Shown here piece by piece: positions 1 to 64,000 of a stretch of 64,000 nt of DNA; positions within the stretch are counted from its first letter, which is position 1; the number at the start of each line of letters is the position of its first letter. Source of the DNA: a virus; IMG/VR virus record IMGVR_UViG_3300027754_000003, positions 1 through 64,000 of that record; one strand, given 5' to 3'. A program made the position numbers and the translations under genes. The notes beneath the pieces are model-generated. The model had not been told where the DNA came from. It was given only the letters and a program-made list of their open reading frames with translations, and did not search any database.

Positions 1-882
1 AAACTTTTTACCATCACCTCGTGGTTTTGGTGCAGCATCTGCGTTCATGTCTGCTTCCCACTTGTCACCAACAGCATCCATGTCTGCTTTGTTTTGGGCT
101 TTTTCTTCTGGTGACATTTTGTCCTCAACGTCAGCAAGGGCAGGATACTTGTCTCGGAAACCATCTTTCTTTTCTGGTTTCTTGGTAAAACGATTAAGGT
201 CCACGGTGTTGCCCGAACTATCGGAGCGAGGAACTTGCTTAGGAACATTAGTACCCTTACCAGCAAGTGCGCTGTCATCAAGCGTTACAGAAGTACTTGC
301 TTGTACTTCTCCACCTTTTGGAATACCACCATCGTCATTCACTACTTTTCCTGTTGTATTTTTTGGAGCAGGAGTGTTCTTGTTTGCACCTGGCTTCTTG
401 CTTTTAGGCTTTGCCTTTTCTTTTTCAGCAGTCTCGTTCATGCGCTCTACTGCGGCATCAGTTGCGTTCTTTTTCTTAGGTGTTGGCTTCTTAGCCTCTG
501 GCTTTGCTGCTTCTTCTTTTTTAGCAGCAGGCTTCTTAGAATCTTTTTTAGTTGCCACGGTGTCTTCTCCTGATTTAAGTAGGGGTGATGTACGCCATGC
601 ACCGTCTGTAATTAATTTCTGTTTACGTGCGTCATTGGACTCCATTGCCTCTGACTTACTAGCCTTTTCACGCTTTTCTTTTTGGTTAGCAAGTCTGCGA
701 CCTTTGAGCCCCGATGCTTGGTCTTCCGCACTTACCGCTTTACGGGCAGCAGTAGCAGCCTCACGAAGTTCTTTTTCTTCTTCTGGCAATTTATATTCAC
801 CAGCAAGAGGTCCAGAAACTATCTCAGCACGACCACCACGACCACCTTTTGAGTAGTAATTCTTATCTTTTTTAGAAGCCAT
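1..882 (-). CDS. Lys/Ala/Pro-rich low-complexity protein, 3' end outside window
   Basis: An open frame of 294 codons runs from an ATG at 882 off the left edge, so the C-terminus is missing. GGAG lies six bases before the ATG. The N-terminus is Gly- and Lys-rich (MASKKDKNYYSKGGRGGR), and residues about 100-160 are a highly charged Lys/Ala/Pro stretch built from KKP, AAKKEE and PKKK-like words. No folded domain is recognisable; the composition suggests a disordered, nucleic-acid-contacting or virion-internal protein, but that is inference. It starts 2 bases after the stop of the upstream gene and belongs to the left-end run of small basic proteins. Confidence 0.75.
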   Translation of the reverse strand, partial: MASKKDKNYYSKGGRGGRAEIVSGPLAGEYKLPEEEKELREAATAARKAVSAEDQASGLKGRRLANQKEKREKASKSEAMESNDARKQKLITDGAWRTSPLLKSGEDTVATKKDSKKPAAKKEEAAKPEAKKPTPKKKNATDAAVERMNETAEKEKAKPKSKKPGANKNTPAPKNTTGKVVNDDGGIPKGGEVQASTSVTLDDSALAGKGTNVPKQVPRSDSSGNTVDLNRFTKKPEKKDGFRDKYPALADVEDKMSPEEKAQNKADMDAVGDKWEADMNADAAPKPRGDGKKF

Positions 883-884
883 GA

Positions 885-1385
885 TTATCTCCAACTAGGG
901 CGAAGCGATTGCAAGGATGCACGGCGCTCTGCGTCAATATAATCTTGGTTAGGTTGGTCCATAACACGAGGAATACCTTTAGGTCCAACTTTACCGTCAT
1001 TCGTCAATTGTACAGGAACTGCGCCTGGTGGTGCGAACTTCTTACCTTTGGACTCATAAGCAATACCAGTCCACAAATTGAACTCATCGGGCCACATGTA
1101 ATCACCTGGATTTATGCGCTCACCTTTGTGTACTCCACGTGAGTATTGACGAGCGTTCATTCGGCTCAATGAGCCAAGAATTTTGTCCTGTCTGCGATTA
1201 GACGACATCGTGCCAAGGTATCCGTCTGGATACTGTGTGTCTGAGATAGTTCTATAACCAGCAAGTTGATAGTCCTTGTTGTTACGGAAAACAGGGGCAG
1301 GACCAAACTGCGACTGCGAAGCAGAACCTGGAGGGTCGGAAGGACTATTCCAGTTAGCAAATGATGTCTGGGAAGAACCAGCCAT
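885..1385 (-). CDS. hypothetical protein, 166 aa
   Basis: The protein is Pro/Gly/Ser-rich at the N-terminus, then basic and soluble, with no membrane segment or signal peptide. I recognise no family. Its ATG overlaps the stop of the 40-codon gene upstream (TAATG), so the two are translationally linked. The 2-base gap to the next gene and the shared strand place it in the left-end operon. Reality is supported by the tight packing rather than by homology. Confidence 0.7.
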   Translation of the reverse strand: MAGSSQTSFANWNSPSDPPGSASQSQFGPAPVFRNNKDYQLAGYRTISDTQYPDGYLGTMSSNRRQDKILGSLSRMNARQYSRGVHKGERINPGDYMWPDEFNLWTGIAYESKGKKFAPPGAVPVQLTNDGKVGPKGIPRVMDQPNQDYIDAERRASLQSLRPSWR

Positions 1386-1507
1386 TAGCCATTACCAGCC
1401 ATACCTGCGTTCATACCCGTGAGAAAGCCACCTTGTGCGCCAGCCACAGACGTAATTGGGCGTGGTTTAGCCTTCTTAGTTACTTTCTTCTTCTTTTTAG
1501 CAGCCAC
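1385..1507 (-). CDS. tiny basic protein, 40 aa (GTG start)
   Basis: A short frame begins at GTG (1507-1505), which overlaps the TAG of the upstream gene as TAGTG, and ends in TAA that overlaps the ATG of the next gene. The product begins with five consecutive lysines after MAA and continues as a Gly/Ala-rich tail ending in GMAGNG. Overlaps at both ends and filling of an otherwise empty 120-base gap argue that it is real. The function is unknown; a small nucleic-acid-binding peptide is possible. Confidence 0.6.
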   Translation of the reverse strand: MAAKKKKKVTKKAKPRPITSVAGAQGGFLTGMNAGMAGNG

Positions 1508-1860
1508 TAGTTATACCAACCGTTCCTGTATCTCTCGTCACGCTCTTCTTTTGGCGGCATTGGTTTTTCTTTTTTAGGGGCAGGCTTTGTTTTATTTGGT
1601 GCAGACTGTGGTTTTGGAGGGTAACTGTTGTAGTCATCCCTCTTCTTCTGCGGAGGACCGTGTGGGTCTTTGTTTGGGTCGTTTGGACCACCAGGACCAC
1701 CAGGACCACCAGCGCCAGCAATCTTCTTTTTAGGTGGTTTTTGTCCACCAGCACCACCACCTGTGCTTGTTTGTGGGGCAGGTGGGTAAAACTTTTCGTT
1801 TATTTCACGAACACCTACTTTGCGAGCAGGGTCGTGACGAGTATCTAGTCCTTTAGGCAT
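1507..1860 (-). CDS. Pro/Gly-rich low-complexity protein, 117 aa
   Basis: The protein has a charged N-terminal 30 residues, then a Gly-rich and Pro-rich region (about 35-70) with repeated GGPGGPGGP-type words and KKK, then Pro/Lys-rich tracts. It is probably disordered. No family is recognised. Its stop overlaps the GTG start of the 40-aa gene. The plus-strand reading of this region is a shadow of the repeats. Confidence 0.65.
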   Translation of the reverse strand: MPKGLDTRHDPARKVGVREINEKFYPPAPQTSTGGGAGGQKPPKKKIAGAGGPGGPGGPNDPNKDPHGPPQKKRDDYNSYPPKPQSAPNKTKPAPKKEKPMPPKEERDERYRNGWYN

Positions 1861-1862
1861 GG

Positions 1863-2030
1863 TTACTTCCTATCTTGCTTAACTTTAACTTTTACACCAC
1901 TCTTTTTACGAGAAACGCCAACATCAAAACCAGCACCGTCATAGGTAACTGTTCCGTAGAGAGGGTTGCCACCAGCAGATTTGCTTGTGTCTCGCTTATA
2001 TGAAAACTTTCCAAATTGGAATTCGTTCAT
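1863..2030 (-). CDS. small hypothetical protein, 55 aa
   Basis: The frame runs from ATG at 2030 to TAA at 1863-1865, with start and stop closely abutting the genes on either side. The product MNEFQFGKFSYKRDTSKSAG continues to a C-terminus with alternating Lys/Val (KVKVK), which looks like beta structure with a basic surface. It fills a 170-base gap that would otherwise be empty. The family is unknown. Confidence 0.6.
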   Translation of the reverse strand: MNEFQFGKFSYKRDTSKSAGGNPLYGTVTYDGAGFDVGVSRKKSGVKVKVKQDRK

Positions 2031-2032
2031 AA

Positions 2033-2236
2033 CTAACTCCAGCGTTGCTCAAGCCATACTTTGATTTTGCCTGCACCAGTTGGGCGTGGAGGGCGCATAA
2101 GAGCAGGACTACCTTCGCCATTTGGGATAAAGCGCTCAGATGATGGGTTATGCATAGTGTCTACTTGCTTGCGGTTTGCACGACCACCATAGGCTGGGTC
2201 GCTATTGCTCTTAGAAGATTTGCGAATGTAACCCAT
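2033..2236 (-). CDS. small basic hypothetical protein, 67 aa
   Basis: The protein is rich in Arg, Lys, Pro and Gly and ends in VWLEQRWS. Its ATG overlaps the TGA of the upstream 189-aa gene (ATGA), indicating coupled translation. No domain is recognised. Confidence 0.65.
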   Translation of the reverse strand: MGYIRKSSKSNSDPAYGGRANRKQVDTMHNPSSERFIPNGEGSPALMRPPRPTGAGKIKVWLEQRWS

Positions 2237-2805
2237 CAGGCATATCCTTCTTTCTCCATTTTTACACGTGCTGAGTTTTGAGCATAGCGGTATGCCTGCT
2301 CACCTTTAGCACCACCTTCAAGATATGCTTTTTCGCTACCAGATGGTTGTTCTGCAAAGGGTCCAGTTTGGCTACCAGCAATTCGCTGATTCTGACTCTT
2401 TCGCTTTGTTTCTTCATCTTTAGCAACTTTAAAAGAACCACCTGCTGCACGTGATTCAGCCATTACTTTAGGGCTGTTTACGTTCTTCAAAGCCTTTGCA
2501 GACTTCTTCTTGTCTTTAAGAATTGCTTTACCTTCAGGAGATGAAGGCTCATGGTACGTGGTGTATTCAGCACCAATTTTAATTGGTGCTGGTTTTGTTC
2601 CTGGTGTACGGTATCCAGGACCATAACCTTCTTTTTGAGGAGTAGCATCACGCTTTGCTCGCCGTGCAGTCATTGCCTGTGTGGTGTTTTCACTATCATC
2701 ACGAACCGTGTGGGTGTCTGGCTTTGCACCAACTCGTGGCTTATGTTGACCACTGTTTGCAAACGGGGTGATACTGTTCACCTTGTCACGATTAAACCAG
2801 CCCAT
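2236..2805 (-). CDS. basic hydrophilic hypothetical protein, 189 aa
   Basis: The product is strongly hydrophilic and rich in Lys, Ala, Gly and Pro, with a predicted helical, Lys-rich centre (about residues 95-135) and no membrane segment. It starts three bases after the SpoVS-like gene stop and overlaps the next gene by four bases. I recognise no family; it resembles the other low-complexity proteins of this end of the segment. Confidence 0.65.
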   Translation of the reverse strand: MGWFNRDKVNSITPFANSGQHKPRVGAKPDTHTVRDDSENTTQAMTARRAKRDATPQKEGYGPGYRTPGTKPAPIKIGAEYTTYHEPSSPEGKAILKDKKKSAKALKNVNSPKVMAESRAAGGSFKVAKDEETKRKSQNQRIAGSQTGPFAEQPSGSEKAYLEGGAKGEQAYRYAQNSARVKMEKEGYA

Positions 2806-2808
2806 TAT

Positions 2809-3099
2809 TTACCTCACTACGGGTTTGAAGGATATAGCGGAGATGTTCTCACCGTTCTCTCCAATAATATCATCAAAGCCGATGATGAAACAGAGGTCAA
2901 TTCCACGTGGGGCAACAAAGCCTCGTGCAATTGCTGAGGCTTTAGCACCTTGGTTTACAGCGCTTGCGCCAATGGCACGAATCTTAGGAAAGTGACCAGC
3001 CACGATTGAACGGGCGAGAATAGAACCCACGCTTTGGGGGTTACTTGAGCCTGATACTTTCAGGACATCTTCAACTTTTGTATTCAGTTCTTGGGACAT
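2809..3099 (-). CDS. spoVS-like: SpoVS-like protein (stage V sporulation protein S family)
   Basis: The 96-residue product matches the SpoVS family over nearly its whole length. Recognisable blocks are DVLKVSGSS (11-19), IRAIGASAVNQ with GAKASAIARG (40-60) and FVAPRGIDL (61-69). SpoVS proteins are small Alba-like proteins thought to bind nucleic acid; in Bacillus spoVS affects septation and coat assembly. A good ribosome site (AGGAG, 5 bases) precedes the ATG. It sits downstream of recombination genes, so a role in nucleoid or mRNA handling during infection is possible, but that is inference. The family call is strong; the role is not known. Confidence 0.88.
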   Translation of the reverse strand: MSQELNTKVEDVLKVSGSSNPQSVGSILARSIVAGHFPKIRAIGASAVNQGAKASAIARGFVAPRGIDLCFIIGFDDIIGENGENISAISFKPVVR

Positions 3100-3141
3100 A
3101 TTGACTCCTAGTTAGGTAAACAGTTGTCCCAATAATATCAT

Positions 3142-3513
3142 TTATGCGTAACCAGCATCCTTGAGCAGTTTAAGCATGTCTTCTAACTGCATAATTGCGT
3201 AGGATTCACCGATTGCAGCAACACCTTTTCCAGGTCGTTTTACCACCAGCAGTGGGACTCCACGGGTCAATCTGGATGCCTGTTCAACCGTGGCGTTTAA
3301 CCATTCGCTTAGTTTAAAAGACTTTTGGTTCTTGCATTGGATGGCAATCTCTTTAGAAGGGATGTTACGAGCCTGAACCACCCCATGAATATCTCCAGCA
3401 TCGTTCTCCCCAGCAAGTGCGGTACGGCGAGCATTACAGAAATCTTGCTCCTTGAGGTAGTTGACAATCAAGGTTTCAAACGAAGTGCCTTTGGCTTTGT
3501 GCTTATTTCCCAT
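3142..3513 (-). CDS. PD-(D/E)XK nuclease-like protein (Holliday junction resolvase type)
   Basis: The 123-residue protein has the layout of Hjc-type or restriction-like small nucleases: SFETLIVNYL with Glu13, a GENDAGDIHG motif with Asp41, and an IAIQCKNQ strand supplying Gln59-x-Lys61. Gln in place of the usual Glu before x-Lys is known in this superfamily. The likely job is cleavage of branched or replication DNA. It overlaps the upstream wHTH gene by 11 bases and lies in the recombination cluster with RecA and the Cas4-like nuclease. Confidence 0.7.
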   Translation of the reverse strand: MGNKHKAKGTSFETLIVNYLKEQDFCNARRTALAGENDAGDIHGVVQARNIPSKEIAIQCKNQKSFKLSEWLNATVEQASRLTRGVPLLVVKRPGKGVAAIGESYAIMQLEDMLKLLKDAGYA

Positions 3514-3916
3514 AACCTAACTCCTCCATAACTCTTTTACCTTTTTCCGTAATAGCGTAAACACCGTTAGGGTGACCCACACTACTTAACCTAGTTTTTT
3601 TGGTGGAAAACAGAAAATCTGAAAGAGCCAAATCACTTACACAACGGCGATGTTCATACTTACTACCTTTTTCTTTCATGCCTGTGAGTTCCCCAACTTC
3701 ATCTGCTGTCAAATCTTTGTGGTCATAAAAACAACATAAGACACGGTAATAAGAAGAACCTTCAATAATCGTTCCGATTACCTGTTTCTTTGTTTGCTTG
3801 TGGGCTACCCCACCTGAGTCAAGTAGGTTACGAAGACGAACAATCTCATCAGCCGCTTCTTTGCAATCTTCTTTCTTAGGGAAGTTGCCACGCAACCTTT
3901 CAACAAGGTCTTTCAT
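3503..3916 (-). CDS. winged-helix-like DNA-binding protein
   Basis: The N-terminal 35 residues are a charged helix (DLVERLRGNF followed by a Glu/Lys-rich stretch). Residues about 45-137 read as a MarR/PadR-style winged helix: VLCCFYDHKDLTADEVGELTG, then a Cys-containing helix ending in LALSDFLFSTKKTR and a wing-like NGVYAITEKGKRVMEELG. It may regulate transcription or sense DNA state. Start and stop overlap both neighbours. The fold call is by eye; a target is unknown. Confidence 0.55.
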   Translation of the reverse strand: MKDLVERLRGNFPKKEDCKEAADEIVRLRNLLDSGGVAHKQTKKQVIGTIIEGSSYYRVLCCFYDHKDLTADEVGELTGMKEKGSKYEHRRCVSDLALSDFLFSTKKTRLSSVGHPNGVYAITEKGKRVMEELGYGK

Positions 3917-4386
3917 TACGGGGTAAATCTATGTTGGCGAACTTCTTTACCTGACATACCAATACGGCGTGACAGTTCACGAGAAACTACCTGAGCACCA
4001 CGTTCGCAACGGTCAAACACGGTGTCTACCAACTTACGGTAAGCACGTTTCTGTGTGTAGATTTCCAGGTGGTCTTGAATCTTTGGGTCAACATCACGCT
4101 TGGCTTTAGCCATAGTAACCAAGTCACCCTTAGTCTTGTTGCCCCACTGCTCAATCAATATGCTGGATTGTAGATATTCAAACTCGTTACGAGTGCGCTC
4201 TTCAGCAATCTCAGCCTGAACAAGTTGTGACTTAGCGTAGACCAACCAAGCCATGAAGTCGGTGTACAACTCCATCAAGTCATGGTCACCAATATCCCCG
4301 ATGTTACGAGGAAGTTCAGGAAGTAAGCCGTTTGGTTTTTCTGGTAACGGAAAGTTTTTCTGGAATAGTTCCATCTCTGGATTCAT
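3916..4386 (-). CDS. hypothetical protein of recombination cluster, 156 aa
   Basis: The protein is mostly helical and charged, with a likely coiled-coil region (about residues 45-80) and a basic C-terminus ending MSGKEVRQHRFTP. No catalytic motif is visible. The ATG lies 71 bases inside the 3' end of the Cas4-like nuclease gene in another frame, an unusually long overlap; a GGAG sequence 8-9 bases upstream supports the start. It may be a partner of the nuclease, by position only. Confidence 0.55.
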   Translation of the reverse strand: MNPEMELFQKNFPLPEKPNGLLPELPRNIGDIGDHDLMELYTDFMAWLVYAKSQLVQAEIAEERTRNEFEYLQSSILIEQWGNKTKGDLVTMAKAKRDVDPKIQDHLEIYTQKRAYRKLVDTVFDRCERGAQVVSRELSRRIGMSGKEVRQHRFTP

Positions 4387-5254
4387 CTTCTAATCTCCAA
4401 CATGTTTTCTTATAAGGACAAAACTTACAACCATTGCATGTAGGTTCTTCTGCCCACATTGGTCGCATTGGGGGAACATCTCCCTCTAATGCTGTCATAA
4501 GACGCTTGCAGTTGTCAAGCATTGGTTGCACTAATTCTGGAGTAAACCCAACTACAAACTCTTTAACTTCTTGGGTAGGTTTCCACTCATACAAGAATGT
4601 CATCTGGTGGATGCCAGTGCAGTACATGTATAGCAAACCTTGTTTGATATGGCTTGGAAAAGGTTGGCGAACTTTCTTCCACATACCGTCAAGGGTTAAT
4701 TCACCTTTTTGATATTGCTTGTAAAGGTCAATTGCTTCAAACCTAAGAGTACCCATACCAATTGATTTAATCTCAATAAGAGTACGGCCCTTCTTGTCAT
4801 TGACAATACCGTCAGCATGACCAAGGATGTGATGCTCTTCGTTACTGATAGGAACTTCACGGTAAATAGGTTTAGGAGTGCCACATGACGGACATTTCTC
4901 TGGGCTTACTGCTTCCCACTTGTTGTTACAGATGTCGCTCTTGCACTGCCACAAACCTTCAAGAACACCTGCGTTGTTCAACCAGTCTTGCCACTTGGCA
5001 TGAATGTAATGTCCCTCAGCAAACACGTTCAATCGTTGGAACGAAAAGTCTTCTGGGTCTTTAGGGTGTTTCTTAATTGTGTACCAGTTAGCCCGTGGAC
5101 ACCAGTCTCGCTTGGCTAGGTCACTGGGATGAATGTGGTCCGTATCCCGTGTTGACTCTTTAGCATCACGGTCTTTAAGAATCTGCATAGCCACCGTGGG
5201 GAGGATGCGACCATCCATAGTAAGCAACTTCTTGTAACTACTTATCTCACTCAT
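4316..5254 (-). CDS. Cas4/RecB-like PD-(D/E)XK exonuclease with Fe-S type cysteines
   Basis: The 312-residue protein shows the RecB/Cas4 nuclease core: His146-Ala-Asp148 in ILGHADGIV, Glu161-Ile-Lys163 in LIEIKS, and a QxxxY-like QGLLYMY helix. One cysteine lies near the N-terminus (Cys52 in KRDWCPRA) and three to four form a C-terminal cluster (Cys273, 276, 279, 285), the arrangement that holds a 4Fe-4S cluster in Cas4 and AddB. Cys104, 109, 121 and 124 form what looks like an extra zinc ribbon before the core. It probably resects DNA ends for RecA-dependent recombination. No CRISPR array or other cas gene is present. Confidence 0.82.
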   Translation of the reverse strand: MSEISSYKKLLTMDGRILPTVAMQILKDRDAKESTRDTDHIHPSDLAKRDWCPRANWYTIKKHPKDPEDFSFQRLNVFAEGHYIHAKWQDWLNNAGVLEGLWQCKSDICNNKWEAVSPEKCPSCGTPKPIYREVPISNEEHHILGHADGIVNDKKGRTLIEIKSIGMGTLRFEAIDLYKQYQKGELTLDGMWKKVRQPFPSHIKQGLLYMYCTGIHQMTFLYEWKPTQEVKEFVVGFTPELVQPMLDNCKRLMTALEGDVPPMRPMWAEEPTCNGCKFCPYKKTCWRLEDESRDGTIPEKLSVTRKTKRLTS

Positions 5255-5256
5255 GC

Positions 5257-5466
5257 TTAGTATCCCCAGACCAGGTTGTTACTCAAGTTAAAGAAAGGTG
5301 TCTTACCTTTATTACAACCATGTACTTTTTCCATGCGCTCGTTGTAATGCCTGTACGCTTCCAACGGGTCAATAAGCCTGTTCTTATGGTAATTGTCTGC
5401 AAGACGCAAGTTTTCAGCAATAGAAACAGGGTCAGTTTTTGCTAGAACTTTATCGCTACTTCTCAT
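5257..5466 (-). CDS. small hypothetical protein, 69 aa
   Basis: I place the start at the ATG at 5466, because GGAG stands seven bases upstream; a TTG one codon earlier is less likely. The product is helical and charged, with Tyr/Asn-rich DNYHKNRLIDPLEAYRHYNE in the middle. No family is recognised. It overlaps the nuclease-like gene upstream by about 11 bases and ends two bases before the Cas4-like gene. Confidence 0.6.
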   Translation of the reverse strand: MRSSDKVLAKTDPVSIAENLRLADNYHKNRLIDPLEAYRHYNERMEKVHGCNKGKTPFFNLSNNLVWGY

Positions 5467-5797
5467 CAATCATCTCCAAGAAATCGTCTTCTGGTATAAC
5501 TACGTAGCGTCTTCCACCAATGTCAAACTGCAATACTGGAAGCCTGCTCTCAATGATGGCTCGTTCTCGCAACTCAACAAGGTCAAGAGCCTTGATAGTT
5601 ATTTGTGTTAATCCTGTCGTGAGTTTGTTTTCAATGAGGAAACTTTCCGCACGAACATCATTCTTGCGAAGCCAGCCAGCACCAGAGCGAGCATTACGGC
5701 TTCCCTTGTACGAATTAGCGGTTCGCTTCTCTTGTTTAACAGACGCTTTATTGATGTTCCTGCGGTCATCTGCTGGGTCCTTTCCTATAATCCTCAA
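5456..5797 (-). CDS. putative PD-(D/E)XK nuclease / resolvase-like protein (TTG start)
   Basis: A conserved-looking stretch at residues 36-58, from NARSGAGWLRKNDVRAE to FLIENK, resembles small phage nucleases related to Holliday-junction resolvases, with Asp47, Glu51/Glu56 and Lys58 as candidate metal-site residues. The C-terminal part contains a strand pair ending in RYVVIPEDDF. There is no in-frame ATG near the start: TTG overlaps the recA stop as TTGA. It lies directly after recA, which fits a recombination role. Family assignment is tentative. Confidence 0.55.
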   Translation of the reverse strand: MRIIGKDPADDRRNINKASVKQEKRTANSYKGSRNARSGAGWLRKNDVRAESFLIENKLTTGLTQITIKALDLVELRERAIIESRLPVLQFDIGGRRYVVIPEDDFLEMIDEK

Positions 5798-6816
5798 CGT
5801 GCAACACCATAATGTGCTTCAACCTTTGCAATCAAATCTTTCTGCATATCAAGGTCTTCACGGAATGCATCAAGCATCTTTTCTTTACCTTGCCAACGAC
5901 CTTCACCAAATGAGTAGTAAGCGCCAGCACGAGTAATGATGTCAATGGCAATACCAATGTTCAACATGTCCTTAAGGGTGTCATAGTCACCCTTCTCAAA
6001 CCCTTGTGTCTGGGCAAAATAGAAATCAATGACAGCGCTTTGGTTAGGGCGATACGTTTTGTTCTTAAGGGTACGAGCCTTAATGGTCTGCCCAACTACT
6101 TCGTCTTTGTCTTTCAACCACTCGTCACGCTTTACTTCAACACGACAAAAGTATGCAAAGTTCTTTGCCAAGCCACCTGGGGTAGTGCGTGGGTCACCCC
6201 ACATCACACCAATCTTTTGTCTCCATTGATTAATCATCAGACCAGTACAAACACGTTCTTCTGTAATAAGCGAACGCTTCTGAGCCTCTGACGACTTACG
6301 AAAGAACTTAGATGTAAGACGAGCACCAAGACCTACGGTGAACTCTTCCATTGTCTTTTCAGATTCATCACCAGGAACAAGTGCAGGCAGTGAGTCAATA
6401 ACAATCATGTCAGCAGCACGATTAGACATAACATTAATTACAAGGTTGTAAGCATGCTCCATGATGTTGGTTTCAACAATCCACAAACGCTCTAGGTCAA
6501 CACCAATGGACTCTGCGTATTCAGGAACAAACTCTTCAGCAGCAACCCACAAACAAATAAAGTCTGGGTTCAATGCTTGGTTAGTTGCAATGGTTTTAAA
6601 CGCAAGTGCAGTTTTACCAGATGATTCTTCACCAATGATTTCACTCCATTGGTTTACAGGCCAGCCACCACCAAGCATCAAGTCATAAGACAAAATGCCT
6701 GTAGAAATGCGGTCTAATTTGCCACGGGTTTCACTACCCTTAACAATTGTTCCTGCACCGTATTGTTTGTTGACCGAATTAATGATTGAAGACAGACTGT
6801 CCCAATTGTTTTCCAC
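5794..6816 (-). CDS. recA-like: RecA/UvsX-like recombinase
   Basis: The 340-residue product is a RecA-family ATPase that would form filaments on single-stranded DNA and catalyse strand exchange. Walker A is GEESSGKT (residues 62-69), preceded by the typical RISTGILSYDLMLGGG segment. Walker B is the hydrophobic strand ending in Asp of ADMIVIDSLPALVP. The region with INQWRQKIG and TPGG corresponds to the L2/ssDNA-contacting part. The start is GTG, with AGGAG five bases before it. It is grouped with three nuclease-like genes, SSB and DNA polymerase, indicating a phage-encoded recombination-dependent replication or repair set. Confidence 0.93.
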   Translation of the reverse strand: MENNWDSLSSIINSVNKQYGAGTIVKGSETRGKLDRISTGILSYDLMLGGGWPVNQWSEIIGEESSGKTALAFKTIATNQALNPDFICLWVAAEEFVPEYAESIGVDLERLWIVETNIMEHAYNLVINVMSNRAADMIVIDSLPALVPGDESEKTMEEFTVGLGARLTSKFFRKSSEAQKRSLITEERVCTGLMINQWRQKIGVMWGDPRTTPGGLAKNFAYFCRVEVKRDEWLKDKDEVVGQTIKARTLKNKTYRPNQSAVIDFYFAQTQGFEKGDYDTLKDMLNIGIAIDIITRAGAYYSFGEGRWQGKEKMLDAFREDLDMQKDLIAKVEAHYGVAR

Positions 6817-6824
6817 TTGTGCTC

Positions 6825-7202
6825 CTATACCCAGTTAGATTGTTCGCCTTGATCGTAAAGTGAATTCCACCCACACTCAAAGCATCTCGGTGCTGGAACC
6901 TTACCACCTGCAGATGCATTTGAGCGACTAAATACATTATTACTTCTACATCTTGGACAAGTTTGATTACCATCTACACGATGTGCTTCTCCACCCTTCC
7001 ATGAGCGAATAGCACTACCCATGTCAGTTTGTCCGTTAGGGTCGGAGTTCTGGGCAATATTAGTTTGATGTTGCAAAGGCGATTGCATTACACGTTCTTG
7101 CGCCTGTTGTTGTAACGCTGGAAGTACCACACGCTCCGTAGGTAATGACCTACGTTCTTCTTGAGGTGCGTTGTTTAACTTTCTATCCCACCAATTACTC
7201 AT
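6825..7202 (-). CDS. zinc-ribbon protein, 125 aa
   Basis: The N-terminal 75 residues are Gln-rich and probably disordered. The C-terminal part has a zinc ribbon, CPRC (Cys82, Cys85) and CFECGW (Cys107, Cys110), of the kind that binds DNA or protein. It precedes recA by eight bases on the same strand. The role may be transcriptional or replicative; nothing specific can be said. Confidence 0.65.
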   Translation of the reverse strand: MSNWWDRKLNNAPQEERRSLPTERVVLPALQQQAQERVMQSPLQHQTNIAQNSDPNGQTDMGSAIRSWKGGEAHRVDGNQTCPRCRSNNVFSRSNASAGGKVPAPRCFECGWNSLYDQGEQSNWV

Positions 7203-7211
7203 TGTTGTTCC

Positions 7212-7562
7212 TTATTCTGCGGCTGATATTAACGCAATAACCTGATTTTCTAACATCTTTTGTACAAGAGCCATACCAAATGCTACTAGGACTCCCTTGG
7301 AGCCTTCAATCATAGCAGGGGGTGGTAGTTCTTCCTCATCCATTGTCTTAGATAAAACTTCAGTAAACCAATCTACTGATTGTTCTATTTCATCATAGAC
7401 ACCAAAGTCGTGAAGCAAGTCCCACTGGTCATCAATTAGTTGTTCTTCTAGTTCCTGCACTTCTTGTGATGGTGGGGTCATCCCCACGCTTTGTGCAATC
7501 TGTTGCCCACCAGGGAAAGAAAGCATTAGGCAAAAGTTTCTTTTCTCTGCAAGGTTATTCAT
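7212..7562 (-). CDS. hypothetical acidic protein, 116 aa
   Basis: I choose the ATG at 7562 because it overlaps the TGA of the DNA polymerase gene (ATGA); a longer reading would start inside the polymerase gene. The protein is acidic, with a helical middle (ELEEQLIDDQWDLLHDF), and a hydrophobic Ala/Val/Leu-rich C-terminal helix of roughly 18 residues that could be membrane-associated. No family is recognised. Confidence 0.6.
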   Translation of the reverse strand: MNNLAEKRNFCLMLSFPGGQQIAQSVGMTPPSQEVQELEEQLIDDQWDLLHDFGVYDEIEQSVDWFTEVLSKTMDEEELPPPAMIEGSKGVLVAFGMALVQKMLENQVIALISAAE

Positions 7563-9610
7563 TTTCCTTTTGCCTCCGACCAATTAGTTGCTGCATGACA
7601 GGACACCTTAAGTGTGACTCCCATAATACTCCTATCGTGACCCATTGCAGTAACTAGGGTGGACATTGCAGAGTTTTCGTCTTCTTCTGGGGCAATAGCA
7701 ACAAGTTCGTCATGGACCTGAACCAACATTCTGGCATTAGTACCTACAAAAGCGGTGCTCACATCAATCATGGCCTGCTTGCAGATGTCTGCGGCACTTC
7801 CTTGAATGATGGCGTTGATGGCTTGACGCTGTGCTCGTGATTGTGTGAACGAATCTTTTGACAGAAGTTCTGGCAATCTACGCCTGCGACCAGTCAGTGT
7901 CGTTACATACCCAACTCGTGCGGCTTTGGTAATAGCAACTTGCTTCCAACGTGTCAGTTCTGCAAAACTCTTATAGTAGTTATTCAGAATTTCCATAGCA
8001 TGCTCATCGTCAATACCTGTAGTACGAGCAAGTTTTGCGTAACCACCACCGTATGCGGTAAGAAAGTTTACTCCCTTACCAATCTGCCGTTCTTCTGATG
8101 ACACTTCGCCTACGGGTTTCTTAAATACAGCAGCCGCAGTTGCGGCGTGAATGTCCTCGTTGTTTCTAAAAATGCGAAGCAACTGCTGGTCTTGGCTAAA
8201 CATAGCCATTACTCGGAGTTCAATCTGGTCATAGTCAGCCACAAGCATTGTGTACCCATCTGGTGGAACAAACAAACTACGAATAGTTGAATCTCGTGGG
8301 ATGTTCTGCAGGTTCGGGTTAGACGAAGACAAGCGACCAGTTGCGGCTCGGTGCAAGTTAAAAGACGGATGTAACTTACCGTTGTTCAACTTGGGGATAA
8401 GACCTTCAACATATGTTGACTTCATCTTTTGGATTTCTGCATAGTTCAACAACAACGGAATAAGAGGGTGCTTATCTTTCAATTTACCTAAAGCCTCGTT
8501 ATCCACAGACGGAGCGCCACTATTGGTTTTCTTACTTGGCTTAAGACCAAGCCCACCTGCTCGCTTACCTGTAAACAAGTAAGTCTGCTTATCCTTGTTG
8601 GAATCTGGGTTAAACCCAGCGTAAGAGTTATCAACAATGTCCAACAGACATTCCCGAATCTTATTGTCCAATTCTTTGCGGAGCAGTTTAAGAGAGGCTG
8701 TGTTTACTGTAATGCCTTCATCCTCCATCAACATAAGAACACGAAGCACTTCCATGTCTTGTTTGATAGCAGGCTGAAGTTCTTCATGCATGTTCAGTTT
8801 TGCTCGCAACTTTGAGTAGAGCATCCATGTCCAACGAGCATCTAAGTGAACGTACTTAGCCGCAGAACTAAATGGAACAGTGTTAATGACAGCACCAAGT
8901 TTTCCTTCTTTGGCGTAAGCGTTATGCCCTCCAAAGTTCTGGGCAATCAAGTTAGTCAATGAGAATGATTGAGAGTTCTCATCTTCCAGATGTTGGAGAA
9001 TCATTGTGTCAACATATGGGCCTGGGGGTAACTCGCCGTAATACTTCCTAATAGAGCGAGCGTCAAACTTTACGTTGTGTCCTACCTTTGTAAGTTTGCT
9101 AAAGAAGATAGGGCGAAGTGCTTCAAACACCTCATACTTAGACAATTGCTGTGGTGGCTCTGAGTACACACCAGGAATCACATACTTGGCTTTAGCCATT
9201 GATTCCTTACCACTCACTGTTACCTTGCGATAACCAATTGGTGGAATAGTTGTACCGTCACCACGTTCTTCTGGGACAATAATCTCACCAAAAAGGTGAC
9301 CCATTGGGATAGCCCAAGAGCGACCATAGGTGGCAATACCAATCCAAAAGACCTCATTGCGTAACGGGTCTAATGCCAAATCTTTGAGATAGCGCTGGCG
9401 AATTGCTTCTGTTGAAGAAGCGACAATTGAATCCGCAGGGTTCTTAAGCGTTGCGATGTGGTCTTTACACTCTTTTAAGAAAAGTGTATTGATATCATCA
9501 TGGCGCTCAATTACCCCACGGGACTCAATGTCAAAGGCGAACTCCCCTGCCTCTGTAACTACTTCAACAAGTTCATGCAACTCTTCAACGGTATGAACCG
9601 TTTGTTGCAT
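7559..9610 (-). CDS. polA-like: family A DNA polymerase with 3'-5' exonuclease domain
   Basis: At 683 residues it has a DEDD-type proofreading domain at the N-terminus (Asp27-x-Glu29 in FAFDIES, and GHNVKFDARSI) and a Pol I type polymerase domain. Motif A is VADYDQIELRVMAMFS, the motif B region is RQIGKGVNFLTAYGGG, and motif C is VQVHDELVAI. Unlike bacterial Pol I there is no 5'-3' nuclease domain, as in many phage enzymes. It is the replicative polymerase of this phage, next to SSB, helicases and RecA. ATG start with GGAT-like ribosome site. Confidence 0.95.
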   Translation of the reverse strand: MQQTVHTVEELHELVEVVTEAGEFAFDIESRGVIERHDDINTLFLKECKDHIATLKNPADSIVASSTEAIRQRYLKDLALDPLRNEVFWIGIATYGRSWAIPMGHLFGEIIVPEERGDGTTIPPIGYRKVTVSGKESMAKAKYVIPGVYSEPPQQLSKYEVFEALRPIFFSKLTKVGHNVKFDARSIRKYYGELPPGPYVDTMILQHLEDENSQSFSLTNLIAQNFGGHNAYAKEGKLGAVINTVPFSSAAKYVHLDARWTWMLYSKLRAKLNMHEELQPAIKQDMEVLRVLMLMEDEGITVNTASLKLLRKELDNKIRECLLDIVDNSYAGFNPDSNKDKQTYLFTGKRAGGLGLKPSKKTNSGAPSVDNEALGKLKDKHPLIPLLLNYAEIQKMKSTYVEGLIPKLNNGKLHPSFNLHRAATGRLSSSNPNLQNIPRDSTIRSLFVPPDGYTMLVADYDQIELRVMAMFSQDQQLLRIFRNNEDIHAATAAAVFKKPVGEVSSEERQIGKGVNFLTAYGGGYAKLARTTGIDDEHAMEILNNYYKSFAELTRWKQVAITKAARVGYVTTLTGRRRRLPELLSKDSFTQSRAQRQAINAIIQGSAADICKQAMIDVSTAFVGTNARMLVQVHDELVAIAPEEDENSAMSTLVTAMGHDRSIMGVTLKVSCHAATNWSEAKGK

Positions 9611-9615
9611 GAATC

Positions 9616-10284
9616 CTACTGAGCGTCAAGAATATCTGTTGCTACTTCCAACAGTTCTGTACGAGTAGGAATCTTGATGATGCTTGGGTCGTACGCACTG
9701 TTGACCAACACCTTCATGGTGTCTTCAGTGAATGCTGTAAGTTTCCACTCTTCAAGGTCACGTTCACGAACCATCTGCAAGATAGTTTGCGTCTGTGCTC
9801 CCTTGCCAGTCTTGGATACTGCCCAGTAATTCTTGGACAGAGGTCCCTGACGAGGGTCAAGGTGGAAGTTCTTCAGTTGGTCAATCAAGCGAACGCCAAC
9901 TTCAAATGACTTAACGATTGCTTCTTCTTCATTGTTGAGTACAGCAATGTTGAAAGCAAACTTGGTGCTTGGGCGATTACCTGCATCGCACAGTGGGCAA
10001 CCATTCGGGTCATCGTGCAAACAAACAAATGACTTCTGGCCTTGACGACCATCAATCCAGTGTGTTCGGAACGATGCATACGGCTCGTCTTCCAAGAACT
10101 TGATGACTTGTGTGTCTTCAGTTACCTTGAAGCGCTGTGCGTATGGTGAGGCTGCTTCTTGTACACGGTCTGCTGCACCCCAACCACTTTTAATGGTCTT
10201 GGTTGCAGTAGGCGCACTAACAGCCTCTGTTTTCTTCGGTGTAATTTCTTGCTCTTCGTCTTCGTAATCGTCATAATTTGACAT
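9616..10284 (-). CDS. single-stranded DNA-binding protein, gp32-like with zinc motif
   Basis: The 222-residue protein has a charged, flexible N-terminus (YDDYEDEEQ) and a central domain with Cys88, His90, Cys96 and Cys99 (CLH then CPLC), recalling the zinc site of T4 gp32-type SSBs. KFAFNIAVLN and related strands fit an OB fold. Phage SSBs usually carry an acidic C-tail; here the most acidic part is N-terminal, which is a difference. Its place directly upstream of the polymerase supports the call. Homology was judged by eye. Confidence 0.7.
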   Translation of the reverse strand: MSNYDDYEDEEQEITPKKTEAVSAPTATKTIKSGWGAADRVQEAASPYAQRFKVTEDTQVIKFLEDEPYASFRTHWIDGRQGQKSFVCLHDDPNGCPLCDAGNRPSTKFAFNIAVLNNEEEAIVKSFEVGVRLIDQLKNFHLDPRQGPLSKNYWAVSKTGKGAQTQTILQMVRERDLEEWKLTAFTEDTMKVLVNSAYDPSIIKIPTRTELLEVATDILDAQ

Positions 10285-10300
10285 GATGTACCTTGCTCTT

Positions 10301-10747
10301 TCAGTGTTGATTTGACCATTGTTCTTTTATGTGTTTTTTAAAGCCTACCCAATCTGCACCTTTTCCTCGTGGATTATTGAGTCCAAAGTGTTCAACTGAG
10401 TAGAGTAACAACTCTACCTGCTTTTTGCTATATAACCTACGCCCCTTCAAAGATTTTCCAGGAATTTGTTCTCCGTCTGGGGTAGCGGTTCTGAACGAAG
10501 GAGTAGGTATAAACCCACGTTCTTCCCACCTCCTGATGGTTCCTGGCTTCCTATCTAGGGCTTTAGCCACCTCACCTACGGTGTAGAAGGCTGTCTTCTC
10601 CCCACGAACCGTGTAATAGGTTGCGTGGAGAAAAACAAATGGGTCATCGTTAACTACTGGTTTACTACCTGACCTATTTTTAGGCGGCTTTTTACCAGGA
10701 TAGTTAGGTAACTCCCCAAGGAAACTGTCTATGCCTTTAATGCCCAA
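10301..10747 (-). CDS. MerR/excisionase-like helix-turn-helix protein (TTG start)
   Basis: Residues about 53-112 read as a MerR-type DNA-binding domain: FYTVGEVAKALDRKPGTIRR, then WEERGFIPTPSFRT and GRRLYSKKQVELLL. The N-terminal part contains basic PGKKPPKNRSG. There is no ATG in frame; TTG is preceded by GAGAAAGAG. The gene overlaps the upstream coding region by 19 bases. It probably regulates early genes or acts at a DNA site; it is not accompanied by an integrase, so an excisionase role is unlikely. Confidence 0.65.
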   Translation of the reverse strand: MGIKGIDSFLGELPNYPGKKPPKNRSGSKPVVNDDPFVFLHATYYTVRGEKTAFYTVGEVAKALDRKPGTIRRWEERGFIPTPSFRTATPDGEQIPGKSLKGRRLYSKKQVELLLYSVEHFGLNNPRGKGADWVGFKKHIKEQWSNQH

Positions 10748-11148
10748 GTCTCTTTCTCAACATAAAAGGTTTTGACTTTCTCTTGAATTGCTTCGTCATT
10801 CCAAGCAAGGCCAAGTAACTTGTCTTCACTAAGAACTTCAACAACTTCTCTCACTGTGTCCCAGTGACCATTCTCTTTAGCCCATGCTTCAGCAGCACTG
10901 GTGTTGAATGATTTAGAAATACGGCGCTCACGCTTGAGTTCCAAGTCACCAAGGTCAATCCAGATGTTTCCTTTTTCATCTGGCTTACCGTGAGCAACCA
11001 ACATCTCTGTAAGTTCTGCTTTAAGAGCATCTGTTCTCTTTTGTGTTTGGTCAAGCATTGACTTGTGGTTTTTATAATCTTCAACCACTCGCCTTGTATG
11101 TGCTTCATTAAAGTCTGATGCTGGTGTTTCTCTTACAATCTTTGACAT
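10729..11148 (-). CDS. hypothetical coiled-coil protein, 139 aa
   Basis: An N-terminal helix-rich half (about residues 15-50) with heptad-like Leu/Ala spacing is followed by a mixed region containing GNIWIDLGDLELKRERRISKSF. No catalytic motif is seen. Phages often encode a protein of this look near replication helicases, but I do not recognise a family. Starts one base after the helicase gene's TAA region and overlaps the HTH gene. Confidence 0.6.
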   Translation of the reverse strand: MSKIVRETPASDFNEAHTRRVVEDYKNHKSMLDQTQKRTDALKAELTEMLVAHGKPDEKGNIWIDLGDLELKRERRISKSFNTSAAEAWAKENGHWDTVREVVEVLSEDKLLGLAWNDEAIQEKVKTFYVEKETWALKA

Positions 11149-11149
11149 G

Positions 11150-12694
11150 TTATACCTCGCTGTTAGTTAAGAACGAAGACAGAGCGCCTAAGTTCAATTG
11201 AAAGTTTCCCTTACTATCGTAACCACCGTCAACAAAGGCTTTATTGATATTTCTTTTTTCTTGCAACATTTCGTACTGTCGCTCCTCAATACTGCCCTTC
11301 ATAACGAATGACACGATATTAACGTGAGGAAACTCAGATGACAACCTAATAATTCGTGCTTCTCTCTGGTCTAGTTTTCCAGCGCTCCAAGGAAGGTCAT
11401 ACGAAATAAGGTAATTGGCAATTGGTAAGTCCACGCCATACCCACCAGCATCTGACGAAAGGAACAACCTGGTGTTTGGGTCTGTAGAAAACTGTTGCTT
11501 GGCTTTGTCTCTAGAGATGGTGTCCATACCGCCCATAAACAAAACGCTCTTAGTAGTGGCCTTTGTTGCTTCTTGGATAAGTCTCAAATTATTCTTAAAG
11601 AAAGAGAACAGTACAACTTTATTCTTAGGGTCTTCATTCAAAACATCTTCAATATACTGAAGTACCGCATCTAATTTGGGTGTGTTGAACTTGTCTGGAA
11701 TCATTCCACGAGAAACAATGTCTGCTGAGTACCGACTACCTTCAGCAGTCTTATCATCTAAGAACAGTTGTGAAGAAATCTTTACTAACTGTGGGTTGTC
11801 ACAGAACATGCGAAGAGTTGTGAGTTTGGACATGATGTCACCTTGTGCTTCTCCTGCACCACCATTACCGTAATAGTTAGCCCACAAGTCAAAACTGCGA
11901 CCATGTTGTGTAACTGCTTTCTGAATTGATTGTAGTAACTCTTCAGCAATCATCTTGTACGTTGATGCACCTGCTGAGTCAAAAGGAACAGGTATGAAGT
12001 GATTAATTACTTGAGGAAGTTGGTCCTGGATATCTTCACGAGTTTTACGAACCATTACCTCCTGCATACTCTCATGGAGTGCTTTAAGGTTTCGGTATCT
12101 ACTTGGCTTGCCAAAATGGTCACGGACAATAAAGGTTCGGTCAAACACCTCATACTTACCTAATACTGCTGGGTCAACAAACTCCATGATTGAAAACAAT
12201 TCTTCTGGTCTGTTCTCAATAGGTTGACCAGTGAGTGCAAATCTGTAATGGTACTTTTTACCTAGGCGTTTAATTAACCTAGACCGTTTGGTCCGTGGTG
12301 TTTTAATCATGGTTGCTTCATCAACCACAATGGCATCAAACTTATGTTTTTCAAAATCTGCAAGGTCGTTAGCCAACGATTCGGGATTCACAATGACGTA
12401 TTGAGAACTTAATGCCGTGCGCCATAACTTCTTACGAGCCGCAACAGTCCCATCAATAACAATAGAAGATGAGTCAGTAAACTTTTTAATTTCACGGTCC
12501 CATTGATACTTGAGAGAAGACGGAACAACAACAAGAACTTTGGTCACTTCTTTAGATTCCAGCAGTATCTCTATTGCTGAAATAGTGGTTACTGTTTTAC
12601 CAGCACCCATTACAAGTGCAAGAAGCATCTGACCACGGTCAACCATCAAATCGGTTGCCTCTTCCTGAAACGGATATAACTTACCCTTAAACAC
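11150..12694 (-). CDS. SNF2-type superfamily 2 helicase/ATPase (GTG start)
   Basis: The 514-residue protein has the SF2 helicase motifs in order: Q-like FQEEATDLM, Walker A GAGKT (30-34), motif Ia VLVVVPSSLKYQWDREI, DEAT box (125-128), ALTGQPIENRPEEL (motif III region), and C-terminal VVLFSFFKNNL, LFLSSDAGGYGVDL and QREARIIR (motifs IV-VI). This is the SNF2/RapA-like layout, probably a double-stranded DNA translocase that remodels protein-DNA complexes during replication or recombination. GTG start overlaps the primase stop by eight bases. Confidence 0.88.
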   Translation of the reverse strand: MFKGKLYPFQEEATDLMVDRGQMLLALVMGAGKTVTTISAIEILLESKEVTKVLVVVPSSLKYQWDREIKKFTDSSSIVIDGTVAARKKLWRTALSSQYVIVNPESLANDLADFEKHKFDAIVVDEATMIKTPRTKRSRLIKRLGKKYHYRFALTGQPIENRPEELFSIMEFVDPAVLGKYEVFDRTFIVRDHFGKPSRYRNLKALHESMQEVMVRKTREDIQDQLPQVINHFIPVPFDSAGASTYKMIAEELLQSIQKAVTQHGRSFDLWANYYGNGGAGEAQGDIMSKLTTLRMFCDNPQLVKISSQLFLDDKTAEGSRYSADIVSRGMIPDKFNTPKLDAVLQYIEDVLNEDPKNKVVLFSFFKNNLRLIQEATKATTKSVLFMGGMDTISRDKAKQQFSTDPNTRLFLSSDAGGYGVDLPIANYLISYDLPWSAGKLDQREARIIRLSSEFPHVNIVSFVMKGSIEERQYEMLQEKRNINKAFVDGGYDSKGNFQLNLGALSSFLTNSEV

Positions 12695-13619
12695 TTAACC
12701 ACCAGGGGAATACTGAGGAGTTTTTAAGTGCTGTAATAATTTCGTCTTGAGTCATGTCACCGATGTCTTTTGCGTTCGTGTGTGCGTAGTGGATATATTT
12801 TATACCATTCCTGAAGGCTGGGAGTTGCTCTTTAAGCCTTTTTGCAGACTCAATACCTGCATCATCATTATCCATAGCAATGATAAGGCTGTCTACGTGG
12901 TCAGAAAGAATTCTAATCTGCTCCTTACTTACCGCAGCCCCAAAGGTAGCCAGACCACGAACACCATTAGCAACGGTGTCAATACGGGCAACATCTAAAG
13001 GTGACTCAACAAGAACTGCAATCTTTTTATCCAACTTGTCAATACCAAACAATGTTGTAGATTTCTTAACCCCAATTGGGTAGTTGCGAACCTTTGATGG
13101 TTCTTTCTCTTGCCAGCCAAGCAACTCACCCATCGGTGAAACCATTGGCAAAATCCAAGCCTGTTTTTTATCGTCATACCTGATGCCGTACTTTCGTGCT
13201 GACTCTCGGTCAATTCCACGAGTCCACAACACACGGTCAGACGGGGCGGAGAAGGAACTAAAAACCTTCCAATCAACTACTGGCTTTAATACCTCAACTG
13301 GTTCGGTTGTAAGTCTTTCTAAACCAGTCTCAATAAGAAAGGTATGTACTGCAATAATACTGTCAGGTTCTCCTGTCAACTCTGAAACAAGAGTGGACAA
13401 CGTACCTTTAGCACCGCACGAATAACAAATCCATAAGCCGCTACGTGCGTTCATAGACCATGACGGAGAATTATCTGCTTTGCCTGTGTGCTTCTCATGC
13501 ACAGGGCAACATGCAGAAATCTCCTTTTCACCTACACGCTTTACCTTGACACCCAAACGGGACAAGACATCAGCAATGTCAGTAATACCAGTTGTCCCTG
13601 TCGCTGTCATCATCATCAT
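12687..13619 (-). CDS. dnaG-like: DnaG-like primase with CHC2 zinc finger and TOPRIM domain
   Basis: The 310-residue product starts with a CHC2 zinc-binding domain: Cys38-Pro-Val-His41 and Cys65-x-x-Cys68 in LWICYSCGAKGT. A TOPRIM domain follows, with Glu in AVLVESPLDVARI and the acidic pair in IIAMDNDDAGIES. It makes RNA primers and is shorter than bacterial DnaG because the helicase-binding C-domain is missing. The start is one of four consecutive ATG codons, so the exact N-terminus is uncertain by up to three residues. It overlaps the helicase gene by 41 bases. Confidence 0.9.
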   Translation of the reverse strand: MMMMTATGTTGITDIADVLSRLGVKVKRVGEKEISACCPVHEKHTGKADNSPSWSMNARSGLWICYSCGAKGTLSTLVSELTGEPDSIIAVHTFLIETGLERLTTEPVEVLKPVVDWKVFSSFSAPSDRVLWTRGIDRESARKYGIRYDDKKQAWILPMVSPMGELLGWQEKEPSKVRNYPIGVKKSTTLFGIDKLDKKIAVLVESPLDVARIDTVANGVRGLATFGAAVSKEQIRILSDHVDSLIIAMDNDDAGIESAKRLKEQLPAFRNGIKYIHYAHTNAKDIGDMTQDEIITALKNSSVFPWWLSV

Positions 13620-14841
13620 CTTCTCCTACTTCTGTAAAGTCCATGTTGTTCCAGTCCCAGTTAATTCTGATTTCACCAGATGGGGCCGAACGTGCAATAA
13701 CTACACGAATGATTCCTTGGTTCTCAATGTCTGGGTCAGACTCAACTGCAAGCACAAGGTCTGAGTCTTGGGCAAACGATGAGGTATAACCAATTGAGTC
13801 CACAGTAACTCGCCGTGACTTCTTGTTCCCTAACTTCCACGATAGTACCTGTGTAGTACCAACAACTGGAATGTCAGCATTCTGAGCAAGCCGTTTTAGC
13901 GAGCGAGTGATGTTAGTCAAGGCTTGCGGTGAACCCTTTGGTTCTCCTTGCTCATCATCCATTAGGTACACACCGTCAACAAACAAGATGTCTGGTTTGT
14001 ACTCTTGAACTTTTGCCGCTAGTGAACTAACCGTGGTGAGCGATGAGGTGTCTTCAGTTATAATAAATGGGTGCATGTTCTTGCGTAGGCGCAAAGATTC
14101 ACGAACCTTCTCAAACTCCTGGTCAGATAATGATGCACGAAGAATGTTGCTGTACGGAACCTTGGCAACGATTGCGTCATATCGTGCGGCTTGTTCCTCT
14201 GCGGACATTTCAAATGAAACAAAGAGTGGGCGCTTGCCATGAATGTGAGCAGCGTTAGCCATCATCAAGGTCATCAATGACTTACCCTTCTTTGCTTCAC
14301 CAACGAATGTAATCAACTGTTGAGGGCGAAGACCTGAAGTAATCCTGTCAAGGCCGTTGATACCAGTAGGAATGCCACGCAATGCGTTTGGCATCTTTCG
14401 TAGTTCGTCATACTTTGCTATTCGTGCTTCCCAAGTTTCAATAAGGTTTACATCTCGTAAGCGAGCAACGTCTGCTCCAGCCTTTTGAACGCCAGCAGCA
14501 AGCAACTTAAATGCTTCGCCAGTGTCACCAGCGTTGAGCGCAGGCATTGCTGCTGACATTGCTTCAACAAGGTTGCGTTGCCTGTAAGCACCAAACACTT
14601 CGTCAACCAAAGCGCTGAATGGTTCTGTTGAAGCATTGATGATTTTTACATCACCAAACTCCATGTTGATGGCTCGTTCGCTAGGTACTGAACCATGTGT
14701 GCGCCAGTAGGTGATTAACCACGACCAGATTTGCCCCCACTCTTTAGTGAAGTGGTCAGCCTTTACGCCATGCTTAAGTGGGTAAGAAACATCTTGCTCA
14801 CCGATTACTTTACTAACTAAGAGTTGTTCTGCACTAGCCAT
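13579..14841 (-). CDS. dnaB-like: DnaB-like replicative DNA helicase
   Basis: The 420-residue RecA-fold hexameric helicase has a helical N-terminal domain (about 1-125), then LRGIPTGINGLDRITSGL, Walker A GEAKKGKS (181-188) and Walker B in DILFVDGVYLMDDE. The C-terminus is a run of Asp residues ending DRDNWYY, a likely protein-interaction tail. It unwinds the replication fork with the primase, whose gene overlaps it. A DnaC-like loader is encoded two genes upstream. Confidence 0.9.
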   Translation of the reverse strand: MASAEQLLVSKVIGEQDVSYPLKHGVKADHFTKEWGQIWSWLITYWRTHGSVPSERAINMEFGDVKIINASTEPFSALVDEVFGAYRQRNLVEAMSAAMPALNAGDTGEAFKLLAAGVQKAGADVARLRDVNLIETWEARIAKYDELRKMPNALRGIPTGINGLDRITSGLRPQQLITFVGEAKKGKSLMTLMMANAAHIHGKRPLFVSFEMSAEEQAARYDAIVAKVPYSNILRASLSDQEFEKVRESLRLRKNMHPFIITEDTSSLTTVSSLAAKVQEYKPDILFVDGVYLMDDEQGEPKGSPQALTNITRSLKRLAQNADIPVVGTTQVLSWKLGNKKSRRVTVDSIGYTSSFAQDSDLVLAVESDPDIENQGIIRVVIARSAPSGEIRINWDWNNMDFTEVGEDDDDDSDRDNWYY

Positions 14842-15280
14842 TGTTAGACCACGCAGTCTTTGATGAGACTACGGTTGCTCTAAGCCCAAGCAGTTTGTAA
14901 TGTTCATACTCGGCAACATAAATCTGGTTAATACCACGATTGATGCTGAGGTCATAAGCAAGTTCTTTGATGTCTTGGTATGCAACCACGTTTGTTGAAA
15001 TCCCCTTCTTGATTAACCACCTCTCAATCGCATCAGCGACTTGAGGTGGAAGCAGTGTATAAACCTCTGTACCTATTCCCAACCTGTTTACTGAATCACT
15101 CAACGATTTTATTGGAAGAGTGTTTGGTTGCCATAAACGTAGGTACGAGTCCCATTTCTCATTGCGTAAGTAAAACGATGCCTTAACTTTTGCAATGCCT
15201 TCTGGTGGCGATGCAAGCACACCCTCAAACATAGTTGCCTGAGAACGAGCAGTAAAGGAAGACAGGTCGTTACCTTGCAT
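14834..15280 (-). CDS. hypothetical protein between helicase loader and helicase, 148 aa
   Basis: I place the start at the ATG at 15280: AGGA lies nine bases upstream and the overlap with the loader gene is then 11 bases; a longer reading from 15361 would overlap by 92 bases. The product is mixed alpha/beta with no visible motif. The C-terminal part (about 95-148) reads like a small Rossmann-like region. Position between loader and helicase suggests a primosome role, by inference only. Confidence 0.6.
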   Translation of the reverse strand: MQGNDLSSFTARSQATMFEGVLASPPEGIAKVKASFYLRNEKWDSYLRLWQPNTLPIKSLSDSVNRLGIGTEVYTLLPPQVADAIERWLIKKGISTNVVAYQDIKELAYDLSINRGINQIYVAEYEHYKLLGLRATVVSSKTAWSNNG

Positions 15281-15911
15281 GTTGGCTAGTCCTGTAATCC
15301 TTTCCTTCAAACGGAATTTGTAAAGTTGAATCTTGAAGAATTGAAGACAACCTTGGTCCATACACTTTTGCTAAAGATGCAATCGTGTATTCGGAAGTAA
15401 CGATAGTAATCAACTTCTGCTCGTAGCGACTATTCAACAATGATACAAGAGCGCTCTTAGTAAAGTCCGTTTTCTTTTCACCACCAAGACCGTCAAGCAC
15501 CAAAATGTCATATACCGAGTTGAGATACTTAAGCATGTACTCATCGCCATACTCTTCTGGCAACTCTCCATCGTTACGAATCTCATCGTAAGATGCTTCA
15601 ACAAACTTTTCAGTAGTAATAAAAAAACCACCAACTTGTTTAGTTGCTAACAACTCTGTCAGCATGGCAGAAGCAAGGTGAGTTTTTCCTGTTCCAGTTG
15701 TTCCGCACAGATACAAACCTTCTCCGTTTGTGCGGTTCTCATCAAAGTTCCCCATCCATCCCCGAATGGCTTTGGTTACACCCCAACTACCAACTTCTTC
15801 GTTGTAGTTCTCCAAAGTCTTATCTGCAAACCTACGAGGAATGTGTGCGTTTGATACACGCTCTTTTGGTTGACGGTTGCGCCAGTAGCGAGGACCATGC
15901 CAGTCAGTCAT
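15270..15911 (-). CDS. dnaC-like: DnaC/IstB-like AAA+ helicase loader
   Basis: Starting at the ATG at 15911 (eight-base overlap with the gene before it) the product is 213 residues. The Walker A motif GTTGTGKT is at about 70-77, preceded by EGLYLCG, Walker B is YDILVLDGLGGEK, and a sensor-like TIVTSEY strand follows. This is the DnaC/DnaI/IstB layout. It would load the DnaB-like helicase onto DNA opened by the initiator encoded just upstream, in the order lambda uses for O, P and helicase. A TTG nine codons upstream is an alternative start. Confidence 0.85.
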   Translation of the reverse strand: MTDWHGPRYWRNRQPKERVSNAHIPRRFADKTLENYNEEVGSWGVTKAIRGWMGNFDENRTNGEGLYLCGTTGTGKTHLASAMLTELLATKQVGGFFITTEKFVEASYDEIRNDGELPEEYGDEYMLKYLNSVYDILVLDGLGGEKKTDFTKSALVSLLNSRYEQKLITIVTSEYTIASLAKVYGPRLSSILQDSTLQIPFEGKDYRTSQHAR

Positions 15912-16311
15912 TAAGGTACTTCTCCAATCGTGGGTCAAAGTTCATCTGGTCTTGTGCGGTCTGTACTGTACCGCTACGAACACGTGCGAACAACCCACCT
16001 CTTCTAGCAGCGAATGCTTGCCAAGGAGTTTCTTGTTCTTTCAACGGTATGCGCTTAATGTCATCAGCAAACAAATCAATCATCTGGTAAATCTCTTCAT
16101 GTGTTACCGAATTAGATAACATCTCTTTAAATATCTTCATCATGGCTGGTCCGTTAACGGGGGCGTTTAAAGTCATAGACGTTCCAGTAGTGCGGTCTTG
16201 TAAATACATAACTAACTTTTTGAGGCTTGGACCTTGTTGTGGTTCAACCTTCGGCTTATCTTCATCAGCGCCGATTACTTTGACATCCCAGTCATCGTTC
16301 TTCTTTTTCAC
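15904..16311 (-). CDS. hypothetical replication-cluster protein, 135 aa (GTG start)
   Basis: GTG at 16311 overlaps the TGA of the initiator gene (GTGA), so translation is coupled. The product has a Lys/Asp-rich start, a central strand-rich part (LVMYLQDRTTGTSMTLNAP) and a helical acidic region with an Arg-rich end (AARRGGLFARVR). No family is recognised. Its place between initiator and loader suggests a primosome accessory. Confidence 0.6.
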   Translation of the reverse strand: MKKKNDDWDVKVIGADEDKPKVEPQQGPSLKKLVMYLQDRTTGTSMTLNAPVNGPAMMKIFKEMLSNSVTHEEIYQMIDLFADDIKRIPLKEQETPWQAFAARRGGLFARVRSGTVQTAQDQMNFDPRLEKYLND

Positions 16312-16823
16312 TCCGACTCCAAGTTTTCAATCTGGCGCATCCATCTGGGGTCTTGAAGCATAAAAGTAGGAATTTTTCTATCCCTTCCTTTGGCCCCCTC
16401 TAGAGAGTGATTAGTCTCTATAGATTGGGTGTCGCTGGGGATACCCTCCGAGGGTGTCGCTGGGGACACTAGGGGGGTAGCGCTGGCGACACTACTAGGG
16501 GTATCGCTGGAGACACCCTCCCTGGACTTCGGGTTGTTAAAGTCCACGGTGTAAAGATTGGTTTTATTGTTCCCACCCTTAGCCCTGCGTATAGTCTTTC
16601 GCAGTACTCCAGCAGACTCAATACGTTTCATTGCACGTATGATTGTTGTCCTGCTAAGACCAGTCTTTTCAGCCAGATGGTCGTAAGACGTTGTGAACTG
16701 TTGATTTTCATTGTCCATGTACTTCAGAGCGTTTACCAATACGCATAAGGCGATTGGGTCATTTCCGATGTACTCCATGACCCAACTTGGAATTGGGATG
16801 AATGTTCCACTAAACTTTGCCAT
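16308..16823 (-). CDS. phage replication initiator, lambda O-like winged helix protein
   Basis: The N-terminal 80 residues form a winged helix typical of phage O/RepA-type initiators: FTTSYDHLAEKTGLSRTTII then RAMKRIESAGVLRKTIRRAKGG. A Ser/Thr/Pro-rich linker (about 100-133) is encoded by the DNA that carries four palindromic repeats (see repeat entries). The C-terminal 35 residues are charged and likely contact the loader. Architecture, internal iterons and the downstream loader, helicase and primase mirror lambda O and P. Start ATG, with AGAGGAG before it. Role as origin-binding initiator is inferred with good support. Confidence 0.78.
   Translation of the reverse strand: MAKFSGTFIPIPSWVMEYIGNDPIALCVLVNALKYMDNENQQFTTSYDHLAEKTGLSRTTIIRAMKRIESAGVLRKTIRRAKGGNNKTNLYTVDFNNPKSREGVSSDTPSSVASATPLVSPATPSEGIPSDTQSIETNHSLEGAKGRDRKIPTFMLQDPRWMRQIENLESE
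16401..16420. repeat. inverted repeat next to the iterons
   Basis: TAGAGA and TCTCTA form perfect 6-bp arms around an 8-base spacer, 7 bp from iteron R1. It may be part of the origin or a protein site; seen only as symmetry. Confidence 0.4.
16427..16444. repeat. iteron R1 of candidate origin
   Basis: First of four 18-bp repeats with consensus GGGTRTCGCTGGRGACAC. Arms GTGTC and GACAC are inverted, so each repeat is an imperfect palindrome; here the right arm is GATAC. Repeats start 23-25 bp apart. Confidence 0.7.
16452..16469. repeat. iteron R2 of candidate origin
   Basis: Second copy, GGGTGTCGCTGGGGACAC, the best match to the consensus with both 5-bp inverted arms intact. It begins 25 bp after R1. 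Confidence 0.7.
16475..16492. repeat. iteron R3 of candidate origin
   Basis: Third copy, GGGTAGCGCTGGCGACAC, with substitutions in the left arm and one in the centre. It begins 23 bp after R2. Confidence 0.65.
16499..16516. repeat. iteron R4 of candidate origin
   Basis: Fourth copy, GGGTATCGCTGGAGACAC, 24 bp after R3. The four copies together occupy about 90 bp inside the initiator coding region. Confidence 0.65.
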
Positions 16824-16863
16824 GTTTGAATTTCTCCTCTTTGTGTGTTAACATCTGATTATG

Positions 16864-16882
16864 AGAAGGACTTCCTCCTTCT
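16864..16882. repeat. 7-bp hairpin in the replication leader
   Basis: AGAAGGA and TCCTTCT flank a five-base loop about 40 bp upstream of the initiator start. It could be an operator or a leader RNA hairpin. Confidence 0.35.
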
Positions 16883-16933
16883 TTGCCGACTCTGTTTTCC
16901 CCTTTCTACAGGGTCGGCTATATAGGATTGAGG

Positions 16934-16963
16934 GTGGCAGGGTTTCCTTCTTTGACCTGCCAC
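16934..16963 (-). terminator. hairpin after the 192-aa gene, probable terminator
   Basis: GTGGCAGG and CCTGCCAC pair perfectly over 8 bp around a 14-base loop, starting seven bases after the stop codon. No U-run follows on the minus strand, so Rho-independent function is uncertain. Confidence 0.5.
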
Positions 16964-16969
16964 TCTCTC

Positions 16970-17548
16970 CTATAAGTTTTTGACTTCCGCAGTCCCGTCT
17001 GAGTAGACTGTAATCTGCATTACAGGCTTTACAACGGTCAAAACCTTCTCCATGCGTGTGGTAGACACCACCTCTACTTTTGGCTCATCCTGGGGCTTCC
17101 TAGAGGCTTCTGAGGAGACATGGCTGGGGTCTACCGATAGTGGAGCAAGGCCGTTAGTCAGTTCAAGACAAGGCAATTTCCTGTCGTATGCCCCAAAGAC
17201 CAGTTCCTTGGTCAGTTCTGTAGGTTCTCCAGTCTCGTCTGTGTCAAACAGGACAAGGACTTCAAGGGAGTTTTCTGCAATAGTTTGTGCTTGTACAAAA
17301 GCGTCTTCTACAAGATTCTCCATGTGGTACACAATCAGAGAAGCGTCAAGAACCGATGGGTGTACTTTACCTGTTGAGTACACAATGAACTTTTCATTGC
17401 GAGTAATAAGCCAGTCAAGTACTCGTGCCTGACCTGCGGTTGGTTTGCCTGTCCAGATGACATGGAAGCATGTTCCTTGTGTGTCATTCAGTCCAGTTTC
17501 AATTACGTTTGCGGAAGCGTTTCCTGTGCCACCAATGATGTATTCCAT
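16970..17548 (-). CDS. hypothetical protein, 192 aa
   Basis: The protein begins with a Rossmann-like strand/loop (MEYIIGGTGNASANVIETGL) and alternates strands and helices for about 140 residues, with hydrophobic strands CFHVIWTG, FIVYSTG and EVLVLFDTDETGEP. A linker and a short C-terminal beta segment (MQITVYSDGTAEV) follow. I cannot name a family. AAGGAAAC precedes the ATG. It is followed by a hairpin and marks the end of the baseplate-side transcript. Confidence 0.65.
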   Translation of the reverse strand: MEYIIGGTGNASANVIETGLNDTQGTCFHVIWTGKPTAGQARVLDWLITRNEKFIVYSTGKVHPSVLDASLIVYHMENLVEDAFVQAQTIAENSLEVLVLFDTDETGEPTELTKELVFGAYDRKLPCLELTNGLAPLSVDPSHVSSEASRKPQDEPKVEVVSTTRMEKVLTVVKPVMQITVYSDGTAEVKNL

Positions 17549-17557
17549 GTTGTTTCC

Positions 17558-17812
17558 TTATTTGATTGAGCGTTTATATGACATATCCCCCATTAAGGTG
17601 AGTAAGCGTAGCAGAGTGTGAACCATTCCAGCAAGTGTTGCTACTGCTAGACCTGACAGCCATCGGTCATCAAAAGGAACAATAAAGATTGTAATGTAAG
17701 ACAACACTGTTCCTGCAAGTACTTTTACCCAGGGCATTACTTCTTTTGGTAAAAGCGATTCAATAATTTGTAACACTTTGTAAACGGCTAATGCACAGAT
17801 GATGTAGTTCAT
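17558..17812 (-). CDS. small membrane protein, possible holin, 84 aa
   Basis: The ATG at 17812 overlaps the TGA of the tail protein gene (ATGA); an upstream TTG is not favoured. Two or three hydrophobic segments are present (about residues 2-20, 33-50 and 57-77), with a basic C-terminus SYKRSIK. Size and topology fit a holin, but another candidate set lies in the lysis region, so the assignment is weak. Confidence 0.55.
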   Translation of the reverse strand: MNYIICALAVYKVLQIIESLLPKEVMPWVKVLAGTVLSYITIFIVPFDDRWLSGLAVATLAGMVHTLLRLLTLMGDMSYKRSIK

Positions 17813-19437
17813 GTTTTTCCTGGAATCCAATCGTAAACAATCTCATAGTCAATGTTTGTGTCAAGAAGCATGGTAACGGGTAACAGTTGCGGAATCAACT
17901 TTTCTATTGCAAGTTGTGTTTTACCTTTATTAGTTGAGTACGTAGAGTACGAAGCCCACCGTGCTCCACCCCACGCAATGTCAGAGAAGTTGTTCTGGTA
18001 AATAAACCCACCAAAGTCTGAATCACCATTAAAGAATGTTCCGTATGATTTAGGTTCAACCATCCACTGGTTTACTGTTACAGACGTACTAGCACTTAAT
18101 CCGTAAATAAGAACTGGGTATGCCATAGCACTTGCACTATCTGGCATAAGAATTACTTGACGGTCCTCTGGCGCTATTTCAACAGGGATGAGGTTGTCTT
18201 CTTGTTCTGTTGTGGTCCAGTCTGACCAAGCGGCGGATGCTGACCAGTGCGCTCCCCATATAGAACCATTTCCAGTTACTTTAATAGAATTCCAATAACT
18301 AACGTCATTGTCAACAGGTACAGCAATTTTTGAAACAAGAGCAAATTGAGCAGAAGAAGAACCAGTATTAGTTACGACTAAACCATCACCAGCAGTTGAC
18401 TGTGTACAAGATGCACTTGAAGAACTAAAATTCCATTTCTTAGTTCCAGATGTAACAATAAATTCTGAGTCAGCAATTAGGTTTACTCTTTCGGAATACA
18501 CACGAAATGTGTATCGTGGAGAAGAATAGTTTTCAATAACTTCTACTTGACAACCAGTGATTGCAATTAAGTATTGTTTAATAGCAGCCAATGTTCCTTT
18601 TCGTTGACGGTAGTAACCAATGTCTTGGATTATTTGGCGAATACGAGAAATACCAATGTCGTCTGGTGTTACTTCTAAACCAAACATGGTTGAAAGCAAT
18701 GTAAGTGACTGCGCCTCAGTTACGTTTGGGTCGTAATGTTGCATTACAGAATCAAATAGTGTTCTTGTTCTATTTAACTCAAAACCAAAGGTGCTTAAAT
18801 ACCTTTGTAATTGACCACGTTGTAATCCTTGTGGGTCATTATTGCGCCCAACCGTGTCATTCACACGGTGGTGAGAAGGTATGCGTGACCAAATTTGGTC
18901 TTCAGAACCATAATCATACGGAACAAGTTCTTGTAGATATGCAACACGCTCGTACCAATTAACTGCGCTAACACCTATCCCACCTTGATTCCAGTGTAAG
19001 AACATTGAATAGTATGCCCATTGCCCAGATGGTACATCCTGATGTTCAACTGAATATACGTTGTCATATGAGTATTGCGTTTTTATTACTGCTCCATCAC
19101 GCACAGTTTCTGGAGGACCAGTTGGTGAATAAACAATAACAATGTCTGTAACTACAGAAGCATCACCTAAGTTTTCTTCTGCTGGTGTGAGTGTGAAGTT
19201 TGTCCATTCCAAGTGAACAGCAGAATAAGAGTTAGCAGTTGCTGTAAAGGTTGCAGTTACTGTAAGGTTTTCTGTAAGAAATACAATACCGTCAGCACGA
19301 ATAGCAGAATCATTATCCGTTCGGATATATCCTTCTGGTACGTCAGTATTAACACCACGGACATATGAGCCAAATGGGTTTGAATCTGGGCTTAACTCTA
19401 GGTCAGCCCTTCGTAGTCTGAAGGATACTCTTGCCAT
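17809..19437 (-). CDS. tail protein, P2 gpI-like baseplate component with C-terminal extension
   Basis: Residues about 160-320 match the phage tail protein I layout: a helical region ending in IRQIIQDIGYYRQRKGTLAA and IKQYLIAITGCQVEVIEN, which is the hallmark segment of gpI-like proteins. The N-terminal 150 residues are beta-rich and the C-terminal 200 residues form a further beta-rich module. At 542 residues it is two to three times the size of gpI, so it may also act as a fibre connector. It directly follows baseplate J, as in P2-like phages. Confidence 0.75.
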   Translation of the reverse strand: MARVSFRLRRADLELSPDSNPFGSYVRGVNTDVPEGYIRTDNDSAIRADGIVFLTENLTVTATFTATANSYSAVHLEWTNFTLTPAEENLGDASVVTDIVIVYSPTGPPETVRDGAVIKTQYSYDNVYSVEHQDVPSGQWAYYSMFLHWNQGGIGVSAVNWYERVAYLQELVPYDYGSEDQIWSRIPSHHRVNDTVGRNNDPQGLQRGQLQRYLSTFGFELNRTRTLFDSVMQHYDPNVTEAQSLTLLSTMFGLEVTPDDIGISRIRQIIQDIGYYRQRKGTLAAIKQYLIAITGCQVEVIENYSSPRYTFRVYSERVNLIADSEFIVTSGTKKWNFSSSSASCTQSTAGDGLVVTNTGSSSAQFALVSKIAVPVDNDVSYWNSIKVTGNGSIWGAHWSASAAWSDWTTTEQEDNLIPVEIAPEDRQVILMPDSASAMAYPVLIYGLSASTSVTVNQWMVEPKSYGTFFNGDSDFGGFIYQNNFSDIAWGGARWASYSTYSTNKGKTQLAIEKLIPQLLPVTMLLDTNIDYEIVYDWIPGKT

Positions 19438-19439
19438 GA

Positions 19440-21239
19440 TTAAACGGTAATTCCTCCGCTAGAAGTAATAACAATGTTTTTTAACAAGAGAAGTGTTGCT
19501 TCTCCAGAACGGACTCCAGAAACAACAGGGTCGGAACCAACAACATCAATAACATCATCGGTTACCCCAGTTGTAAATTCTTGTACTGTTGTGTATTGCA
19601 CACCATCTACAGCAAGGATTGTTTGATACAACTCTCCAAGTGTTATTGTTTGGTTAAAATCAACTTTGTCAAATGTAAACAAGTCTTTAACAGCAACAGC
19701 AACGTCACCTTCAACTGCATCACGAACGTAGTTTGGTAAAACGCTTAGTGTGAATTTAATAGAAACTTCGTCAAGTTCCACTTTTGGCATGACAACCATA
19801 TTTACTCCAACCATACTTCGTGGGTCAAGGTATTCATAGATGTTGTCTCGCACTGCGTTATCTAACAAAAGTGGTCCAGTAGTTGGGTCAACCGAAACAG
19901 TTCCATCATAATCGTTAATGTTTCCTAATGCATAAATTTTTACTTGACTATTTCGTGCATACCCATCAGAAACTGATGCTGAAGCAACGCTTGCTGAATT
20001 ATTGTTGTAGTACAAATTTGTTCCAGTACTTCCTGTTTTTACTACGTATGTTCCATTAAACGTGTCGTCAATGTTAAATACTGCAATTGTTTCTCCAACT
20101 GAAAAACCATGTGCTGATTCTGTAGTTAAATGTGCAACACTTGCTGACAACGCTTTATATGTAACACTTGCTTGTTTAGCAACAACATTGTTTAATACTG
20201 CTTTTGCTTTAACAACACCAGATACACGAAGCGATAAATCTTGATAGTCAGTCAAAGATACAGCACGGTCTTGTGACCTAAATGAAGAGGTAATGTTTTT
20301 ACGAAGTATTTCAATACCTTCAGGATTTGCTCCACCAACGGCTTTACTTGAGTTTGGAATAATGACAATACCGTCATACCCAGCACCTTCACTTGGGTCT
20401 AGTGACTCAAAGTCTGTAATGGTATTTGCGGATACGTTTCCTTCAGCACCACGGGATGTTCTATACGTAACTGTTATTACTGAGTTAGTAGTTGGAACTT
20501 TTCCATTTGCATTGTTACCAAAGGTAAGAATTGTGTAATCGTCAGATGTGATACGAGTTGAATAAACAAGGTCTGTACTAGTTGCATCAATTAATCGTTC
20601 AATTTGAGAATAGGAAACAGATGAACCGTTAGTTCCTTCGTTTACCGTAACTGCTATTGATTTACCAACTACGTTTGGTTGGTTAAGAATTATTTGTTGG
20701 TTTGAACCATTTGCGCTGGTGTACGCCTCGGTATAGGTTTCTCCTTCAAGTAAAGTTACTCGGATATTTCCACCTGATTTTTCATAAGTAACGTAGTTAG
20801 GAACTGTTGTTCCAGTAACATTTATAGCAATTGGAGTTTGGTTTAAAAAGACAACATCAGAGTTGTCGTATGGGGACTTTCCAATAAACCTGGTATTTTT
20901 AGGAATAAGAACTGGGTTTTCATCTGTGCAAACAGAATCCGTTGGGTTAAGATAAATAACAGCAGTTGAGTTATTTACTCCCTGTGCTTTATAATCTAAA
21001 AGGCTTGATAAAGCCAAAACACTTGACCGTTGTGTGGCAGTTTCCAAGAATGCTTCTTGTGCAACCCTGTCAAGGTAGTAGTGCAGGGTATCTCCAAGAT
21101 AAGCCCACAAGTCAACAAACACCATGCCGAAGTCTGTGGCCTCACGAGAAGTCCACTCAGGAATAGTTTCAGAAGCACGTGAAAGAAGGTCTTCACGAAT
21201 AGACGCATAGTCTCTGTTGGTATAGTCAAATTTCATCAT
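19440..21239 (-). CDS. baseplate J-like protein
   Basis: The 599-residue protein has the N-terminal signature of baseplate wedge J/gp6-type proteins (DYTNRDYASIREDLLSRASE, then FGMVFVDLWAYLGDTLHYYLDR) and the middle domain with RAVSLTDYQDLSLRVSGVVK, where the family is most conserved. It builds the wedge of the baseplate. The first ATG overlaps the stop of the gp25-like gene; a second ATG follows at once. Confidence 0.9.
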   Translation of the reverse strand: MMKFDYTNRDYASIREDLLSRASETIPEWTSREATDFGMVFVDLWAYLGDTLHYYLDRVAQEAFLETATQRSSVLALSSLLDYKAQGVNNSTAVIYLNPTDSVCTDENPVLIPKNTRFIGKSPYDNSDVVFLNQTPIAINVTGTTVPNYVTYEKSGGNIRVTLLEGETYTEAYTSANGSNQQIILNQPNVVGKSIAVTVNEGTNGSSVSYSQIERLIDATSTDLVYSTRITSDDYTILTFGNNANGKVPTTNSVITVTYRTSRGAEGNVSANTITDFESLDPSEGAGYDGIVIIPNSSKAVGGANPEGIEILRKNITSSFRSQDRAVSLTDYQDLSLRVSGVVKAKAVLNNVVAKQASVTYKALSASVAHLTTESAHGFSVGETIAVFNIDDTFNGTYVVKTGSTGTNLYYNNNSASVASASVSDGYARNSQVKIYALGNINDYDGTVSVDPTTGPLLLDNAVRDNIYEYLDPRSMVGVNMVVMPKVELDEVSIKFTLSVLPNYVRDAVEGDVAVAVKDLFTFDKVDFNQTITLGELYQTILAVDGVQYTTVQEFTTGVTDDVIDVVGSDPVVSGVRSGEATLLLLKNIVITSSGGITV

Positions 21240-21649
21240 AATGGGGCATCCTCAGTTAACTGGAGTGGATTATCAATTGTATATGTAGCGGTCTTTACCA
21301 TGTTTGTATATGGAAATTGGTAAGTAACCCTAATTCCAATGGTATTTGGAAGACCAGTTGAAATATCACCTTGAACTACTTCTCGCACATCTATGGAAAT
21401 AATAGTCACTGATGGAACTAAAGTCCTTAATTCAGCAAGTGATTCCATTTTAAATTCTTCAAATATAAGTGGGTCAAAAGATTCAAAAAGAAGGCTGTGA
21501 GAGTTAGAACCAAACAGTTGATTCATGGGGCGCTGTCCTTGTTGGGATAGCAGGTACTCACCTATCTGTTGTTCAACATTAGTTTCAACATCAAGTACTG
21601 AGGCTGTTTTACCGTATTGGTTAATTTGAAATGGGTATTTAAGAATCAT
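21236..21649 (-). CDS. baseplate wedge protein, gp25/GPW-like
   Basis: The protein of 137 residues (ATG at 21649; a TTG two codons earlier is the alternative) contains the GPW/gp25 pattern: NVEQQIGEYLLSQQGQRPMN, then FESFDPLIFEEF and beta strands ending in IGIRVTYQF. gp25 joins the wedge to the tube and sheath ends. Neighbours on both sides are baseplate genes. Confidence 0.85.
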   Translation of the reverse strand: MILKYPFQINQYGKTASVLDVETNVEQQIGEYLLSQQGQRPMNQLFGSNSHSLLFESFDPLIFEEFKMESLAELRTLVPSVTIISIDVREVVQGDISTGLPNTIGIRVTYQFPYTNMVKTATYTIDNPLQLTEDAPL

Positions 21650-21655
21650 AAACAA

Positions 21656-21892
21656 TCACCCTTGTGGATTTACATTAAGAATAAAAACATTAGTAAAAGA
21701 TTCGTCATCAGCAGTGACAACTACTTGTTCTCCATTATCGGGCATAGGCCAAACACCACTAATCTTTTTTCTACCTATTTTAGAAATGGGTATAGATTTG
21801 TCGTTACCAAATTTAGTGGGTATACGAACTTTTATTTCACCAGTCTCTACGTTTGTGTACGAGACTATTGCCCTATAGATATTAGTAAACAT
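21656..21892 (-). CDS. OB-fold baseplate spike/hub protein, gp5/gpV-like, 78 aa
   Basis: The short protein reads as one OB domain: MFTNIYRAIVSYTNVETGEI, then VRIPTKFGNDKSIPI and GVWPMPDNGEQVVVTADDES. The WPxPxNGEQVxV pattern is typical of the gpV/gp5 N-terminal OB domain, which caps the tube. There is no lysozyme or beta-helix domain. It overlaps the hub gene by 11 bases. Confidence 0.75.
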   Translation of the reverse strand: MFTNIYRAIVSYTNVETGEIKVRIPTKFGNDKSIPISKIGRKKISGVWPMPDNGEQVVVTADDESFTNVFILNVNPQG

Positions 21893-23045
21893 AAGACATT
21901 TCCTTTTCGGTAACCCAACGTGCTTGATTAAGTACTGACCTTGGAGGTTTTTTGTATTGTGGTTCGTTAATTAGAGTTCCAGCAGCGTCAATTGTTGAAT
22001 CTGTTTTAATACAAAGTTTTGTAATGTAGTGGTCGGTATTTATAGAATGTTCAATACTTTCAACAACCCAATAGCCATCAAATCTTGAATCATAATTTTT
22101 AACTAAAACTAAAGAACCAGGGGTTGGTGTAGACACACCAGAAACTGTTACCTCTGCGTAATAAGGAAAACTAGTTAAGTTGTACCCTTTCATCATTTGA
22201 TTTAAATGTGCTTTTGATGGGGATTGCGTAGAAATATTATGTGTAAATCTATTCTTTACTTTTTTACCTAATCGTGTTCCTGAAAGACTAGAAGTATGGC
22301 TTGTAATAGTTTTTCCTTTTTTATCAAGAGTGTTAACGTCATAATGGTGACTGTTACCGTAAGGTGTTACATCTCCAAATGTTCCTTTAAATTCTAAAAT
22401 ACTTCCAGGTTTTCTATTTTTACCTGCAACATTTCCTGGTGATTCCAAATCAGTAATAGGTTGTTTATGAAAATATCCAGAAAATGGGTCATACACATTA
22501 ATGTGTGAACTTGTTGCAGTTACCCGATACCCAAATTTGTTTGCTTCTGATACAAGTAATTCCCAATCAGATTGATTTTGTTGAGCAACCATTGGTATTA
22601 CAAAATCATTGTTAGGCACTGAATATGAAAAGTTGTGTTTTCTTGCTAATGTTTTAACTAGTTTAGGTATTGTTACATTTTTATAAGCATTGTTACTTAC
22701 TGATTTCATGTCGTAACTAGTACCCATGCATACAACTTTTGCTTCTTGAATTAGTGATTTGTTTACAGCACCCATTCTGCTATAAGCACCAGCATCCACA
22801 TAGGCTACGTAACCATAAAATACTTTTTTATTTGCTTCATTATTTCCAAAAGAGATATGAACTGGAAGACCAACATAAGCCGTAATTGATGAAGCAGGAA
22901 AACCTGCATATGTAATTGTTGCTATGTCATGCTTATCTTCAGCGTAAGAAATATCAACTGCAACAATGCTTGAGTCACTTACGTTTCCACCATGAACAAG
23001 TACGTCAAGAATGACACCTTCGTTAAAAAAGTCTTTTCTAATCAT
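21882..23045 (-). CDS. tail hub protein, gpD/gp27-like
   Basis: The 387-residue product has the late control gene D pattern: ATITYAGFP, VHISFGNNEANKKVFYGYVA, LARKHNFSYSVPNND, and QSDWELLVSEANKFGYRVTA. This domain trimerises as the adaptor between tube and spike. It sits between LysM and OB genes, as in P2-like and related myoviruses. Start ATG overlaps the stop of the LysM gene. Confidence 0.85.
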   Translation of the reverse strand: MIRKDFFNEGVILDVLVHGGNVSDSSIVAVDISYAEDKHDIATITYAGFPASSITAYVGLPVHISFGNNEANKKVFYGYVAYVDAGAYSRMGAVNKSLIQEAKVVCMGTSYDMKSVSNNAYKNVTIPKLVKTLARKHNFSYSVPNNDFVIPMVAQQNQSDWELLVSEANKFGYRVTATSSHINVYDPFSGYFHKQPITDLESPGNVAGKNRKPGSILEFKGTFGDVTPYGNSHHYDVNTLDKKGKTITSHTSSLSGTRLGKKVKNRFTHNISTQSPSKAHLNQMMKGYNLTSFPYYAEVTVSGVSTPTPGSLVLVKNYDSRFDGYWVVESIEHSINTDHYITKLCIKTDSTIDAAGTLINEPQYKKPPRSVLNQARWVTEKEMSYVY

Positions 23046-23293
23046 TGCGGTATTCTTATTTCCATTCCAGGATAGAGGTCCAATGGAAATGAAATTTGTG
23101 GGTTTACATCAGCAATACGCCACCATTGTGAAGCATCACCAAACAGTTTGAATGCCATATTTTCAATTGTGTCTCCTGAAATGACTAGGTAACGAGAAAC
23201 ACGAACTGGGTCGGAATCTTTTCGTGTAGCAATAATTTTTCCATCTGTACCAACTTCGTTACTAACGGAATATCTAGATAACCCAGTAAGCAT
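23042..23293 (-). CDS. LysM-domain baseplate protein, gpX/gp53-like
   Basis: The C-terminal 50 residues read as a LysM module with the phage pattern YLVISGDTIENMAFKLFGDA, WWRIADVNP and LYPGMEIRIP. Such small proteins join wedge parts in myovirus baseplates rather than degrading wall. Start and stop overlap the neighbours. Confidence 0.85.
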   Translation of the reverse strand: MLTGLSRYSVSNEVGTDGKIIATRKDSDPVRVSRYLVISGDTIENMAFKLFGDASQWWRIADVNPQISFPLDLYPGMEIRIPQ

Positions 23294-25422
23294 TACAAAC
23301 CTACCTTTGCAAAGAACTCAACACCTGTTCCAGAAACGGGTGCTCCAGCACCTGTAGTTTGACGGTAGTCACCATTTCTCCAAGCCCTAAACCATTCTGA
23401 TTGACCAGTTGTGTTTGATTGAGGTACAGGTGCAGGAGAACCTGCTTCAAATGTTTGTTTTAAGTTATGCCAATCATAAAAGTAGATACTTTGGTTTGGG
23501 TATGTGTCATCTATAATTCTCCAACGAATACCTAGTTCTACTGTAAATTTGTCTTCTTTAAATGGTTTAAAAAGTTCATTAGTAATTAGTTTTTCTCTTC
23601 CATCTAATTTGAATTCCCATTCAGTTAATTCCGCTTTTTGGTTTAGATACGTGTTAGACGCACCTGCTTTATTTGTATGCATAATGTCGCCGTTACCAAA
23701 ATGTATTTCAGCAGTTGCTTCTGTGTTCTGTGCAGTAAATACCCACGGTTTAGTTGCTGTTCCATATAATGAAAAATCAGTACCTGGGTTTTGGTTAGGT
23801 GGAGCACCTTGTACATATTTAGTTGCACCATTGTATGAGTCAGTAACATTTGCTACATATGTTTTTCTTGGTATTGGCGAACCATCTGCTTTAACTAAAT
23901 ATGAATCCCAGTATATTTTTAATACACCATCCCAGTAAATAGTAAAGTTTTTACCTTGTTTTTTCCACTTGTTAAGCCAGTCTTCCCCGTTTGCTCCAAT
24001 TCTTGTTTCTTCACCAATTGCAAATGACACAGTGTTTGTACTAAGTGTAAACAAGTTTTTAAAAGGAACACCAGGATTTTCTGGTGGTCCCTGAGTAGGA
24101 TATCTAGCGGCATGGTTTATTGAAAATGTTTTGTCAAAGAAATTCTTCTTTTGTAAATCTGAGTCGTATTCTTCATATATGGCAAATTCTGGGGCATTCG
24201 TTCCTGGGGTTGTTTTTCCTGGTACGTTATTTTGTCCAACATCAATGTTTGGTAGTTGTGTAAGGAAAGTATTTTGCTGGGCAAATCCCATGTACAAAGC
24301 CTGCATTTGAATCATCACTGTTGCTTGGGTTGGAATCATCTCCGCAGAGAACTTGTTAAAAGTTACTTGTATTGATTGGATAAATCCTTCAACCATCATC
24401 CATTTAGTAAACAGGACACGAACAGGTGTTGGGGTAAGAAATGCTTTGTTACCAATATTCATTGAGTATGCGTCATACCTATTCTGGTCAATCTTTTTAG
24501 CGTCTGCACCAGTTGGGTTAGTTGGTGAGTTAGGAGAATCTTGAGAAAAACCCCATTCTTTTCCTTTAGAATCTAATTGATTATTTTGAATTGCATTATA
24601 AATATCTTTTGCAAGACCTTGACCAATGACATCATCCAAAATTAAAATGTCAGCAAGCACACCAAGGTGGGCAACCCAGGATGGGTCATATGGTTTTGAG
24701 GGGTCAAGGTAGTCAACAGTATTTGCTATTGGTTCTTTAAAATTTGCTTTCTTTAATGCCCCACTTCCATCTATGTACCTTTGCGAAGCAACTTCCGCTT
24801 CTCGGTTAAACAACAGTTCAAAAGCAAAACCAGCCTTACCAGGAATTGGTTGGGCTAGTTGCGAAGGGTCTTGGTTAAAAAAGAACTGCATGTCGCTTTC
24901 AGCAGTGACCATTCTTGTAATATTGTCAGGGTTAAATTGAAAGTTACATTTCATATTTTTAATTGTTGAACCAACTGATTTATTTCCAGAACTTGCTTGG
25001 TTGTTTTCTTTTTGGTAAAACTCTGTAAGCCTGCGAATGTACCCTCGTTCTATTTTTACTGATTTGTTATTTACCGCATCACGGTTTGTATTTCCTGGGT
25101 ATATAAATTTAGGGTTTTGAATACCACCATTAGGAGTATTCCAAGATTTGTTTAAAGCACTATTAGGGTCGTAATCACTTGCACCTAGTAAGTCAGCGCC
25201 AGTACCAGCAGCAGCAACAGTGGTACCAAAACCACTTCTACCGTTAGCATCTGTTCGGTTACCATTTTGTTGTGCTTTTGCTTTTGCTTGGTTTTTAGTG
25301 TTTACTTTAATTATGGGCGTATTAACTTTTGCGTTTAAGGTTTGAAGCCGTGCTTGTGCTGCTTGCTTTTTTGCGTAAGCGTCAGCCAGTGCTTGTGCTT
25401 GTGGGCTATTTTCTCCAGCCAT
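23293..25422 (-). CDS. large virion structural protein of tail/baseplate, 709 aa
   Basis: The N-terminal 90 residues are Ala/Gln/Lys-rich and probably disordered. Residues about 150-400 contain NMKCNFQFNPDNITRMVTAE, typical of phage proteins that have an FNP motif near the tape measure, and the C-terminal half is beta-rich. I do not have a specific function; placement between tape measure and LysM protein indicates a hub or tail-tip role. Confidence 0.65.
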   Translation of the reverse strand: MAGENSPQAQALADAYAKKQAAQARLQTLNAKVNTPIIKVNTKNQAKAKAQQNGNRTDANGRSGFGTTVAAAGTGADLLGASDYDPNSALNKSWNTPNGGIQNPKFIYPGNTNRDAVNNKSVKIERGYIRRLTEFYQKENNQASSGNKSVGSTIKNMKCNFQFNPDNITRMVTAESDMQFFFNQDPSQLAQPIPGKAGFAFELLFNREAEVASQRYIDGSGALKKANFKEPIANTVDYLDPSKPYDPSWVAHLGVLADILILDDVIGQGLAKDIYNAIQNNQLDSKGKEWGFSQDSPNSPTNPTGADAKKIDQNRYDAYSMNIGNKAFLTPTPVRVLFTKWMMVEGFIQSIQVTFNKFSAEMIPTQATVMIQMQALYMGFAQQNTFLTQLPNIDVGQNNVPGKTTPGTNAPEFAIYEEYDSDLQKKNFFDKTFSINHAARYPTQGPPENPGVPFKNLFTLSTNTVSFAIGEETRIGANGEDWLNKWKKQGKNFTIYWDGVLKIYWDSYLVKADGSPIPRKTYVANVTDSYNGATKYVQGAPPNQNPGTDFSLYGTATKPWVFTAQNTEATAEIHFGNGDIMHTNKAGASNTYLNQKAELTEWEFKLDGREKLITNELFKPFKEDKFTVELGIRWRIIDDTYPNQSIYFYDWHNLKQTFEAGSPAPVPQSNTTGQSEWFRAWRNGDYRQTTGAGAPVSGTGVEFFAKVGL

Positions 25423-28175
25423 TACCTACTCCTCAATAGTTCTTTACGTAATTCTTTATCTAACATTTGAGCAATTTGGTTAGCCATTGCTCGTGCATCC
25501 TGAGTATTATTACCAGTAGAAGTAATATGGATAGTTGGTGAAATGGTTACATTTGTCCCACCACTAACAGTTACTTGTGTTCCTCCACGGGTAGGTGAAC
25601 TAAAGTGTGGGTCACCACGATTAAGACCGAGTTCTGTTACTGCTGCTTGAGCCTTTGGCATCCAATCTGCAGTGTCCGCCATCGGTCCACCTTTTTTATT
25701 CCAGGGTTGGTAGTTTCCACCGCCGAATTCTAAACGTGCGGCTTTAATATTTGTTGCTGGGTCCCAAAGTTCTTCATCGTTAGAGATACCATAACGCTTT
25801 CTACGTGCAGTACCCATAGGGTTTGTTTCAGTATCAAGCATATTCATTTGAAAAAGACCATATGATTTATCTGGTGGTTTTCCATTAAATGTTCCAGGAA
25901 TCCAATTAGATTCACGACCAGCAATAGCAAGCATGTTTACAAGGTCTTGTCCTTTAAACCCTCGCTTGTACATCATCTGAGCAATGGTTCGTGGGTCCAT
26001 TGCTTTCATGCTCCTAGTTCCCTTTGGCTGAGGTGAAGAAGAAACACTGCTTTGAGAAACACCGTTTACGCTTGGAGAAAGTGATGAACTGTCGGCTACA
26101 ACACCTGTCATTCCCATTGATGAGACTTGCTCTGACAATGACATACCCTGCATGTTTACATATGCCCCACCTTGCAAACCACCAGCAGCAACATACTTGT
26201 CACCAACGTAGTCAGGACCAACTCCATCCCAATTTCCTTTTGCGACACCAGCAGGTGTACCCCATTTTGAACCTTGTTTCTCGTATTCATATCGGGAGTT
26301 AGGAACATCGTTAGGTTGTACGTGCCATTTTTCTCCGTTTACATCTTTAAATGTCTTAAGACCAAATCGTTCTGCGTTAGCAACAACCCAATCAACATCT
26401 CCAACAAGGTCGGCAGCAAGTCCAATTTCGTGCATAGAACGACCTGGAGGTGCGGCTGGTGCGCCACTTACAAGTTTGTATTCTTTACCGTTCCAAGTAA
26501 CATCACCCTTTTGCCCATCGGTTACTTGTTTATAACGAGAGTTAAACAATTCTGTTTGTGTTTCTTGGCTACGAAAACCTTCACCAATACCTACGTTAGG
26601 GTTTTCTGCAAACATACGAAGCAATCGGTCTTTAAATGTTGAGTTAAGTTTTCCGAATGTAGGCACGTTCCCCAATGATGAAAGTGGGACACGGCTACCT
26701 TTCCCATAACCAACAGGAACACTTTTACCAGCAGATGCTGCTTGGTTACCAGCAGAACCTGGTTCAACAGCAGGGTCACCTCGGAACAGTGTTCCACCAA
26801 GCATGGTCATTGCCATACCTAGTGGTGCGGTAGCAGGGTTACTCATGGTCATAGCACCGATACCCATCAATGCTCCACCAATACCTTTTTCTACCAAACT
26901 TCCCTTTACATTCATGCGTTTACCAATTGCGCCAGAAAGTCCTTCTTCAAGTTTTCCTAATGCTTTGGTTACAGCCTGAGTGTTCTTTTCCATCTGGGCA
27001 AAGTTGTCAGCCTGTCGCTTATAAAAGTTTTCATCCCTTCCTTCTTTTGTTCGGGCAGTTTCCTCAGCCTGAGTAGCAAAGTTATCTTCAATACCCATCA
27101 TCTTTCGTTGTGATTTTTTGGAAGGGTCGTACATTCCCTTTCCACCTTTTTTCTTATACTGCACATTTGATTCTGCGTAGTCAAGAACGAGGTCAACCAT
27201 GTCTTCAGGAACACCCGATGCTAGCAAGCGAGCACGAGTAGCAGAACCTTGTTGGCGAGCACCAGTCAACATTTTTTCATTAGTAAGACCCGTACGTTGT
27301 GTAATGTCTCTAACTACTTGGTCCATTGAGCGTTGTTTACCACCAGCACCGTACAAACCAGTACCAAGCATCATGGTCATACGGTTGTTTACTTGGGCAG
27401 AACCAAGAGTTTGTGCCATCCCTGCCATGTCTCCAGCACTAAGCGAGTACCCAGATACTGCACGAAGACCTGCCATACCTGCGGCATTTTTTTGTGCATT
27501 AATACCAGTACTTGCTTGTAATGCAAGAAGTGTGTTAATTCCACCGTAACCTAAACGAGCACCCTGCAAAGGTTCACGCATCTGATGGTAATACTGGTTT
27601 TGACTAATACCCATGCGCTGTTGGTAAGATACACCCAACTTGTCAGCGCTAAGTGAACGGTCATAGTTAGAACTAATACGATTATCTAATGCAGCAATAG
27701 CAGCATTAACTACTTGTAGTGCTGTCGCACTCTTCAGACCTCTATTAGGAACAGGCGCATCACCATCACCACTAGGTCCCCTACCCATTGGTCCAAGGAT
27801 GTTGATAGTGTGTCCCTTAACACTTTGGATAGCATTGTTTGCTGAAGCATCATTAATAACAGAACCAGATAATGCAGGAACAGGATTGGCAGGGATAGCA
27901 CCAGCCGTTGGACTTCCACCACTACCGCCACCTAAAACACCAGGATTAATCTTAGAAATACCTTGAAGAAGTTTTAATGTTTTTTCTAACTTAGTGTTGA
28001 TGCTTGGTAATTGCTGATTAAGATATTGAAAGGAGGCTTTCATCTCCTTGACTCCAGCAGTCATCTTATTAAACTGCGTTGTATCTAATTTGAAGCGAGC
28101 ACGAACGTCAGCAGTAGCACTGCCTTTAGGTATTCCTTTACCGTTGCCTGAGAGGTCAGGTTCGTTCTTAGCCAT
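25422..28175 (-). CDS. tape measure protein with M15 peptidase and lysozyme-like domains
   Basis: The 917-residue protein has a helical N-terminus (32-75) and Gly/Ala-rich helices in the tape measure region (150-480). Residues about 505-620 form a VanY-type D,D-carboxypeptidase with GRSMHEIGLAADL (Ser580, His582, Asp589) and KWHV (His618). Residues about 725-850 form a lysozyme-like/transglycosylase domain with catalytic-type Glu755 in AGRESNW, then SYGLFQMN. The C-terminal part has a beta-rich TVSGGTNVTISP stretch. The wall-degrading domains suit a tail passing a thick Gram-positive wall. The next gene upstream is the frameshifted chaperone, as expected for a tape measure. Confidence 0.85.
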   Translation of the reverse strand: MAKNEPDLSGNGKGIPKGSATADVRARFKLDTTQFNKMTAGVKEMKASFQYLNQQLPSINTKLEKTLKLLQGISKINPGVLGGGSGGSPTAGAIPANPVPALSGSVINDASANNAIQSVKGHTINILGPMGRGPSGDGDAPVPNRGLKSATALQVVNAAIAALDNRISSNYDRSLSADKLGVSYQQRMGISQNQYYHQMREPLQGARLGYGGINTLLALQASTGINAQKNAAGMAGLRAVSGYSLSAGDMAGMAQTLGSAQVNNRMTMMLGTGLYGAGGKQRSMDQVVRDITQRTGLTNEKMLTGARQQGSATRARLLASGVPEDMVDLVLDYAESNVQYKKKGGKGMYDPSKKSQRKMMGIEDNFATQAEETARTKEGRDENFYKRQADNFAQMEKNTQAVTKALGKLEEGLSGAIGKRMNVKGSLVEKGIGGALMGIGAMTMSNPATAPLGMAMTMLGGTLFRGDPAVEPGSAGNQAASAGKSVPVGYGKGSRVPLSSLGNVPTFGKLNSTFKDRLLRMFAENPNVGIGEGFRSQETQTELFNSRYKQVTDGQKGDVTWNGKEYKLVSGAPAAPPGRSMHEIGLAADLVGDVDWVVANAERFGLKTFKDVNGEKWHVQPNDVPNSRYEYEKQGSKWGTPAGVAKGNWDGVGPDYVGDKYVAAGGLQGGAYVNMQGMSLSEQVSSMGMTGVVADSSSLSPSVNGVSQSSVSSSPQPKGTRSMKAMDPRTIAQMMYKRGFKGQDLVNMLAIAGRESNWIPGTFNGKPPDKSYGLFQMNMLDTETNPMGTARRKRYGISNDEELWDPATNIKAARLEFGGGNYQPWNKKGGPMADTADWMPKAQAAVTELGLNRGDPHFSSPTRGGTQVTVSGGTNVTISPTIHITSTGNNTQDARAMANQIAQMLDKELRKELLRSR

Positions 28176-28177
28176 GA

Positions 28178-28315
28178 TTACTCCTGTTTACGCCATTTGC
28201 TCATTGCTGACCAATACGCTCTTTGGCGTACTGTCATCGTCTTTATATCCCTGAGCGTGAAGCCCTTGTAAACCGTGGCAATCGTATCGTACTCCCAATA
28301 TAGTACTACTAAATC
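28178..28315 (-). CDS. frameshift extension of the tail assembly chaperone
   Basis: This open frame lacks any ATG, GTG or TTG before its final 20 codons, yet encodes a typical ordered peptide from DLVVLYWEYDTIATVYKGFT to MSKWRKQE, ending in TAA 2 bases before the tape measure start. It lies in the +1 frame relative to the gene upstream, whose stop is at 28314-28316. Tail chaperone genes in many phages make a short and a long product by ribosomal slippage at this exact place. The needed shift is +1 (or -2). A candidate slip zone is CTTTTATTCGGC before the stop; the exact site is not identified. Confidence 0.7.
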   Translation of the reverse strand, partial: DLVVLYWEYDTIATVYKGFTLRDIKTMTVRQRAYWSAMSKWRKQE

Positions 28316-29108
28316 AGCCGAATAAAAGTGCGGCCCAGTTGAGCATGATAGGGAATGGTTGCTCGCAATGGGCGCAGAGGGCTTCCACCTCCTTGATTTC
28401 TGGCCCTGGTTGTGCTTCCGATAACGCTTCCACTATTTTTGCTCGGTCTTTCATACCCAATTTTTTAGCCCATGCAATAGGGTCAGCAGGCTTTTTTCCT
28501 TCTTCCCAAACAGCACAACGGGCAATCAAAAATGTATTTTGCTCAGGAATGCTCCGTGCTTTCAAACCAACAAACTGACTATCACTTGCAGTAACAAGGT
28601 TGAATTGCATAACCGTGTTGTCTTTAAGAATTACCGCAAGTGGTTCCTTTGGGTCTTTTTCTGAAGTCTTTACAGGAAAATCATTTAAGTCAATCTGCAC
28701 ATCATTTGATTTAACACAATGTGGGCAAATGATTTGATACTCACGGAATATGCCGTAAGTAGCACGGACAGTTTCTAGAAATAAAGCATCTCGGTCACCA
28801 ATAATTAGATTGTCAACCAACGCTGGATTCTTTGTAATGTCTATGTTTCCAATAGAAACAACACTGCGCTTGAGCAAATGAGACATGTACTGTGCGTACA
28901 AAAGGTCATCATCAGACTCAAGCGCAGCAAGTGCTTCTTCGTCTTCCCCGTTTAGTTCTTTTACAATTGCGGTTGTTTCCCATTCACCTGTTTCTTGATT
29001 TTTTAGTCCACGAAACAATTCAATTTTACCGTTTGGAACTATTTCCATACGAGGTGTTGGGTCAGCGATTGCAGCGTTAAGCGACATTGCCTGAGAGTTG
29101 GTAGCCAT
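28314..29108 (-). CDS. tail assembly chaperone, T4 gp26-like with two CxxC pairs
   Basis: The 264-residue protein has an N-terminal beta part with NGKIELFRGLKNQ, an acidic stretch, a CPHC pair in the middle and CAHCEQPFPI near the C-terminus, resembling T4-like gp26 baseplate/tail chaperones that carry a Cys-pair finger. It sits between tube and tape measure genes, the usual position of gpG-type chaperones. Its 3' end continues into another open frame (see extension). ATG with AGGAG. Confidence 0.7.
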   Translation of the reverse strand: MATNSQAMSLNAAIADPTPRMEIVPNGKIELFRGLKNQETGEWETTAIVKELNGEDEEALAALESDDDLLYAQYMSHLLKRSVVSIGNIDITKNPALVDNLIIGDRDALFLETVRATYGIFREYQIICPHCVKSNDVQIDLNDFPVKTSEKDPKEPLAVILKDNTVMQFNLVTASDSQFVGLKARSIPEQNTFLIARCAVWEEGKKPADPIAWAKKLGMKDRAKIVEALSEAQPGPEIKEVEALCAHCEQPFPIMLNWAALLFG

Positions 29109-29140
29109 ATTTTCTCCTAATTGTATTTTTTAATTAAAGT

Positions 29141-29761
29141 TTATTGACCGTCTAGAGCAGCAATTTCTTCGTCTTTCCATGCAATTTGGAAACCTTCGTG
29201 GTGAAGGTTCATTTGCTGAATCATAATTCCGTTGTCTCCAGCGTTCAAGTCACTTAGACCGTAAGCACCAGGCCAGCAGTTGTACAACTTAAACGCCAAC
29301 TTTACGTTACCTGCGTCTACTTTGGAATCTGCTGTGTTGTCATACTGGTATTGAACACCAGTTGCCGTATACGGGTGGTCATAAACTTTTACGATCACAT
29401 CACAACGGTAGTTAGTTTCATCACCTTTAGCACCTTGGTCAAATCCCTCAGTACCAGTTCCACCAACCCATGCATGCATGAACTTGGTCCACTTCCACAA
29501 TTGATCTTGCGATGCAAAAGCACCACGAGCAAATGACACTGCTGGGAAGTCTGATTGACCTACCATTTTATGTGGGTGAGTATTCATGCCACCTTCACGG
29601 TAAGCAATCAATTCGTTTTGAACTGAAAGTCCGCCAACTTGAGCAAAGCCAAGGTCACCAACACCAGTAAGGTAGTTGCCCAAGGCTGTACCAATCGGGG
29701 TAAAGCGTACTGTGAATTTAAAGTTACGTAGAGGGTCAGTCCTCTGTGTTCTTGTTGCCAT
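29141..29761 (-). CDS. tail tube protein, gp19-like
   Basis: The 206-residue product matches T4 gp19-type tubes: DPLRNFKFTVRFTP, AQVGGLSVQNELIAYREGG and HKMVGQSDFPAVSFARGAFA, with KLAFKLYNCWPGAYGLSDLN near the end. It polymerises as the inner tube of the contractile tail. It lies directly downstream of the sheath gene, the standard order. Confidence 0.93.
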   Translation of the reverse strand: MATRTQRTDPLRNFKFTVRFTPIGTALGNYLTGVGDLGFAQVGGLSVQNELIAYREGGMNTHPHKMVGQSDFPAVSFARGAFASQDQLWKWTKFMHAWVGGTGTEGFDQGAKGDETNYRCDVIVKVYDHPYTATGVQYQYDNTADSKVDAGNVKLAFKLYNCWPGAYGLSDLNAGDNGIMIQQMNLHHEGFQIAWKDEEIAALDGQ

Positions 29762-29770
29762 TGATATCTC

Positions 29771-31318
29771 CTAGATATTCGTAGTGACGGTGCTTCCACC
29801 AGTCCATTGACTGATGGTAATTACGATGAATTCGGCTGGTGACTGCAAAGCAACCCCAACCTCAATGTTTACTGTTCCGTTTTCAATATCTGATGTCGTG
29901 TTGTTTGTAGAGTTGCAACGGACAAAGAATGCTTCCGTTGAAGTACGACCTTTCAGCCCACCTGAAGCCCAGAAGGTATTCAAGAGTGAAGAAACTCGCA
30001 CAGTGAGGTCTGCCCACAAACGCTCATCGTTTGGTTCAAACAAAGCAGTCTGAGTACTTGTCTTGAGCAAATCCTTGAGGTAGTTCAACGAACGGCGAAC
30101 CGTGATGTATTTCTCAGAAGTGTTACGAGCCAAGGTACGAGCACCATTGATAATCACACCAACTCCAGGAACAATTGCAAACAAGTTCAATTGATTTTCC
30201 TTGTACAAAGTTCCTTGCTCCGCTTCTGTAAGGTTTGCAAGCAAACCATACACGTTGCGAAGGTCCAAACCATACCCAGCAGGTGCTTTTGAAACACCAC
30301 GAGATACTTCCGAACGAACCATTGCACCAACAACTGCACCACCTGCATAGGTGTTACGGATAGCAGCAGCGCCAGTCTTGGTTGGGTCAAACATTTTCAA
30401 TGCTGGACCATAGACTGTTGCATAGCCAGACTTAGTGTAAGGCTGGACTGCATCAGCAAGTCCTTGTTTAGTGGTTGCTGTAAGTGGGGTATCAACAATC
30501 AACAATGAGTTTCCACGAGTTGCCATTACAGAAATGGCATTGTTAACAATAGTTGATGAGGTTTGTCCAACAAGGTTAAACAACAACCCAGAAGTAATGG
30601 TTTCGTACTTGCTAAGAGCAGCAGCCCAGTCAGTTGAGTCAATTGCTCCAACACCTTCTGAACCACCACTGAATCCTACAGTTGAGGTGTAGTCATCAAC
30701 AGCAATGCCAGATACAGTAAGTTGAGTACCAGAGGCAACAGTTGCCACGCTTGCCGTGTTTATAAATGAGGAGTAGAGGTCAAGAACAGTTGCAACATAA
30801 CGGTAGTTAGCAGGGTCAGTAGATAGTTGGCTCCAACGCTCTACTTCTCCACCATCAAGTTTGACTACCAAGGTAAACAAAGAATTCTTAGTTGCTTTTG
30901 GCGCAGTGGTTGGAGCAGTGAGTGTTTCTGTGTCAAAGATGTAATCAACGGTGAGGTCATTACCCCATGAACCAGATGATTTTGTTTCCAAGAGAACTAA
31001 GTTTGCAAGGCTTCCACCTGTTGGGGTTGCAGTAAGTGCGCTTGTTGCTTTAGTTGCGCTAGTGTCAATTACACGAGTCACATAAGCATTCTGACCACCG
31101 TTTGCAAAGAAATGGTAAACAGCGTAACCAAGGTCGTAGGCAATATCCAAAGCACCAAACAAACTGGTGTATTGTGACCATGAAGTCACAAGTGTTGGTA
31201 CGGTTGGACCACGCTCTGCTGTACCAATAAAGGCAGCACCAGTTGGGCCATTCGTAGTTGTCAAGTTGGTCGCAAACGTACCTTCTTGTACGTAAACTCC
31301 TGGGCGTTCGTATGCCAT
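29771..31318 (-). CDS. tail sheath protein
   Basis: The 515-residue protein starts MAYERPGVYVQEGTFAT and has the sheath signature in its C-terminal part: GVGVIINGARTLARNTSEKY and ITVRRSLNYLKDLLKTST, with the final beta strand EVGVALQSPAEFIVITISQ that links subunits. It forms the contractile sheath around the tube. ATG start, AGGAG upstream. Confidence 0.95.
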   Translation of the reverse strand: MAYERPGVYVQEGTFATNLTTTNGPTGAAFIGTAERGPTVPTLVTSWSQYTSLFGALDIAYDLGYAVYHFFANGGQNAYVTRVIDTSATKATSALTATPTGGSLANLVLLETKSSGSWGNDLTVDYIFDTETLTAPTTAPKATKNSLFTLVVKLDGGEVERWSQLSTDPANYRYVATVLDLYSSFINTASVATVASGTQLTVSGIAVDDYTSTVGFSGGSEGVGAIDSTDWAAALSKYETITSGLLFNLVGQTSSTIVNNAISVMATRGNSLLIVDTPLTATTKQGLADAVQPYTKSGYATVYGPALKMFDPTKTGAAAIRNTYAGGAVVGAMVRSEVSRGVSKAPAGYGLDLRNVYGLLANLTEAEQGTLYKENQLNLFAIVPGVGVIINGARTLARNTSEKYITVRRSLNYLKDLLKTSTQTALFEPNDERLWADLTVRVSSLLNTFWASGGLKGRTSTEAFFVRCNSTNNTTSDIENGTVNIEVGVALQSPAEFIVITISQWTGGSTVTTNI

Positions 31319-31354
31319 TTTTACTCCTATAAGTTAATTGGGGTTGCTAAAAAG

Positions 31355-32041
31355 TCACACATTGAAAACATGCATTTGAGATGTAATTGTACTACTAATT
31401 CGTTGTACGGGTTCTGTACCTTGCAGAGCGTCAAGGTCTTGACCTGTGATTTCTGCGGACATTTTGAGAGTTAACACCTTGCGGAATATACGCTTTCGGT
31501 AGCCTGATTCCATATCCAGCAAGTCTGCGTTGGTCCAATCCAGCATATCAAAACGGCGTACCGTTCCGTCTGCTGGGATATCTATGGCGTTCCAACGAAA
31601 AGGGGCAACTTTCCTAAGAATTCCAGATGTCAATTGTCTGTCATGTAGGGCAGAACGGGTGTAAATGGATACCTGGTACAACAAGTCTACTGGAACAAAT
31701 TCATCAGCCCTAAGAAAACTAGGGTTTCCAGACATGATGGCGCTTCCAGAAACACTGGCGCTTTCACTAGGCCAGTATTCCACAAAGGCTGGGTGGTCTG
31801 TAAATAATCCACTTCCTGTTGTGTCAATGTAGATACCTTGGTCTGATAATTGACGCTCGGTTGCGTGGAGAACGTCAATGAGTTCAACCGTAATAAATGG
31901 GTAATCTCTTTCCGTTTCACCTTCTGGATAACGGAAAAACACCTTTACTGGTCGGCGTTCATTACGGTCATCGGTAACAAACAGATTACTAAAACGGGCT
32001 TTAATAGCCTCATCTTCGGCAAGGAGAAACCCAGTCTTCAT
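31355..32041 (-). CDS. tail terminator or neck-type structural protein, 228 aa
   Basis: The protein is mixed alpha/beta, with VKVFFRYPEGETERDYPFI, FVPVDLLYQVSIYTRSALHD and a Trp-rich end. Phages of this type place a tail-completion protein of about this size just upstream of the sheath gene, which is the basis of the call. No signature motif is recognised, so the exact role is inferred from order. Confidence 0.55.
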   Translation of the reverse strand: MKTGFLLAEDEAIKARFSNLFVTDDRNERRPVKVFFRYPEGETERDYPFITVELIDVLHATERQLSDQGIYIDTTGSGLFTDHPAFVEYWPSESASVSGSAIMSGNPSFLRADEFVPVDLLYQVSIYTRSALHDRQLTSGILRKVAPFRWNAIDIPADGTVRRFDMLDWTNADLLDMESGYRKRIFRKVLTLKMSAEITGQDLDALQGTEPVQRISSTITSQMHVFNV

Positions 32042-32457
32042 TAGTTCAACCCACCAATACCAGTGAGTTTGTCAAGTCTTTTATTAATACTTGACTCTAA
32101 GCGTTTAGCGCCCTTCATACATTCTTTACGAAGAAGGGATTGTGCTGGAGGACCGTACTCTAATTGGACTGCTTTTGGTCCAGAAGCACCGTCAACCAAA
32201 TACGAGAATGTCTCATCTGAGTTTTGATAGTTAAGTTTAAAGTCTTTAACCAATGCCTTGTATTTAGGGTCGCTCAAAACCAGCCCTTGTTTGGCAAGTT
32301 TGTGTTCTTCATTTAAACTGTCATTTACGGTGTCTTCAAGGTATTCCTGAAGGTGCATAATTAGGTCACCGAAAAAAAGGATTGGCGAAGGGACACCCTC
32401 AATAATCTTGCTAGAACTGGAGACAGAAATAGGTGCAGATGCACGTTTGCCAACCAT
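32041..32457 (-). CDS. HK97 gp10-like head-tail/neck protein, 138 aa
   Basis: The start is taken as ATG at 32457 because AAGGAG lies five bases upstream; the GTG two codons earlier overlaps that ribosome site. The product contains a helical N-terminus and AVQLEYGPPAQSLLRKECMK, reminiscent of gp10-like minor tail proteins with a Tyr-Gly motif. It overlaps the next gene start. The call rests on position and a weak pattern. Confidence 0.5.
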   Translation of the reverse strand: MVGKRASAPISVSSSSKIIEGVPSPILFFGDLIMHLQEYLEDTVNDSLNEEHKLAKQGLVLSDPKYKALVKDFKLNYQNSDETFSYLVDGASGPKAVQLEYGPPAQSLLRKECMKGAKRLESSINKRLDKLTGIGGLN

Positions 32458-32487
32458 TGGCACTCCTTAGTTCTAGGCGATGTTTGC

Positions 32488-32501
32488 ATGCCGCACGGCA
32501 T
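32488..32501. terminator. short hairpin between connector genes
   Basis: ATGCCG and CGGCAT are perfect 6-bp arms around a two-base centre, 7 bases after the stop of the 177-aa gene on the minus strand. It is too short a loop for an efficient terminator and may be a protein site. Confidence 0.3.
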
Positions 32502-32507
32502 ACATAC

Positions 32508-33041
32508 TTAGTTTACCAGGAATGTTGGAAGCGTAGAAGGCCAAGGCAAATCTTGAGTAGTCATCTGCGCTGGACCTGGGTCGTTTGGCATTTCTTGGTC
32601 AATGTAAACCTCAATGCCTTCAACAACAATTAGCACATCGTCTTTTGCACGACCTCGTACTCGGTACATAGACACAGCGTAGTAACGAGCATCATAAAAA
32701 AACAGGTCATTTAAATGCCGTTGGTATTCAAAAGGTTCTGTCATGCCTGCATCACGAGCGTCTTCAATAGACAGTACAGCGTTTACAACTTGTACTGGCT
32801 GACGACCTTCAGGAATTGCTCGCTTGGTATCTTCAGTTTCAGTAACCATTAGTACTGGAAGAGTTATACCTGGTTTGTATGACTTTCCACCAGAACCATA
32901 TGGTGCTTCGTCATACACATCATCAACAGTGCTGCCACCACCAAACGGTAGAAATTCAAACCATGTAATGTGTTCACCTACGCCACGATGGTACTGGCGG
33001 TAATGTTTTCGTATTTGACCAAGTTCTCTACGGGGGTCCAT
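32508..33041 (-). CDS. head-tail connector-type structural protein, 177 aa
   Basis: The protein has a basic start (MDPRRELGQIRKHYRQYHRG), an acidic Gly-rich loop and a beta-rich body with PVLMVTETEDTKRAIPEGR and DVLIVVEGIEVYI. It is probably part of the neck, from its place between portal/capsid and sheath genes. No family name can be given. Confidence 0.55.
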   Translation of the reverse strand: MDPRRELGQIRKHYRQYHRGVGEHITWFEFLPFGGGSTVDDVYDEAPYGSGGKSYKPGITLPVLMVTETEDTKRAIPEGRQPVQVVNAVLSIEDARDAGMTEPFEYQRHLNDLFFYDARYYAVSMYRVRGRAKDDVLIVVEGIEVYIDQEMPNDPGPAQMTTQDLPWPSTLPTFLVN

Positions 33042-33047
33042 AGGTCA

Positions 33048-33881
33048 TCAATTCAGAGTTGCGGCTGACGAATACCCCTGCTGAGGTGTGATTTCAAGAT
33101 ATATATTTTCACGCATAGGTTCGCTTGCGTCTTCAAGAACAATATCGCCGTGGTCAATTTCTGGAAATTGGCGCTCACTTGGACCAAAGTCTCCAAGTTC
33201 ACGAGCACGGAAAATAGGAACAAGATATCCAGTTGTACGTGAAACACGGCGAAGGTTGAGTATTTCAATTCGCTCAAGACCAATGTTTAAAGCACGAGCC
33301 TGTGCTGCGTAATTGCGGGTCCAGTAATCCAACATGGATTGAACCATGCGGAATCGTTGACTGGCAGGGATGTGTACAGACTCAGACGTAGTTACGTCAA
33401 TGTCACGGCTGTATTCAGTGAGCAAGCCCCACAAGGTTTCAACCACAGCAGCCATACCAATGGTGTCGTAGATGATTTGGGTAAAGTTCTCTAACGGAAC
33501 ATCTACGTTATAGATGTGCCGTTCAATAGCATGACCAGCAAAGTACTCAAGGTCTTGAGGCAAAACCCATTCGTAGTAATAACCTTCAACCATGACCTTA
33601 CTTGTTGATGGGAATGAACGATTAAACCGCATAATGCCGTTGCGCTCATCTATTGAGTAATGCGTTGATGCAGAAGTATTTGCCGTAACTTCTACAGGTT
33701 CTCCGTTTGGGGCATATACCGCTACCCAAAGTCCATCTGATGCAATGTTTGGCTGCCCTAATTCATAAGTACGCCCAATAGCATCAAACGAAACTTGAAA
33801 AAACTTAGGGTAGTCACGAAGAAAAGCACGAGCAATTCTCGTAATCTTATCCATTACGTCTTGAGAATAGTTACCGTTCAT
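33048..33881 (-). CDS. head-proximal structural protein, 277 aa
   Basis: A helical N-terminus (QDVMDKITRIARAFLRDYPK) leads into a beta-rich region with NGIMRFNRSFPSTSKVMVEG, and a C-terminal half rich in helices. The layout suggests a head-completion or neck protein. No motif is recognised. It is followed after six bases by the connector gene. Confidence 0.55.
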   Translation of the reverse strand: MNGNYSQDVMDKITRIARAFLRDYPKFFQVSFDAIGRTYELGQPNIASDGLWVAVYAPNGEPVEVTANTSASTHYSIDERNGIMRFNRSFPSTSKVMVEGYYYEWVLPQDLEYFAGHAIERHIYNVDVPLENFTQIIYDTIGMAAVVETLWGLLTEYSRDIDVTTSESVHIPASQRFRMVQSMLDYWTRNYAAQARALNIGLERIEILNLRRVSRTTGYLVPIFRARELGDFGPSERQFPEIDHGDIVLEDASEPMRENIYLEITPQQGYSSAATLN

Positions 33882-33898
33882 AGATATAGTTTACTTTA

Positions 33899-34066
33899 CT
33901 ATTGGTCACCAGAACCTGAACCAGGCACGGTGTCTTGAAGGTCTTGACCTACAGCAGGTTGTTGTTCACGAAACCTACCAATGAACACTCTTCGGATTCT
34001 TGTAATGTCTTTTACTGAGCCAGATGGTTTTACGAGTAGACCTAAATACGGTTCTCGGTCAGCCAT
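33899..34066 (-). CDS. small hypothetical protein, 55 aa
   Basis: The frame from ATG (34066) to TAG (33899-33901) overlaps the stop of the 213-aa gene as TAATG. The product MADREPYLGLLVKPSGSVKD continues with an Arg-rich helix and a Gly/Ser end. It fills an otherwise empty gap in the structural run. Function unknown. Confidence 0.6.
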   Translation of the reverse strand: MADREPYLGLLVKPSGSVKDITRIRRVFIGRFREQQPAVGQDLQDTVPGSGSGDQ

Positions 34067-34707
34067 TAGATACCGACAAACAAGAATGGGTGAAGTGGTT
34101 GTTCTCGTACGCCTTCGTATTTAGCAAGGTTTTGCCAACCAGTATCATCTGAGTAAACATACAATGATGATTGTTCTACTGCTGGTGTACCAGTTTTAAA
34201 GTACAAGTCACCAGGTTCTGCCGCAGCACTAGGGGCTGAAGAACCAGAACGAATAATTGTTTCAAGAAAAACTCGCTTATCTACACAACTCTTTGAGTCA
34301 AAAGTTTCACCAGACTTACGGTAAAGCGCATACATAACCGTTTGGTTCTCAGTGATTGAAGGGAACACTGGGTTAGTGGCAGAAGGAGTACCAACAACAG
34401 TTGTGTAGAAGAAAGAAGTTCCAGACTTTTCTGCACAAATAAGATCAAACCTTGCTTCAACAGCAGGTGCAGTAAAAGTTAATGTTGCAGCCGATACATA
34501 ACCATAATAACTGTTGACATAAACTTCAGCAGCAGTAAGTGCAGCACTACCGTTACCTGCTGAGAAAATAGTAACGTCAGCACCACTAAGTACACCGTGG
34601 TTACTGTTTCCTAGGATGTAAAAATCAAGCGAATCTGGTTCCGCTTGGTCAAGGCTTTGGATTGTTGTTCCGTACTCGCTTGCATTAGGTACTGTAAATC
34701 CAGCCAT
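34066..34707 (-). CDS. virion structural protein, possible head decoration or fibre, 213 aa
   Basis: The protein is Thr/Ser/Gly-rich and beta-sheet-rich, with an N-terminal DQAEPDSLDFYILGN segment also seen in tail-fibre-like proteins, and a C-terminal GDLYFKTGTPAVEQSSLYVY. It may be a head fibre or decoration protein, from its location just downstream of the capsid gene. Not certain. Confidence 0.55.
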   Translation of the reverse strand: MAGFTVPNASEYGTTIQSLDQAEPDSLDFYILGNSNHGVLSGADVTIFSAGNGSAALTAAEVYVNSYYGYVSAATLTFTAPAVEARFDLICAEKSGTSFFYTTVVGTPSATNPVFPSITENQTVMYALYRKSGETFDSKSCVDKRVFLETIIRSGSSAPSAAAEPGDLYFKTGTPAVEQSSLYVYSDDTGWQNLAKYEGVREQPLHPFLFVGI

Positions 34708-34714
34708 TTAAACC

Positions 34715-34972
34715 TCAGAGAGTGTCGTAGATATTGCCATTCTTCTTTAAATACTCAAACAATCCACGTGGAAGTCTGTAACGCTTACCGTCATTAAACA
34801 ACCATGTGTCTTGACCCCAGAACATTGTCCATGTACCTTTGACACGAGCGCTAACAGTGTCGCTCTTTATCTCAGATTCAGTTTCTTCTGCTTGAGGAAC
34901 TTCTGATACAAAAAGAATCTCTTCTTCTTGCTCTACAAATTCTTGAATGATTGATTTCTTTTTTGCTGCCAT
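34715..34972 (-). CDS. small protein downstream of the major capsid gene, 85 aa
   Basis: An acidic N-terminal half (FVEQEEEILFVSE and similar) is followed by a compact basic/aromatic half with GTWTMFWGQDTWLFNDGKRY. Such small post-capsid proteins can be head decoration or completion factors. It is separated from the capsid gene by a strong hairpin. Confidence 0.6.
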   Translation of the reverse strand: MAAKKKSIIQEFVEQEEEILFVSEVPQAEETESEIKSDTVSARVKGTWTMFWGQDTWLFNDGKRYRLPRGLFEYLKKNGNIYDTL

Positions 34973-34995
34973 TTTATTCTCCGATTGTGAAAGGG

Positions 34996-35028
34996 TTGGG
35001 GGAATCGGGTTTTACCCCGACCCCCCAA
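34996..35028 (-). terminator. strong hairpin after the major capsid gene
   Basis: TTGGGGG pairs with CCCCCAA, and TCGGG pairs with CCCGA inside it, with a mismatch bulge and short loop. It starts 16 bases after the capsid stop on the minus strand. The following bases have only CCCTTT, so it may be a partial terminator that lifts capsid mRNA over the genes that follow. Confidence 0.6.
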
Positions 35029-35043
35029 TACTATTTGACTTAA

Positions 35044-36123
35044 TTACGAGGAAGCGATTGCTCCGCCCTTGGTGTTCAGCAACACACGTGATTCGTGTGT
35101 AATCATGCCGAAGCCCCAAATGGCGTACCAAGCAAGACCATGCTCACGACCAAAGTCAATTACGCCACCGTCACGGAGTTCAACTGGCAATGCAATTGCA
35201 TGTCCAAAAGCGTTGTCACCGATCATAATTGCGTTGTACGACTCTGCGTTCATTGCCTGCACACCCGATGCTGAGTTGTTAATGTCTGCTGGGCCAGCAG
35301 CCTTCGTAACCTGTGTGGTTTCAATGAAGACTACGTCATACAGACGACCAATTTCACCAAGCATGAAGTTTCCTGGAGCAGCATACTTAGATACTTCAAT
35401 GAATTCAGGCCAGTCACGAAGCGCACGGCTCTGTGAAGGGTGAACGAAGCACACGTACGTGTCGCCAAGGCGTGGGATGTTCTGACCAGCAAGGATTTCA
35501 ACTGCATCCTTGATAGTTGCAGGTGAGAGGTAACCTGGGTTTGTTGCGTCACCCAAGGTGCCTGCATCGTAAGGAGCAATTGAACCACGAGTTGCACCGA
35601 GAGTTTTGCGACCAAACACGATGTTTGGAGGAACTGCGGAACCACCAGCAAATGGAATTGCGGTCTTGTACAGGGTGTTACGAGCCTGGATGTCCATAGA
35701 CTGTGCCATGTGACGACCAAGCAAGCGGCTTGACGATGCCATAACGTCATCAAATGATGCGTTAAGGAGCAATTCAGTAACTGCAAGAGCCTGACCTTGT
35801 TCGCCAACCGTGATTTGAATCTGTGATGCAGACAGTGATACTGGCTCCATACGGACACCTTCATCAAGGGTTGCGCCTTCGTCTTGGTCTACTGCAAGGT
35901 TGCTGTAACGCATGAAGTTGATGGTCAAACCTGGTTGAACACCAAGTTCGGTCTTCTTCACTGCGAACTGCTCAAAACGTAGAACAGGCATTGCTTGGAA
36001 CAAAATCTCTTTGGACCAGATAGTTTGAATTGCTGGGGATAAAGCGGAATCGCTACTGTAGCCAGTTGAACTGATGTTCGCTGTTGCAGTAATCGCACCG
36101 CCTGTTGGTGCTGGAAATGCCAT
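35044..36123 (-). CDS. major capsid protein, N4 gp56-like
   Basis: The 359-residue protein has features of the N4-gp56/HK97-fold capsid family: GLTINFMRYSNLAVDQDEGA, a LDEGVRMEPVSLSASQIQ segment with a likely hydrophobic strand, GEQGQALAVTELLLNASFDD, and a conserved MAQSMDIQARNTL helix. It forms the head shell. No N-terminal delta domain is seen, and the scaffold is encoded separately upstream. Start ATG with AAGGAG. Confidence 0.85.
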   Translation of the reverse strand: MAFPAPTGGAITATANISSTGYSSDSALSPAIQTIWSKEILFQAMPVLRFEQFAVKKTELGVQPGLTINFMRYSNLAVDQDEGATLDEGVRMEPVSLSASQIQITVGEQGQALAVTELLLNASFDDVMASSSRLLGRHMAQSMDIQARNTLYKTAIPFAGGSAVPPNIVFGRKTLGATRGSIAPYDAGTLGDATNPGYLSPATIKDAVEILAGQNIPRLGDTYVCFVHPSQSRALRDWPEFIEVSKYAAPGNFMLGEIGRLYDVVFIETTQVTKAAGPADINNSASGVQAMNAESYNAIMIGDNAFGHAIALPVELRDGGVIDFGREHGLAWYAIWGFGMITHESRVLLNTKGGAIASS

Positions 36124-36155
36124 GATGTCTCCTTAAGTGACTATGGATAGATTAT

Positions 36156-36935
36156 TTAAAACCGACCTTTTGATCGGGAACTTAAAAGCCTGTCTCGCAT
36201 TTTAACATACTGGTCCATTGTCATGTTTCGGATGTCCTCCGCATTCAATGTTTGGTATTCCGTTTGAGTTTCCATTGGCCCAACGGATGGTGACGTTACT
36301 GCCACACCCCTAACACGACTCGGTTGAGTCGCTTGTTGGATACTCTCAATAATAGCAGCACTCCGTTGACGAAGGATTTCCACTGATGCTTCAATCTCTT
36401 CTGGGGTGTTGCCTGCGACCAAATCAATCAGTTCTGGAATGATTTCGTCTTGAGACTCGTGTACACGGCGCTGGCGGTAGGTTTCAACCTCACGCAACTG
36501 GCGCTCTTTATCTAGGAGTGCCGACTGTGCTGCACGTTCTGCTTCAATCTGAGCAAAACGACTCTGCCATTCAGCATCCACATTCTTAATCTTGACATTG
36601 AAATCATCCTCGGTTCGCTTGAGAAGTTCTTTTGCACTCAACTCATCAAACTCACGCTGGCGGCGAATCTCTTCGTCTTTACGGGCAATTTCCTGTGCTT
36701 CACGGATTGCCTTTTCACGGTCTGAAGCAAGGGATGTAACTTGCTCTTCCATGCTCTTGTAGCGGCTTTCAGCCTCTTCAATGCGCTTGTAGAGTTTGTC
36801 CTTCTCTTGCTTGCGGATGTTTTCTACTTCATCTTCAGTGAAGATTTTGCCCTTTGGGGCTACTGTGTTTGCCTCCGCATGAAAGGCTTCTGTAGCCTCC
36901 ACAGGGATGACAATTTCGTCATTACCTTTTGCCAT
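36156..36935 (-). CDS. scaffolding protein, coiled-coil
   Basis: Residues about 30-150 form a long charged coiled coil (Glu/Arg/Lys/Ala-rich, with repeats of the EEAESRYKSMEEQ kind), and the C-terminal 100 residues contain a helical DEIIPELIDLVAGNTPEEIE region and a basic end (DRLLSSRSKGRF). This is the usual look of a phage scaffold, and it stands between portal and capsid genes. No protease domain is fused. A TATAAATA element lies upstream. Confidence 0.75.
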   Translation of the reverse strand: MAKGNDEIVIPVEATEAFHAEANTVAPKGKIFTEDEVENIRKQEKDKLYKRIEEAESRYKSMEEQVTSLASDREKAIREAQEIARKDEEIRRQREFDELSAKELLKRTEDDFNVKIKNVDAEWQSRFAQIEAERAAQSALLDKERQLREVETYRQRRVHESQDEIIPELIDLVAGNTPEEIEASVEILRQRSAAIIESIQQATQPSRVRGVAVTSPSVGPMETQTEYQTLNAEDIRNMTMDQYVKMRDRLLSSRSKGRF

Positions 36936-36976
36936 GATTTTCTCCTAAGTGTTGTTTAGCAAATATTGACTTGAAT

Positions 36977-36984
36977 TATTTATA
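36977..36984 (-). promoter_or_regulatory. TATAAATA element upstream of the scaffold gene
   Basis: The minus strand reads TATAAATA, 42 bases before the scaffold ATG and 5 bases after the portal stop. The sequence equals the T4 late promoter core and also serves as a sigma70-like -10 (TATAAA). There is no clear -35. It may drive scaffold and capsid expression. Confidence 0.45.
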
Positions 36985-36988
36985 CGTG

Positions 36989-38680
36989 TTATTTATCTTC
37001 GTCAGGTATACGGCGCTGGGCGAACCTTGCTCCGTATGCCTTACTAGTCATTTGATTCATCAATTCCATTTCTACTGGCGGTACAGCAGTTCCTGGAAGC
37101 ACTCCGCCCCCTTGAGGGCTTCCTGCACTAGTTACATTACCATCTCCTGAAGGAGCAGGTTCAAGACCCCCTCCATTAGGAAGTAGTCCTGTAGCCATCA
37201 TTACCGCTTGACCAATTTGAGCACGAATCATATCCAGTGCTCCTTGGTCAACAGCGTCATCTCGTAGTTCCTCAAAGACTTCAATCATCTTCTCATTCGG
37301 GAACTCTTCACCTAGGGCTCGTAGTGCGCCCTTCTTAGACTCAATACCTAAAGCCATCTTTGCCTGCACTTCATTGAGTTTGATGAGAGCATCAACAGGA
37401 AGGGGGTCGGGCCAATGGATTGTTGTCTTATATGTATTTGGGTCATTGGGGTCCAACTGCGTGAGCATGTCTGGCTCAGGCATTGCCGTTTGTGAAGGGT
37501 TGTAAATAAGCAACTCTGGAATAAACACAGCACAAGTTTTAATAATGATTTCGTTAAGTTTCTCAAGACCCTGTGTAAAGTGAATCTTCTTCATCTGGTA
37601 ACGGTTCATCAAAGGCTGATACTGGATAGCCAAAGCAACACCTGAAGTGTTAGATACTGGTTGGAATTGACCAAGGGCAGTTTCAGGAACACCAGTGATT
37701 TCGTGCATTGCTCGTTTAATCATTTGCACGTATTCAATAGCACCAGACATTTCACCACGTGATTCAAGGTTAAATACTTGTGCTTCTTTTGGAAGTCCAG
37801 CCCAAACCTTTTTAGGACCACGCTCAAGTTGTGAAGCCTTAGCGCCTGTAATAATTGTTACAGGAGCAGCATGGTAGTTAATGATGTCTGAAATTTCAGT
37901 CATCTTCTCGTTGAGTTCACGGTTCAACTGGATAATGTCCCAGATGTCTGACTGACCCCAAGGTGATGAAGTTATTGTAATGTTCGGAATGTGAACGATT
38001 GGAACAACACCAATTGGGTTTTCGTACTCGTCAATTAACTCATCATTGATAAATTGTTGCACGGTGTTATCCGTGAGGATTTCAGTAAAGGTGTAAACCT
38101 GACGAGTACCTTCGGGTGATGTACCCCAAAAGCGGTACTTAAGTTTGAAACGAATCAAACGCTCACGGTCATGGGGGTGATACTCAGGGAAACAATGCGC
38201 TGGGTTTAACGGGAGAATACGAACACGACCTGGATGTTGTAGACCAACACCGTCAGCGTAAGGCTCATCAAAAGCAACCTTTACAAAGCAGTCTCCAGTG
38301 ATACTTGCAAGTTGTCCCATTTGCCACAACAAATAATGTTTGTTGTTGTGGTTATCCCAAACCTCATGGAGGAGTTGGGGAATGATTGCTTCGTTTTGCT
38401 CAGGTACTTTAAATTGAATACCTTTACCAAAACAAAAGTTTGTAATGAAGTCCGACATGGTCTTCACATAGTTCATGGTGACATTGTTTTCACCTTGCTC
38501 ACGGCGGTGTGACCAGTGGTGTCCTAGATACCAAGCCCAAGCAGCAGAATACCTGTTGAGTCTTGGTCCGTGAACTTCAAACTCTTCGTCAGCAAGTTCA
38601 ACCAATCCAAGTGGACTAATCGCTACGGTTAAGTCGCTAGATGCCGCCCTATAAGACGGGGACCAAAAATCAACAGGCAT
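36989..38680 (-). CDS. portal protein
   Basis: The 563-residue product matches the phage portal layout: MNYVKTMSDFITNFCFGKGI, LHEVWDNHNNKHYLLWQMGQ with LASITGDCFVKVAFDEP, and helical segments with DIWDIIQLNRELNEKMTEIS and GVALAIQYQPLMNRYQMKK. The Gly/Pro-rich C-terminus follows. It forms the dodecameric gate for DNA and nucleates the capsid. It stands between the proteasome-like gene region and the scaffold. Confidence 0.9.
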   Translation of the reverse strand: MPVDFWSPSYRAASSDLTVAISPLGLVELADEEFEVHGPRLNRYSAAWAWYLGHHWSHRREQGENNVTMNYVKTMSDFITNFCFGKGIQFKVPEQNEAIIPQLLHEVWDNHNNKHYLLWQMGQLASITGDCFVKVAFDEPYADGVGLQHPGRVRILPLNPAHCFPEYHPHDRERLIRFKLKYRFWGTSPEGTRQVYTFTEILTDNTVQQFINDELIDEYENPIGVVPIVHIPNITITSSPWGQSDIWDIIQLNRELNEKMTEISDIINYHAAPVTIITGAKASQLERGPKKVWAGLPKEAQVFNLESRGEMSGAIEYVQMIKRAMHEITGVPETALGQFQPVSNTSGVALAIQYQPLMNRYQMKKIHFTQGLEKLNEIIIKTCAVFIPELLIYNPSQTAMPEPDMLTQLDPNDPNTYKTTIHWPDPLPVDALIKLNEVQAKMALGIESKKGALRALGEEFPNEKMIEVFEELRDDAVDQGALDMIRAQIGQAVMMATGLLPNGGGLEPAPSGDGNVTSAGSPQGGGVLPGTAVPPVEMELMNQMTSKAYGARFAQRRIPDEDK

Positions 38681-38699
38681 TTGTTACACCTTTTCTGAA

Positions 38700-38727
38700 A
38701 AGAAGAATACTAAGATATTACTTCTTT
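38700..38727 (-). terminator. hairpin at the end of the small Ala/Lys-rich gene
   Basis: On the minus strand AAGAAG-T-AATA pairs with TATTCTTCTT around a short loop (with one bulged base), overlapping the stop codon of the upstream gene. It may be a weak terminator before the portal gene or an mRNA stabiliser. Confidence 0.35.
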
Positions 38728-38987
38728 TTTGCTGGTGAGGCTTTTTTGGCTGGGGACTTCTTAGCAACTGGTGCTGCTTCCAAAGCCTTAGTCGCCACGC
38801 TCAAGAGAAGAGCCGTGTTCTTAGGACCAATCTTGGTTGAAATAACCGAGACAATTGCTGCTGCTGCAGGTACTGCAATTGCAATCATTTCTGGGGTCAA
38901 GTCCAACTTGGCTCCTAGATAAGTAAGTGCGCCCAAAATTGCGCCCTTGATTGCTGCATCTGCTGTTTCTACTTTTGCTTGATTCAT
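38718..38987 (-). CDS. small Ala-rich protein with Lys/Pro tail, 89 aa
   Basis: A hydrophobic Ala/Ile/Val helix (about residues 32-50) could be a membrane segment, and the last 25 residues are KKSPAKKASPAKKK-like, as in histone H1 tails. That combination could mean a membrane-anchored DNA-binding peptide or a small head protein. AAGGAG precedes the ATG. Family unknown; location just upstream of the portal. Confidence 0.6.
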   Translation of the reverse strand: MNQAKVETADAAIKGAILGALTYLGAKLDLTPEMIAIAVPAAAAIVSVISTKIGPKNTALLLSVATKALEAAPVAKKSPAKKASPAKKK

Positions 38988-39013
38988 GTTAACTCCTTAA
39001 TAGGGGATACCCG

Positions 39014-39019
39014 ATTATA
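39014..39019 (-). promoter_or_regulatory. possible -10 box TATAAT upstream of the 89-aa gene
   Basis: TATAAT on the minus strand overlaps the stop codon of the proteasome-like gene and stands 26 bases before the next ATG, with AAGGAG between. No convincing -35 is visible at 16-18 bases. Confidence 0.35.
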
Positions 39020-39647
39020 CAGGCTTACGGGTTTTACTTGTTTCGTACTCCTGAATGTACGTGTGATACGGAGGACCCGTATGAGGGTCAAATCTAGCAC
39101 TAACTGTCAGAGCCTTCAAAGCGTTAGTTTTAGCCTGTTGCACAGTTTGCTTCTTATTGTGCGTAAGTATTTGCATAGCCCCTAACGCATACTCACCACC
39201 AGAACCAATTACGTAAAGACCACTGGCTTCTGAAGCCCAAGCGTAATCACCATCAACGATATAAATAGTTCCATTAATGGCTACAAGGATTAACGACCCT
39301 TGCTCCGCAATATGTTCTTTATTCTCGTTGAGGTCGGGGATGGAGTATCCCTGAGCATCAAAGCATTCTCTGAGTGCTGGGATAAACTTCGCCGTAAAGA
39401 ACTGGTCAAGTTTCTTCCCCTTAAGGTTTGGTGGTGGGGTCGGCGGTTGAAACACGTGATGGAGAATGTTGATGGCTCGTACATCTCCAGCAGCACCAAG
39501 TAAATATTTTCCATTAGTTGATACCTTGCTGCTTCCTTCACGAAGCGTTCCTATTTGCGTGGCAATGCCCCCATCAATAGATGAGATACGAGAGTCCACA
39601 CATACGACAGCGAAACCATCACCTTGGACAGCAACGATAGTAGTCAT
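39015..39647 (-). CDS. proteasome beta/HslV-like Ntn hydrolase
   Basis: The 210-residue product begins MTTIVAVQGDGFAVVCVDSR, so removal of Met would expose Thr as in 20S beta subunits and HslV. Asp18 in CVDSR corresponds to the catalytic-type Asp17, Lys41 in SSKVSTNGKYLLGAAGD to Lys33, and IGSGGEYALGA to the Ser129 region (GSG). An extra loop of about seven residues lies before the Lys. It should be a self-activating Thr protease. It stands beside portal and metallophosphoesterase genes, so a head-maturation or host-protein-degrading role is possible; no regulatory ATPase gene is near. Confidence 0.78.
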   Translation of the reverse strand: MTTIVAVQGDGFAVVCVDSRISSIDGGIATQIGTLREGSSKVSTNGKYLLGAAGDVRAINILHHVFQPPTPPPNLKGKKLDQFFTAKFIPALRECFDAQGYSIPDLNENKEHIAEQGSLILVAINGTIYIVDGDYAWASEASGLYVIGSGGEYALGAMQILTHNKKQTVQQAKTNALKALTVSARFDPHTGPPYHTYIQEYETSKTRKPV

Positions 39648-39650
39648 GGT

Positions 39651-40808
39651 CTACTCGGCAATAAATTCTTTACCATGATACAACGCCCATCCGTTGTAAA
39701 TAGGAATAACATCGTATGAGAACCTGTGATTTCCGTCATCTTCGTAAGTGACAACACCAATACCTTGTTGCCAGTTCTCATACCGAGTTAGAGGTCGCCC
39801 GTCTAAATCCACCCCACCCCTAGTGCTAGGAATAGCCCCGTCAATCCTAGCCAAGCAGCCAGGAGAAGCAGCCATGATAGTTCTGGGACCATCAAAGTCT
39901 TCACGAGTTTTAAACGCTGTTTCAATGCGGTGAATGTGACCATAGATAACACTTGTCTTTTCTTGGTTGAGGTAAACATGTGCGGTTGACCCTGAAGATT
40001 TTACACGGTCACCGTGAATGATGCGAAGTTTTTCATTAACCCAATAATCTGATGCTGGGTAACCTGGTCGGTATTCAATACCAAACTCTTCCATGCGACA
40101 GAGATAAGGAACTGAAAGAACAGGCCATGACGCTGGTGTGTTTCCTTTGCGAAGACCATAAGCAGCACCTGCGTTTTGCACAAGGTACTTAGGCATACGC
40201 TCTTCGTGGTTTCCTGCAAGCCAGATAATCTTTGCATCTGGAGCAGCAGCACGAAGTTGAGCGCAGAACAAAGTTGCACGGTCAATTGATGCTTGCGTAG
40301 TTTGTGCGTACGCAGGATATGTCACATACTTACCCATCTCAGGTAAGTCAAGGTTGTCACCAACAAGAGCAACAACTTCAGGCTGTAAATCTTCTACAAG
40401 TTTGATGCAGATTTCAAGAGCCTTTTCATCATGCGTTGCTTCTAGCAAACCCTCACGGTTACGGAAATATCCAATTTGAATATCTGGTGGAACCACACAA
40501 GTTTTAAAACCTGTTAATTTTTTCTTAGTTGCTTTTGGCGTTGGCAATTTAATTGCAGGACCTTGTTGTACAACAGGCCATTCAGGACCTGATTCCCACT
40601 TAGGTGAGAATTTAAATTGCACACCAGCAAGGTCATGGATTTCCGCTTCACCTTCTTCGTTCTTGGTAAGCGATTGATACAAAGATACCCTTTGAATTTG
40701 GCCTATTTCATCTACGTCAATTCCTTGACGAGCAAATAAATCAGCAAGTTTTCCGAGCACTTCTTTAGGACTCTGTGGTCCAGCAGTTAGTTCTTCTTTA
40801 ATGGACAT
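39651..40808 (-). CDS. calcineurin-like metallophosphoesterase
   Basis: The C-terminal 240 residues show the metallophosphoesterase motif series: VVALVGDNLDL (about 145-155), WLAGNHEER (197-204), IIHGD and YGHIHR. An N-terminal region of about 100 residues precedes the domain and has an HTH-like start (SPKEVLGKLADLFARQGIDV). Substrate is unknown; such phage enzymes may act on nucleic acids or nucleotides. An Asp-rich first motif (DxH) is replaced by PPDIQIGY, so one metal ligand may differ. Confidence 0.75.
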   Translation of the reverse strand: MSIKEELTAGPQSPKEVLGKLADLFARQGIDVDEIGQIQRVSLYQSLTKNEEGEAEIHDLAGVQFKFSPKWESGPEWPVVQQGPAIKLPTPKATKKKLTGFKTCVVPPDIQIGYFRNREGLLEATHDEKALEICIKLVEDLQPEVVALVGDNLDLPEMGKYVTYPAYAQTTQASIDRATLFCAQLRAAAPDAKIIWLAGNHEERMPKYLVQNAGAAYGLRKGNTPASWPVLSVPYLCRMEEFGIEYRPGYPASDYWVNEKLRIIHGDRVKSSGSTAHVYLNQEKTSVIYGHIHRIETAFKTREDFDGPRTIMAASPGCLARIDGAIPSTRGGVDLDGRPLTRYENWQQGIGVVTYEDDGNHRFSYDVIPIYNGWALYHGKEFIAE

Positions 40809-41079
40809 CGCAACTACACATCTTTCTACTATGTTTTTCTACCATTCGGATTGTTACATCATGCTCATGTTTTTTAAGCAAATCAGAAAGCCACTTATAC
40901 GTGTAGCCACTAGTTTGGATTGAGCGAGGTGAAGCGTTCTTTTCTCGTATCTTAACGAACGCATCGTCTAATGCTGCTTGCTCTTCAACAGACATTTCAT
41001 TACGGACTTTGCCAATACCGCAAAGTTTTAGAGGAGCAGAACCTGCTTTAAGTTCGTCTAATAAACTATTTTTTGACAT
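40798..41079 (-). CDS. small HTH-like protein, 93 aa
   Basis: The protein is helical, with MSVEEQAALDDAFVKIREKN, then an HTH-like SGYTYKWLSDLLKKHEHDVT and a Cys pair CSC near the end. It may bind DNA. Position downstream of a good promoter and upstream of the phosphoesterase suggests it is an early member of the late operon. No family name. Confidence 0.55.
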   Translation of the reverse strand: MSKNSLLDELKAGSAPLKLCGIGKVRNEMSVEEQAALDDAFVKIREKNASPRSIQTSGYTYKWLSDLLKKHEHDVTIRMVEKHSRKMCSCDVH

Positions 41080-41209
41080 TTTTCTTCTCCAACTTGTGTC
41101 GTTCTTTTTGAAGCACCTCTATTACTCTGAACAATTCTTCAGTATCAGAAGGCCCAACAAAGACCTTACTGAGATAATAGAGGATACGGTCAATGTCATG
41201 TACCTTCAT
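41066..41209 (-). CDS. small hypothetical protein, 47 aa
   Basis: A frame of 47 codons (ATG 41209 to TAG 41066) is the first gene after the 41238-41266 promoter. AGGGTGG lies before its ATG, and it overlaps the next gene by 14 bases. The product MKVHDIDRILYYLSKVFVGP ends in a Lys-rich tail and looks like a small helical hairpin. Function unknown. Confidence 0.6.
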   Translation of the reverse strand: MKVHDIDRILYYLSKVFVGPSDTEELFRVIEVLQKERHKLEKKNVKK

Positions 41210-41237
41210 GCTACCACCCTTTTGGTTTAGGTTGTGT

Positions 41238-41266
41238 AGCGTATCCTACCTAAGTAGGTGTGTCAA
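41238..41266 (-). promoter_or_regulatory. sigma70-like promoter ahead of the head/tail operon
   Basis: On the minus strand TTGACA (41266-41261) is followed after exactly 17 bases by TACGCT (41243-41238), a TANNNT -10 box. The spacer holds a palindrome with perfect arms ACCTA and TAGGT (41248-41259), which would suit an operator. The first gene begins 28 bases after the -10. It is the best promoter match I see in this window and faces the morphogenesis genes. Confidence 0.65.
41248..41259. repeat. palindrome inside the promoter spacer
   Basis: ACCTA and TAGGT are perfect 5-bp arms around a two-base centre. Located between -35 and -10, it could be bound by a regulator. Seen directly; function is inferred. 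Confidence 0.45.
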
Positions 41267-41803
41267 CTACCCCTGAAAGGAAGCGACAGCCTCTGGCATA
41301 TTGTCACCACATACGTAGCGCAAGTGCCAAGGCTCTTCGGGAACGACTTCCCATGAGAAACCAAATTTCTTAACATTGGCAATAAGCCAATTAAGACGCT
41401 TTGCTTCACCTGCATTAGCCACATCAACGGCAATGCCGAGGTTGTGCTGGGACTTACCAGGTGTCGCCAGGGTCGCCATACCTTTCTTCAAATACCAAGT
41501 CTTTCCTTCAAAAGTCTTGGTTTTGCCAGTTCCCGTATCGGCTAGTTGATAGCGTGTGAGGAAACCTTTTTTCTGTGTTTCGTAATCACGATATGTGTCG
41601 CCTGCTGAAGTCGGCTTGAGTTCAATACCTTCAGCCTTTGCAGCAGCAACCATTGCAGCCCATGCTTTTGCTGCAATGTGGTGCATCTTTCCGCCACCTA
41701 CTGCTGGAACAAGAAGGTTTGCTGGCAACTTTCCAGGCTCAATGCCCTTAAGGTCTTTTGGCAATACAACTGGAACAATGTAATCCCATGCAACTTTACT
41801 CAT
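41267..41803 (-). CDS. endolysin, M15/VanY-type D,D-peptidase
   Basis: The 178-residue protein has the M15 peptidase motif SQHNLGIAVDVA (His120, Asp127) and EEPWHLRYV (Glu157 region, His160), which coordinate zinc and act as general base. It would cut peptidoglycan peptide links. No separate wall-binding domain is present. It follows TM and lipoprotein genes, so the region is a lysis cassette. Start ATG with GAGGAGG. Confidence 0.88.
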   Translation of the reverse strand: MSKVAWDYIVPVVLPKDLKGIEPGKLPANLLVPAVGGGKMHHIAAKAWAAMVAAAKAEGIELKPTSAGDTYRDYETQKKGFLTRYQLADTGTGKTKTFEGKTWYLKKGMATLATPGKSQHNLGIAVDVANAGEAKRLNWLIANVKKFGFSWEVVPEEPWHLRYVCGDNMPEAVASFQG

Positions 41804-42084
41804 ACTTCTTCCTCCTCAGTAGGAATTTCTGTAATGTCATCTTTTTTCTTAATACCGTTAGACATTACTAAACCTCCAAGAGAGCCAGTAAGGAACACGG
41901 TAAGAGTTTTTAGCAAGTCAATAAAGGCAGCATCGTTAGGTGCTTGTGCTCCAATTGGTTGTGTAATAAACATAAGAGCGTAAACAAAACCAAACACACA
42001 GGCTGCAAATACAAGAGCAAGAACTATGCCAACAAAGAAAATAAGTCGGGCGTGAAGTTCTTCTGGGCTAAATCGTTTTTTCAT
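41800..42084 (-). CDS. small membrane protein, candidate holin, 94 aa
   Basis: Two hydrophobic segments (about residues 14-38 and 56-75) with a short loop, an N-terminal KRFSPEELHAR and a charged acidic C-terminus (ITEIPTEEEEV) give the class II holin look. It overlaps the endolysin start by four bases, which supports the lysis role. Confidence 0.6.
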   Translation of the reverse strand: MKKRFSPEELHARLIFFVGIVLALVFAACVFGFVYALMFITQPIGAQAPNDAAFIDLLKTLTVFLTGSLGGLVMSNGIKKKDDITEIPTEEEEV

Positions 42085-42299
42085 GGGGCTACTGTCTCCT
42101 GTGGGGCTGTGGTATCTACAGTGGATTCATGTGGGTCAAAACCAATCACATCTACGGTGCAGGTTCCTGAAACTTTGCACTCTGGCGGTGTACATTCTTT
42201 AGCATCCCAGTTTGCTGGGTCTTGGCATGTATATCTGTACGCACCGTCATAGCCACAACTTGCCAAAAGCATTACTGAAACAAAGAATAACTTTTTCAT
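42081..42299 (-). CDS. putative lipoprotein, 72 aa
   Basis: An N-terminal signal sequence with a lipobox (LLASC, Cys15) is followed by a Cys-rich region and an acidic/Thr tail. It would be anchored to the outer face of the cytoplasmic membrane. A lipoprotein in a lysis cassette can be a spanin partner in Gram-negatives, but there is no second spanin here. Role unknown; it may alter the membrane or block superinfection. Confidence 0.6.
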   Translation of the reverse strand: MKKLFFVSVMLLASCGYDGAYRYTCQDPANWDAKECTPPECKVSGTCTVDVIGFDPHESTVDTTAPQETVAP

Positions 42300-42514
42300 T
42301 TCTTTTCTTTATCCATATGCCAGTCAATGTGGGTACTTAAACGATTAGCCACGTTTTCAACACCAGTACGAACTTTACGAAGTTCAACCATTACGTTTGC
42401 GTGGTCTTGGCGATTTTCTTTTCTAAAGTTTTTGAATTCCCTTAACAGAAAACCTAATCCTGCCCCTACTACAGGTATAGCAGCAGCGATGATGATTGCC
42501 CACGAGTCCGTCAT
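42296..42514 (-). CDS. membrane protein with coiled coil, candidate holin/antiholin, 72 aa
   Basis: One N-terminal membrane segment (AIIIAAAIPVVGAGLGFLL) is followed by a basic coiled coil (FKNFRKENRQDHANVMVELR). This resembles the DUF2746-type proteins of mycobacteriophages that lie near the lysis genes. It overlaps the lipoprotein gene by four bases. Confidence 0.6.
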   Translation of the reverse strand: MTDSWAIIIAAAIPVVGAGLGFLLREFKNFRKENRQDHANVMVELRKVRTGVENVANRLSTHIDWHMDKEKK

Positions 42515-42517
42515 AGA

Positions 42518-43672
42518 TCACTCAGCATTCCAAAATTGAGGACCATTCATTTTCCTACGAACAACATCGTGCATTGGAATATTGAATGTTTGTACTGGAG
42601 AAACTGGTGATTCGTCACCTTCAAAAGTTGCACCTGGTGTGTACGGTGTGTGTTTGTCAGTTAAAAACTGTTCTGCTTTTGCTTGACGTTCAGGAGCACG
42701 TTTTGAAAATCCAGGGCTTTTAGCACGAAGCATTCCAGCACTACCAGTAAATGGGCGTAATGGGATAACGTCATGTTCGTCATAATCAACAGCAGACATT
42801 ACCAATGGTCCACCTTTAAACTGAACGCTTACATGAGATGGGATTTCTTTAGGGTGCGTGGATGTTCCATAGTTTGTTGCAGGAACGGCAATGTCAATAC
42901 CACGACTTTGTAATTGTTTGCCACGAGCAAGAGTTGTTTGCCCACTCCAACTAGGTACTCGCACTACGTTAGGTTGTCTCCAAGTAGGCTCTGGTCCTGG
43001 AAGCACATCTTTTGCTAACCCTTTTCCATACTCTGAGACAAGTAAACTTGGATAACCTTTGAATGGACCATCTTCTTGAGGTTTTGAGTGTCTACCTATT
43101 ACGTAGTCACCAATGTCCATTTCGTCTATTAGCAATTCACTTGTTGCGTCAAACCTACCCACAGCAAGTTTTGGTCCATGACCTTTTGCTCTGTTATAGG
43201 TTGCCGCATCTCTCACGTGGTTATCAACCTCATTAGCAAGAAGAGCAACAGCATCTGGACCCATTTGCTCAAGAGCATTAGTTCTTGCTATTTGATTAGC
43301 AAGGTCTTGAAAACCACTGTCATGCAGACAAGCCGCAGTACATGGGCCAGTCTTATGTCGGCAAGTATCCGCAGTAGCAAATTTACCTGCTGGTGTCAGG
43401 TACATTCCTCTCATAAGTGCATGTTGCACCGTTGGGTCCGATGCGCTTCCTGTTTTATCAAATTTTATACTGCCACTTAAAAACTTAATGTCCTTACTGG
43501 CTCTTAATGGTTCTCCAGTTTTCTTGTCATTACGCATAGGATTCTCAGTTGCGTCTGCAATACTTTGAAATTTCTTTTGAGCCATTTGTAGTTTTCGGTC
43601 ATCTTTGTGGACCTTTTCTACATCTGCATATGAAATTTTGGCTAATTGTTCGTCAAGCCATCGCCGTGCCAT
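42518..43672 (-). CDS. hypothetical protein with Cys motif, 384 aa
   Basis: A helical basic N-terminal 60 residues leads into an alpha/beta protein with DTCRHKTGPCTAACLHDSG (three to four Cys), recalling the gp88-like proteins of mycobacteriophages, and a C-terminal MKD-like run of Arg/Lys. I cannot assign function with confidence. It is followed after three bases by a TM protein gene. Confidence 0.5.
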   Translation of the reverse strand: MARRWLDEQLAKISYADVEKVHKDDRKLQMAQKKFQSIADATENPMRNDKKTGEPLRASKDIKFLSGSIKFDKTGSASDPTVQHALMRGMYLTPAGKFATADTCRHKTGPCTAACLHDSGFQDLANQIARTNALEQMGPDAVALLANEVDNHVRDAATYNRAKGHGPKLAVGRFDATSELLIDEMDIGDYVIGRHSKPQEDGPFKGYPSLLVSEYGKGLAKDVLPGPEPTWRQPNVVRVPSWSGQTTLARGKQLQSRGIDIAVPATNYGTSTHPKEIPSHVSVQFKGGPLVMSAVDYDEHDVIPLRPFTGSAGMLRAKSPGFSKRAPERQAKAEQFLTDKHTPYTPGATFEGDESPVSPVQTFNIPMHDVVRRKMNGPQFWNAE

Positions 43673-43676
43673 GTTG

Positions 43677-44219
43677 TTACCCCTGCTCGTAGTCGTACTG
43701 GTCTTTACGACCCTTACTCACGTGAATAGCCCTACGGCGAAGGTCAGTCTCTTTTACTAAACGACCTTCATCCTCTGGGAGAACTGTGTCTTTAAGTTTC
43801 TTGTCAAGCATTGGTTTACCAGGACCAAACGCAGAATCAATTGGGTCAGACAACGGGTCACGTTGTCTGAATTGAGATTCCTGTAATGTGTCTGCTGCTT
43901 GTAGGTCACGGGGAACTACATAACCAGTTGGTTGATAAACCTTGACACCCATGTCATTCTTAAGATAAGAGGTAAGAACAAATGGGTGTCGGCGTTCACG
44001 AGTTTTAGGTGGTGGGGCGACCTGAAAGGAAGAGTAGAACTGACCAGTTCTGCTTACGTACAAACTAGGACTATACGCTCCCGTAGGGCTTAGTCCATAC
44101 GTTTGGGCAATGCTTTCCTTTAGGTCATCAGTTGAAGTTAGAGCAGGCGAGTCAGAACCAAGTGGTTCAGAACCCGTTGCACCAGCGTCAACACCTGAGT
44201 CGCCGCCGACATCTGACAT
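43677..44219 (-). CDS. hydrophilic hypothetical protein, 180 aa
   Basis: The N-terminal 40 residues are Gly/Ser/Asp-rich, the rest is charged with Pro and Tyr. It has no membrane part or known motif. It may be a structural or virion-internal protein, given its place between terminase and lysis genes. Confidence 0.55.
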   Translation of the reverse strand: MSDVGGDSGVDAGATGSEPLGSDSPALTSTDDLKESIAQTYGLSPTGAYSPSLYVSRTGQFYSSFQVAPPPKTRERRHPFVLTSYLKNDMGVKVYQPTGYVVPRDLQAADTLQESQFRQRDPLSDPIDSAFGPGKPMLDKKLKDTVLPEDEGRLVKETDLRRRAIHVSKGRKDQYDYEQG

Positions 44220-44221
44220 GG

Positions 44222-44623
44222 TTAGTCGTTAACAACCGTCACGTTTGGTCGGTTCATGTGACCACCTGAGTTATATGAGTACTCAAACTGTGGCATGTCA
44301 TCGCCTGCCATTGCACCTTCAACAAACTCTGAAAGCACTGATGGCGCTTCAACCCACGATGCTGAACCAACATGAGCACGTTCACGCATGGTGTCTGCTG
44401 CATGCTTGTAGAACATCTCTGGGTTGTTCTGGTTCATTCGCAAAGGCGATGGTGCGGTGTCCTCGTAGGCTCCACGACCAAAGTCGTTTGGAACGTCAGT
44501 GTCTGTTGCGACACCTTCTTCAAAACGGAGAGGTCCTTTGTTGCCTGGGATGCTTGGGGCCATGTTGCGTTCAAAAACGGTTGAGTCCCGTTCAGGAAAC
44601 ATTGGCGATGGTGCTACTGTCAT
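44222..44623 (-). CDS. hydrophilic hypothetical protein, 133 aa
   Basis: The protein is Pro-, Asn- and Met-rich and probably largely unstructured, with a helical piece NPEMFYKHAADTMRERAHVG. It follows the terminase gene after 40 bases. Function unknown. Confidence 0.55.
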   Translation of the reverse strand: MTVAPSPMFPERDSTVFERNMAPSIPGNKGPLRFEEGVATDTDVPNDFGRGAYEDTAPSPLRMNQNNPEMFYKHAADTMRERAHVGSASWVEAPSVLSEFVEGAMAGDDMPQFEYSYNSGGHMNRPNVTVVND

Positions 44624-44663
44624 GTGTTACTCCTTGGAAAATAAGGTTTCCATAAGAATACCA

Positions 44664-46229
44664 CTAATTGAAAAAGGGATTTTCGCCAACTTGAATAGTG
44701 GGCATGGCATCGTACACAGACATGGCACAGGCAAGAGCCAATGAGTCTGGGTAGTCGTCAAATGCGCCCTTCTCATTAGGGGCTTCAGCCAACATATATG
44801 GACCACGATAGACCTTTTCAAGGTCATTCATCTGCTGATTAAAGCGCTTCCATGAACGGGTACGGCGAGCCTTAGAGTGTCCTGGGATTACTAATTGCTC
44901 ACGTTGAATCAATTCAGTTAGGTGTACCCAACGCTGGTTTTGATTTTTAGAGTCAGAAGTCATTGAAATCACTTCTATCTGGGGTAGCAAAATCTTAAGT
45001 CGTTCTGCCACAGCACCACCGACACCTTGTGAATCCACACCAATACGAAGAACATCGTAGTTTCTTAGGAAGTCAATGATTTGAAAATACTGCTGTTCCC
45101 ATTCTTGGTCGTTGATTTCTAGCCAGTTAAGAATGCGGTGCTCGTAAAAACCAAAAGGGTCTGGATGGTCCCAGTCAACCCAGCAGACAGTTACTACGGT
45201 AGAGTCGTTTGAACGAGCAACGTCAATCCCCACTACTACAGGAGTACGCCACCACTGTTTTACCAACGGCATAGATGGGTCGTAAAGTCTTTCCATACGT
45301 TCCTCAGTGACGAACATTCCCTTTTCCAACATCCATCGGTTGCAATACGACATCTGAAATTCGTCAGAGTCTTCACCAATGCGGAGTTTTTCTTTAGCAA
45401 TAAACTTCCCATAGTTAGAGTTGTATTTAGAAGCAACTTTGTAGTCGTACTCAAAATGGCAATCTCGTATTACTTTCCTGCTTTGGTTAATACGCCGTTT
45501 GTTGTATTGAATCATCTTGTAGAAATAGGACTTGTTACGAGAAGCCGTTCCAGTGAGCATGATGCTCCCGTTGTTAAACGCCAACATCGGCTTGATTGAC
45601 TTGGTAATCATAAACTCATCGGCTTCCTGAGCCTCGTCAATAAGCACAAAGTGGTAGGTCTTTGACTCAATCTTTGCCTTTGGGTTACAGGTCTGCATTC
45701 GGCAGATAGAACCAGAGCGCTTCATGGTGATGATTTTTCCCTTACCACGAGTACCACCAGAGGTAGCCTTGTCATCTAGTTCAGGGTCAAGGAGAAAACC
45801 AAGAGCGTGGTCGCTAGTCAAACGACTGACAATACGGCTAAACACGGTGTCTGCTTGGTCTTCAGTTGGGGCAAATACTCCAACCCAGAAACCTTTTTCA
45901 AACTTAGATAACCACGTTGGATAGATGCCTGAAAGTTTTGGAAGGATAACCATCATTGATGCAAGCACGTTGGAAAGCACTTCTGATTTACCAGATTGGC
46001 GAGTTGCAATTAAAGTTATTTCTTCACCGTCACCTAAGACAATGGACTCAATGATTCGGTACGCAATAGGGATTTGGTACGGAAATAGTTCAACATTGCA
46101 AAATTGCTCGGTAAAGAGAACCAGTTTTGTAACTAACTGGTCAACAAATTCAGCCGAGGTTTCGTCAAGTTCCTCAACTAATTCTTCGGCTAGTAACTCT
46201 TGTTCTTGGTCCAATAGGGAATCCGACAT
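44664..46229 (-). CDS. terL: terminase large subunit
   Basis: The 521-residue product has the ATPase motif ATRQSGKS (75-82), Walker B LIDEAQEADEF (196 onward) and a coupling-type TGTASRNKS. The C-terminal nuclease half has Asp336 in VVGIDVARSNDST, Asp399 in IGVDSQGVGG and a third acidic motif in GAFDDYPDSLALA. It cuts and pumps DNA into the head. No clear small-subunit gene is near; the two small genes next upstream are candidates. Confidence 0.93.
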   Translation of the reverse strand: MSDSLLDQEQELLAEELVEELDETSAEFVDQLVTKLVLFTEQFCNVELFPYQIPIAYRIIESIVLGDGEEITLIATRQSGKSEVLSNVLASMMVILPKLSGIYPTWLSKFEKGFWVGVFAPTEDQADTVFSRIVSRLTSDHALGFLLDPELDDKATSGGTRGKGKIITMKRSGSICRMQTCNPKAKIESKTYHFVLIDEAQEADEFMITKSIKPMLAFNNGSIMLTGTASRNKSYFYKMIQYNKRRINQSRKVIRDCHFEYDYKVASKYNSNYGKFIAKEKLRIGEDSDEFQMSYCNRWMLEKGMFVTEERMERLYDPSMPLVKQWWRTPVVVGIDVARSNDSTVVTVCWVDWDHPDPFGFYEHRILNWLEINDQEWEQQYFQIIDFLRNYDVLRIGVDSQGVGGAVAERLKILLPQIEVISMTSDSKNQNQRWVHLTELIQREQLVIPGHSKARRTRSWKRFNQQMNDLEKVYRGPYMLAEAPNEKGAFDDYPDSLALACAMSVYDAMPTIQVGENPFFN

Positions 46230-46250
46230 ACCCTACAAGCCTACCTCACT

Positions 46251-46487
46251 TTAGAAAAGTGATAGTTGGTCAGGGTTATTAGGGGCAAATAGGCGGCGTT
46301 GTTCTTCCATTTCTTCCACTACCTTTTCTACCTGACGGAGAAAATCATGCATGTCTGCTGTGTCTGCAACTAGTCGGTAGTCAATTCTCTTTAGCAACCC
46401 ATTGTGTGGGAATGCTTGAACACGAACCGCTAGGTCATTGGCTAACCCAATGGTTTGGTCCATCTTAAGTTCTTCAGGTGCTCTCAT
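46251..46487 (-). CDS. small hypothetical protein upstream of terminase, 78 aa
   Basis: The protein is helical, with a heptad-like charged C-terminal half DMHDFLRQVEKVVEEMEEQR and a short Leu-Phe end. It could be a terminase small subunit or its partner by position. The start overlaps the stop of the 80-aa gene by four bases. Confidence 0.5.
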   Translation of the reverse strand: MRAPEELKMDQTIGLANDLAVRVQAFPHNGLLKRIDYRLVADTADMHDFLRQVEKVVEEMEEQRRLFAPNNPDQLSLF

Positions 46488-46726
46488 TGTTTCCTACTCT
46501 CTAGTTCTGACCAAATTATTTGTAATGCTTCCACACAATCGCTAACTTCACTTGCAGGAGCATCTTTAAATCTCCAGGCATCAAAAGAAGCGCCTAAAGA
46601 CATGATTGAATTATCCATCCAACCATACAAAGCGGAGTTGTCTAATTTAGAGGCTCGTTGCTGTGCCTTGCTTGGCGGAAGTTTATCATGTGATTTTTCT
46701 TCCTTTTTAAATATTCCTAGTGCCAC
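46484..46726 (-). CDS. small hypothetical protein, 80 aa (GTG start)
   Basis: GTG at 46726 overlaps the preceding stop region; GAGGAG lies upstream. A basic N-terminal stretch (FKKEEKSHDKLPPSKAQQRA) is followed by a helical SLGASFDAWRFKDAP region. Family not recognised; small-terminase role is possible but unproven. Confidence 0.5.
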   Translation of the reverse strand: MALGIFKKEEKSHDKLPPSKAQQRASKLDNSALYGWMDNSIMSLGASFDAWRFKDAPASEVSDCVEALQIIWSELESRKQ

Positions 46727-46986
46727 TGCTTTATCTCCTCTACTGTTGTATCCATCTCACGACCACCAAGAGCAAATAGTAGTCCTTCTCTTTCACCTTT
46801 GATGTTGTTCTTTTTGCATACTCCAAATTGTAATAAATACTTACCAAACTTTAATTGTGGTCCTTTACCTGTTCGCCAGTACCCACCAAGTTCTTGACAT
46901 GTACCCATAGCAATATGCGGAATGTTGGGCGTACCTGTATTGCGAACAATCCAATAAAAAGACCAAAACCCACGAACTTTATTCAT
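46717..46986 (-). CDS. hypothetical protein, 89 aa
   Basis: The protein is basic and aromatic, with Trp/Tyr/Gly-rich FWSFYWIVRNTGTPNIPHIA and CQELGGYWRTGKGPQLKF segments. It has no recognised family. It overlaps the next gene by 10 bases and starts with ATG. Confidence 0.5.
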   Translation of the reverse strand: MNKVRGFWSFYWIVRNTGTPNIPHIAMGTCQELGGYWRTGKGPQLKFGKYLLQFGVCKKNNIKGEREGLLFALGGREMDTTVEEIKQWH

Positions 46987-47004
46987 GGTTTTAGATACTA
47001 GCGG

Positions 47005-47565
47005 TTATTGCCAGTCAAGTGGGAGTTGACCCTGTCGTGTATCTTGTTTCTCAATACCAGGATAACCTTGATCTGCTTGTTGTTGGCTAAACGCACCGTG
47101 TTGTAGTTTTTTACCTAACGGGGTTGCTTGTTGCCTATTGAAGTGGTCTGGGTCGTAATCCACATAACCACCACTCATACCGCCAGTATTAAAAGTTTTA
47201 CCCTTTGACAAGGCTTCGTAGAAACTTTTTGCTTGGTACACAGGGACATTGTTGAATACGTACTTGGTTGGGTTCTTCCTTCCCTTCTTTCCACGAAAGT
47301 CCATGTAGATATCCCCCACCATAGTTTCTGGGTTAAAGAAGTACTGGACAAAAGTAAAGCGAGTACTATCTTGTCCGTTGGTTCGTTCACCCAGCATGTC
47401 ATCAGTTGCGTTATCCACGCCACCACTGTTGGCTACCCAAGGGTCAAAGCACTCTTCTCGGTTAAACAAGTTTTCTTTTGTTTGTTCATCAGAAAGGGCA
47501 AACGCCTGTAAAGAGTCCTTGATTCTTGCTTTACCAGCGTTTCCTAAACCTCGTGCTCTAGCCAT
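47005..47565 (-). CDS. KTSC-domain-like protein, 186 aa
   Basis: Residues about 80-125 resemble a KTSC domain: VGDIYMDFRGKKGRKNPTKY then VFNNVPVYQAKSFYEALSKG and KTFN. The N-terminal and C-terminal parts are hydrophilic. KTSC domains are small and of uncertain function, known from lysyl-tRNA synthetase C-termini. ATG follows a TATAAT by six bases (see promoter entry), suggesting a leaderless mRNA. Confidence 0.6.
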   Translation of the reverse strand: MARARGLGNAGKARIKDSLQAFALSDEQTKENLFNREECFDPWVANSGGVDNATDDMLGERTNGQDSTRFTFVQYFFNPETMVGDIYMDFRGKKGRKNPTKYVFNNVPVYQAKSFYEALSKGKTFNTGGMSGGYVDYDPDHFNRQQATPLGKKLQHGAFSQQQADQGYPGIEKQDTRQGQLPLDWQ

Positions 47566-47571
47566 ACCCTA

Positions 47572-47577
47572 ATTATA
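47572..47577 (-). promoter_or_regulatory. TATAAT -10 box of a possible leaderless promoter
   Basis: The minus strand reads TATAAT followed by six bases and then the ATG at 47565, so a transcript would begin at or near the start codon. No ribosome site is present. A -35 is not clear. It is one of three similar arrangements in this window. Confidence 0.5.
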
Positions 47578-47580
47578 GAT

Positions 47581-47597
47581 TACTTCCCTAAGAAGTA
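47581..47597. repeat. 6-bp hairpin upstream of the leaderless gene
   Basis: TACTTC and GAAGTA pair around a five-base loop just upstream of the TATAAT box and 6 bases after the epimerase stop. It may be the terminator of the epimerase gene or an operator. Confidence 0.4.
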
Positions 47598-47602
47598 GTT
47601 TA

Positions 47603-48469
47603 TTACCTTTGTTCCCGTACAGCCCTTGCAATTCCTTCTTCAAGGGATATCTTTGGGGTGTAGAAAGAAAGCATTTTCGTAGGGTCGCAAACACGATATT
47701 GAACACCTTCTGGTGCTCCAATTATTCTTTCAAACTCAGGAGAGTAACCGCATTCAGTTGCTACTAAAGTTGCCAAGTCATTAAATGAGGTAACTCGCCC
47801 AAGCCCTAAGTTTACTGGACCTTGTATGTCTTGTTGTACGGCTTCTAATGTTGCCGCAACAACGTCTTCCATGTGTATAAAATCTCTTACTTGGTTTCCT
47901 GAACCCCAAATTTTAAATGGATTTGCTTGCTCTACACCACGTTTAATAAAAGATGGGAAAGGGTAGTCAAGCGACTGGTCTTCTCCGTATCCAGAAAACG
48001 GTCTGAACACATGGACTCTTAGCCCTTCTTTTTCTGCATAACTTGCAAGCATCTCTCCAGTTAGTTTTGCCCAACCGTATGTGTAGTCAGGAGATTGAAT
48101 GTTGTTTAAATCAATATCCGACTCAGTTAGGTGGTGCGTAGAACCATAATCTTGTAACTTTATTGGATAAGCAGCCGAAGAAGAATAATAAATAATCTTT
48201 CCTGGTTTTGTTCTTAACGCCCACTGAAACAATTCAGAATCAATTGCGAGGTCTACTGCGACAGATAGTGGCTCGCCCTCTATGGTCGCCCTTCCTCCAA
48301 CAATTGCCGCTAAGTGAACAACGAGGTCAAAGTGTGTTTCATCTGTTGCAAAAAACTTACGAGCATCTATTCCGTTTTTTATGTCTACACCTGTGATGTC
48401 GTGACCATCAAGCGCTTTGTGGAAATATCCCCCAACAAACCCTGCATCGCCAGTAATAAGAATTTTCAT
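47603..48469 (-). CDS. NAD-dependent sugar epimerase/dehydratase (SDR extended)
   Basis: The 288-residue product begins with the Rossmann motif MKILITGDAGFVGGYF (GxxGxxG) and has ISSS-like YYSSSAAYP and the YGWAK catalytic Tyr-x-x-x-Lys. These are the marks of extended SDR enzymes that epimerise or dehydrate nucleotide sugars. Ends with C-terminal substrate domain features. It probably supplies an activated sugar for the glycosyltransferases upstream. Start overlaps the methyltransferase stop as ATGA. Confidence 0.85.
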   Translation of the reverse strand: MKILITGDAGFVGGYFHKALDGHDITGVDIKNGIDARKFFATDETHFDLVVHLAAIVGGRATIEGEPLSVAVDLAIDSELFQWALRTKPGKIIYYSSSAAYPIKLQDYGSTHHLTESDIDLNNIQSPDYTYGWAKLTGEMLASYAEKEGLRVHVFRPFSGYGEDQSLDYPFPSFIKRGVEQANPFKIWGSGNQVRDFIHMEDVVAATLEAVQQDIQGPVNLGLGRVTSFNDLATLVATECGYSPEFERIIGAPEGVQYRVCDPTKMLSFYTPKISLEEGIARAVREQR

Positions 48470-49026
48470 TTACATCCCCACATTCCATATATGTATGGTT
48501 CGCCAAATACTGTTGTATCCAACATAACAAAAACATCTGGAGTCCAGCCAGCATTCTTCAGAAGAGTTTCAACATCTTGCCTGCCCCAGGCCCAATAGTG
48601 CTCTTCATTTGTGTCATACCAAGCATCAATTGGGGTTGAAAGGACCAATGTTTGTGATTTACTTCTTATTAAGTTTAGGACTGAACTTGGGTCTTCAACA
48701 TGCTCAATGCTTTCTGAACAAATATACAAGTCAACATTGTCAATCTTTGGCAAATTAACTTCAAGAGGCCCAGAGTATTCATGACCCTTTGCATAATCTC
48801 CAAGTATTGTTTTTTTGATGCCTAGCGCTTTAGCGATTGCACCATTGCCGCAACTCAGGTCAGCAACTGATTCCGCCTTTGCCTGGTAAGCCATGTCTTT
48901 AGCGAGTTGTATTGTTGTATTTACTCTGATTCCATGCCCACGCCCATATATTGCATGGTCGTGTGGTGTGGGATAGATTTCTGCTAGTTCTTTAACAGTA
49001 TGGAACTCTCGTAATTTTTTTATCAC
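48466..49026 (-). CDS. SAM-dependent methyltransferase-like protein (GTG start)
   Basis: The 186-residue protein shows a class I methyltransferase pattern: SVADLSCGNGAIAKALG (SAM-binding loop), then DNVDLYICSESIEHVEDP, which is the motif 4/acidic region, and a C-terminal WGRQDVETLLKNAGW. Found beside epimerase and glycosyltransferase genes, it may methylate a sugar or a lipid-like acceptor. GTG overlaps the upstream stop as GTGA. Confidence 0.75.
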   Translation of the reverse strand: MIKKLREFHTVKELAEIYPTPHDHAIYGRGHGIRVNTTIQLAKDMAYQAKAESVADLSCGNGAIAKALGIKKTILGDYAKGHEYSGPLEVNLPKIDNVDLYICSESIEHVEDPSSVLNLIRSKSQTLVLSTPIDAWYDTNEEHYWAWGRQDVETLLKNAGWTPDVFVMLDTTVFGEPYIYGMWGCK

Positions 49027-49733
49027 CTGTGAACCGTCATGTCATGACCACGAGTTTCAATAGCACCAACCGATTCTGGGAAATGTCGTGCAATACAGTC
49101 TTCACGCACATATGTCGGAATTTTTAGATAGTGGAGTGCATCATGATGGAAGCATGGGTCGTCTGACATGTTCCTGTCCATATCCCACCTCCATCTAATT
49201 CCAGAGAATACATCTCTTGCAATAAAGATTGCTGCGGCTGATGCCATTGCATCCATCACTGGAAATGGATACTTGTCAATTACTGGACCACGCAAACCAT
49301 ATGTCGTAATGTATGGAGCGCAAAGAGGGTGGTTCATCTCCAACATTCTTGGAAGAATATCGTCTGGTGGCATGGTGTCAGCAGCAAGAAACAACATATG
49401 TGTGCATGCAGGATTTGACATTGCAAAATCATTTACCAAGTTCTGACCAACCGTGATGTGACGAACTCTGTTCTTGGTGCTGACTTCGGTGCGCCCATCA
49501 TCTAGTGAGTATGTCCAGTATGTTCCACCAATGGCTTCAAGGCGTTCAATAAACGGTTTAAGAGGTTCTAAACCACGAGCGTCTACCTGAATTGCTGCAA
49601 AATATGTAACATCAGTCCAATTCCCGAACTGCTGATACTGCTCTTTAACCTGTTCTGCATTTCGCATCCACGAACCCCAATGGTCTTCGTTATCCATCAC
49701 AAATGCATGCACTGTTGTTCCTACAACTATCAT
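49023..49733 (-). CDS. GT-A-like glycosyltransferase, 236 aa
   Basis: The start is taken as the ATG at 49733, overlapping the stop of the GT-B gene; a TTG start further up reads into that gene. Features are a Rossmann-like MIVVGTTVHAFVMDNEDHW, CTHMLFLAADTMPPDDILPR (a likely DxD-like acidic motif) and SGIRWRWDMDRNMSDDPCFH. The call of a GT-A fold is by pattern; donor and acceptor are unknown. Confidence 0.6.
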   Translation of the reverse strand: MIVVGTTVHAFVMDNEDHWGSWMRNAEQVKEQYQQFGNWTDVTYFAAIQVDARGLEPLKPFIERLEAIGGTYWTYSLDDGRTEVSTKNRVRHITVGQNLVNDFAMSNPACTHMLFLAADTMPPDDILPRMLEMNHPLCAPYITTYGLRGPVIDKYPFPVMDAMASAAAIFIARDVFSGIRWRWDMDRNMSDDPCFHHDALHYLKIPTYVREDCIARHFPESVGAIETRGHDMTVHR

Positions 49734-50812
49734 AACTCCAGTATCCTTTCCATCACTTCGTTCCAATCAAAGCCACGTTTTTCCATTGAAAATTGTTCCC
49801 TAACTACTTCGTAGTTTACCATTGCCTCATCTTTACGCATATTTGGGTCAAGTAGTTCCTTTAGGTGGTACTTCCATTCATCTGGGCTTTTGGCAATACG
49901 ACCTGCCCCAGCATCTGCAAGATACTGATATTCAGGTGAATACGAAGCAATAAAAGGAACACCAGCAGCGACATACTCAAGACCTTTGATAAAAGACTTT
50001 GCGTGGTTGAACTCAACATTGTTTAGGGGAACTAAACCAATGTCTATAGGTGGAAACAACCTAGGGTAATCAAGTATTGGAGCCATCGGCATAGTTGTTG
50101 ATTTCTGTCGGTAATGCCCAAGTTGTGAATACGCAAAAGGAGCATTTTCTGTGTGACCAGAATGATGAAAAGTTAAATTATGTTGTTTTAAAAACTTAGG
50201 AACGTGTGGATTAAGGCTTTCTAAGTCACTAGACCGCCAAGGTGTCGCACCAACCCAACCAACAACAGGCAATCGTTTTGCTTTATCCTTACGCATCTTC
50301 CAACGATAAATATCTATACCGTTGCGAACTAGAAACACATTCTTTCTCTTCTTTGAGTAGAAGTCGTACAAGAATGGAGTAGAAGTAATTACTGCATCGG
50401 CTTCGTCAATCATATGAAAGTAGTGGTCACGATTATTTTCTGGATTTAATTTTGGGTCTGTAGCCGCATACGCACGATTAGTTGGTTCAAGACCTTCAAA
50501 GAAATCGTCAATATCTACAACAATTTTTTGTCCCATTTTCTTTGCTATTTTTACCATGTCGGTAATTTCTTTACGCATTACCAACTTGAATACAAGAATT
50601 TCCCAACCGTGAACGGCTTTATCGTTAGCAACAATTAGCCCGTAGCCGTGTTCTTCGTGCCAGCGTGGGAAACCCATACCAACTCGCCAGCCAAACTTCT
50701 CTAACTCTTTCATAGGGAGAAAACAGCGATACCACGCACAACCGTTTGGTTGTAGTGGTTTTGTTCCGTGCGCCCAGTCGTATGTCAAAAAACCAATCGT
50801 TTTGTTACCCAT
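49730..50812 (-). CDS. GT-B glycosyltransferase (GT4-like)
   Basis: The 360-residue product reads as a two-Rossmann-domain GT-B enzyme: an N-terminal acceptor part with GCAWYRCFLPMKEL, and a C-terminal donor part with LPVVGWVGATPWRSSDLESL, then IDIGLVPLNNVEFNHAKSFI and KGLEYVAAGVPFIAS, the Glu-containing GPGTE-like region. It transfers a sugar to a glycan or protein acceptor. Starts after a small membrane-protein gene, ATG with AGAGG. Confidence 0.8.
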   Translation of the reverse strand: MGNKTIGFLTYDWAHGTKPLQPNGCAWYRCFLPMKELEKFGWRVGMGFPRWHEEHGYGLIVANDKAVHGWEILVFKLVMRKEITDMVKIAKKMGQKIVVDIDDFFEGLEPTNRAYAATDPKLNPENNRDHYFHMIDEADAVITSTPFLYDFYSKKRKNVFLVRNGIDIYRWKMRKDKAKRLPVVGWVGATPWRSSDLESLNPHVPKFLKQHNLTFHHSGHTENAPFAYSQLGHYRQKSTTMPMAPILDYPRLFPPIDIGLVPLNNVEFNHAKSFIKGLEYVAAGVPFIASYSPEYQYLADAGAGRIAKSPDEWKYHLKELLDPNMRKDEAMVNYEVVREQFSMEKRGFDWNEVMERILEL

Positions 50813-50818
50813 GAACCT

Positions 50819-50995
50819 CTACTCTTCGTCTGTGTCACTACCCTTTCCAGCAACAGCAACGAAGTGTACAACAAGTCCAGCCACAGTAATCCACACGCCC
50901 CAGGTCAGGGTTTTCCCAGACAGGGTAATAAGAACCATGCCTGTTCCAGCCAATGTCCAAACTAGTCCATGCACTTCCTCAAAAAGTCTTTTCAC
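50819..50995 (-). CDS. small membrane protein, 58 aa (GTG start)
   Basis: A frame from GTG at 50995, with AAGGAG four bases upstream, to TAG at 50819 gives a two-segment membrane protein: LVWTLAGTGMVLITLSG and WGVWITVAGLVVHFVAVA, with a charged end GKGSDTDEE. It ends six bases before the GT-B gene ATG. Possibly an anchor or partner for the glycosyltransferase. Confidence 0.65.
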   Translation of the reverse strand: MKRLFEEVHGLVWTLAGTGMVLITLSGKTLTWGVWITVAGLVVHFVAVAGKGSDTDEE

Positions 50996-51042
50996 AATTC
51001 TCCTTAGTTAGGGTCGTTTTGCCTATTTACGCTTGTCTACGG

Positions 51043-51056
51043 GCCTCCTAGGAGGC
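51043..51056 (-). terminator. perfect palindrome after the large secreted-protein gene
   Basis: GCCTCCTAGGAGGC is a perfect 14-bp palindrome, 18 bases after the stop on the minus strand. As an RNA it can form a 6-bp G+C-rich stem with minimal loop. Terminator function is plausible but there is no U-run. Confidence 0.45.
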
Positions 51057-51074
51057 TCTACGTGGCTTGTGGGC

Positions 51075-52649
51075 TTATCGTCTACGTCTAGATACGACTG
51101 GTGCAGGCAGTATAAATGATACCGTAGTGGCGGCTACCACGACACGGCGTACCCCTACAGATACAGTAGAATCCGTAGGAACGTAATTATCAAAGCCACC
51201 TTCAAAGACGTTAATTTCTTCTTCAAAGGCTTCTTTTACCTCTGTTGGCGCATTTTGTACAGCATCAACGATTGCTTGTGCTTGTTCTTCAGTTAACTCG
51301 CCAGTGTCTACTGTGGCGAAAATCTCAGTTGCTTGGTCAGCAGTTATGTTTTCCAGAACGGCTGCGCTCGTAGCAAGTTGTGTTGCTTGGTCGCTAGAAA
51401 TGTCTGTAGACAAAATGGTATCCACAACGTCTTGAACTTGCTCTTGGGTAATGTTGTCTGACTCCAAGATATTTAAAACCTCATCCAGAACCTCTGCGGT
51501 TATCTCAGTAAGGGTATCCAAGTTCTCAACCACGGCATCAACAATCTCTTGAACTTGCTCTTCTGTAATGTTGTCTGAGTTCAAAGCATCTACAACCTCG
51601 GACAAAATCTCTGGCGTAATTTCTGTAATGTTGGTCAGTTCTTCAACTACCGCATCTACTTCTTCTGCGGTAATTACGTTATCAACGACAGTATCTTCAG
51701 GGATAATTTCTTCAGGTGTAGTTGTGGTTGTGGTTTCTTCCTCAGTAGTATCAGGGTATGGTTCAGTTGTTGTTGTATCTGGCTCAATGGTCGTGGGCTC
51801 TGGCTCAGTTGTCGTGGTTGTTTCTTCGGGAAGCATCTCCTCTGGCGTGGGTTCCTCTACTACTGTCGTTGTGGTGCCTGTCGGTACTTCTACGACCTCT
51901 TCGGGAACGGCAGGGGCGATAGATGTTGTTGTGGTGCTTACTGGCATCTCCGTTGTCGTGGTACTTGGTTCTGGGACTGTTGTGGAAGTTGAAGAAGTCG
52001 TTGTCGTCTGAGGCTCAGTCGTAGATGTTGACGTTTCTAACGGCAGTGTCGTGGTCGTGCTTGATACTGTTGATGTTGTTTGGGGTACGGAAGAAGAAGT
52101 AGATGTTGTTGTAGAACTAGTGGTTGTTGTAGTTGTAGAACTAGTGGTTGTTGATTCAACAAGACCATTCCATAAAGACAAATTGCTAATTGTAAGATGC
52201 CCAGGTTGGCAGCAAGTATCTATTGAGTACTGGCGGAATGTGAACATATCACCTTCATTAACAGGTATAGATTTGGTTCCTGTTGCATTGTTCTGTTGTG
52301 TAAGCAAGGTGTACACGCCGTTAACCGCATACTGGGGTGGGTCATACACCCAACCATCATTGGTTTGATACGCCCACGTAAAATCAACTGTGTTCACATC
52401 GGCAGGGATTGTGGTTTCAATTTTGACCCAATGTGCTCCGCCACAAGGAGAACCTTGTGGTGCTAGTTGGTTATCAGGACCGTGCAAGGTAATACTGCTA
52501 CCAGAAACTTCAATGTACCCACCACAGTTTTGAGATTGACTGTATGTCCAGTTTCCAAGAGCATCTGCCTTAACAGAAGTAACTGGTGCAAACCAAGCCA
52601 GAAGCGCTACAGGGAGGTAAAACCAAAATCCTTTGCGTAGTTTAGGCAC
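51075..52649 (-). CDS. large secreted Thr/Ser-rich repeat protein with C-terminal membrane anchor
   Basis: The GTG-started product (524 aa) has a signal peptide (MPKLRKGFWFYLPVALLAWF, cleavage near ADA), a Cys-containing beta-rich domain (about 35-165), a long Thr/Ser/Glu/Pro-rich stalk (165-330) with runs of T and TTT words, and a C-terminal region (330-490) of degenerate helical repeats (ITEEQVQEIVDAV type). The end VVVAATTVSFILPAPVVSRR is a hydrophobic segment with an Arg cluster, like a cell-surface anchor. This is a host-like surface protein; it may mark the infected cell or be a virion adhesin. TATAAT precedes it. Confidence 0.7.
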   Translation of the reverse strand: MPKLRKGFWFYLPVALLAWFAPVTSVKADALGNWTYSQSQNCGGYIEVSGSSITLHGPDNQLAPQGSPCGGAHWVKIETTIPADVNTVDFTWAYQTNDGWVYDPPQYAVNGVYTLLTQQNNATGTKSIPVNEGDMFTFRQYSIDTCCQPGHLTISNLSLWNGLVESTTTSSTTTTTTSSTTTSTSSSVPQTTSTVSSTTTTLPLETSTSTTEPQTTTTSSTSTTVPEPSTTTTEMPVSTTTTSIAPAVPEEVVEVPTGTTTTVVEEPTPEEMLPEETTTTTEPEPTTIEPDTTTTEPYPDTTEEETTTTTTPEEIIPEDTVVDNVITAEEVDAVVEELTNITEITPEILSEVVDALNSDNITEEQVQEIVDAVVENLDTLTEITAEVLDEVLNILESDNITQEQVQDVVDTILSTDISSDQATQLATSAAVLENITADQATEIFATVDTGELTEEQAQAIVDAVQNAPTEVKEAFEEEINVFEGGFDNYVPTDSTVSVGVRRVVVAATTVSFILPAPVVSRRRR

Positions 52650-52654
52650 GACCC

Positions 52655-52660
52655 ATTATA
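52655..52660 (-). promoter_or_regulatory. TATAAT -10 box ahead of the secreted protein gene
   Basis: On the minus strand TATAAT is followed by five bases (GGGTC) and the GTG start, so transcription would begin at or next to the start codon. There is no ribosome site and no good -35. Confidence 0.5.
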
Positions 52661-52664
52661 GCCG

Positions 52665-52973
52665 TTAGGTGAGATTTTGAATTTGCCTTTGGTGGTCTGG
52701 CAATGCTTGATGTACAAAAGTGCCGTAAGCACTGATTGCTTGTAAGTACGCATACACACGTTGGTAGTTGTAGTAAATATTATGTTCTAGTGCGTCAACT
52801 ACTTCTGCCAAAACTTCTTTTGTTGTTTGAAGGATGTGCTCTTTCATTACATCAACAAATTCTGGGTGTTCCTCCACCAACTCAAAAAGGTCTGGAAAAT
52901 CTTGAAGTGTGTAAACGGAATTATTATAAGTAATGACAGGACCAATATTGCTTACATTAATTTTAAAAGACAT
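52665..52973 (-). CDS. hypothetical protein, 102 aa
   Basis: The protein is acidic and helical, with VEEHPEFVDVMKEHILQTTK and a C-terminal Tyr-rich IYYNYQRVYAYLQAIS. No family is recognised. Starts six bases after the zinc-ribbon gene region and ends just before the TATAAT box of the secreted protein gene. Confidence 0.55.
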   Translation of the reverse strand: MSFKINVSNIGPVITYNNSVYTLQDFPDLFELVEEHPEFVDVMKEHILQTTKEVLAEVVDALEHNIYYNYQRVYAYLQAISAYGTFVHQALPDHQRQIQNLT

Positions 52974-52976
52974 GTT

Positions 52977-53126
52977 CTACCACTTTCCAATTGGGCATGT
53001 TTGTGATTCAAGCCTAGTCTTTATTTTCATAAAGCAACCACATTCTTTACATTGAAATGTTGGTTTAAAAAGACGATCACAATTTCTACAGATTTCTAAA
53101 CGCTTTTTTGTTAGTTCTTCGCTCAT
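52977..53126 (-). CDS. small zinc-ribbon protein, 49 aa
   Basis: Frame from ATG (53126, overlapping the TGA of the 361-aa gene as ATGA) to TAG. Cys13-x-x-Cys16 and Cys26-x-x-Cys29-x-Cys31 with a further Cys44 form a zinc-binding unit of the kind seen in small phage and bacterial ribbon proteins (KPTFQCKECGCFMKIKTRL). It may bind nucleic acid or act as a chaperone for the neighbouring fibre. Confidence 0.7.
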   Translation of the reverse strand: MSEELTKKRLEICRNCDRLFKPTFQCKECGCFMKIKTRLESQTCPIGKW

Positions 53127-54208
53127 GCAGGCCAGTATACAACCGTTTCTACGGTTGTTGCTTGCGTACCAGAGGCTACAGGGGCAACAATAATTCCATG
53201 TCTTGTAGTTCTAGTCGGGCTGGCTGGAGTGGTTTGTATTTGGGCTACTGTTCCGCCAGCGCTCGTTTGTGCTGTTGCGGTTATTTGTCCAGCATCATTG
53301 GTTGCTACGTTCATATAGGAAACACCAATACTATTATCAGTGGTTGCCCCAAACCCTGAAGTGGCTACTTGTGAAACCACACCATTTTCCATTTTAATCA
53401 GTTTGATTGATGTGGTGTAATACGTAGTGGCGTTGTAAGTGTTTCCACCACCAGTAGCAGTACCCACACATGTTTGTTCAACATACTCTCCGCCTGTTTC
53501 TGAGTGCCACGCTAACGATGTTGGTGGAATGAGGGGGCAAGCGGTATACCCTGAGTAACATTTATTTCCTACAAGACCACCACCAGGTCCACAAGGTCCT
53601 GGGCATCGTGCTTCACAAGTTAAACCTGAAGGTGAACCATAGTAAACGGCGTTACCTTTGAACGTGGTGTAATAACAACAACCGTTAGTGCCAAGTAAAT
53701 ACCCAGTTTGTGCGCCGCAGTAATAACCGCCTGCGTCATATCCACCACATATGAATACCCCAATATATTGAGTTCTGTCTGGTCCACAAGTACCACCAAC
53801 GATTGGTGTGGTGTAACTACAGTCGTAGTTGTAGTTATACGAATACGGTGTTACGTAGCAAGTCCCATCCCCGTTATTAACGTCACCAGCACTACACCCA
53901 AATGAAGATGTTTTTTCGGAAACTACTGCCCACCAGTTTTCTGAGTCTTTTACCCAAAAAGCAACACCCCATCCACCTGCTAATTCTCCGTAGTCAGCCC
54001 TAATACTTACATTCTTTGTGTTTGCGTTAAACGTAGTAAGTGGGTATGTATTAGCGGCTGAATACGTAGCGGCTTTATTAGATTGAATGCTCCAAGAGCC
54101 TCTGATATTTGACCACTTTGAAGGCAACGAGGAGCCGTTAGAACCTACAAACGCATCCGCAAATGTTGGGAGAATGCCAGATGTGGAGGCAACAATGCCA
54201 GTAATCAT
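53123..54208 (-). CDS. Cys-rich tail fibre/adhesin-like protein, 361 aa
   Basis: Residues about 15-110 look like a LamG/concanavalin-like beta sandwich (ADAFVGSNGSSLPSKWSNIR, then WGVAFWVKDSENWWAVVSE). Residues 110-235 are Cys-, Gly- and Tyr-rich with more than a dozen cysteines in pairs, and the C-terminal 120 residues are Thr-rich beta. Such a layout suits an extracellular receptor-binding or decoration protein with disulphides formed outside the cell. Neighbours are small tail-type proteins. Confidence 0.65.
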   Translation of the reverse strand: MITGIVASTSGILPTFADAFVGSNGSSLPSKWSNIRGSWSIQSNKAATYSAANTYPLTTFNANTKNVSIRADYGELAGGWGVAFWVKDSENWWAVVSEKTSSFGCSAGDVNNGDGTCYVTPYSYNYNYDCSYTTPIVGGTCGPDRTQYIGVFICGGYDAGGYYCGAQTGYLLGTNGCCYYTTFKGNAVYYGSPSGLTCEARCPGPCGPGGGLVGNKCYSGYTACPLIPPTSLAWHSETGGEYVEQTCVGTATGGGNTYNATTYYTTSIKLIKMENGVVSQVATSGFGATTDNSIGVSYMNVATNDAGQITATAQTSAGGTVAQIQTTPASPTRTTRHGIIVAPVASGTQATTVETVVYWPA

Positions 54209-54211
54209 GGA

Positions 54212-54568
54212 TTAACTCGTGATGTTTCCGATAAGGACCCATGTGTTGGCTGCGGTCTTAATCAAAGTAGCGGCTGCGTACTGACCGTTTAGTTTATATT
54301 TGTTGCTCTCCGCAAAAAGCGTGGCGTTGCCAGCAGAAACTGTCACTACGTTTGCCGCCGAGCCAGTCTGTAGAATATCTACACGGTCACCAATGCCAAA
54401 GTTTGCTTCACTATCGTTAGGTACAGAAATTGTCCACGCACCCGTAATTAATAGAATCTTTCCCAAGTCATTAAGAGTAAGAACTCTAGTCCCTGTGAAA
54501 TCCTCAACTTGTGAGTTAAACCCAACCAAGTTCCTACTAGCGGTGTTTTCAGAAAGGCGAGAAATCAC
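54212..54568 (-). CDS. tail fibre-type structural protein, 118 aa (GTG start)
   Basis: GTG overlaps the upstream stop as GTGA. The protein is beta-rich, with NDLGKILLITGAWTISVP, GDRVDILQTGSAANVVTVSA and an end LIKTAANTWVLIGNITS, a pattern common in phage tail-fibre domains that form beta strands with NTWVLIG endings. It likely assembles with its 361-aa neighbour. Confidence 0.65.
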   Translation of the reverse strand: MISRLSENTASRNLVGFNSQVEDFTGTRVLTLNDLGKILLITGAWTISVPNDSEANFGIGDRVDILQTGSAANVVTVSAGNATLFAESNKYKLNGQYAAATLIKTAANTWVLIGNITS

Positions 54569-54894
54569 GAAATTTCTGCCCCGAACAACGAGAACGAAAG
54601 GTTGGCGCTTGACGCATAGACAGTCACTACGTCAGTAGTTGCCAATGTCAAACCAACACTCAAAGTGACGGTGTCTTTTGCCAAGATGTTGGCATCATAA
54701 ATCATGTAGTGCTGGTTAGCAATAGTTGCACCAACAGGGCGTACAGCCACACGATAGGTGGCTGCCGTTGTTCCACGGTTACACACGGACAGCGTTGAAG
54801 CCACTACTGATTTCCCAGCACCTACGGTGAGAAGGTCGGTATTGGTAGTCGCTGATGGTGCTGATTGGGCAAGAACTTTATATGCTTGGGCCAC
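54565..54894 (-). CDS. tail-type structural protein, 109 aa (GTG start)
   Basis: The protein is beta-rich and Thr/Ala/Val-rich, with SVCNRGTTAATYRVAVRPVG and a final FSLFGAEIS. Its arrangement of strands resembles that of the 120-aa protein at the right edge of the window (CNTTGSAVTVTLV), suggesting paralogy. AGGAG lies five bases before GTG. Confidence 0.65.
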   Translation of the reverse strand: MAQAYKVLAQSAPSATTNTDLLTVGAGKSVVASTLSVCNRGTTAATYRVAVRPVGATIANQHYMIYDANILAKDTVTLSVGLTLATTDVVTVYASSANLSFSLFGAEIS

Positions 54895-54940
54895 GGGTGC
54901 TCCTTAGAAGTCTGTAATGACCCCCATTTTACCATCAATC

Positions 54941-55225
54941 TTATAAAAAGTGCTTGAGGATAGCCGTGGTTGCTAGAACCACCCAACAAAGATTGAACCA
55001 AATGATTGTTGGCATGGTCTTGATTGTTGATGTGACAATCAAAGCGATGCTTGACGCAAGAGCAAAAAGGTACATCCACCACCATTGTTTATCAAAGATA
55101 AGACCTGGAACAATGATTGAAATCTTGGTCATAAAAGCCCAAGCCTCAATAATGTTCACCTTTGTCCAATAATCTCGGTCACCCCAACGGCGTGTTACCT
55201 GCATAATTTCTGATGGTTTTAACAT
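54941..55225 (-). CDS. membrane protein, 94 aa
   Basis: After a basic N-terminal stretch (VTRRWGDRDYWTKVN) there are three hydrophobic segments: FMTKISIIVPGLIF, WWWMYLFALASSIALIV and IIWFNLCWVVLATTAIL. It is an integral membrane protein with no known family. It could be a holin of the late region or a superinfection factor. Location between fibre genes and the cupin gene gives no further clue. Confidence 0.6.
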   Translation of the reverse strand: MLKPSEIMQVTRRWGDRDYWTKVNIIEAWAFMTKISIIVPGLIFDKQWWWMYLFALASSIALIVTSTIKTMPTIIWFNLCWVVLATTAILKHFL

Positions 55226-55234
55226 GGCTTTATC

Positions 55235-55639
55235 CTACTTGCTCATTGACAATCCTGCTCTAGGGGTCAGGGAAATAACCTCATGGTTTACTGTTGCTGG
55301 GACATAGATAAGGTCCCCAGGTTCTAGCGTGTAATCACCATAATCCGTAATCCATTTTGTTGAACCCTGGCATTGCCAAAAATAAACATCTTCCGTATCG
55401 TTATGTTTACCGAATCCGTGGTTTCCTTTTGCCGTAGACACGTAAACATGAGCCACAGTTAAGCCTAGGGTTTCCAAAACCGCTTCTGCGGACTTCATGG
55501 TGTGTCCATCTACGGTTGTCGTAAAGCACCCCCCAATGCGGCGAAACGAACCACCAGATTCTTTTGACGCTTCAATATTTTCGTTTATCTCATCCCATGT
55601 TGGGGTAGGAAAATAAAACCCTTTTGTAAAGATCACCAT
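55235..55639 (-). CDS. cupin-type protein, possible Fe(II) oxygenase, 134 aa
   Basis: The product reads as a small double-stranded beta-helix: VAHVYVSTAKGNHGFGKHND supplies His79-x-Asp81, and NHEVISLTPRAGLS supplies His119, the usual three iron ligands. A Trp/Gly-rich strand WITDYGDYTLEPGDLIYVPA matches the cupin core. It resembles JmjC/cupin_4-type oxygenases in miniature. It is transcribed away from the YkgJ-like gene. Confidence 0.7.
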   Translation of the reverse strand: MVIFTKGFYFPTPTWDEINENIEASKESGGSFRRIGGCFTTTVDGHTMKSAEAVLETLGLTVAHVYVSTAKGNHGFGKHNDTEDVYFWQCQGSTKWITDYGDYTLEPGDLIYVPATVNHEVISLTPRAGLSMSK

Positions 55640-55645
55640 TTTCCC

Positions 55646-55661
55646 ATACTAGCGCTAGTAT
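55646..55661. promoter_or_regulatory. 16-bp perfect palindrome with two divergent -10 boxes
   Basis: ATACTAGCGCTAGTAT is a perfect palindrome in the 28-bp gap between two divergent genes. Reading outwards, each half ends in TAGTAT, and the spacing to the ATG on each side is exactly six bases (GGGAAA on the minus side, CTGGTC on the plus side). This suggests two leaderless -10 boxes fused into one symmetric operator. Functional meaning is inferred; the symmetry is directly visible. Confidence 0.65.
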
Positions 55662-55667
55662 CTGGTC

Positions 55668-56159
55668 ATGGACAAAAAAGAACCATTTCATGTAGTTGTG
55701 CGAGATAGAAGTTGCGGAACATGCACAAAATGTTGTGAGGGTTACCTAGCAGGGGAAATCCAGGGGATACCTTTCTACGAAGGAAAACCCTGTCATTTTG
55801 TGGACATTGGTTCTGGATGTTCTATTTATGAAGACAGACCAGAAGAACCTTGTAAGGCATTCAAGTGCTTATGGTTATCTGACCCAAACTACCCAGAATG
55901 GTTGAAACCAAATATTAGTAATGTCATGTTTGTTGACAGGTACATTGGTCCACATCCTTATGTTTTTGCTAAAGAGGCTGGCGGGAAAATGGATGCCAGG
56001 ACATTATCTTGGGCAATAAACTACATGTCATTCAATAAGTTTAATTTTGCTTGGCAATATGACGGTGGGTGGAACGCAATAGGTACTGACGAGTTTGTTA
56101 AAGCCTATTTTGAAAATGAGCGATATTATGCCCCAAACGGAAAAGTTGAGAATCGCTAG
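55668..56159 (+). CDS. YkgJ-family Cys-rich metal cluster protein (only plus-strand gene)
   Basis: The 163-residue product has the YkgJ/Fe-S or zinc cluster motif with eight Cys: Cys16, 19, 22, 23 (CGTCTKCC), Cys42, Cys51 and Cys62, Cys67 (PCKAFKC). YkgJ-type proteins are thought to bind iron or zinc and often stand near oxygenase or modification genes. It is the only gene I find on the plus strand. Its TAG overlaps the TAG of the convergent oxygenase gene through the palindrome CTAG. Confidence 0.8.
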   Translation: MDKKEPFHVVVRDRSCGTCTKCCEGYLAGEIQGIPFYEGKPCHFVDIGSGCSIYEDRPEEPCKAFKCLWLSDPNYPEWLKPNISNVMFVDRYIGPHPYVFAKEAGGKMDARTLSWAINYMSFNKFNFAWQYDGGWNAIGTDEFVKAYFENERYYAPNGKVENR

Positions 56160-56713
56160 ATTGTTAGTTCAAGGAAATCAAAATTAAAAGCAATTACTGT
56201 CTTTCTTTTCTTTGAGTTATTCACTGGGGAGCGATGTATCAGGGATGCTGGAAATAGCACAACGTCACCTTCGGATACGTTGAATCTTCTCACGATTGAC
56301 GTATCAAACGGTTCAACAAACTCCGTCACACATTCCTGGTCTGGGAGTTCTAAATAATAAATACCAGAAAAGTTTGAACCAGCGTGATTGTGCCAATGGT
56401 GGTAGTCGCCACTCTCATATTGTTGGAACCAAACACCACGCATTTCAAGTGTTTTATGCAGTATTGAATCTGGGAGACTAGCCATGAAACCATTAATGTA
56501 TTCACAAAACAGAGATGACCACGGTCTTTCCTCTTCCAGCAATGAGAAATCATATCTAGAGATTCGTTCTAAGTTATTAGATGGGTCTTTCTTTGATTCA
56601 AAGTCAGCAGACTCTATGAGGCTTAACATAACTGGTTTTAGAGAGTCATGGTTTGGCATTTTTCTAACCATGTATGAACCGTGATATTGGTGTTTTGTTA
56701 CAAAATCAGACAT
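56156..56713 (-). CDS. 2-oxoglutarate/Fe(II) oxygenase-like protein, 185 aa
   Basis: The DSBH core shows HHWHNHAGSNFSGIYYLEL (iron ligand His108 or His110), EGDVVLFPASLIHRSPVN (His160) and KRKTVIAFNF (Arg170, 2OG contact). This is the 2OG-FeII_Oxy family seen in phages and bacteria that hydroxylates proteins or small molecules. Start ATG with AGAGGAA. Its C-terminus overlaps the plus-strand YkgJ gene by four bases. Confidence 0.8.
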   Translation of the reverse strand: MSDFVTKHQYHGSYMVRKMPNHDSLKPVMLSLIESADFESKKDPSNNLERISRYDFSLLEEERPWSSLFCEYINGFMASLPDSILHKTLEMRGVWFQQYESGDYHHWHNHAGSNFSGIYYLELPDQECVTEFVEPFDTSIVRRFNVSEGDVVLFPASLIHRSPVNNSKKRKTVIAFNFDFLELTI

Positions 56714-56723
56714 TGTTCCTCTT

Positions 56724-57368
56724 TTACACGTATTTTTGGTAGGTATTCATTGACTTGTGTAAGTACTTTTTTATCATTTTATTTTCACGTTTTTTGTAAG
56801 CGGTATGGTATTCCTCTGTACGAAGTGGGCTTACCCCTGTATTATTAAAAAACCAATGATCTGGTTCAGCATAGTGTGCAATAAATACTTCTACATAATC
56901 GTTATAGTTTTCTTTAGGAAACTCTGGCCTCCAGTGTAACTGCTTTACACCATTATACAAAAGAGCATCCCTGTCCCCCCATGTATATTCTTTTCCGTTT
57001 ACGTACATAGGCCATGAGACAGTTGATTTGAGTTGTATATCAATTGTGTATGTGCAGGCATTGTCGTCTAGATGTGGTGGCAAATTTGGAACGCCGTACT
57101 GTGGAGAGTACCGAAACCATTTAAAATAAGATGGTAATGCTGTACTAGAAAAGTTATCAACAACAATTTTATTTAATGTTTCGTATATTTCAAAAGGTAA
57201 AGATTCTCCATCAACAAATGTTGCTCTTGGGTCTGCACTTTTTCTTCCAACTGCGTTATTAAAATGGTTCTTTTTTTGTGGATGTGTGTTGATGTACTCA
57301 AGTATCACGCTCTGTTGCTGTTCAGAGATGACGTTTTTTAAAACTTTTGGTTTTTTTACCCTTTTCAT
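56724..57368 (-). CDS. 2-oxoglutarate/Fe(II) oxygenase-like protein, 214 aa
   Basis: I place the start at the ATG at 57368, overlapping the TGA of the gene upstream; a GTG 7 codons earlier is the alternative. The core has NLPPHLDDNACTYTIDIQLK (His-x-Asp) and GVKQLHWRPEFPKEN (distal His), with VEVFIAHYAEPDHWFFN at the end. The C-terminal 30 residues are Lys-rich. Substrate unknown. It is one of four such genes in the island. Confidence 0.7.
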   Translation of the reverse strand: MKRVKKPKVLKNVISEQQQSVILEYINTHPQKKNHFNNAVGRKSADPRATFVDGESLPFEIYETLNKIVVDNFSSTALPSYFKWFRYSPQYGVPNLPPHLDDNACTYTIDIQLKSTVSWPMYVNGKEYTWGDRDALLYNGVKQLHWRPEFPKENYNDYVEVFIAHYAEPDHWFFNNTGVSPLRTEEYHTAYKKRENKMIKKYLHKSMNTYQKYV

Positions 57369-58045
57369 ATAACTAATGAAGGTTTGCACTCAAACTGGAT
57401 TGGTTTATGCGGTGGTTCGTGGCAATCAATGAATGTACTAATCATCCATTTATCTCCAGAAATTGGAACTCTACCGACATGTGGGTGTGTCCAATACGCT
57501 GGAAATATTGATATGTCCCCTACAGATGCTGGAATAACAATATTGTGTGATGGGAATCCAGTCCCACCACCTACATCAACTGTGTTTAGGTACATGACAA
57601 CACCAAGAACACGCAAATTAATAGGGTTTGAGGACCAAGGGTCACCATCAGTATGTGACCTGTAAAACCCATCTCTTGGGGAGTACCTTTGGAGTCTATA
57701 ACCAGTGTCTTTTAAATCAACATGAAACAACTCAACGTATTCCTGAACGTACAATGCTAAAGCAGAATAAAGACCAACAGTTACTGCATCTTCACATTTA
57801 GTAAATACTGAACTGTTAATACCAAAAGAATCAACAACTGACTTTGAAAAAGAAAAGTCCATAGTGTTTTTTATTTTTGGGTTAAGCCCACCAAGTGTTG
57901 GCCCTGGTGAAAAAAGAGTTTCAAAGTTTTCAAGGCACTTAGTGACTAACTCAGAACATACGTTTTCTGGTATTGCATTTTTAACTACAGCAATAGCAGA
58001 AGATTTTCCAGCAGGGAATTCTATCCTCATTTGATTATCCGTCAT
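57365..58045 (-). CDS. prolyl 4-hydroxylase-type 2OG/Fe(II) oxygenase, 226 aa
   Basis: The product has YRSHTDGDPWSS (His131, Asp133), a strand LRVLGVVMYLNTVDVGGGTG and FPAYWTHPHVGRVPISGDKW (His187 or His189, Lys199). These match P4H-like dioxygenases; a Lys instead of the usual Arg/Lys 2OG residue is acceptable in this family. It may hydroxylate Pro or Lys in a protein, perhaps a tail fibre. Overlaps both neighbours by four bases. Confidence 0.8.
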   Translation of the reverse strand: MTDNQMRIEFPAGKSSAIAVVKNAIPENVCSELVTKCLENFETLFSPGPTLGGLNPKIKNTMDFSFSKSVVDSFGINSSVFTKCEDAVTVGLYSALALYVQEYVELFHVDLKDTGYRLQRYSPRDGFYRSHTDGDPWSSNPINLRVLGVVMYLNTVDVGGGTGFPSHNIVIPASVGDISIFPAYWTHPHVGRVPISGDKWMISTFIDCHEPPHKPIQFECKPSLVI

Positions 58046-58458
58046 GGTATGAATACTAGCGCCGAATCAACGAGATTTCCACCCTTCAAAATTTGGATTA
58101 AAAACTCTCCAGATTCTTCTGGAGTAAACGAACCTATTAGAGAATGTTTGTCCCGTAAAAATGAGTAATAAACACATTCTTTATCCCCGTTAGTCACGAC
58201 TAACTTGCAGTTTTCTACGGTTTCAAAATCGTTCAAATAATCAAACAATATTGGAAATGCGTGGTTAACTTCATCGGGTATATGCATCATAAACCCGTTG
58301 TTAACGGGAACTACTACTACACATGGTTTTGACCTATCAAACTCAATAGATTTTGTTTTTTCCGAATCACCTATTTGGATTGGAAGGCTCCACTCCTTGG
58401 CAAGTTCCTCTGCTTCTTCTAGTTGTTCTTCAGATTGGCAATAAACAATCCTATCCAT
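58042..58458 (-). CDS. hypothetical protein of the oxygenase island, 138 aa
   Basis: The protein is acidic, with an alpha/beta layout: MDRIVYCQSEEQLEEAEELA, then CVVVVPVNNGFMMHIPDEVN and a C-terminal LIQILKGGNLVDSALVFIP. No motif is recognised. It lies between the DUF6065-like and oxygenase genes, so it may serve the same pathway. Confidence 0.6.
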   Translation of the reverse strand: MDRIVYCQSEEQLEEAEELAKEWSLPIQIGDSEKTKSIEFDRSKPCVVVVPVNNGFMMHIPDEVNHAFPILFDYLNDFETVENCKLVVTNGDKECVYYSFLRDKHSLIGSFTPEESGEFLIQILKGGNLVDSALVFIP

Positions 58459-59320
58459 TTTTGTTTTCCTTACGCAGTTTTGTATCTATCTTATTTTGTT
58501 CTGCTTTGTACTTTCCATGAAAATCTTCGTTTCTCCACGCACCATCAAATCCAAGATTATCAAGGAGCGCATACATGGATGAATCTCCTCGTTTTAATGT
58601 TGATTTCTTTGTAGTGTCCTCACGTTTGAATGGGATTACGTGGTACAGAGGGGTTCCTTCTTTAATTACAAACTCGTTATCAACTTTTATATTCAAAACT
58701 ATGTTTGCATGATGGTAATAGTCAGTATTGACAACTCCAGCCATAACTTGGTAATTTTGGTTTGGTTCCCATTGAGGACCTATAAGCAATGATGAGTAGC
58801 CTGGTGCTGTCTTAATAAGCCAAGGATTTAGCAATTTTACATAATTAGATGTTTTTAATTTTCTATCGTTTGCCATTGGACACTCACCAGTTTGGGCAAA
58901 ATTAAACTGATTTTGAGCAACACCCTCGTCTGAAAAGTACTGTTTTTTTTCTTCTTCTGTAAGTACGCCCGTTTCCAATACAGTACTACTGGAGTGGTTG
59001 TATTTAGTATCCCATGTAGCATTTAACTTGCTTATAGGTGGTCGTATGGATATTTCTGCCCACATAGGTATTGTATACCCAGAACGCAAAAAATCTGATA
59101 GACCAGAACACGTACGAAGACTTGCATCTCCCTTTTGTAGTTTTTCATACCACTCTGCAAATTTTGTATTGCTTGCATAAGCGGAAATTGATGGATGATA
59201 AAAATGATTTGTTGGTGGTACCATCAAAACTTCATTTGGTTTAATTTCTGGTATTTGCTCCCAGGTATCTGCTTTTACTAGCCCATCTTCATTATTTTTG
59301 ATTTTTGAAAATAGACGCAT
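58451..59320 (-). CDS. hypothetical protein, DUF6065-like, 289 aa
   Basis: The protein contains WAEISIRPPISKLNATWDTK, GECPMANDRKLKTSNYVKLL, and a PLYHVIPFKREDTTKKSTLK segment like that of uncharacterised phage and bacterial proteins that stand next to halogenases. A family link is tentative. Its start overlaps the halogenase stop by 29 bases. Possibly a scaffold or binding partner of the oxidative enzymes. Confidence 0.5.
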   Translation of the reverse strand: MRLFSKIKNNEDGLVKADTWEQIPEIKPNEVLMVPPTNHFYHPSISAYASNTKFAEWYEKLQKGDASLRTCSGLSDFLRSGYTIPMWAEISIRPPISKLNATWDTKYNHSSSTVLETGVLTEEEKKQYFSDEGVAQNQFNFAQTGECPMANDRKLKTSNYVKLLNPWLIKTAPGYSSLLIGPQWEPNQNYQVMAGVVNTDYYHHANIVLNIKVDNEFVIKEGTPLYHVIPFKREDTTKKSTLKRGDSSMYALLDNLGFDGAWRNEDFHGKYKAEQNKIDTKLRKENKNG

Positions 59321-60770
59321 GTGGAACTCTCTTTCGTTGTAGTGTCATTGACCTTAGTGACGTATAGTGTTGAATTATTGGTTCTCTTGATTGATAAGCA
59401 TCTAGACCCATAGATGCTACTTCTTTTGGTATTAACCCCTGCCCTTGTGCAACGTGCCACAAATGAGGAGTAGCAAATAACTCATAACCAAACCTAGGAA
59501 TATCAGTGTCTAATGGTACTCGTTCTTTCCACAATTCAAGAAGAAAACTCAGTGTATCTGGAATTTTTGCGTTTTTCTGAGCAACCCACATAGCCGAATC
59601 TTCTCTATCTGATATGTAGTGCAATGAAATCATAGTCAGGATGTTATCCATTAAAGAATCAAAGGTTTTTCTGTAATGTTCAACCTGGGCTACTGACGAA
59701 GGTCCAAATGTTGGCAAAATTGCACAAATCATTCTTGCCTGTTGAATTGAGGTTGAAATTGATGTTGCCTCAAGTGGTTCTACAAAGGAGGAAGCAAGAC
59801 CAACGGAAGCACAGTTGAACTCAAAGGAGTGTTTAAAATACCCAGATTTGTATCTGATTATTCTTGCTGGGGTTATTTCCCTACCATATGCTTCAGAGAG
59901 TTCTTTAACGGCCTGATCGTCTGAGCAAAAATCAGATGCAAAGATATAACCATTTCCTCTGCGTTCTTGAGTTGGTATCTCAAACACCCAGCCATTTGCT
60001 AACGCTCGTGCTCTTGTGTATGGTCGGATTTCCCCAGACTCGTCTGGTGGTGTTGGAAATACTGCAGCAGAGTCAGTGGGCAAATAGTCTCTGTACGAAA
60101 TAAAAGTATCTTCTTTAACTAGTTGTGACATCAACATACGTTTAAACCCAGTTGCATCAATATAGAAATCTGCGGCAATGTTTAAACCAGTGTCTGTTGA
60201 AATTGATGTAATAAACCCGTTTTCTGGGTTTCTTTCAATTTTTTCAACAATTCCTTCATGCAACTCAACCCCTCTATCCTGAGCAAGTCGTTTGAGGTAA
60301 TTGTTTAGTTTGAAAGTGTCAAAATGAAATTGATTTGTTGTGTTGTGTTGTTGATGTGGGTCTTCCGTTTGGATAACCTCGTTATCCCATAGATGATCTG
60401 AGTTTACGGCTGCTGTGAGAGGCCACCCGTTTTCAAGTGCAAATGCATAGTTTGAGTAATAGTCGTTTGGCCCAAAGCCACCCTCTGAAACGCTATGAAA
60501 ATAGTCTGGTGTATGATTTGTCCAGTTTTCAAACCTGATTCCGTATTTGTGCGTTGCAGCGCATTCACGAACCATTTCATTAACATCTATACCGTGTGGG
60601 GTAGTAAAGAACTGTTTCCAGTGCTCTGTTGAGCCTTCCCCAACGCCAATTATTCCTATCTTTGCTGAAGATACAACTGTTAATTTGTAGTGTGGAAAAA
60701 AACCACGGGCCATTATCGCAGTAAGTAATCCAGCAGTACCAGAACCAACTATACAAACATGTTTTTGCAT
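59292..60770 (-). CDS. flavin-dependent halogenase, tryptophan halogenase-like
   Basis: The 492-residue product has the FAD motif VGSGTAGLL (8-16), IGVGEGST (41-48), a Lys in the tunnel-lining position (Lys75 in ATHKYGIRFENW), a GWVFEIP segment (260-266) in the position of the halogenase GWxWxIP motif but with Phe replacing the second Trp, and Glu334 in EPLEATS matching the catalytic-type Glu of PrnA. The fold and key residues fit a halogenase; the altered motif could mean a different substrate or a different reaction. The substrate is unknown. Confidence 0.85.
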   Translation of the reverse strand: MQKHVCIVGSGTAGLLTAIMARGFFPHYKLTVVSSAKIGIIGVGEGSTEHWKQFFTTPHGIDVNEMVRECAATHKYGIRFENWTNHTPDYFHSVSEGGFGPNDYYSNYAFALENGWPLTAAVNSDHLWDNEVIQTEDPHQQHNTTNQFHFDTFKLNNYLKRLAQDRGVELHEGIVEKIERNPENGFITSISTDTGLNIAADFYIDATGFKRMLMSQLVKEDTFISYRDYLPTDSAAVFPTPPDESGEIRPYTRARALANGWVFEIPTQERRGNGYIFASDFCSDDQAVKELSEAYGREITPARIIRYKSGYFKHSFEFNCASVGLASSFVEPLEATSISTSIQQARMICAILPTFGPSSVAQVEHYRKTFDSLMDNILTMISLHYISDREDSAMWVAQKNAKIPDTLSFLLELWKERVPLDTDIPRFGYELFATPHLWHVAQGQGLIPKEVASMGLDAYQSREPIIQHYTSLRSMTLQRKRVPHASIFKNQK

Positions 60771-60773
60771 GTA

Positions 60774-61379
60774 CTACCTAAACCAAGAAACAATTGAATA
60801 CTTTACTTCCTCGCTGTTTTCTCCAACAGGGTTAGCGTAATGGAAATACGGAAAGTTACTTGGGAACAAAACTACAGAACCAGCCTTTGGTTTTACTGTC
60901 ACATTAAGCAACGGGAATGTAAGTTCTCCACCATCACTAACGTCATTTACAAATCCAACAAGACTAAATACTCTCCCGTTATCTTGGTGGTGGTCAACAT
61001 GGCCCCGATATTCAGCGCCAGAACCATACTTAAGAATTCTGTAACCTTCGTTTGTTGATACTTCAATATTGAATGAATTTCTGTAATGCCAAATAACTTT
61101 TTCTAATTGTTCAGTAATATCTTGTGCGGATTTAGCCAAAGGTATTACTCTTTCAACTTGGATATTGTCAACTGGAGACATTAATGGAGAAAGTTCACAA
61201 CCTTGTGAAGAACGGTACGAACTTGTTGTTGCGGTGCTTTCTCCGCCAGTTTGCGACCTAAACCATTGGACATATCCCCAATCTTGTTTACATTCTCCTT
61301 CTAAAAGTTCTATAAAGTTTGATGGTTTAAAAGCATTCTCATACACGTATATACATGTACCAAGTTCAATTGGTTTCAT
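60774..61379 (-). CDS. 2-oxoglutarate/Fe(II) oxygenase-like protein, 201 aa
   Basis: The core shows EYRGHVDHHQDNGRVFSLVG (His127, Asp129), a strand FVNDVSDGGELTFPLLN, then AGSVVLFPSNFPYFHYANPV (His180) and EEVKYSIVSWF with Lys193. This is the P4H/2OG pattern. It starts just before the halogenase by a few bases, so the two are co-transcribed. A partner role in making a hydroxylated, halogenated product is possible. Confidence 0.8.
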   Translation of the reverse strand: MKPIELGTCIYVYENAFKPSNFIELLEGECKQDWGYVQWFRSQTGGESTATTSSYRSSQGCELSPLMSPVDNIQVERVIPLAKSAQDITEQLEKVIWHYRNSFNIEVSTNEGYRILKYGSGAEYRGHVDHHQDNGRVFSLVGFVNDVSDGGELTFPLLNVTVKPKAGSVVLFPSNFPYFHYANPVGENSEEVKYSIVSWFR

Positions 61380-61394
61380 TTTGTTAGTCTTTCG

Positions 61395-62855
61395 TTAGGA
61401 ATCTATGTCTTTGATTATAGTCACGTTTGAGTTGGGTATGTGCGTAGAAATGTTTCTTGTGAAAACAACAAGGGTTCCAGGGGCTCCAGGGTTTCCACTA
61501 GCGCCAGGGTTTCCAGGGTTTCCAGAGTTTGCTGTCCCACCAGTACCACCTGGGTAGGTAGGGTTGTGATTTGCTACGGTTCCTGGGGTATGACCAGTGA
61601 CGTTGTGGGTATTGGCGTTATGACCACTGACATTGTGGGTATTAGCGTTATGATTAGCGACATCGTGGTGATTAGCGTTATGACCACTGACGTGGAAGTG
61701 GTTTGCATGGTGTCCATCTTGTGCAGCAACATGTTTTGTGTGTGAGTGACCTTTATGCGTTGGGTGACCAGCGTTATGCGCTGCGTTTCCTGCAGTATGG
61801 GCTGCTGGTCTATGGTGCGCTGGGTTATGGGTTTTTGGGGGAGTTGCACGAATAACGGTTGAAGCGTTATGAAGCGCTCCAAGGAAATGACTAGGGTTAT
61901 GGTATGGGTTTCCAGGAACTGTATGTGGGTGTTGGTGGTTTGGGTTTGAATATGGATGATTTGAAGCAGCAATATGCCACGCAATTGCTCCGCCTTCTGC
62001 ATGATTTGCATAAGCCCCACTACCAGAATCATGGTGGTTTGCAGTAGCCCCACTACCAGAATCTGAATGGTTTGCAGTAGCCCCAGTACCAGCATCCGTA
62101 TGGTTTGCAGTCGCTGGGTTTAAGTTTGCAGTACCAGCAACTGTTGTTCCAGCATTTCCTGCTACTCCAGCATTTCCAGAAGTGCCAGAAGTACCCGATG
62201 CTCCAGTAGTTCCCTCGCTCACAAAAGTTCCACTCCCAGTAATGTTGTTTGCAACAATAACCACTGAACCACCTGCTTGACCAAACGACCCACCAGTTCC
62301 CTTTAATCCCTTTGTCCCAGCAGTTCCAGCGTTTCCAGCAGTTGCGCCGCCTGCTGGTGAAGGAGCCGCTCCGCCTGGATTTGCAGTTCCGTCTGCTCCG
62401 TCTGCTCCGTCAGAACCAGCAGTTCCTTTTGTTCCAGGATACCAACGCTTAACTTGCAACCCAGTTTGACGTACTCCATAAATAAGTGAGTCGTAATCAT
62501 CAATAGAAGCAATAGATGCAATGCTTCCGTCAATAGCATCGGCAGAATTGTATCCAGCAGTCCCGTCATCACGAGTCATCACGCTTCCAGCAAGAACAGA
62601 CGTTGTCTGCGAGGTTCCGCTTGGCATACCTACTGTGCCACTGTTAGCAAGCGTTCCTTTTACAAATATCTTAAATCCGTTTGTGAATAACGTAATTCCG
62701 CTATTTACAGTCAGGTTGTTGTAGTACATATCTCTAGAAATAGTTTGATTAGTAGATATGACAACATTACCGTCAGCACCGTTTCCAAATAATTTTAACG
62801 CTCTGTCGTTTTGAGCAGTCTTGTTTGAAGGTTTGTTGAGTCTAATTTTTTTCAT
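61395..62855 (-). CDS. tail fibre-like protein with collagen-like and His-rich repeats
   Basis: The 486-residue product has an N-terminal beta module (25-80) with GNVVISTNQTISRDMYYNNL, shared with the next gene, then Gly-rich collagen-like stretches (about 140-240 and 435-462). Between them lie four 11-residue ATANHxDxGxG-type units (about 248-290) and four 10-residue HNANxHxVxG-type units (about 381-422), with 50 or so His between 250 and 430. The C-terminus ends in a beta strand. It is probably a trimeric fibre; the His units may bind metal. Starts ATG, overlapping the next gene stop. Confidence 0.75.
   Translation of the reverse strand: MKKIRLNKPSNKTAQNDRALKLFGNGADGNVVISTNQTISRDMYYNNLTVNSGITLFTNGFKIFVKGTLANSGTVGMPSGTSQTTSVLAGSVMTRDDGTAGYNSADAIDGSIASIASIDDYDSLIYGVRQTGLQVKRWYPGTKGTAGSDGADGADGTANPGGAAPSPAGGATAGNAGTAGTKGLKGTGGSFGQAGGSVVIVANNITGSGTFVSEGTTGASGTSGTSGNAGVAGNAGTTVAGTANLNPATANHTDAGTGATANHSDSGSGATANHHDSGSGAYANHAEGGAIAWHIAASNHPYSNPNHQHPHTVPGNPYHNPSHFLGALHNASTVIRATPPKTHNPAHHRPAAHTAGNAAHNAGHPTHKGHSHTKHVAAQDGHHANHFHVSGHNANHHDVANHNANTHNVSGHNANTHNVTGHTPGTVANHNPTYPGGTGGTANSGNPGNPGASGNPGAPGTLVVFTRNISTHIPNSNVTIIKDIDS
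61630..61735. repeat. DNA repeats encoding HNANxHxV units
   Basis: About four copies of a 30-bp unit, diverged in places, encode the 10-residue His-rich units of the fibre. They are in frame and of one length, which shows recent tandem growth. Confidence 0.6.
61980..62112. repeat. DNA repeats encoding ATANHxDxGxG units
   Basis: About four copies of a 33-bp unit, upstream (in reading order) of the 30-bp units in the same gene. Confidence 0.6.
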
Positions 62856-63589
62856 TATCCAACCTGCATGTAATAGACAGTTCCACTAGCACAGCCAGTA
62901 CCCCCAGTTACGTCTGTTGATACTGCTGCATTTAAACTTGAATCAGAAGAGATAATTAAGACTACACCACCGCCACCGCCACCTGCTCCTGGAGTTCCAG
63001 GGGCAGAAATGTAAGCAGTGCCTGAAGTTACTGTAATGTACCTAGCAACGACCATAACAACGCCACCACCTGCGCCAGCAGTTCCACCAGCGCCACCACG
63101 AAGAAATGTCGGGGTTGGACTAGCGGCAGATACCGCCCATCCTTTAACTGCTTGGAGTGGTTGTTGGTAATAGATAGAACTACCAAGGGCTGCTGTTGGG
63201 GCAGTGGCGGTTTGTGAGGCACTAGCACCACCAAGACTGTGAGTAACTGATGCCGATGTACCCCCACCTTGTCCTAACGTGCCAGCAGTAGAATAACCAG
63301 TCGTATAACCGATTCTTGCTCCAGGACCAAGTGTTAGGACATTACGAACAAACAACCTATAGCCGTTTGTTGACACGGTAATACCACCAGCAATAGTTAG
63401 GTTTGTATAAAACTTGTCCTCAGTCAAAGAAGTGTTAGCGGAAATTGTTGCATCACCGTCTGAGCCAGAACTGTAAATAGGGTCAGGAACATTAATGTAA
63501 TCAACTACATCAGTCCATGTACTTGAGATTGTAGATGTACTTTCCGCAGTTGATATTGTCGTTCCATTTAAGCGAACGAACGATGCCAT
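62855..63589 (-). CDS. tail fibre-like protein, paralogue of the N-terminal part of its neighbour
   Basis: The 244-residue product shares the N-terminal module of the gene downstream (DGDATISANTSLTEDKFYTN, LTIAGGITVSTNGYRLFVRN), then has Gly-rich and Thr/Ser-rich beta segments (GAGGGGGGVVLIISSD near the end). It lacks the His-rich part. Duplication of the module within the locus is likely. It overlaps both neighbours by one base. Confidence 0.7.
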   Translation of the reverse strand: MASFVRLNGTTISTAESTSTISSTWTDVVDYINVPDPIYSSGSDGDATISANTSLTEDKFYTNLTIAGGITVSTNGYRLFVRNVLTLGPGARIGYTTGYSTAGTLGQGGGTSASVTHSLGGASASQTATAPTAALGSSIYYQQPLQAVKGWAVSAASPTPTFLRGGAGGTAGAGGGVVMVVARYITVTSGTAYISAPGTPGAGGGGGGVVLIISSDSSLNAAVSTDVTGGTGCASGTVYYMQVG

Positions 63590-63951
63590 TACGACTCCTC
63601 AATACCAGTAAGGATAATATTTACTGCTGAGTTAGTACTTGCCGAACCAATGATTTGGTCGCTATTTGTAGCGTTTGCAGTGCTTCCGTTGTTGTTTAAC
63701 ACCAAAGATGTTGAAATGGTTACAGTTTCGTTTGCTGCTAAAGAAAGAACATTTAAGAAGTTTTGTGACGAAGCCTGAGCCACGTTGAGGGGTTTTAGCA
63801 CCAAAGTAACTGTTACAGCACTACCAGTGGTGTTACATAGCAAGATTTGCTTGATGATTGTGGTAGTACTGATTGGCGTGGTGTACAGCACCGTTGATGT
63901 TGTCGTAGTCAACTGGGTTGGCCCAGAAAGACGTTTTTGGGTGACTGGCAT
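63589..63951 (-). CDS. tail-type structural protein, 120 aa
   Basis: The protein is beta- and Thr/Ser/Asn-rich, with STTTIIKQILLCNTTGSAVT and LAANETVTISTSLVLNNNG. Its strand pattern resembles the 109-aa protein at 54565-54894, so both may be decoration or fibre subunits. It ends one base before the next gene. GGAGG lies seven bases before the ATG. Confidence 0.65.
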   Translation of the reverse strand: MPVTQKRLSGPTQLTTTTSTVLYTTPISTTTIIKQILLCNTTGSAVTVTLVLKPLNVAQASSQNFLNVLSLAANETVTISTSLVLNNNGSTANATNSDQIIGSASTNSAVNIILTGIEES

Positions 63952-64000
63952 TACATAACCTCCATATAGAATCTTATTAAGTTATCACGAACTACATTAC
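63952..64000. other. right edge, non-coding leader
   Basis: The last 49 bases hold the GGAGG ribosome site of the 120-aa gene and an A/T-rich stretch. The upstream gene or promoter lies beyond the window. Confidence 0.5.

Follow-up and report, generated by a model that had tools for sequence, protein, structure and literature searches.

A probable +1 frameshift in the T4 gp26-type tail assembly chaperone gene of a contractile-tailed phage and its relatives

One gene of a contractile-tailed freshwater phage very probably encodes two tail assembly chaperones: a short form of 264 amino acids (TAC-N) and, beside it, a long form of 309 amino acids (TAC-NC) made by a +1 frameshift at the sequence CTT_T. 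Judged by sequence comparison, the same arrangement is shared by some hundred related phages and proviruses, most of them of actinobacterial type. What computation shows here is the gene order, the protein family, a +1 frame that is coding and conserved, and a conserved slip codon. The window, i.e., the whole stretch of DNA analysed, is 64,000 nucleotides of the virus record IMGVR_UViG_3300027754_000003, whose full length is 98,060 bases. The GC content of the window is 43%, and 49 of its 50 large open reading frames (ORFs) are on the minus strand.

The tail locus and the short chaperone

The minus-strand order is tail sheath, tail tube, chaperone gene, extension, and tape measure gene. The features are the following.

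29771-31318, minus strand: tail sheath (phrog_23, E 3e-44; PF17482)
29141-29761, minus strand: tail tube (PF06841, E 1e-21)
28314-29108, minus strand: TAC-N, short tail assembly chaperone of T4 gp26 type, 264 aa (PF12322, phrog_150, predicted structure)
28325-28328, minus strand: putative +1 slip site CTT_T, made up of the 0-frame Leu codon CTT (28328-28326) and the T that would be skipped (28325) (conservation)
28316-28314, minus strand: TGA stop of TAC-N
28314-28325, minus strand: two-frame stretch from slip site to 0-frame stop, LFG* in the 0 frame and YSAD in the +1 frame
28178-28324, minus strand: TAC-C, the extension read in the +1 frame: YSADLVVLYWEYDTIATVYKGFTLRDIKTMTVRQRAYWSAMSKWRKQE, 48 codons, then TAA (homologous extension in relatives; synonymous/nonsynonymous counts)
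28235-28237, minus strand: first start codon (ATG) within the +1 frame (sequence)
28181-28185, minus strand: AGGAG, which probably serves the tape measure gene as ribosome binding site (sequence)
25422-28175, minus strand: tape measure protein of 917 aa that contains a VanY and a lysozyme-like domain (position, size, Pfam matches)

TAC-N is a member of the T4 gp26/gp51 baseplate-hub family, by profile and by predicted fold. It matches PF12322 (T4_baseplate) in Pfam at E 6e-9, over the curated cut-off, and phrog_150 (baseplate hub) in PHROGs at E 2e-11; T4 gp26 and T4 gp51 both match phrog_150 as well. The structure predicted for TAC-N alone (mean pLDDT 87.6) finds T4-like baseplate hub proteins in BFVD with E-values down to 2e-34, including gp26 of Aeromonas phage 25 at 4e-6. 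Its matches in the PDB are weak, with the HK97 tail assembly chaperone 2ob9 at the top in probability (0.51, E 0.9). A first-pass annotation had described a tail chaperone in the gpG-gpGT arrangement. The chaperone stands, but its sequence family is T4 gp26/gp51 and not lambda gpG-like. A gpG-like assignment, considered first, gave way to the gp26-like one.

The gene lies between the tail tube and tape measure genes and has a conserved out-of-frame C-terminal extension near its 3' end, as is characteristic of a TAC pair. Only one PF12322 gene is present per record (13/13 records tested), and a separate gene for a long chaperone form was found in none of these 13. A single gene per record fits the need for a frameshift to produce the long form, with the proviso that the records may be fragments.

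Two CxxC pairs are present in TAC-N, C128/C131 and C245/C248 (28716-28727 and 28365-28376, minus strand), and are largely kept across relatives. T4 gp26 also has CxxC pairs, and gp51 has one. The pairs in TAC-N suggest a putative zinc ribbon.

Two cell-wall enzymes are joined in the tape measure protein (25422-28175): its VanY-like carboxypeptidase domain and its lysozyme-like domain (SLT_3) each score above the Pfam cut-off. The AGGAG at 28181-28185 falls in the last codons of the chaperone extension, and conservation of the terminal KQE of the extension may be partly due to this overlapping ribosome binding site.

Coding in the +1 frame

The 0 frame of the chaperone ORF (29108-28314) ends with GCC GCA CTT TTA TTC GGC TGA. 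In the +1 frame, no stop interrupts the stretch from 28432, just past a TAG at 28435-28433, to a TAA at 28180-28178 that adjoins the tape measure ATG (28175). Across the TAC-N stop, this frame is open for 48 codons without a usable start. It offers no ATG, GTG, or TTG until the ATG at 28237-28235, which is 19 sense codons ahead of the stop; the first-pass annotation had correctly placed no start before about the last 20 codons. A protein begun at this ATG would lack the conserved first half of the extension. The -1 frame is closed by TAG TAG right past the junction. A -1 heptamer of the form XXXYYYZ was looked for at the junction and is absent, in agreement with the same annotation.

The open frame between the chaperone stop and the tape measure gene had been called peptide-like, and the substitution pattern confirms this. 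Pairwise codon differences past the stop were counted among the close relatives, here termed the window clade. Read in the +1 frame, 9176 differences are synonymous, 2874 are nonsynonymous, and none involves a stop. The same region yields 2170 synonymous, 12850 nonsynonymous, and 1125 stop-involving differences in the 0 frame, and 1358, 10367, and 2448, respectively, in the -1 frame. On this sequence evidence, the extension evolves as a protein read in the +1 frame. As the sole query against phages, the 45-aa extension returned only chance matches, and searches of Pfam, PHROGs, and NCBIfam gave nothing reliable for it.

Every distinct relative, 45 close and 68 distant (down to ~30% identity), has a homologous extension whose frame is exactly +1; these counts are over related sequences, with identities spanning ~30-96%, and are not independent trials. 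The chaperone query found 36 viral loci with 62-100% identity over the matched part, and all that are readable across the junction have the homologous +1 extension. Wider scans recovered window-clade loci down to 46% identity, 65 distinct distant viral loci, and genome loci in Saccharothrix, Actinomadura, Streptomyces, Nonomuraea, and a Bacillota MAG. The consensus of the window-clade extension is ..VVTYWEYDSIASVYKGFSLNDIKTMTVRQRxYWSAMSKWRK. In the Streptomyces phages BRock, LuckySocke, pSt2308, and GiJojo (~31-34% identity), the +1 extension is found directly at the junction (SDYSVTYSEYEQLVDAYKWSLTEIRKLTFRERKHWLDRY). A different shift is required in none of the relatives read across the junction.

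Position and direction of the shift

The first-pass annotation had proposed a comparison of nucleotide conservation near the junction, and this comparison reveals an invariant slip codon in each group. All 45 of the 45 distinct window-clade sequences have CTT as the Leu codon four before the stop, and at each of 12 other conserved Leu columns of the clade many codons are used. The Leu codon right after CTT is only ever TTA or CTA. In the distant group, TTT_C is present in the 0 frame of 68/68 distinct sequences, although TTT accounts for 21.5% of the Phe codons elsewhere in the gene. TTT_C is the sole in-frame copy in 59 of these genes. CTT_Y (45/45) and TTT_C (68/68) are the only invariant in-frame 4-mers.

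Both sites occupy the same place in the +1 frame, and in both the codon slipped onto is TTY. The distance from the slip codon to a conserved EY motif is equal in the Streptomyces and window sequences. Each site allows the P-site tRNA to re-pair one base forward, and its conservation is that of a programmed +1 frameshift site. CUU_U (the RF2 site) and UUU_Ynn are efficient bacterial +1 sites, the latter being especially +1-prone (PMC5009743). Since CTT_Y and TTT_C are invariant and are both known bacterial +1 sites, the direction of the shift is taken to be +1. The comparative evidence supports the earlier proposal that the chaperone is extended by a frameshift other than -1.

Upstream +1 stops in some relatives confine the shift to ~20-26 nt before the 0-frame stop. 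The stop itself falls within this interval, and TAC-N ends in TAA or TGA throughout the window clade, which would be compatible with a +1 shift at the stop codon (GGC_TGA) through slow termination, as in the tail genes of Listeria phage PSA, where the site adjoins a stop (PMC5009743). Such a shift is very unlikely here. The codon before the stop can be GGC, GGT, AGC, AGT, CTC, CTG, TTC, GAG, or others, most of which do not permit +1 re-pairing. In the distant group, the TTT of TTT_C is anywhere from the third to the ninth codon before the stop, i.e., the stop moves by several codons and TTT_C is kept. One relative (L124) has its stop one codon earlier and retains the +1 Asp. Because both the distance from TTT_C to the stop and the pre-stop codon vary, the stop does not appear to be the slip site.

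A -2 frameshift, of which phage Mu is an example, would lead into the same frame by identical arithmetic, and the offset had originally been given as +1 or -2. The +1 option is borne out by CTT_Y and TTT_C. The -2 option is not and is highly improbable, as no junction sequence allows -2 re-pairing in both clades and the invariant 4-mers are canonical +1 sites.

TAC-C could instead be a separate small gene begun inside the +1 frame, at ATG 28237 or by a coupled restart; an ATG is indeed present, and annotators of the Streptomyces phages began a small ORF at TTG or ATG. A hidden start of this kind, named in the first-pass annotation as a possible refutation, is very unlikely indeed. The extension is conserved from the junction itself, and in most of the window clade the usual first +1 start codon is 25-26 codons past the 0-frame stop, downstream of conserved sequence. 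First start codons are at unrelated places across relatives, and initiation at ATG 28237 would produce a peptide of just 19 aa. A sequencing or assembly error, of which a single-base frame difference is the commonest type, or a decayed gene can be dismissed, because relatives show the same frame relation whether they come from independent metagenomes, from Streptomyces phage isolates, or from bacterial genomes, and because both frames are under selection. Transcriptional slippage was also considered and is unlikely from the sequence, with T runs of just 3-4.

CTT_T is found in frame 39 times in the 50 large ORFs of the window, where CTT is the commonest Leu codon. The 4-mer alone is thus insufficient, and something else must make this site productive or the others harmless, so a stimulator is expected. 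A Shine-Dalgarno-like sequence upstream of the site was found in 0/38 window-clade sequences. The junction has no unusually stable RNA fold relative to shuffles (z = +1.06, window), and the 98 kb record has no phage tRNA. RF2 differs in having a stop at its slip site and, upstream, a Shine-Dalgarno-like stimulator; in the window clade the codon that follows CTT is TTA or CTA, and no Shine-Dalgarno-like element was seen. The slip of Leu-tRNA on CUU_U in prfB is the same as that proposed here (PMC5009743).

Proposed mechanism and comparison with known systems

The slippage and its efficiency, like the roles of the two chaperone forms, are inferred. The majority of ribosomes would terminate at the TGA and release the 264-aa TAC-N. 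A minority would slip +1 at CTT_T (28328-28325), where the Leu-tRNA on CUU would re-pair with UUU and one U would be skipped. Decoding would then continue through UAU UCG GCU GAU to generate the 309-aa TAC-NC. TAC-N would, by analogy with lambda gpG/gpGT, form a coat on the tape measure protein; tail-tube subunits would be recruited by the less abundant TAC-NC through TAC-C.

It is possible, though with somewhat more doubt than confidence, that a single ancestral +1 frameshift in a gp26-type chaperone has been kept across actinobacterial phages. Its slip codon would have switched between UUU_C, with a Phe-tRNA, and CUU_Y, with a Leu-tRNA, without leaving its one position in the +1 frame, and the frameshift may need no classical stimulator.

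In T4, gp26 and gp51 are two genes, whereas here a single gene has an out-of-frame extension. T4 gp26 is reportedly a TAC-N and gp51 a TAC-NC, and frameshifts are said to occur in several T4-like groups. The profile match of gp26 ends at 235/282, that of TAC-N ends at 219, and that of gp51 runs to 280. The TAC-N match stops near the gp26 end and gp51 runs on, which leaves room for TAC-C. A profile of the fused protein scores T4 gp51 at 12.6 bits versus 3.9 bits for shuffles, above all 998 shuffles. In profile-profile comparison, the N-domain alone is significant with a P of 2e-4, as is the fused alignment with 3e-5, but the C-domain alone is not (0.63). A correspondence between TAC-C and the gp51 tail is suggestive, a lead and not a result.

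Tail chaperone frameshifting is classic (Xu et al. 2004, cited in PMC9024508). A 2016 review excluded T4 from the frameshift chaperone rule (PMC5009743). T4-like chaperone genes were identified by Vladimirov, Gautam & Davidson 2022 (as cited in PMC12846349), and -1 sites with GTTTTT have been reported for Vandenendeviridae and Andersonviridae (PMC12846349). The lambda gpG/gpGT gene is likewise located before the tape measure gene and has a short and a long product, but it uses a -1 heptamer and not a +1 shift, and the sequence families are unrelated by the searches made.

Two +1 systems resemble the present one. The tail chaperone of the Bacillus myophage Moonbeam, an SPO1-like phage, has an unusual +1 frameshift (PMC4299906); the likeness is that of the published description of the +1 shift alone. 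A +1 shift at TTT-CGC was proposed for chaperones of HF1-group archaeal myoviruses (PMC7230728). HF1-group and HSTV-2 chaperones have the gene order and frame observed here, but in archaeal hosts. HSTV-2 (L235 15489-15515) and HF2 (L237 minus strand ~841-850) each carry TTT_CGC ahead of the stop that ends the first ORF, together with a +1 extension. In these two genomes, the CTT variant is absent and protein homology to the present chaperones was not detected.

What looks new is a +1 shift in a chaperone of gp26 type, along with the swap of CUU_Y for UUU_C at one position. A literature search, with subscription papers largely outside its reach, found no publication on the present phage group. 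The rule of short and long chaperones is extended to a large group of actinobacterial/freshwater phages with T4-type chaperones, and the T4 gp26/gp51 family is tied to the frameshift chaperones of other phages. The ~110 aligned natural sites, of two kinds, are a clean data set on +1 slip codon efficiency without an evident stimulator.

In this group, annotators split or missed the second part of the chaperone. The public records of BRock, LuckySocke, and GiJojo list the extension as a separate gene with differing, arbitrary starts (L038 3779-3961, L039 3833-3988, and L041 3626-3823, respectively), and that of pSt2308 has no gene annotated at the extension (L040 after 3594). None of the four annotates the joined frameshift product. 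Tail modules with the +1 chaperone are also found on genome contigs of Actinomadura, Streptomyces, and Nonomuraea (L122, L123, L124; also L126, L188). The Actinomadura and Nonomuraea modules are also represented in IMG/VR, by records 88 and 82 kb long, and are therefore probably proviruses.

Follow-up and report, generated by a model that had tools for sequence, protein, structure and literature searches.

The window, a 64,000-nucleotide stretch of a 98-kb virus record, belongs to a freshwater phage and carries a predicted flavin-dependent halogenase (FDH) among oxygenase-like and tail-fibre genes. The original prediction placed nine genes at 55235–61379. Each of these ORFs is real and lies where it was predicted, but the interval is one gene too short: of the fibre genes named as flanks, which are indeed adjacent, the one at 61395–62855 is located immediately upstream in the same orientation and is part of the unit. 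From this gene down to position 56724, neighbouring genes overlap or are at most 16 bases apart (starting from 62855), so the arrangement is operon-like. A megablast search of the region against cultured phages gave zero matches, and the closest terminase relatives of the phage infect Streptomyces, not cyanobacteria.

Gene content of the halogenase cassette

54941–55225, minus strand: small protein, 94 aa, often at the far end of the cassette (37 loci); no family found in family searches
55235–55639, minus strand: small JmjC-like cupin, fifth oxygenase candidate, accessory (JmjC_2-like PF08007, E 1e-11)
55668–56159, plus strand: YkgJ-like CxxCxxCC protein, accessory (phrog_9155, E 6e-33)
56156–56713, minus strand: oxyA, putative 2OG-Fe(II) oxygenase, accessory (PF13759, E 1e-13)
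56724–57389, minus strand: oxyB, putative 2OG-type oxygenase, frequent member (phrog_2954, PHROG label "ferrochelatase")
57365–58045, minus strand: oxyC, putative 2OG-Fe(II) oxygenase, core member (phrog_61, E 3e-23)
58042–58458, minus strand: unknown protein, 138 aa, frequent member (49 loci; no family)
58451–59320, minus strand: DUF6065-like protein, core member (phrog_7084, E 8e-30)
59292–60770, minus strand: FDH, core member (Pfam Trp_halogenase PF04820, E 8e-97; phrog_2928, E 8e-101)
60774–61379, minus strand: oxyD, putative 2OG-Fe(II) oxygenase, core member (PF13640, E 2e-13)
61395–62855, minus strand: long fibre or adhesin of 486 aa, here proposed as the substrate (match to phrog_8745, tail fibre, E 2e-4)
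62855–63589, minus strand: short fibre, 244 aa (phrog_13336, E 2e-5)
63589–63951, minus strand: small conserved protein of the fibre module, 120 aa (61 loci; phrog_20100, E 8e-7)

The predicted halogenase gene is intact-looking and scores 325 bits against PF04820, where the curated cut-off is 21. In an alignment of 15 sequences, the GxGxxG glycines (G9/G11/G14), K75, F329 and, in the conserved VEPLEAT block, E331–T336 are invariant, and we take the catalytic Lys and Glu positions, matched by motif rather than structure, to correspond to K79 and E346 of PrnA. The WxWxIP region reads GWVFEIP in the window enzyme against a GWMWEIP consensus among its relatives. Relatives in the PDB include 6nsd (E 1e-60), the Trp halogenase MibH (5uao, E 8.5e-40) and VirX1 (6qgm, E 7e-38). 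The gene is thus a predicted halogenase with its catalytic residues conserved. No flavin reductase was recognised within the cassette.

The four 2OG/Fe(II) oxygenase-like genes that had been named are present, but the number of candidates is five, the small cupin being the fifth. An HxD...H iron site with a downstream Arg or Lys is conserved in the alignments of oxyD (H127, D129, H180, R136 and K193 invariant in 17 sequences), oxyC (H131, D133, H189 and K199, 16 sequences), oxyB (H106, D108 and H152 in all 70 sequences, R154 in 94%) and the cupin (H79, D81, H119 and R127, 6 sequences). The ferrochelatase label of oxyB was dropped in view of this invariant triad. The oxyA product matches PF13759 above the cut-off, and its invariant residues are H108xH110...H160 (9 sequences) as opposed to the HxD/E...H iron site. 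HxD...H Fe(II) sites are also those of JmjC/ROX and 2OG protein hydroxylases, and the JmjC_2 family matched by the cupin includes protein Arg and His hydroxylases; compared with these enzymes, the window cupin, a candidate oxygenase, is small, divergent and found in few loci. The metal-cluster gene is YkgJ-like, as had been proposed, and lies on the opposite strand to its neighbours. Eight cysteines are invariant across 12 sequences, including C16xxC19xxC22C23, while the match to the Pfam CxxCxxCC profile is sub-threshold.

Both unknown genes of the original prediction are present. The 138-aa protein has no detectable kinship with the small gene that precedes cyanophage FDHs. In most loci, and also in several cyanophages, the DUF6065-like gene is a direct neighbour of the FDH. 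Almost all top fold matches of its model are dUTPases, although weak ones (best E 4e-4, TMt 0.68, pLDDT 72). In dUTPase motif III, we take the catalytic Asp to be that of GVIDxDY; at this position all 20 sequences have Asn or His ahead of an invariant TD (NTDYYH/HTDYYH). Because the catalytic Asp is missing, the protein was not filed as a dUTPase, and we describe it as having a predicted dUTPase-like fold.

The long fibre is the single ORF of the 98-kb record with strong His enrichment. It consists of a beta-helix-like N-domain, Gly-rich PGII-like segments, a His-rich repeat insert (approximately residues 245–430) and a Gly-rich C-terminus; its Collagen repeat match is sub-threshold. The short fibre shares the N-domain family, has no aromatic insert, and usually precedes the long one. 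A tblastn search with the long fibre against cultured phages returned no match, and no PDB relative was found by sequence or by fold. Since the model is poor (pLDDT 57 overall, with one confident coil) and there is no PDB match, the PGII fold is taken from the sequence pattern, and we infer a gp38-adhesin-like protein. The gp38 adhesins of the T-even phages S16 and PP01 combine a beta-helix, a polyglycine-II sandwich and hypervariable receptor loops (PMC12892980). The window fibre appears to share this layout, with an aromatic insert that is far longer and repetitive. We know of no modification enzymes adjacent to the S16 or PP01 gp38.

The cassette and its fibres in IMG/VR relatives

To place the island among its relatives, we compared 68 loci from IMG/VR that carry a related FDH (41–88% identity). 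In nearly all of them the long and short fibres, oxyD, FDH, DUF6065 and oxyC are kept together in shuffled order, and the same block was recovered when either DUF6065 or the fibre served as the query. The set predicted for the island therefore does co-occur in other genomes, as far as this core is concerned. The cupin, ykgJ and oxyA genes are present in only 4–8 of the 68 loci, and for this reason the whole nine-gene set was rejected as a conserved unit.

Fibre composition follows the enzyme set in 102 informative non-redundant fibres. The insert is His-dominated in 69 of the 70 fibres accompanied by an FDH (the exception is locus L193) and in 1 of 32 without, on a contig that ends 2 kb downstream. 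All 70 of the FDH-associated inserts have at least 9 His, and 29 have no Trp. Tyr-rich inserts occur in 22 fibres where the FDH is absent and the oxygenases and DUF6065 are retained, while fibres in loci lacking the cassette entirely have no insert. An aromatic-rich insert was found in 91/91 loci with DUF6065, compared with 2/11 without it. The His, Tyr and no-insert classes represent only 2–3 changes on the tree, so Fisher p-values were rejected as independent evidence, and a sign test on the link between FDH and His is not significant.

Adhesin and halogenase pairing in T4-like cyanophages

Stronger independent support than these three fibre classes comes from T4-like cyanophages, in which adhesins and FDHs are also paired. 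For the syn9-gp38-type adhesin, an FDH is adjacent in 49/49 loci with flanks (63/64 overall), and phage records with this adhesin contain an FDH in 20 of 20 cases, against a background of 59 FDH-bearing records in a total of at least 443 for T4-like cyanophages. The S-SRM01-type adhesin, which is Trp-rich and His-poor, has an FDH neighbour in all seven loci with flanks. The pairing of cassette and fibre also extends to marine phages. Virions of S-CREM1, whose adhesins are SCREM1_66/67, have been analysed by LC-MS/MS with matching to its predicted ORFs (PMC9964418). Some phage FDHs had no identified adhesin neighbour: those of HTVC008M and Campylobacter phage CP21, and an S-RIM44 FDH near talC.

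Two S-RIM44 isolates allow a comparison within one species. In Np_42_0711, the interval from the long fibre to gp13 contains three adhesins, a pair of FDHs, DUF6065 and several genes of oxygenase or cupin type; in W2_10_0709, an unrelated tip and a single gene of 2OG type occupy this interval. The right flank is 96.6% identical. The adhesins, both FDHs, DUF6065 and the further oxygenase-type genes have been swapped here as one block.

VirX1 from cyanophage Syn10 is a viral FDH, as is the window enzyme. In syn9, which is near-identical to Syn10, gp38-type adhesins are followed by an FDH pair and then by DUF6065 and 2OG genes. Identity between the window FDH and the best syn9/Syn10 FDH is low (~28%), and the flanking adhesin loops in these phages show modest His enrichment, unlike the window fibre. 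A search for His-rich ORFs near the FDH (60-aa window, at least 15% His) found none in P-SSM2, S-H38 or HTVC008M; in syn9 it returned a single minus-strand ORF amid plus-strand annotated genes, with gp38 detected only at a lower His threshold.

Proposed adhesin tailoring and competing explanations

The original prediction regarded the genes as working together, probably as a modification pathway, and this is supported by recurrence of the core in nearly all 68 relatives and, independently, in T4-like cyanophages. Of its three suggested substrates, the evidence clearly favours the adjacent fibre, because fibre composition tracks the enzyme set and because adhesin and enzymes are exchanged as a block in S-RIM44; nothing was found that points to a host metabolite or a surface glycan. 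Judging from sequence, we think it probable that the island is an adhesin-tailoring cassette, in which the FDH would halogenate and the oxygenases hydroxylate the phage's own receptor-binding adhesin. Gene content, catalytic-residue conservation, co-occurrence and block exchange form the direct basis of this reading, from which we infer substrate, target residue, order of steps and benefit. At assembly, the enzymes would act on the insert exposed on the 486-aa long fibre at the tip, with the 2OG-Fe(II) oxygenases hydroxylating and the FDH halogenating its residues. The FDH target would likely be the histidine imidazole of the His-rich repeats in the window phage group, with Trp or Tyr more plausible in the cyanophage S-SRM01 family; we know of no FDH that acts on histidine. 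FADH2 would come from a host flavin reductase, as none was recognised in the cassette, and the DUF6065-like protein could, speculatively, be a non-catalytic dUTPase-fold adaptor. Loops oxidised and halogenated in this way would change how the tip binds its receptor or metals, or how stable it is.

A precedent for an enzyme of FDH-like fold acting on a residue within a protein is QhpG, a flavoprotein monooxygenase that hydroxylates Trp in a mostly coiled polypeptide (PMC7876137). QhpG hydroxylates without halogenation, and the window FDH matches its NCBIfam equivalog model weakly, below the cut-off (28.5 bits against 240, E 7e-7). MibH, homologous to the window FDH, is the Trp halogenase of a lanthipeptide pathway and so acts on a ribosomal peptide, although in secondary metabolism and without 2OG partners of the cassette kind.

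Alternatively, the enzymes could build a halogenated, hydroxylated small molecule (an antibiotic, a signalling compound or a modified amino acid) and lie beside the fibre by chance of genome layout. Such a product was proposed for the S-SSM6a cluster, which belongs to a T4-like phage and likewise combines an FDH with genes of 2OG and cupin type (PMC7824862); cyanophage FDHs are usually annotated as pyrrolnitrin-type (PMC2984593, PMC9964418), and review passages on VirX1 describe it as taking many small aromatics in vitro while stating no native substrate (PMC8407142). We nevertheless consider this unlikely, as no recognisable assembly or transport enzyme is found among the cassette genes, and a free metabolite pathway would not be expected to pair with three adhesin families or to be exchanged in one block with the tip of the fibre. 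The S-SSM6a cluster also includes carbamoyl transferases, a HemK-like methylase and phosphatases (PMC7824862), none of which was seen in the window cassette. It is similarly improbable that the insert is a metal-binding, Ferrojan-type tip with the enzymes as hitch-hikers in a recombination hot spot. HxH motifs bind iron in T4 gp37, with the same proposed for marine phages (PMC11705849), and FDH-associated inserts have a median of five; yet the median is also five where DUF6065 is present without FDH, the S-SRM01-type adhesin is nearly His-free yet has its FDH neighbour whenever flanks are present, and the enzyme core is repeated in distant lineages, unlike free hitch-hiking. Modification of the host surface (a glycan or receptor), for instance against re-infection, would account for co-exchange with the adhesin and for tracking of adhesin type through a common receptor, but we find it quite unlikely given that it leaves unexplained why the composition of the fibre itself (a His-rich insert, a Tyr-rich insert or none) follows the enzyme set, and that the core set has no glycosyltransferase. 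Service to 2-oxoglutarate pools, nitrogen signalling or DNA repair, as suggested for cyanophage oxygenases (PMC3037559, PMC2984593), is very improbable, since the oxygenase families here occur alongside the fibres, the FDH and DUF6065, in a phage of Streptomyces-phage terminase kinship, and fibres without an aromatic insert also lack the oxygenases.

More broadly, and tentatively, many aquatic tailed phages might chemically diversify their receptor-binding tips post-translationally, with an adhesin and its halogenase/hydroxylase set inherited and exchanged as one unit and the enzymes matched to the loop aromatic (His, Tyr or Trp). On this broader reading, the window phage would provide the first enzymatic halogenation of protein histidines and the first halogenated virion. 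If adhesin tailoring is correct, viral halogenases such as VirX1 would gain a native substrate, and host-recognition loop chemistry would exceed the 20 amino acids, with a bearing on host range, on how adhesin sequences are read and on enzymes that halogenate residues within proteins. Halogenases have been recorded in cyanophage genomes for a long time, and one of the phage enzymes, VirX1, serves as a tool in biocatalysis, yet the literature cited here names no native substrate and repeats the antibiotic or metabolite guess; the adhesin pairing offers a concrete candidate substrate that can be tested in cultured phages.

Organisation of the gene block

The record is 98,060 bases long, and the window covers its first 64 kb. 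Each of the genes that the original prediction had grouped into a nine-gene island was located where it had been placed.

Features of the cassette and adjoining fibres, in transcription order
63589-62855, minus strand: short fibre (first)
62855-61395, minus strand: long fibre
61379-60774, minus strand: oxyD, 2OG-Fe(II) oxygenase-type, as are oxyC and oxyB
60770-59292, minus strand: flavin-dependent halogenase (FDH)
59320-58451, minus strand: DUF6065-like protein
58458-58042, minus strand: 138-aa protein, no assigned function
58045-57365, minus strand: oxyC
57389-56724, minus strand: oxyB
56713-56156, minus strand: oxyA, putative 2OG-Fe(II) oxygenase
between oxyA and the cupin, opposite (plus) strand: YkgJ-like gene
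55639-55235, minus strand: small JmjC-like cupin, beyond the YkgJ-like gene

From the short fibre through oxyB, adjacent genes overlap or lie at most 16 bases apart, which suggests a single transcription unit. In alignments of relatives, catalytic or iron-site residues are kept in the FDH, oxyD, oxyC, oxyB and the cupin, while oxyA has a conserved HxH...H in place of the HxD...H type site. A fold search with a predicted structure gave the DUF6065-like protein a weakly supported dUTPase-like fold; the catalytic Asp of dUTPase is missing in the alignment, and a trimeric adaptor is speculation.

The long fibre is strongly His-rich, and no other ORF of this sort was found in the whole record. The fibre's relatives share an N-domain and Gly-rich segments on either side of an insert of variable length and sequence. 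AlphaFold models the N-domain confidently, the Gly-rich parts as confident coil, and the insert with pLDDT <50. The modelled layout resembles that of gp38 adhesins, namely a beta-helix, PGII sandwich and loops (PMC12892980); no solved relative was found by fold search or by sequence search.

Association of the enzymes with adhesins

An IMG/VR scan with the window FDH recovered 68 loci, whose FDHs share 41-88% identity with it; the per-gene counts include the window's own pieces and keep near-identical loci. FDH matched in 69 loci, and genes of the oxyD and oxyC types in 65 apiece; DUF6065 was present in 64 and the long-fibre family was represented in 61. The 138-aa protein occurred in 49 loci, oxyB in 31, ykgJ in 8, and the cupin and oxyA in 4 each. 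Given these differing counts, the predicted nine-gene set resolves into a conserved core that recurs and rare extras. The set stays together although its order is shuffled, with oxyC on either side of FDH and the fibre pair upstream or downstream, inverted in one group. Scans led by DUF6065 or by the fibre recovered the same block. Co-occurrence in other genomes, proposed as a check in the original prediction, was found in both IMG/VR relatives and T4-like cyanophages. Two FDH-positive loci hold further His-rich ORFs (L113:11269-13350 and L125:2720-3694) whose repeat differs (GNQSANHSHSMGHTHSG...) and which seem to represent a second type of fibre.

Five scans, two led by FDH-negative sequences, were pooled; 105 fibres at <85% identity were retained, 102 of them informative. 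The insert was His-dominated in 69/70 FDH-positive loci and Tyr- or Phe-rich in the 22 FDH-negative loci with DUF6065 and oxygenases. Nine of the 10 loci without FDH, DUF6065 or oxygenase labels had no aromatic-rich insert; L371, a locus of this class, has a His-rich insert and two oxygenase genes, and its contig stops 2 kb downstream. Fisher tests gave p 7e-24 (FDH vs His insert) and 2e-11 (DUF6065 vs aromatic insert); on the N-domain tree only 3 changes explain the FDH label and the Tyr class is a single clade, so a pairwise test cannot attain significance.

The FDHs of T4-like cyanophages are at most 38% identical to that of the window. The tip protein gp38 of syn9 (PF21722, phrog_863) is Gly-rich with His-enriched loops; it matches 20 phage records, and FDH is present in 20/20. 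FDH occurs in 59 records named Synechococcus, Cyanophage or Prochlorococcus; for comparison, a portal search restricted to the names Synechococcus and Cyanophage counted at least 443 records of T4-like cyanophages. With the syn9-gp38 adhesin present in 11 distinct phages, the hypergeometric p is about 1e-10, a value that ignores relatedness. In nine phage maps, two or three adhesin genes are located no more than a few kb ahead of FDH, and 2OG genes come after it; DUF6065 relatives lie downstream of FDH in six (E 4e-16 to 7e-5). IMG/VR loci with syn9-type adhesins had FDH in 63/64 cases overall and 49/49 with adequate flanks; for a third adhesin family, that of S-SRM01, Trp-rich and nearly His-free, the counts were 12/15 and 7/7. 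In the adhesin loci of both types without FDH, the sequence ends near the adhesin.

Several individual loci were also observed. In Synechococcus phage S-SRM01, the gene immediately after an FDH gene (L382:9491-10579) encodes an adhesin whose insert is rich in Cys and Trp (NWWGNCWWEASQW). Broken-looking adhesin copies, the signs being internal stops and a frameshift-like stretch, stand beside intact ones in S-CREM1 (L384:6001-6798) and syn9 (gp39, L075:6170-7348). Haloarcula virus HCTV-8 (L229:7842-8675) and related haloarchaeal tailed viruses have DUF6065-like homologs separated by a few genes from a tail fibre and a putative adhesin, with no FDH annotated nearby. Actinomycetia phage DSL-LC01 (L378) has a distant FDH (25% identity) upstream of a glycosyltransferase; immediately ahead of this FDH are genes for two collagen-like proteins and for a hypothetical protein rich in Tyr.

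In S-RIM44 isolate Np_42_0711 (L391/L393), the stretch from the long fibre to gp13 holds three adhesins and two FDHs, along with a small gene, DUF6065 and several more genes of oxygenase- or cupin-like type, four of them recognised by HMM match and another by its sequence. At the corresponding place, isolate W2_10_0709 (L392) has a small gene and an unrelated tip protein, together with a single gene that resembles a 2OG-type oxygenase; the right flanks are 96.6% identical and the fibre genes 65-70%. Among the S-RIM44 isolates listed, three FDH places occur in precisely those that also match the adhesin. Judged from this within-species block swap and isolate-level match, the enzymes follow the tip protein in the S-RIM44 exchange.

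Candidate substrate and residue

From the observed gene content, conservation, pairing and exchange, we infer that the FDH and oxygenases would act on the neighbouring adhesin, with a putative benefit to the phage. The adhesin is, by a modest preponderance, the probable substrate of the cassette. The original prediction of a modification pathway directed at fibres, a host metabolite or surface glycans is thus partly supported, with fibre-enzyme tracking, pairing and block exchange favouring the fibre. Assuming that the FDH acts on the insert, His is the residue that is plentiful in every case, because each of the 70 FDH-positive inserts has at least nine and Trp is absent from 29 of them; histidine as the halogenated residue in this phage is a tentative proposal, about which we have some doubt. 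We know of no case of histidine halogenation by an FDH, and it would be new. The peptide halogenase MibH (5uao), a homolog of the window FDH, is one precedent. An FDH-like flavoprotein, QhpG, oxidises Trp within a polypeptide, a precedent for such an enzyme acting on a residue inside one (PMC7876137).

We found no paper in the open-access literature linking a phage halogenase to a fibre or adhesin; subscription papers, including that on VirX1 (the FDH of cyanophage Syn10), might hold earlier suggestions. The guessed roles of phage halogenases are antibiotic protection (PMC2984593, PMC9964418, PMC9146016) and a halogenated metabolite (PMC7824862); for phage 2OG genes, the proposals are 2OG signalling or DNA repair (PMC3037559).

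The phage and its likely host

Contractile tail genes (sheath, baseplate wedge) are present. The terminase (44664-46229, minus strand) is 45-47% identical to those of Streptomyces phages BRock, LuckySocke, Alone3 and GiJojo, with genomes of about 113-116 kb. The record resembles an actinobacterial myovirus of the BRock/LuckySocke kind, though a distant one, and its host is likely actinobacterial, since the terminase is closest to Streptomyces phages. Large minus-strand ORFs around the baseplate genes (17809-19437, 23293-25422 and 25422-28175; 542, 709 and 917 aa) had no PHROG match, nor had a 524-aa protein (51075-52649, minus strand) that has a GatB/YqeY-type match and contains a long mucin-like region rich in Thr and Ser. 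The genes oxyD, FDH and DUF6065 also occur together with a His-rich fibre end on a 9-kb contig of a MAG with the label Actinomycetota; this contig may itself be viral.
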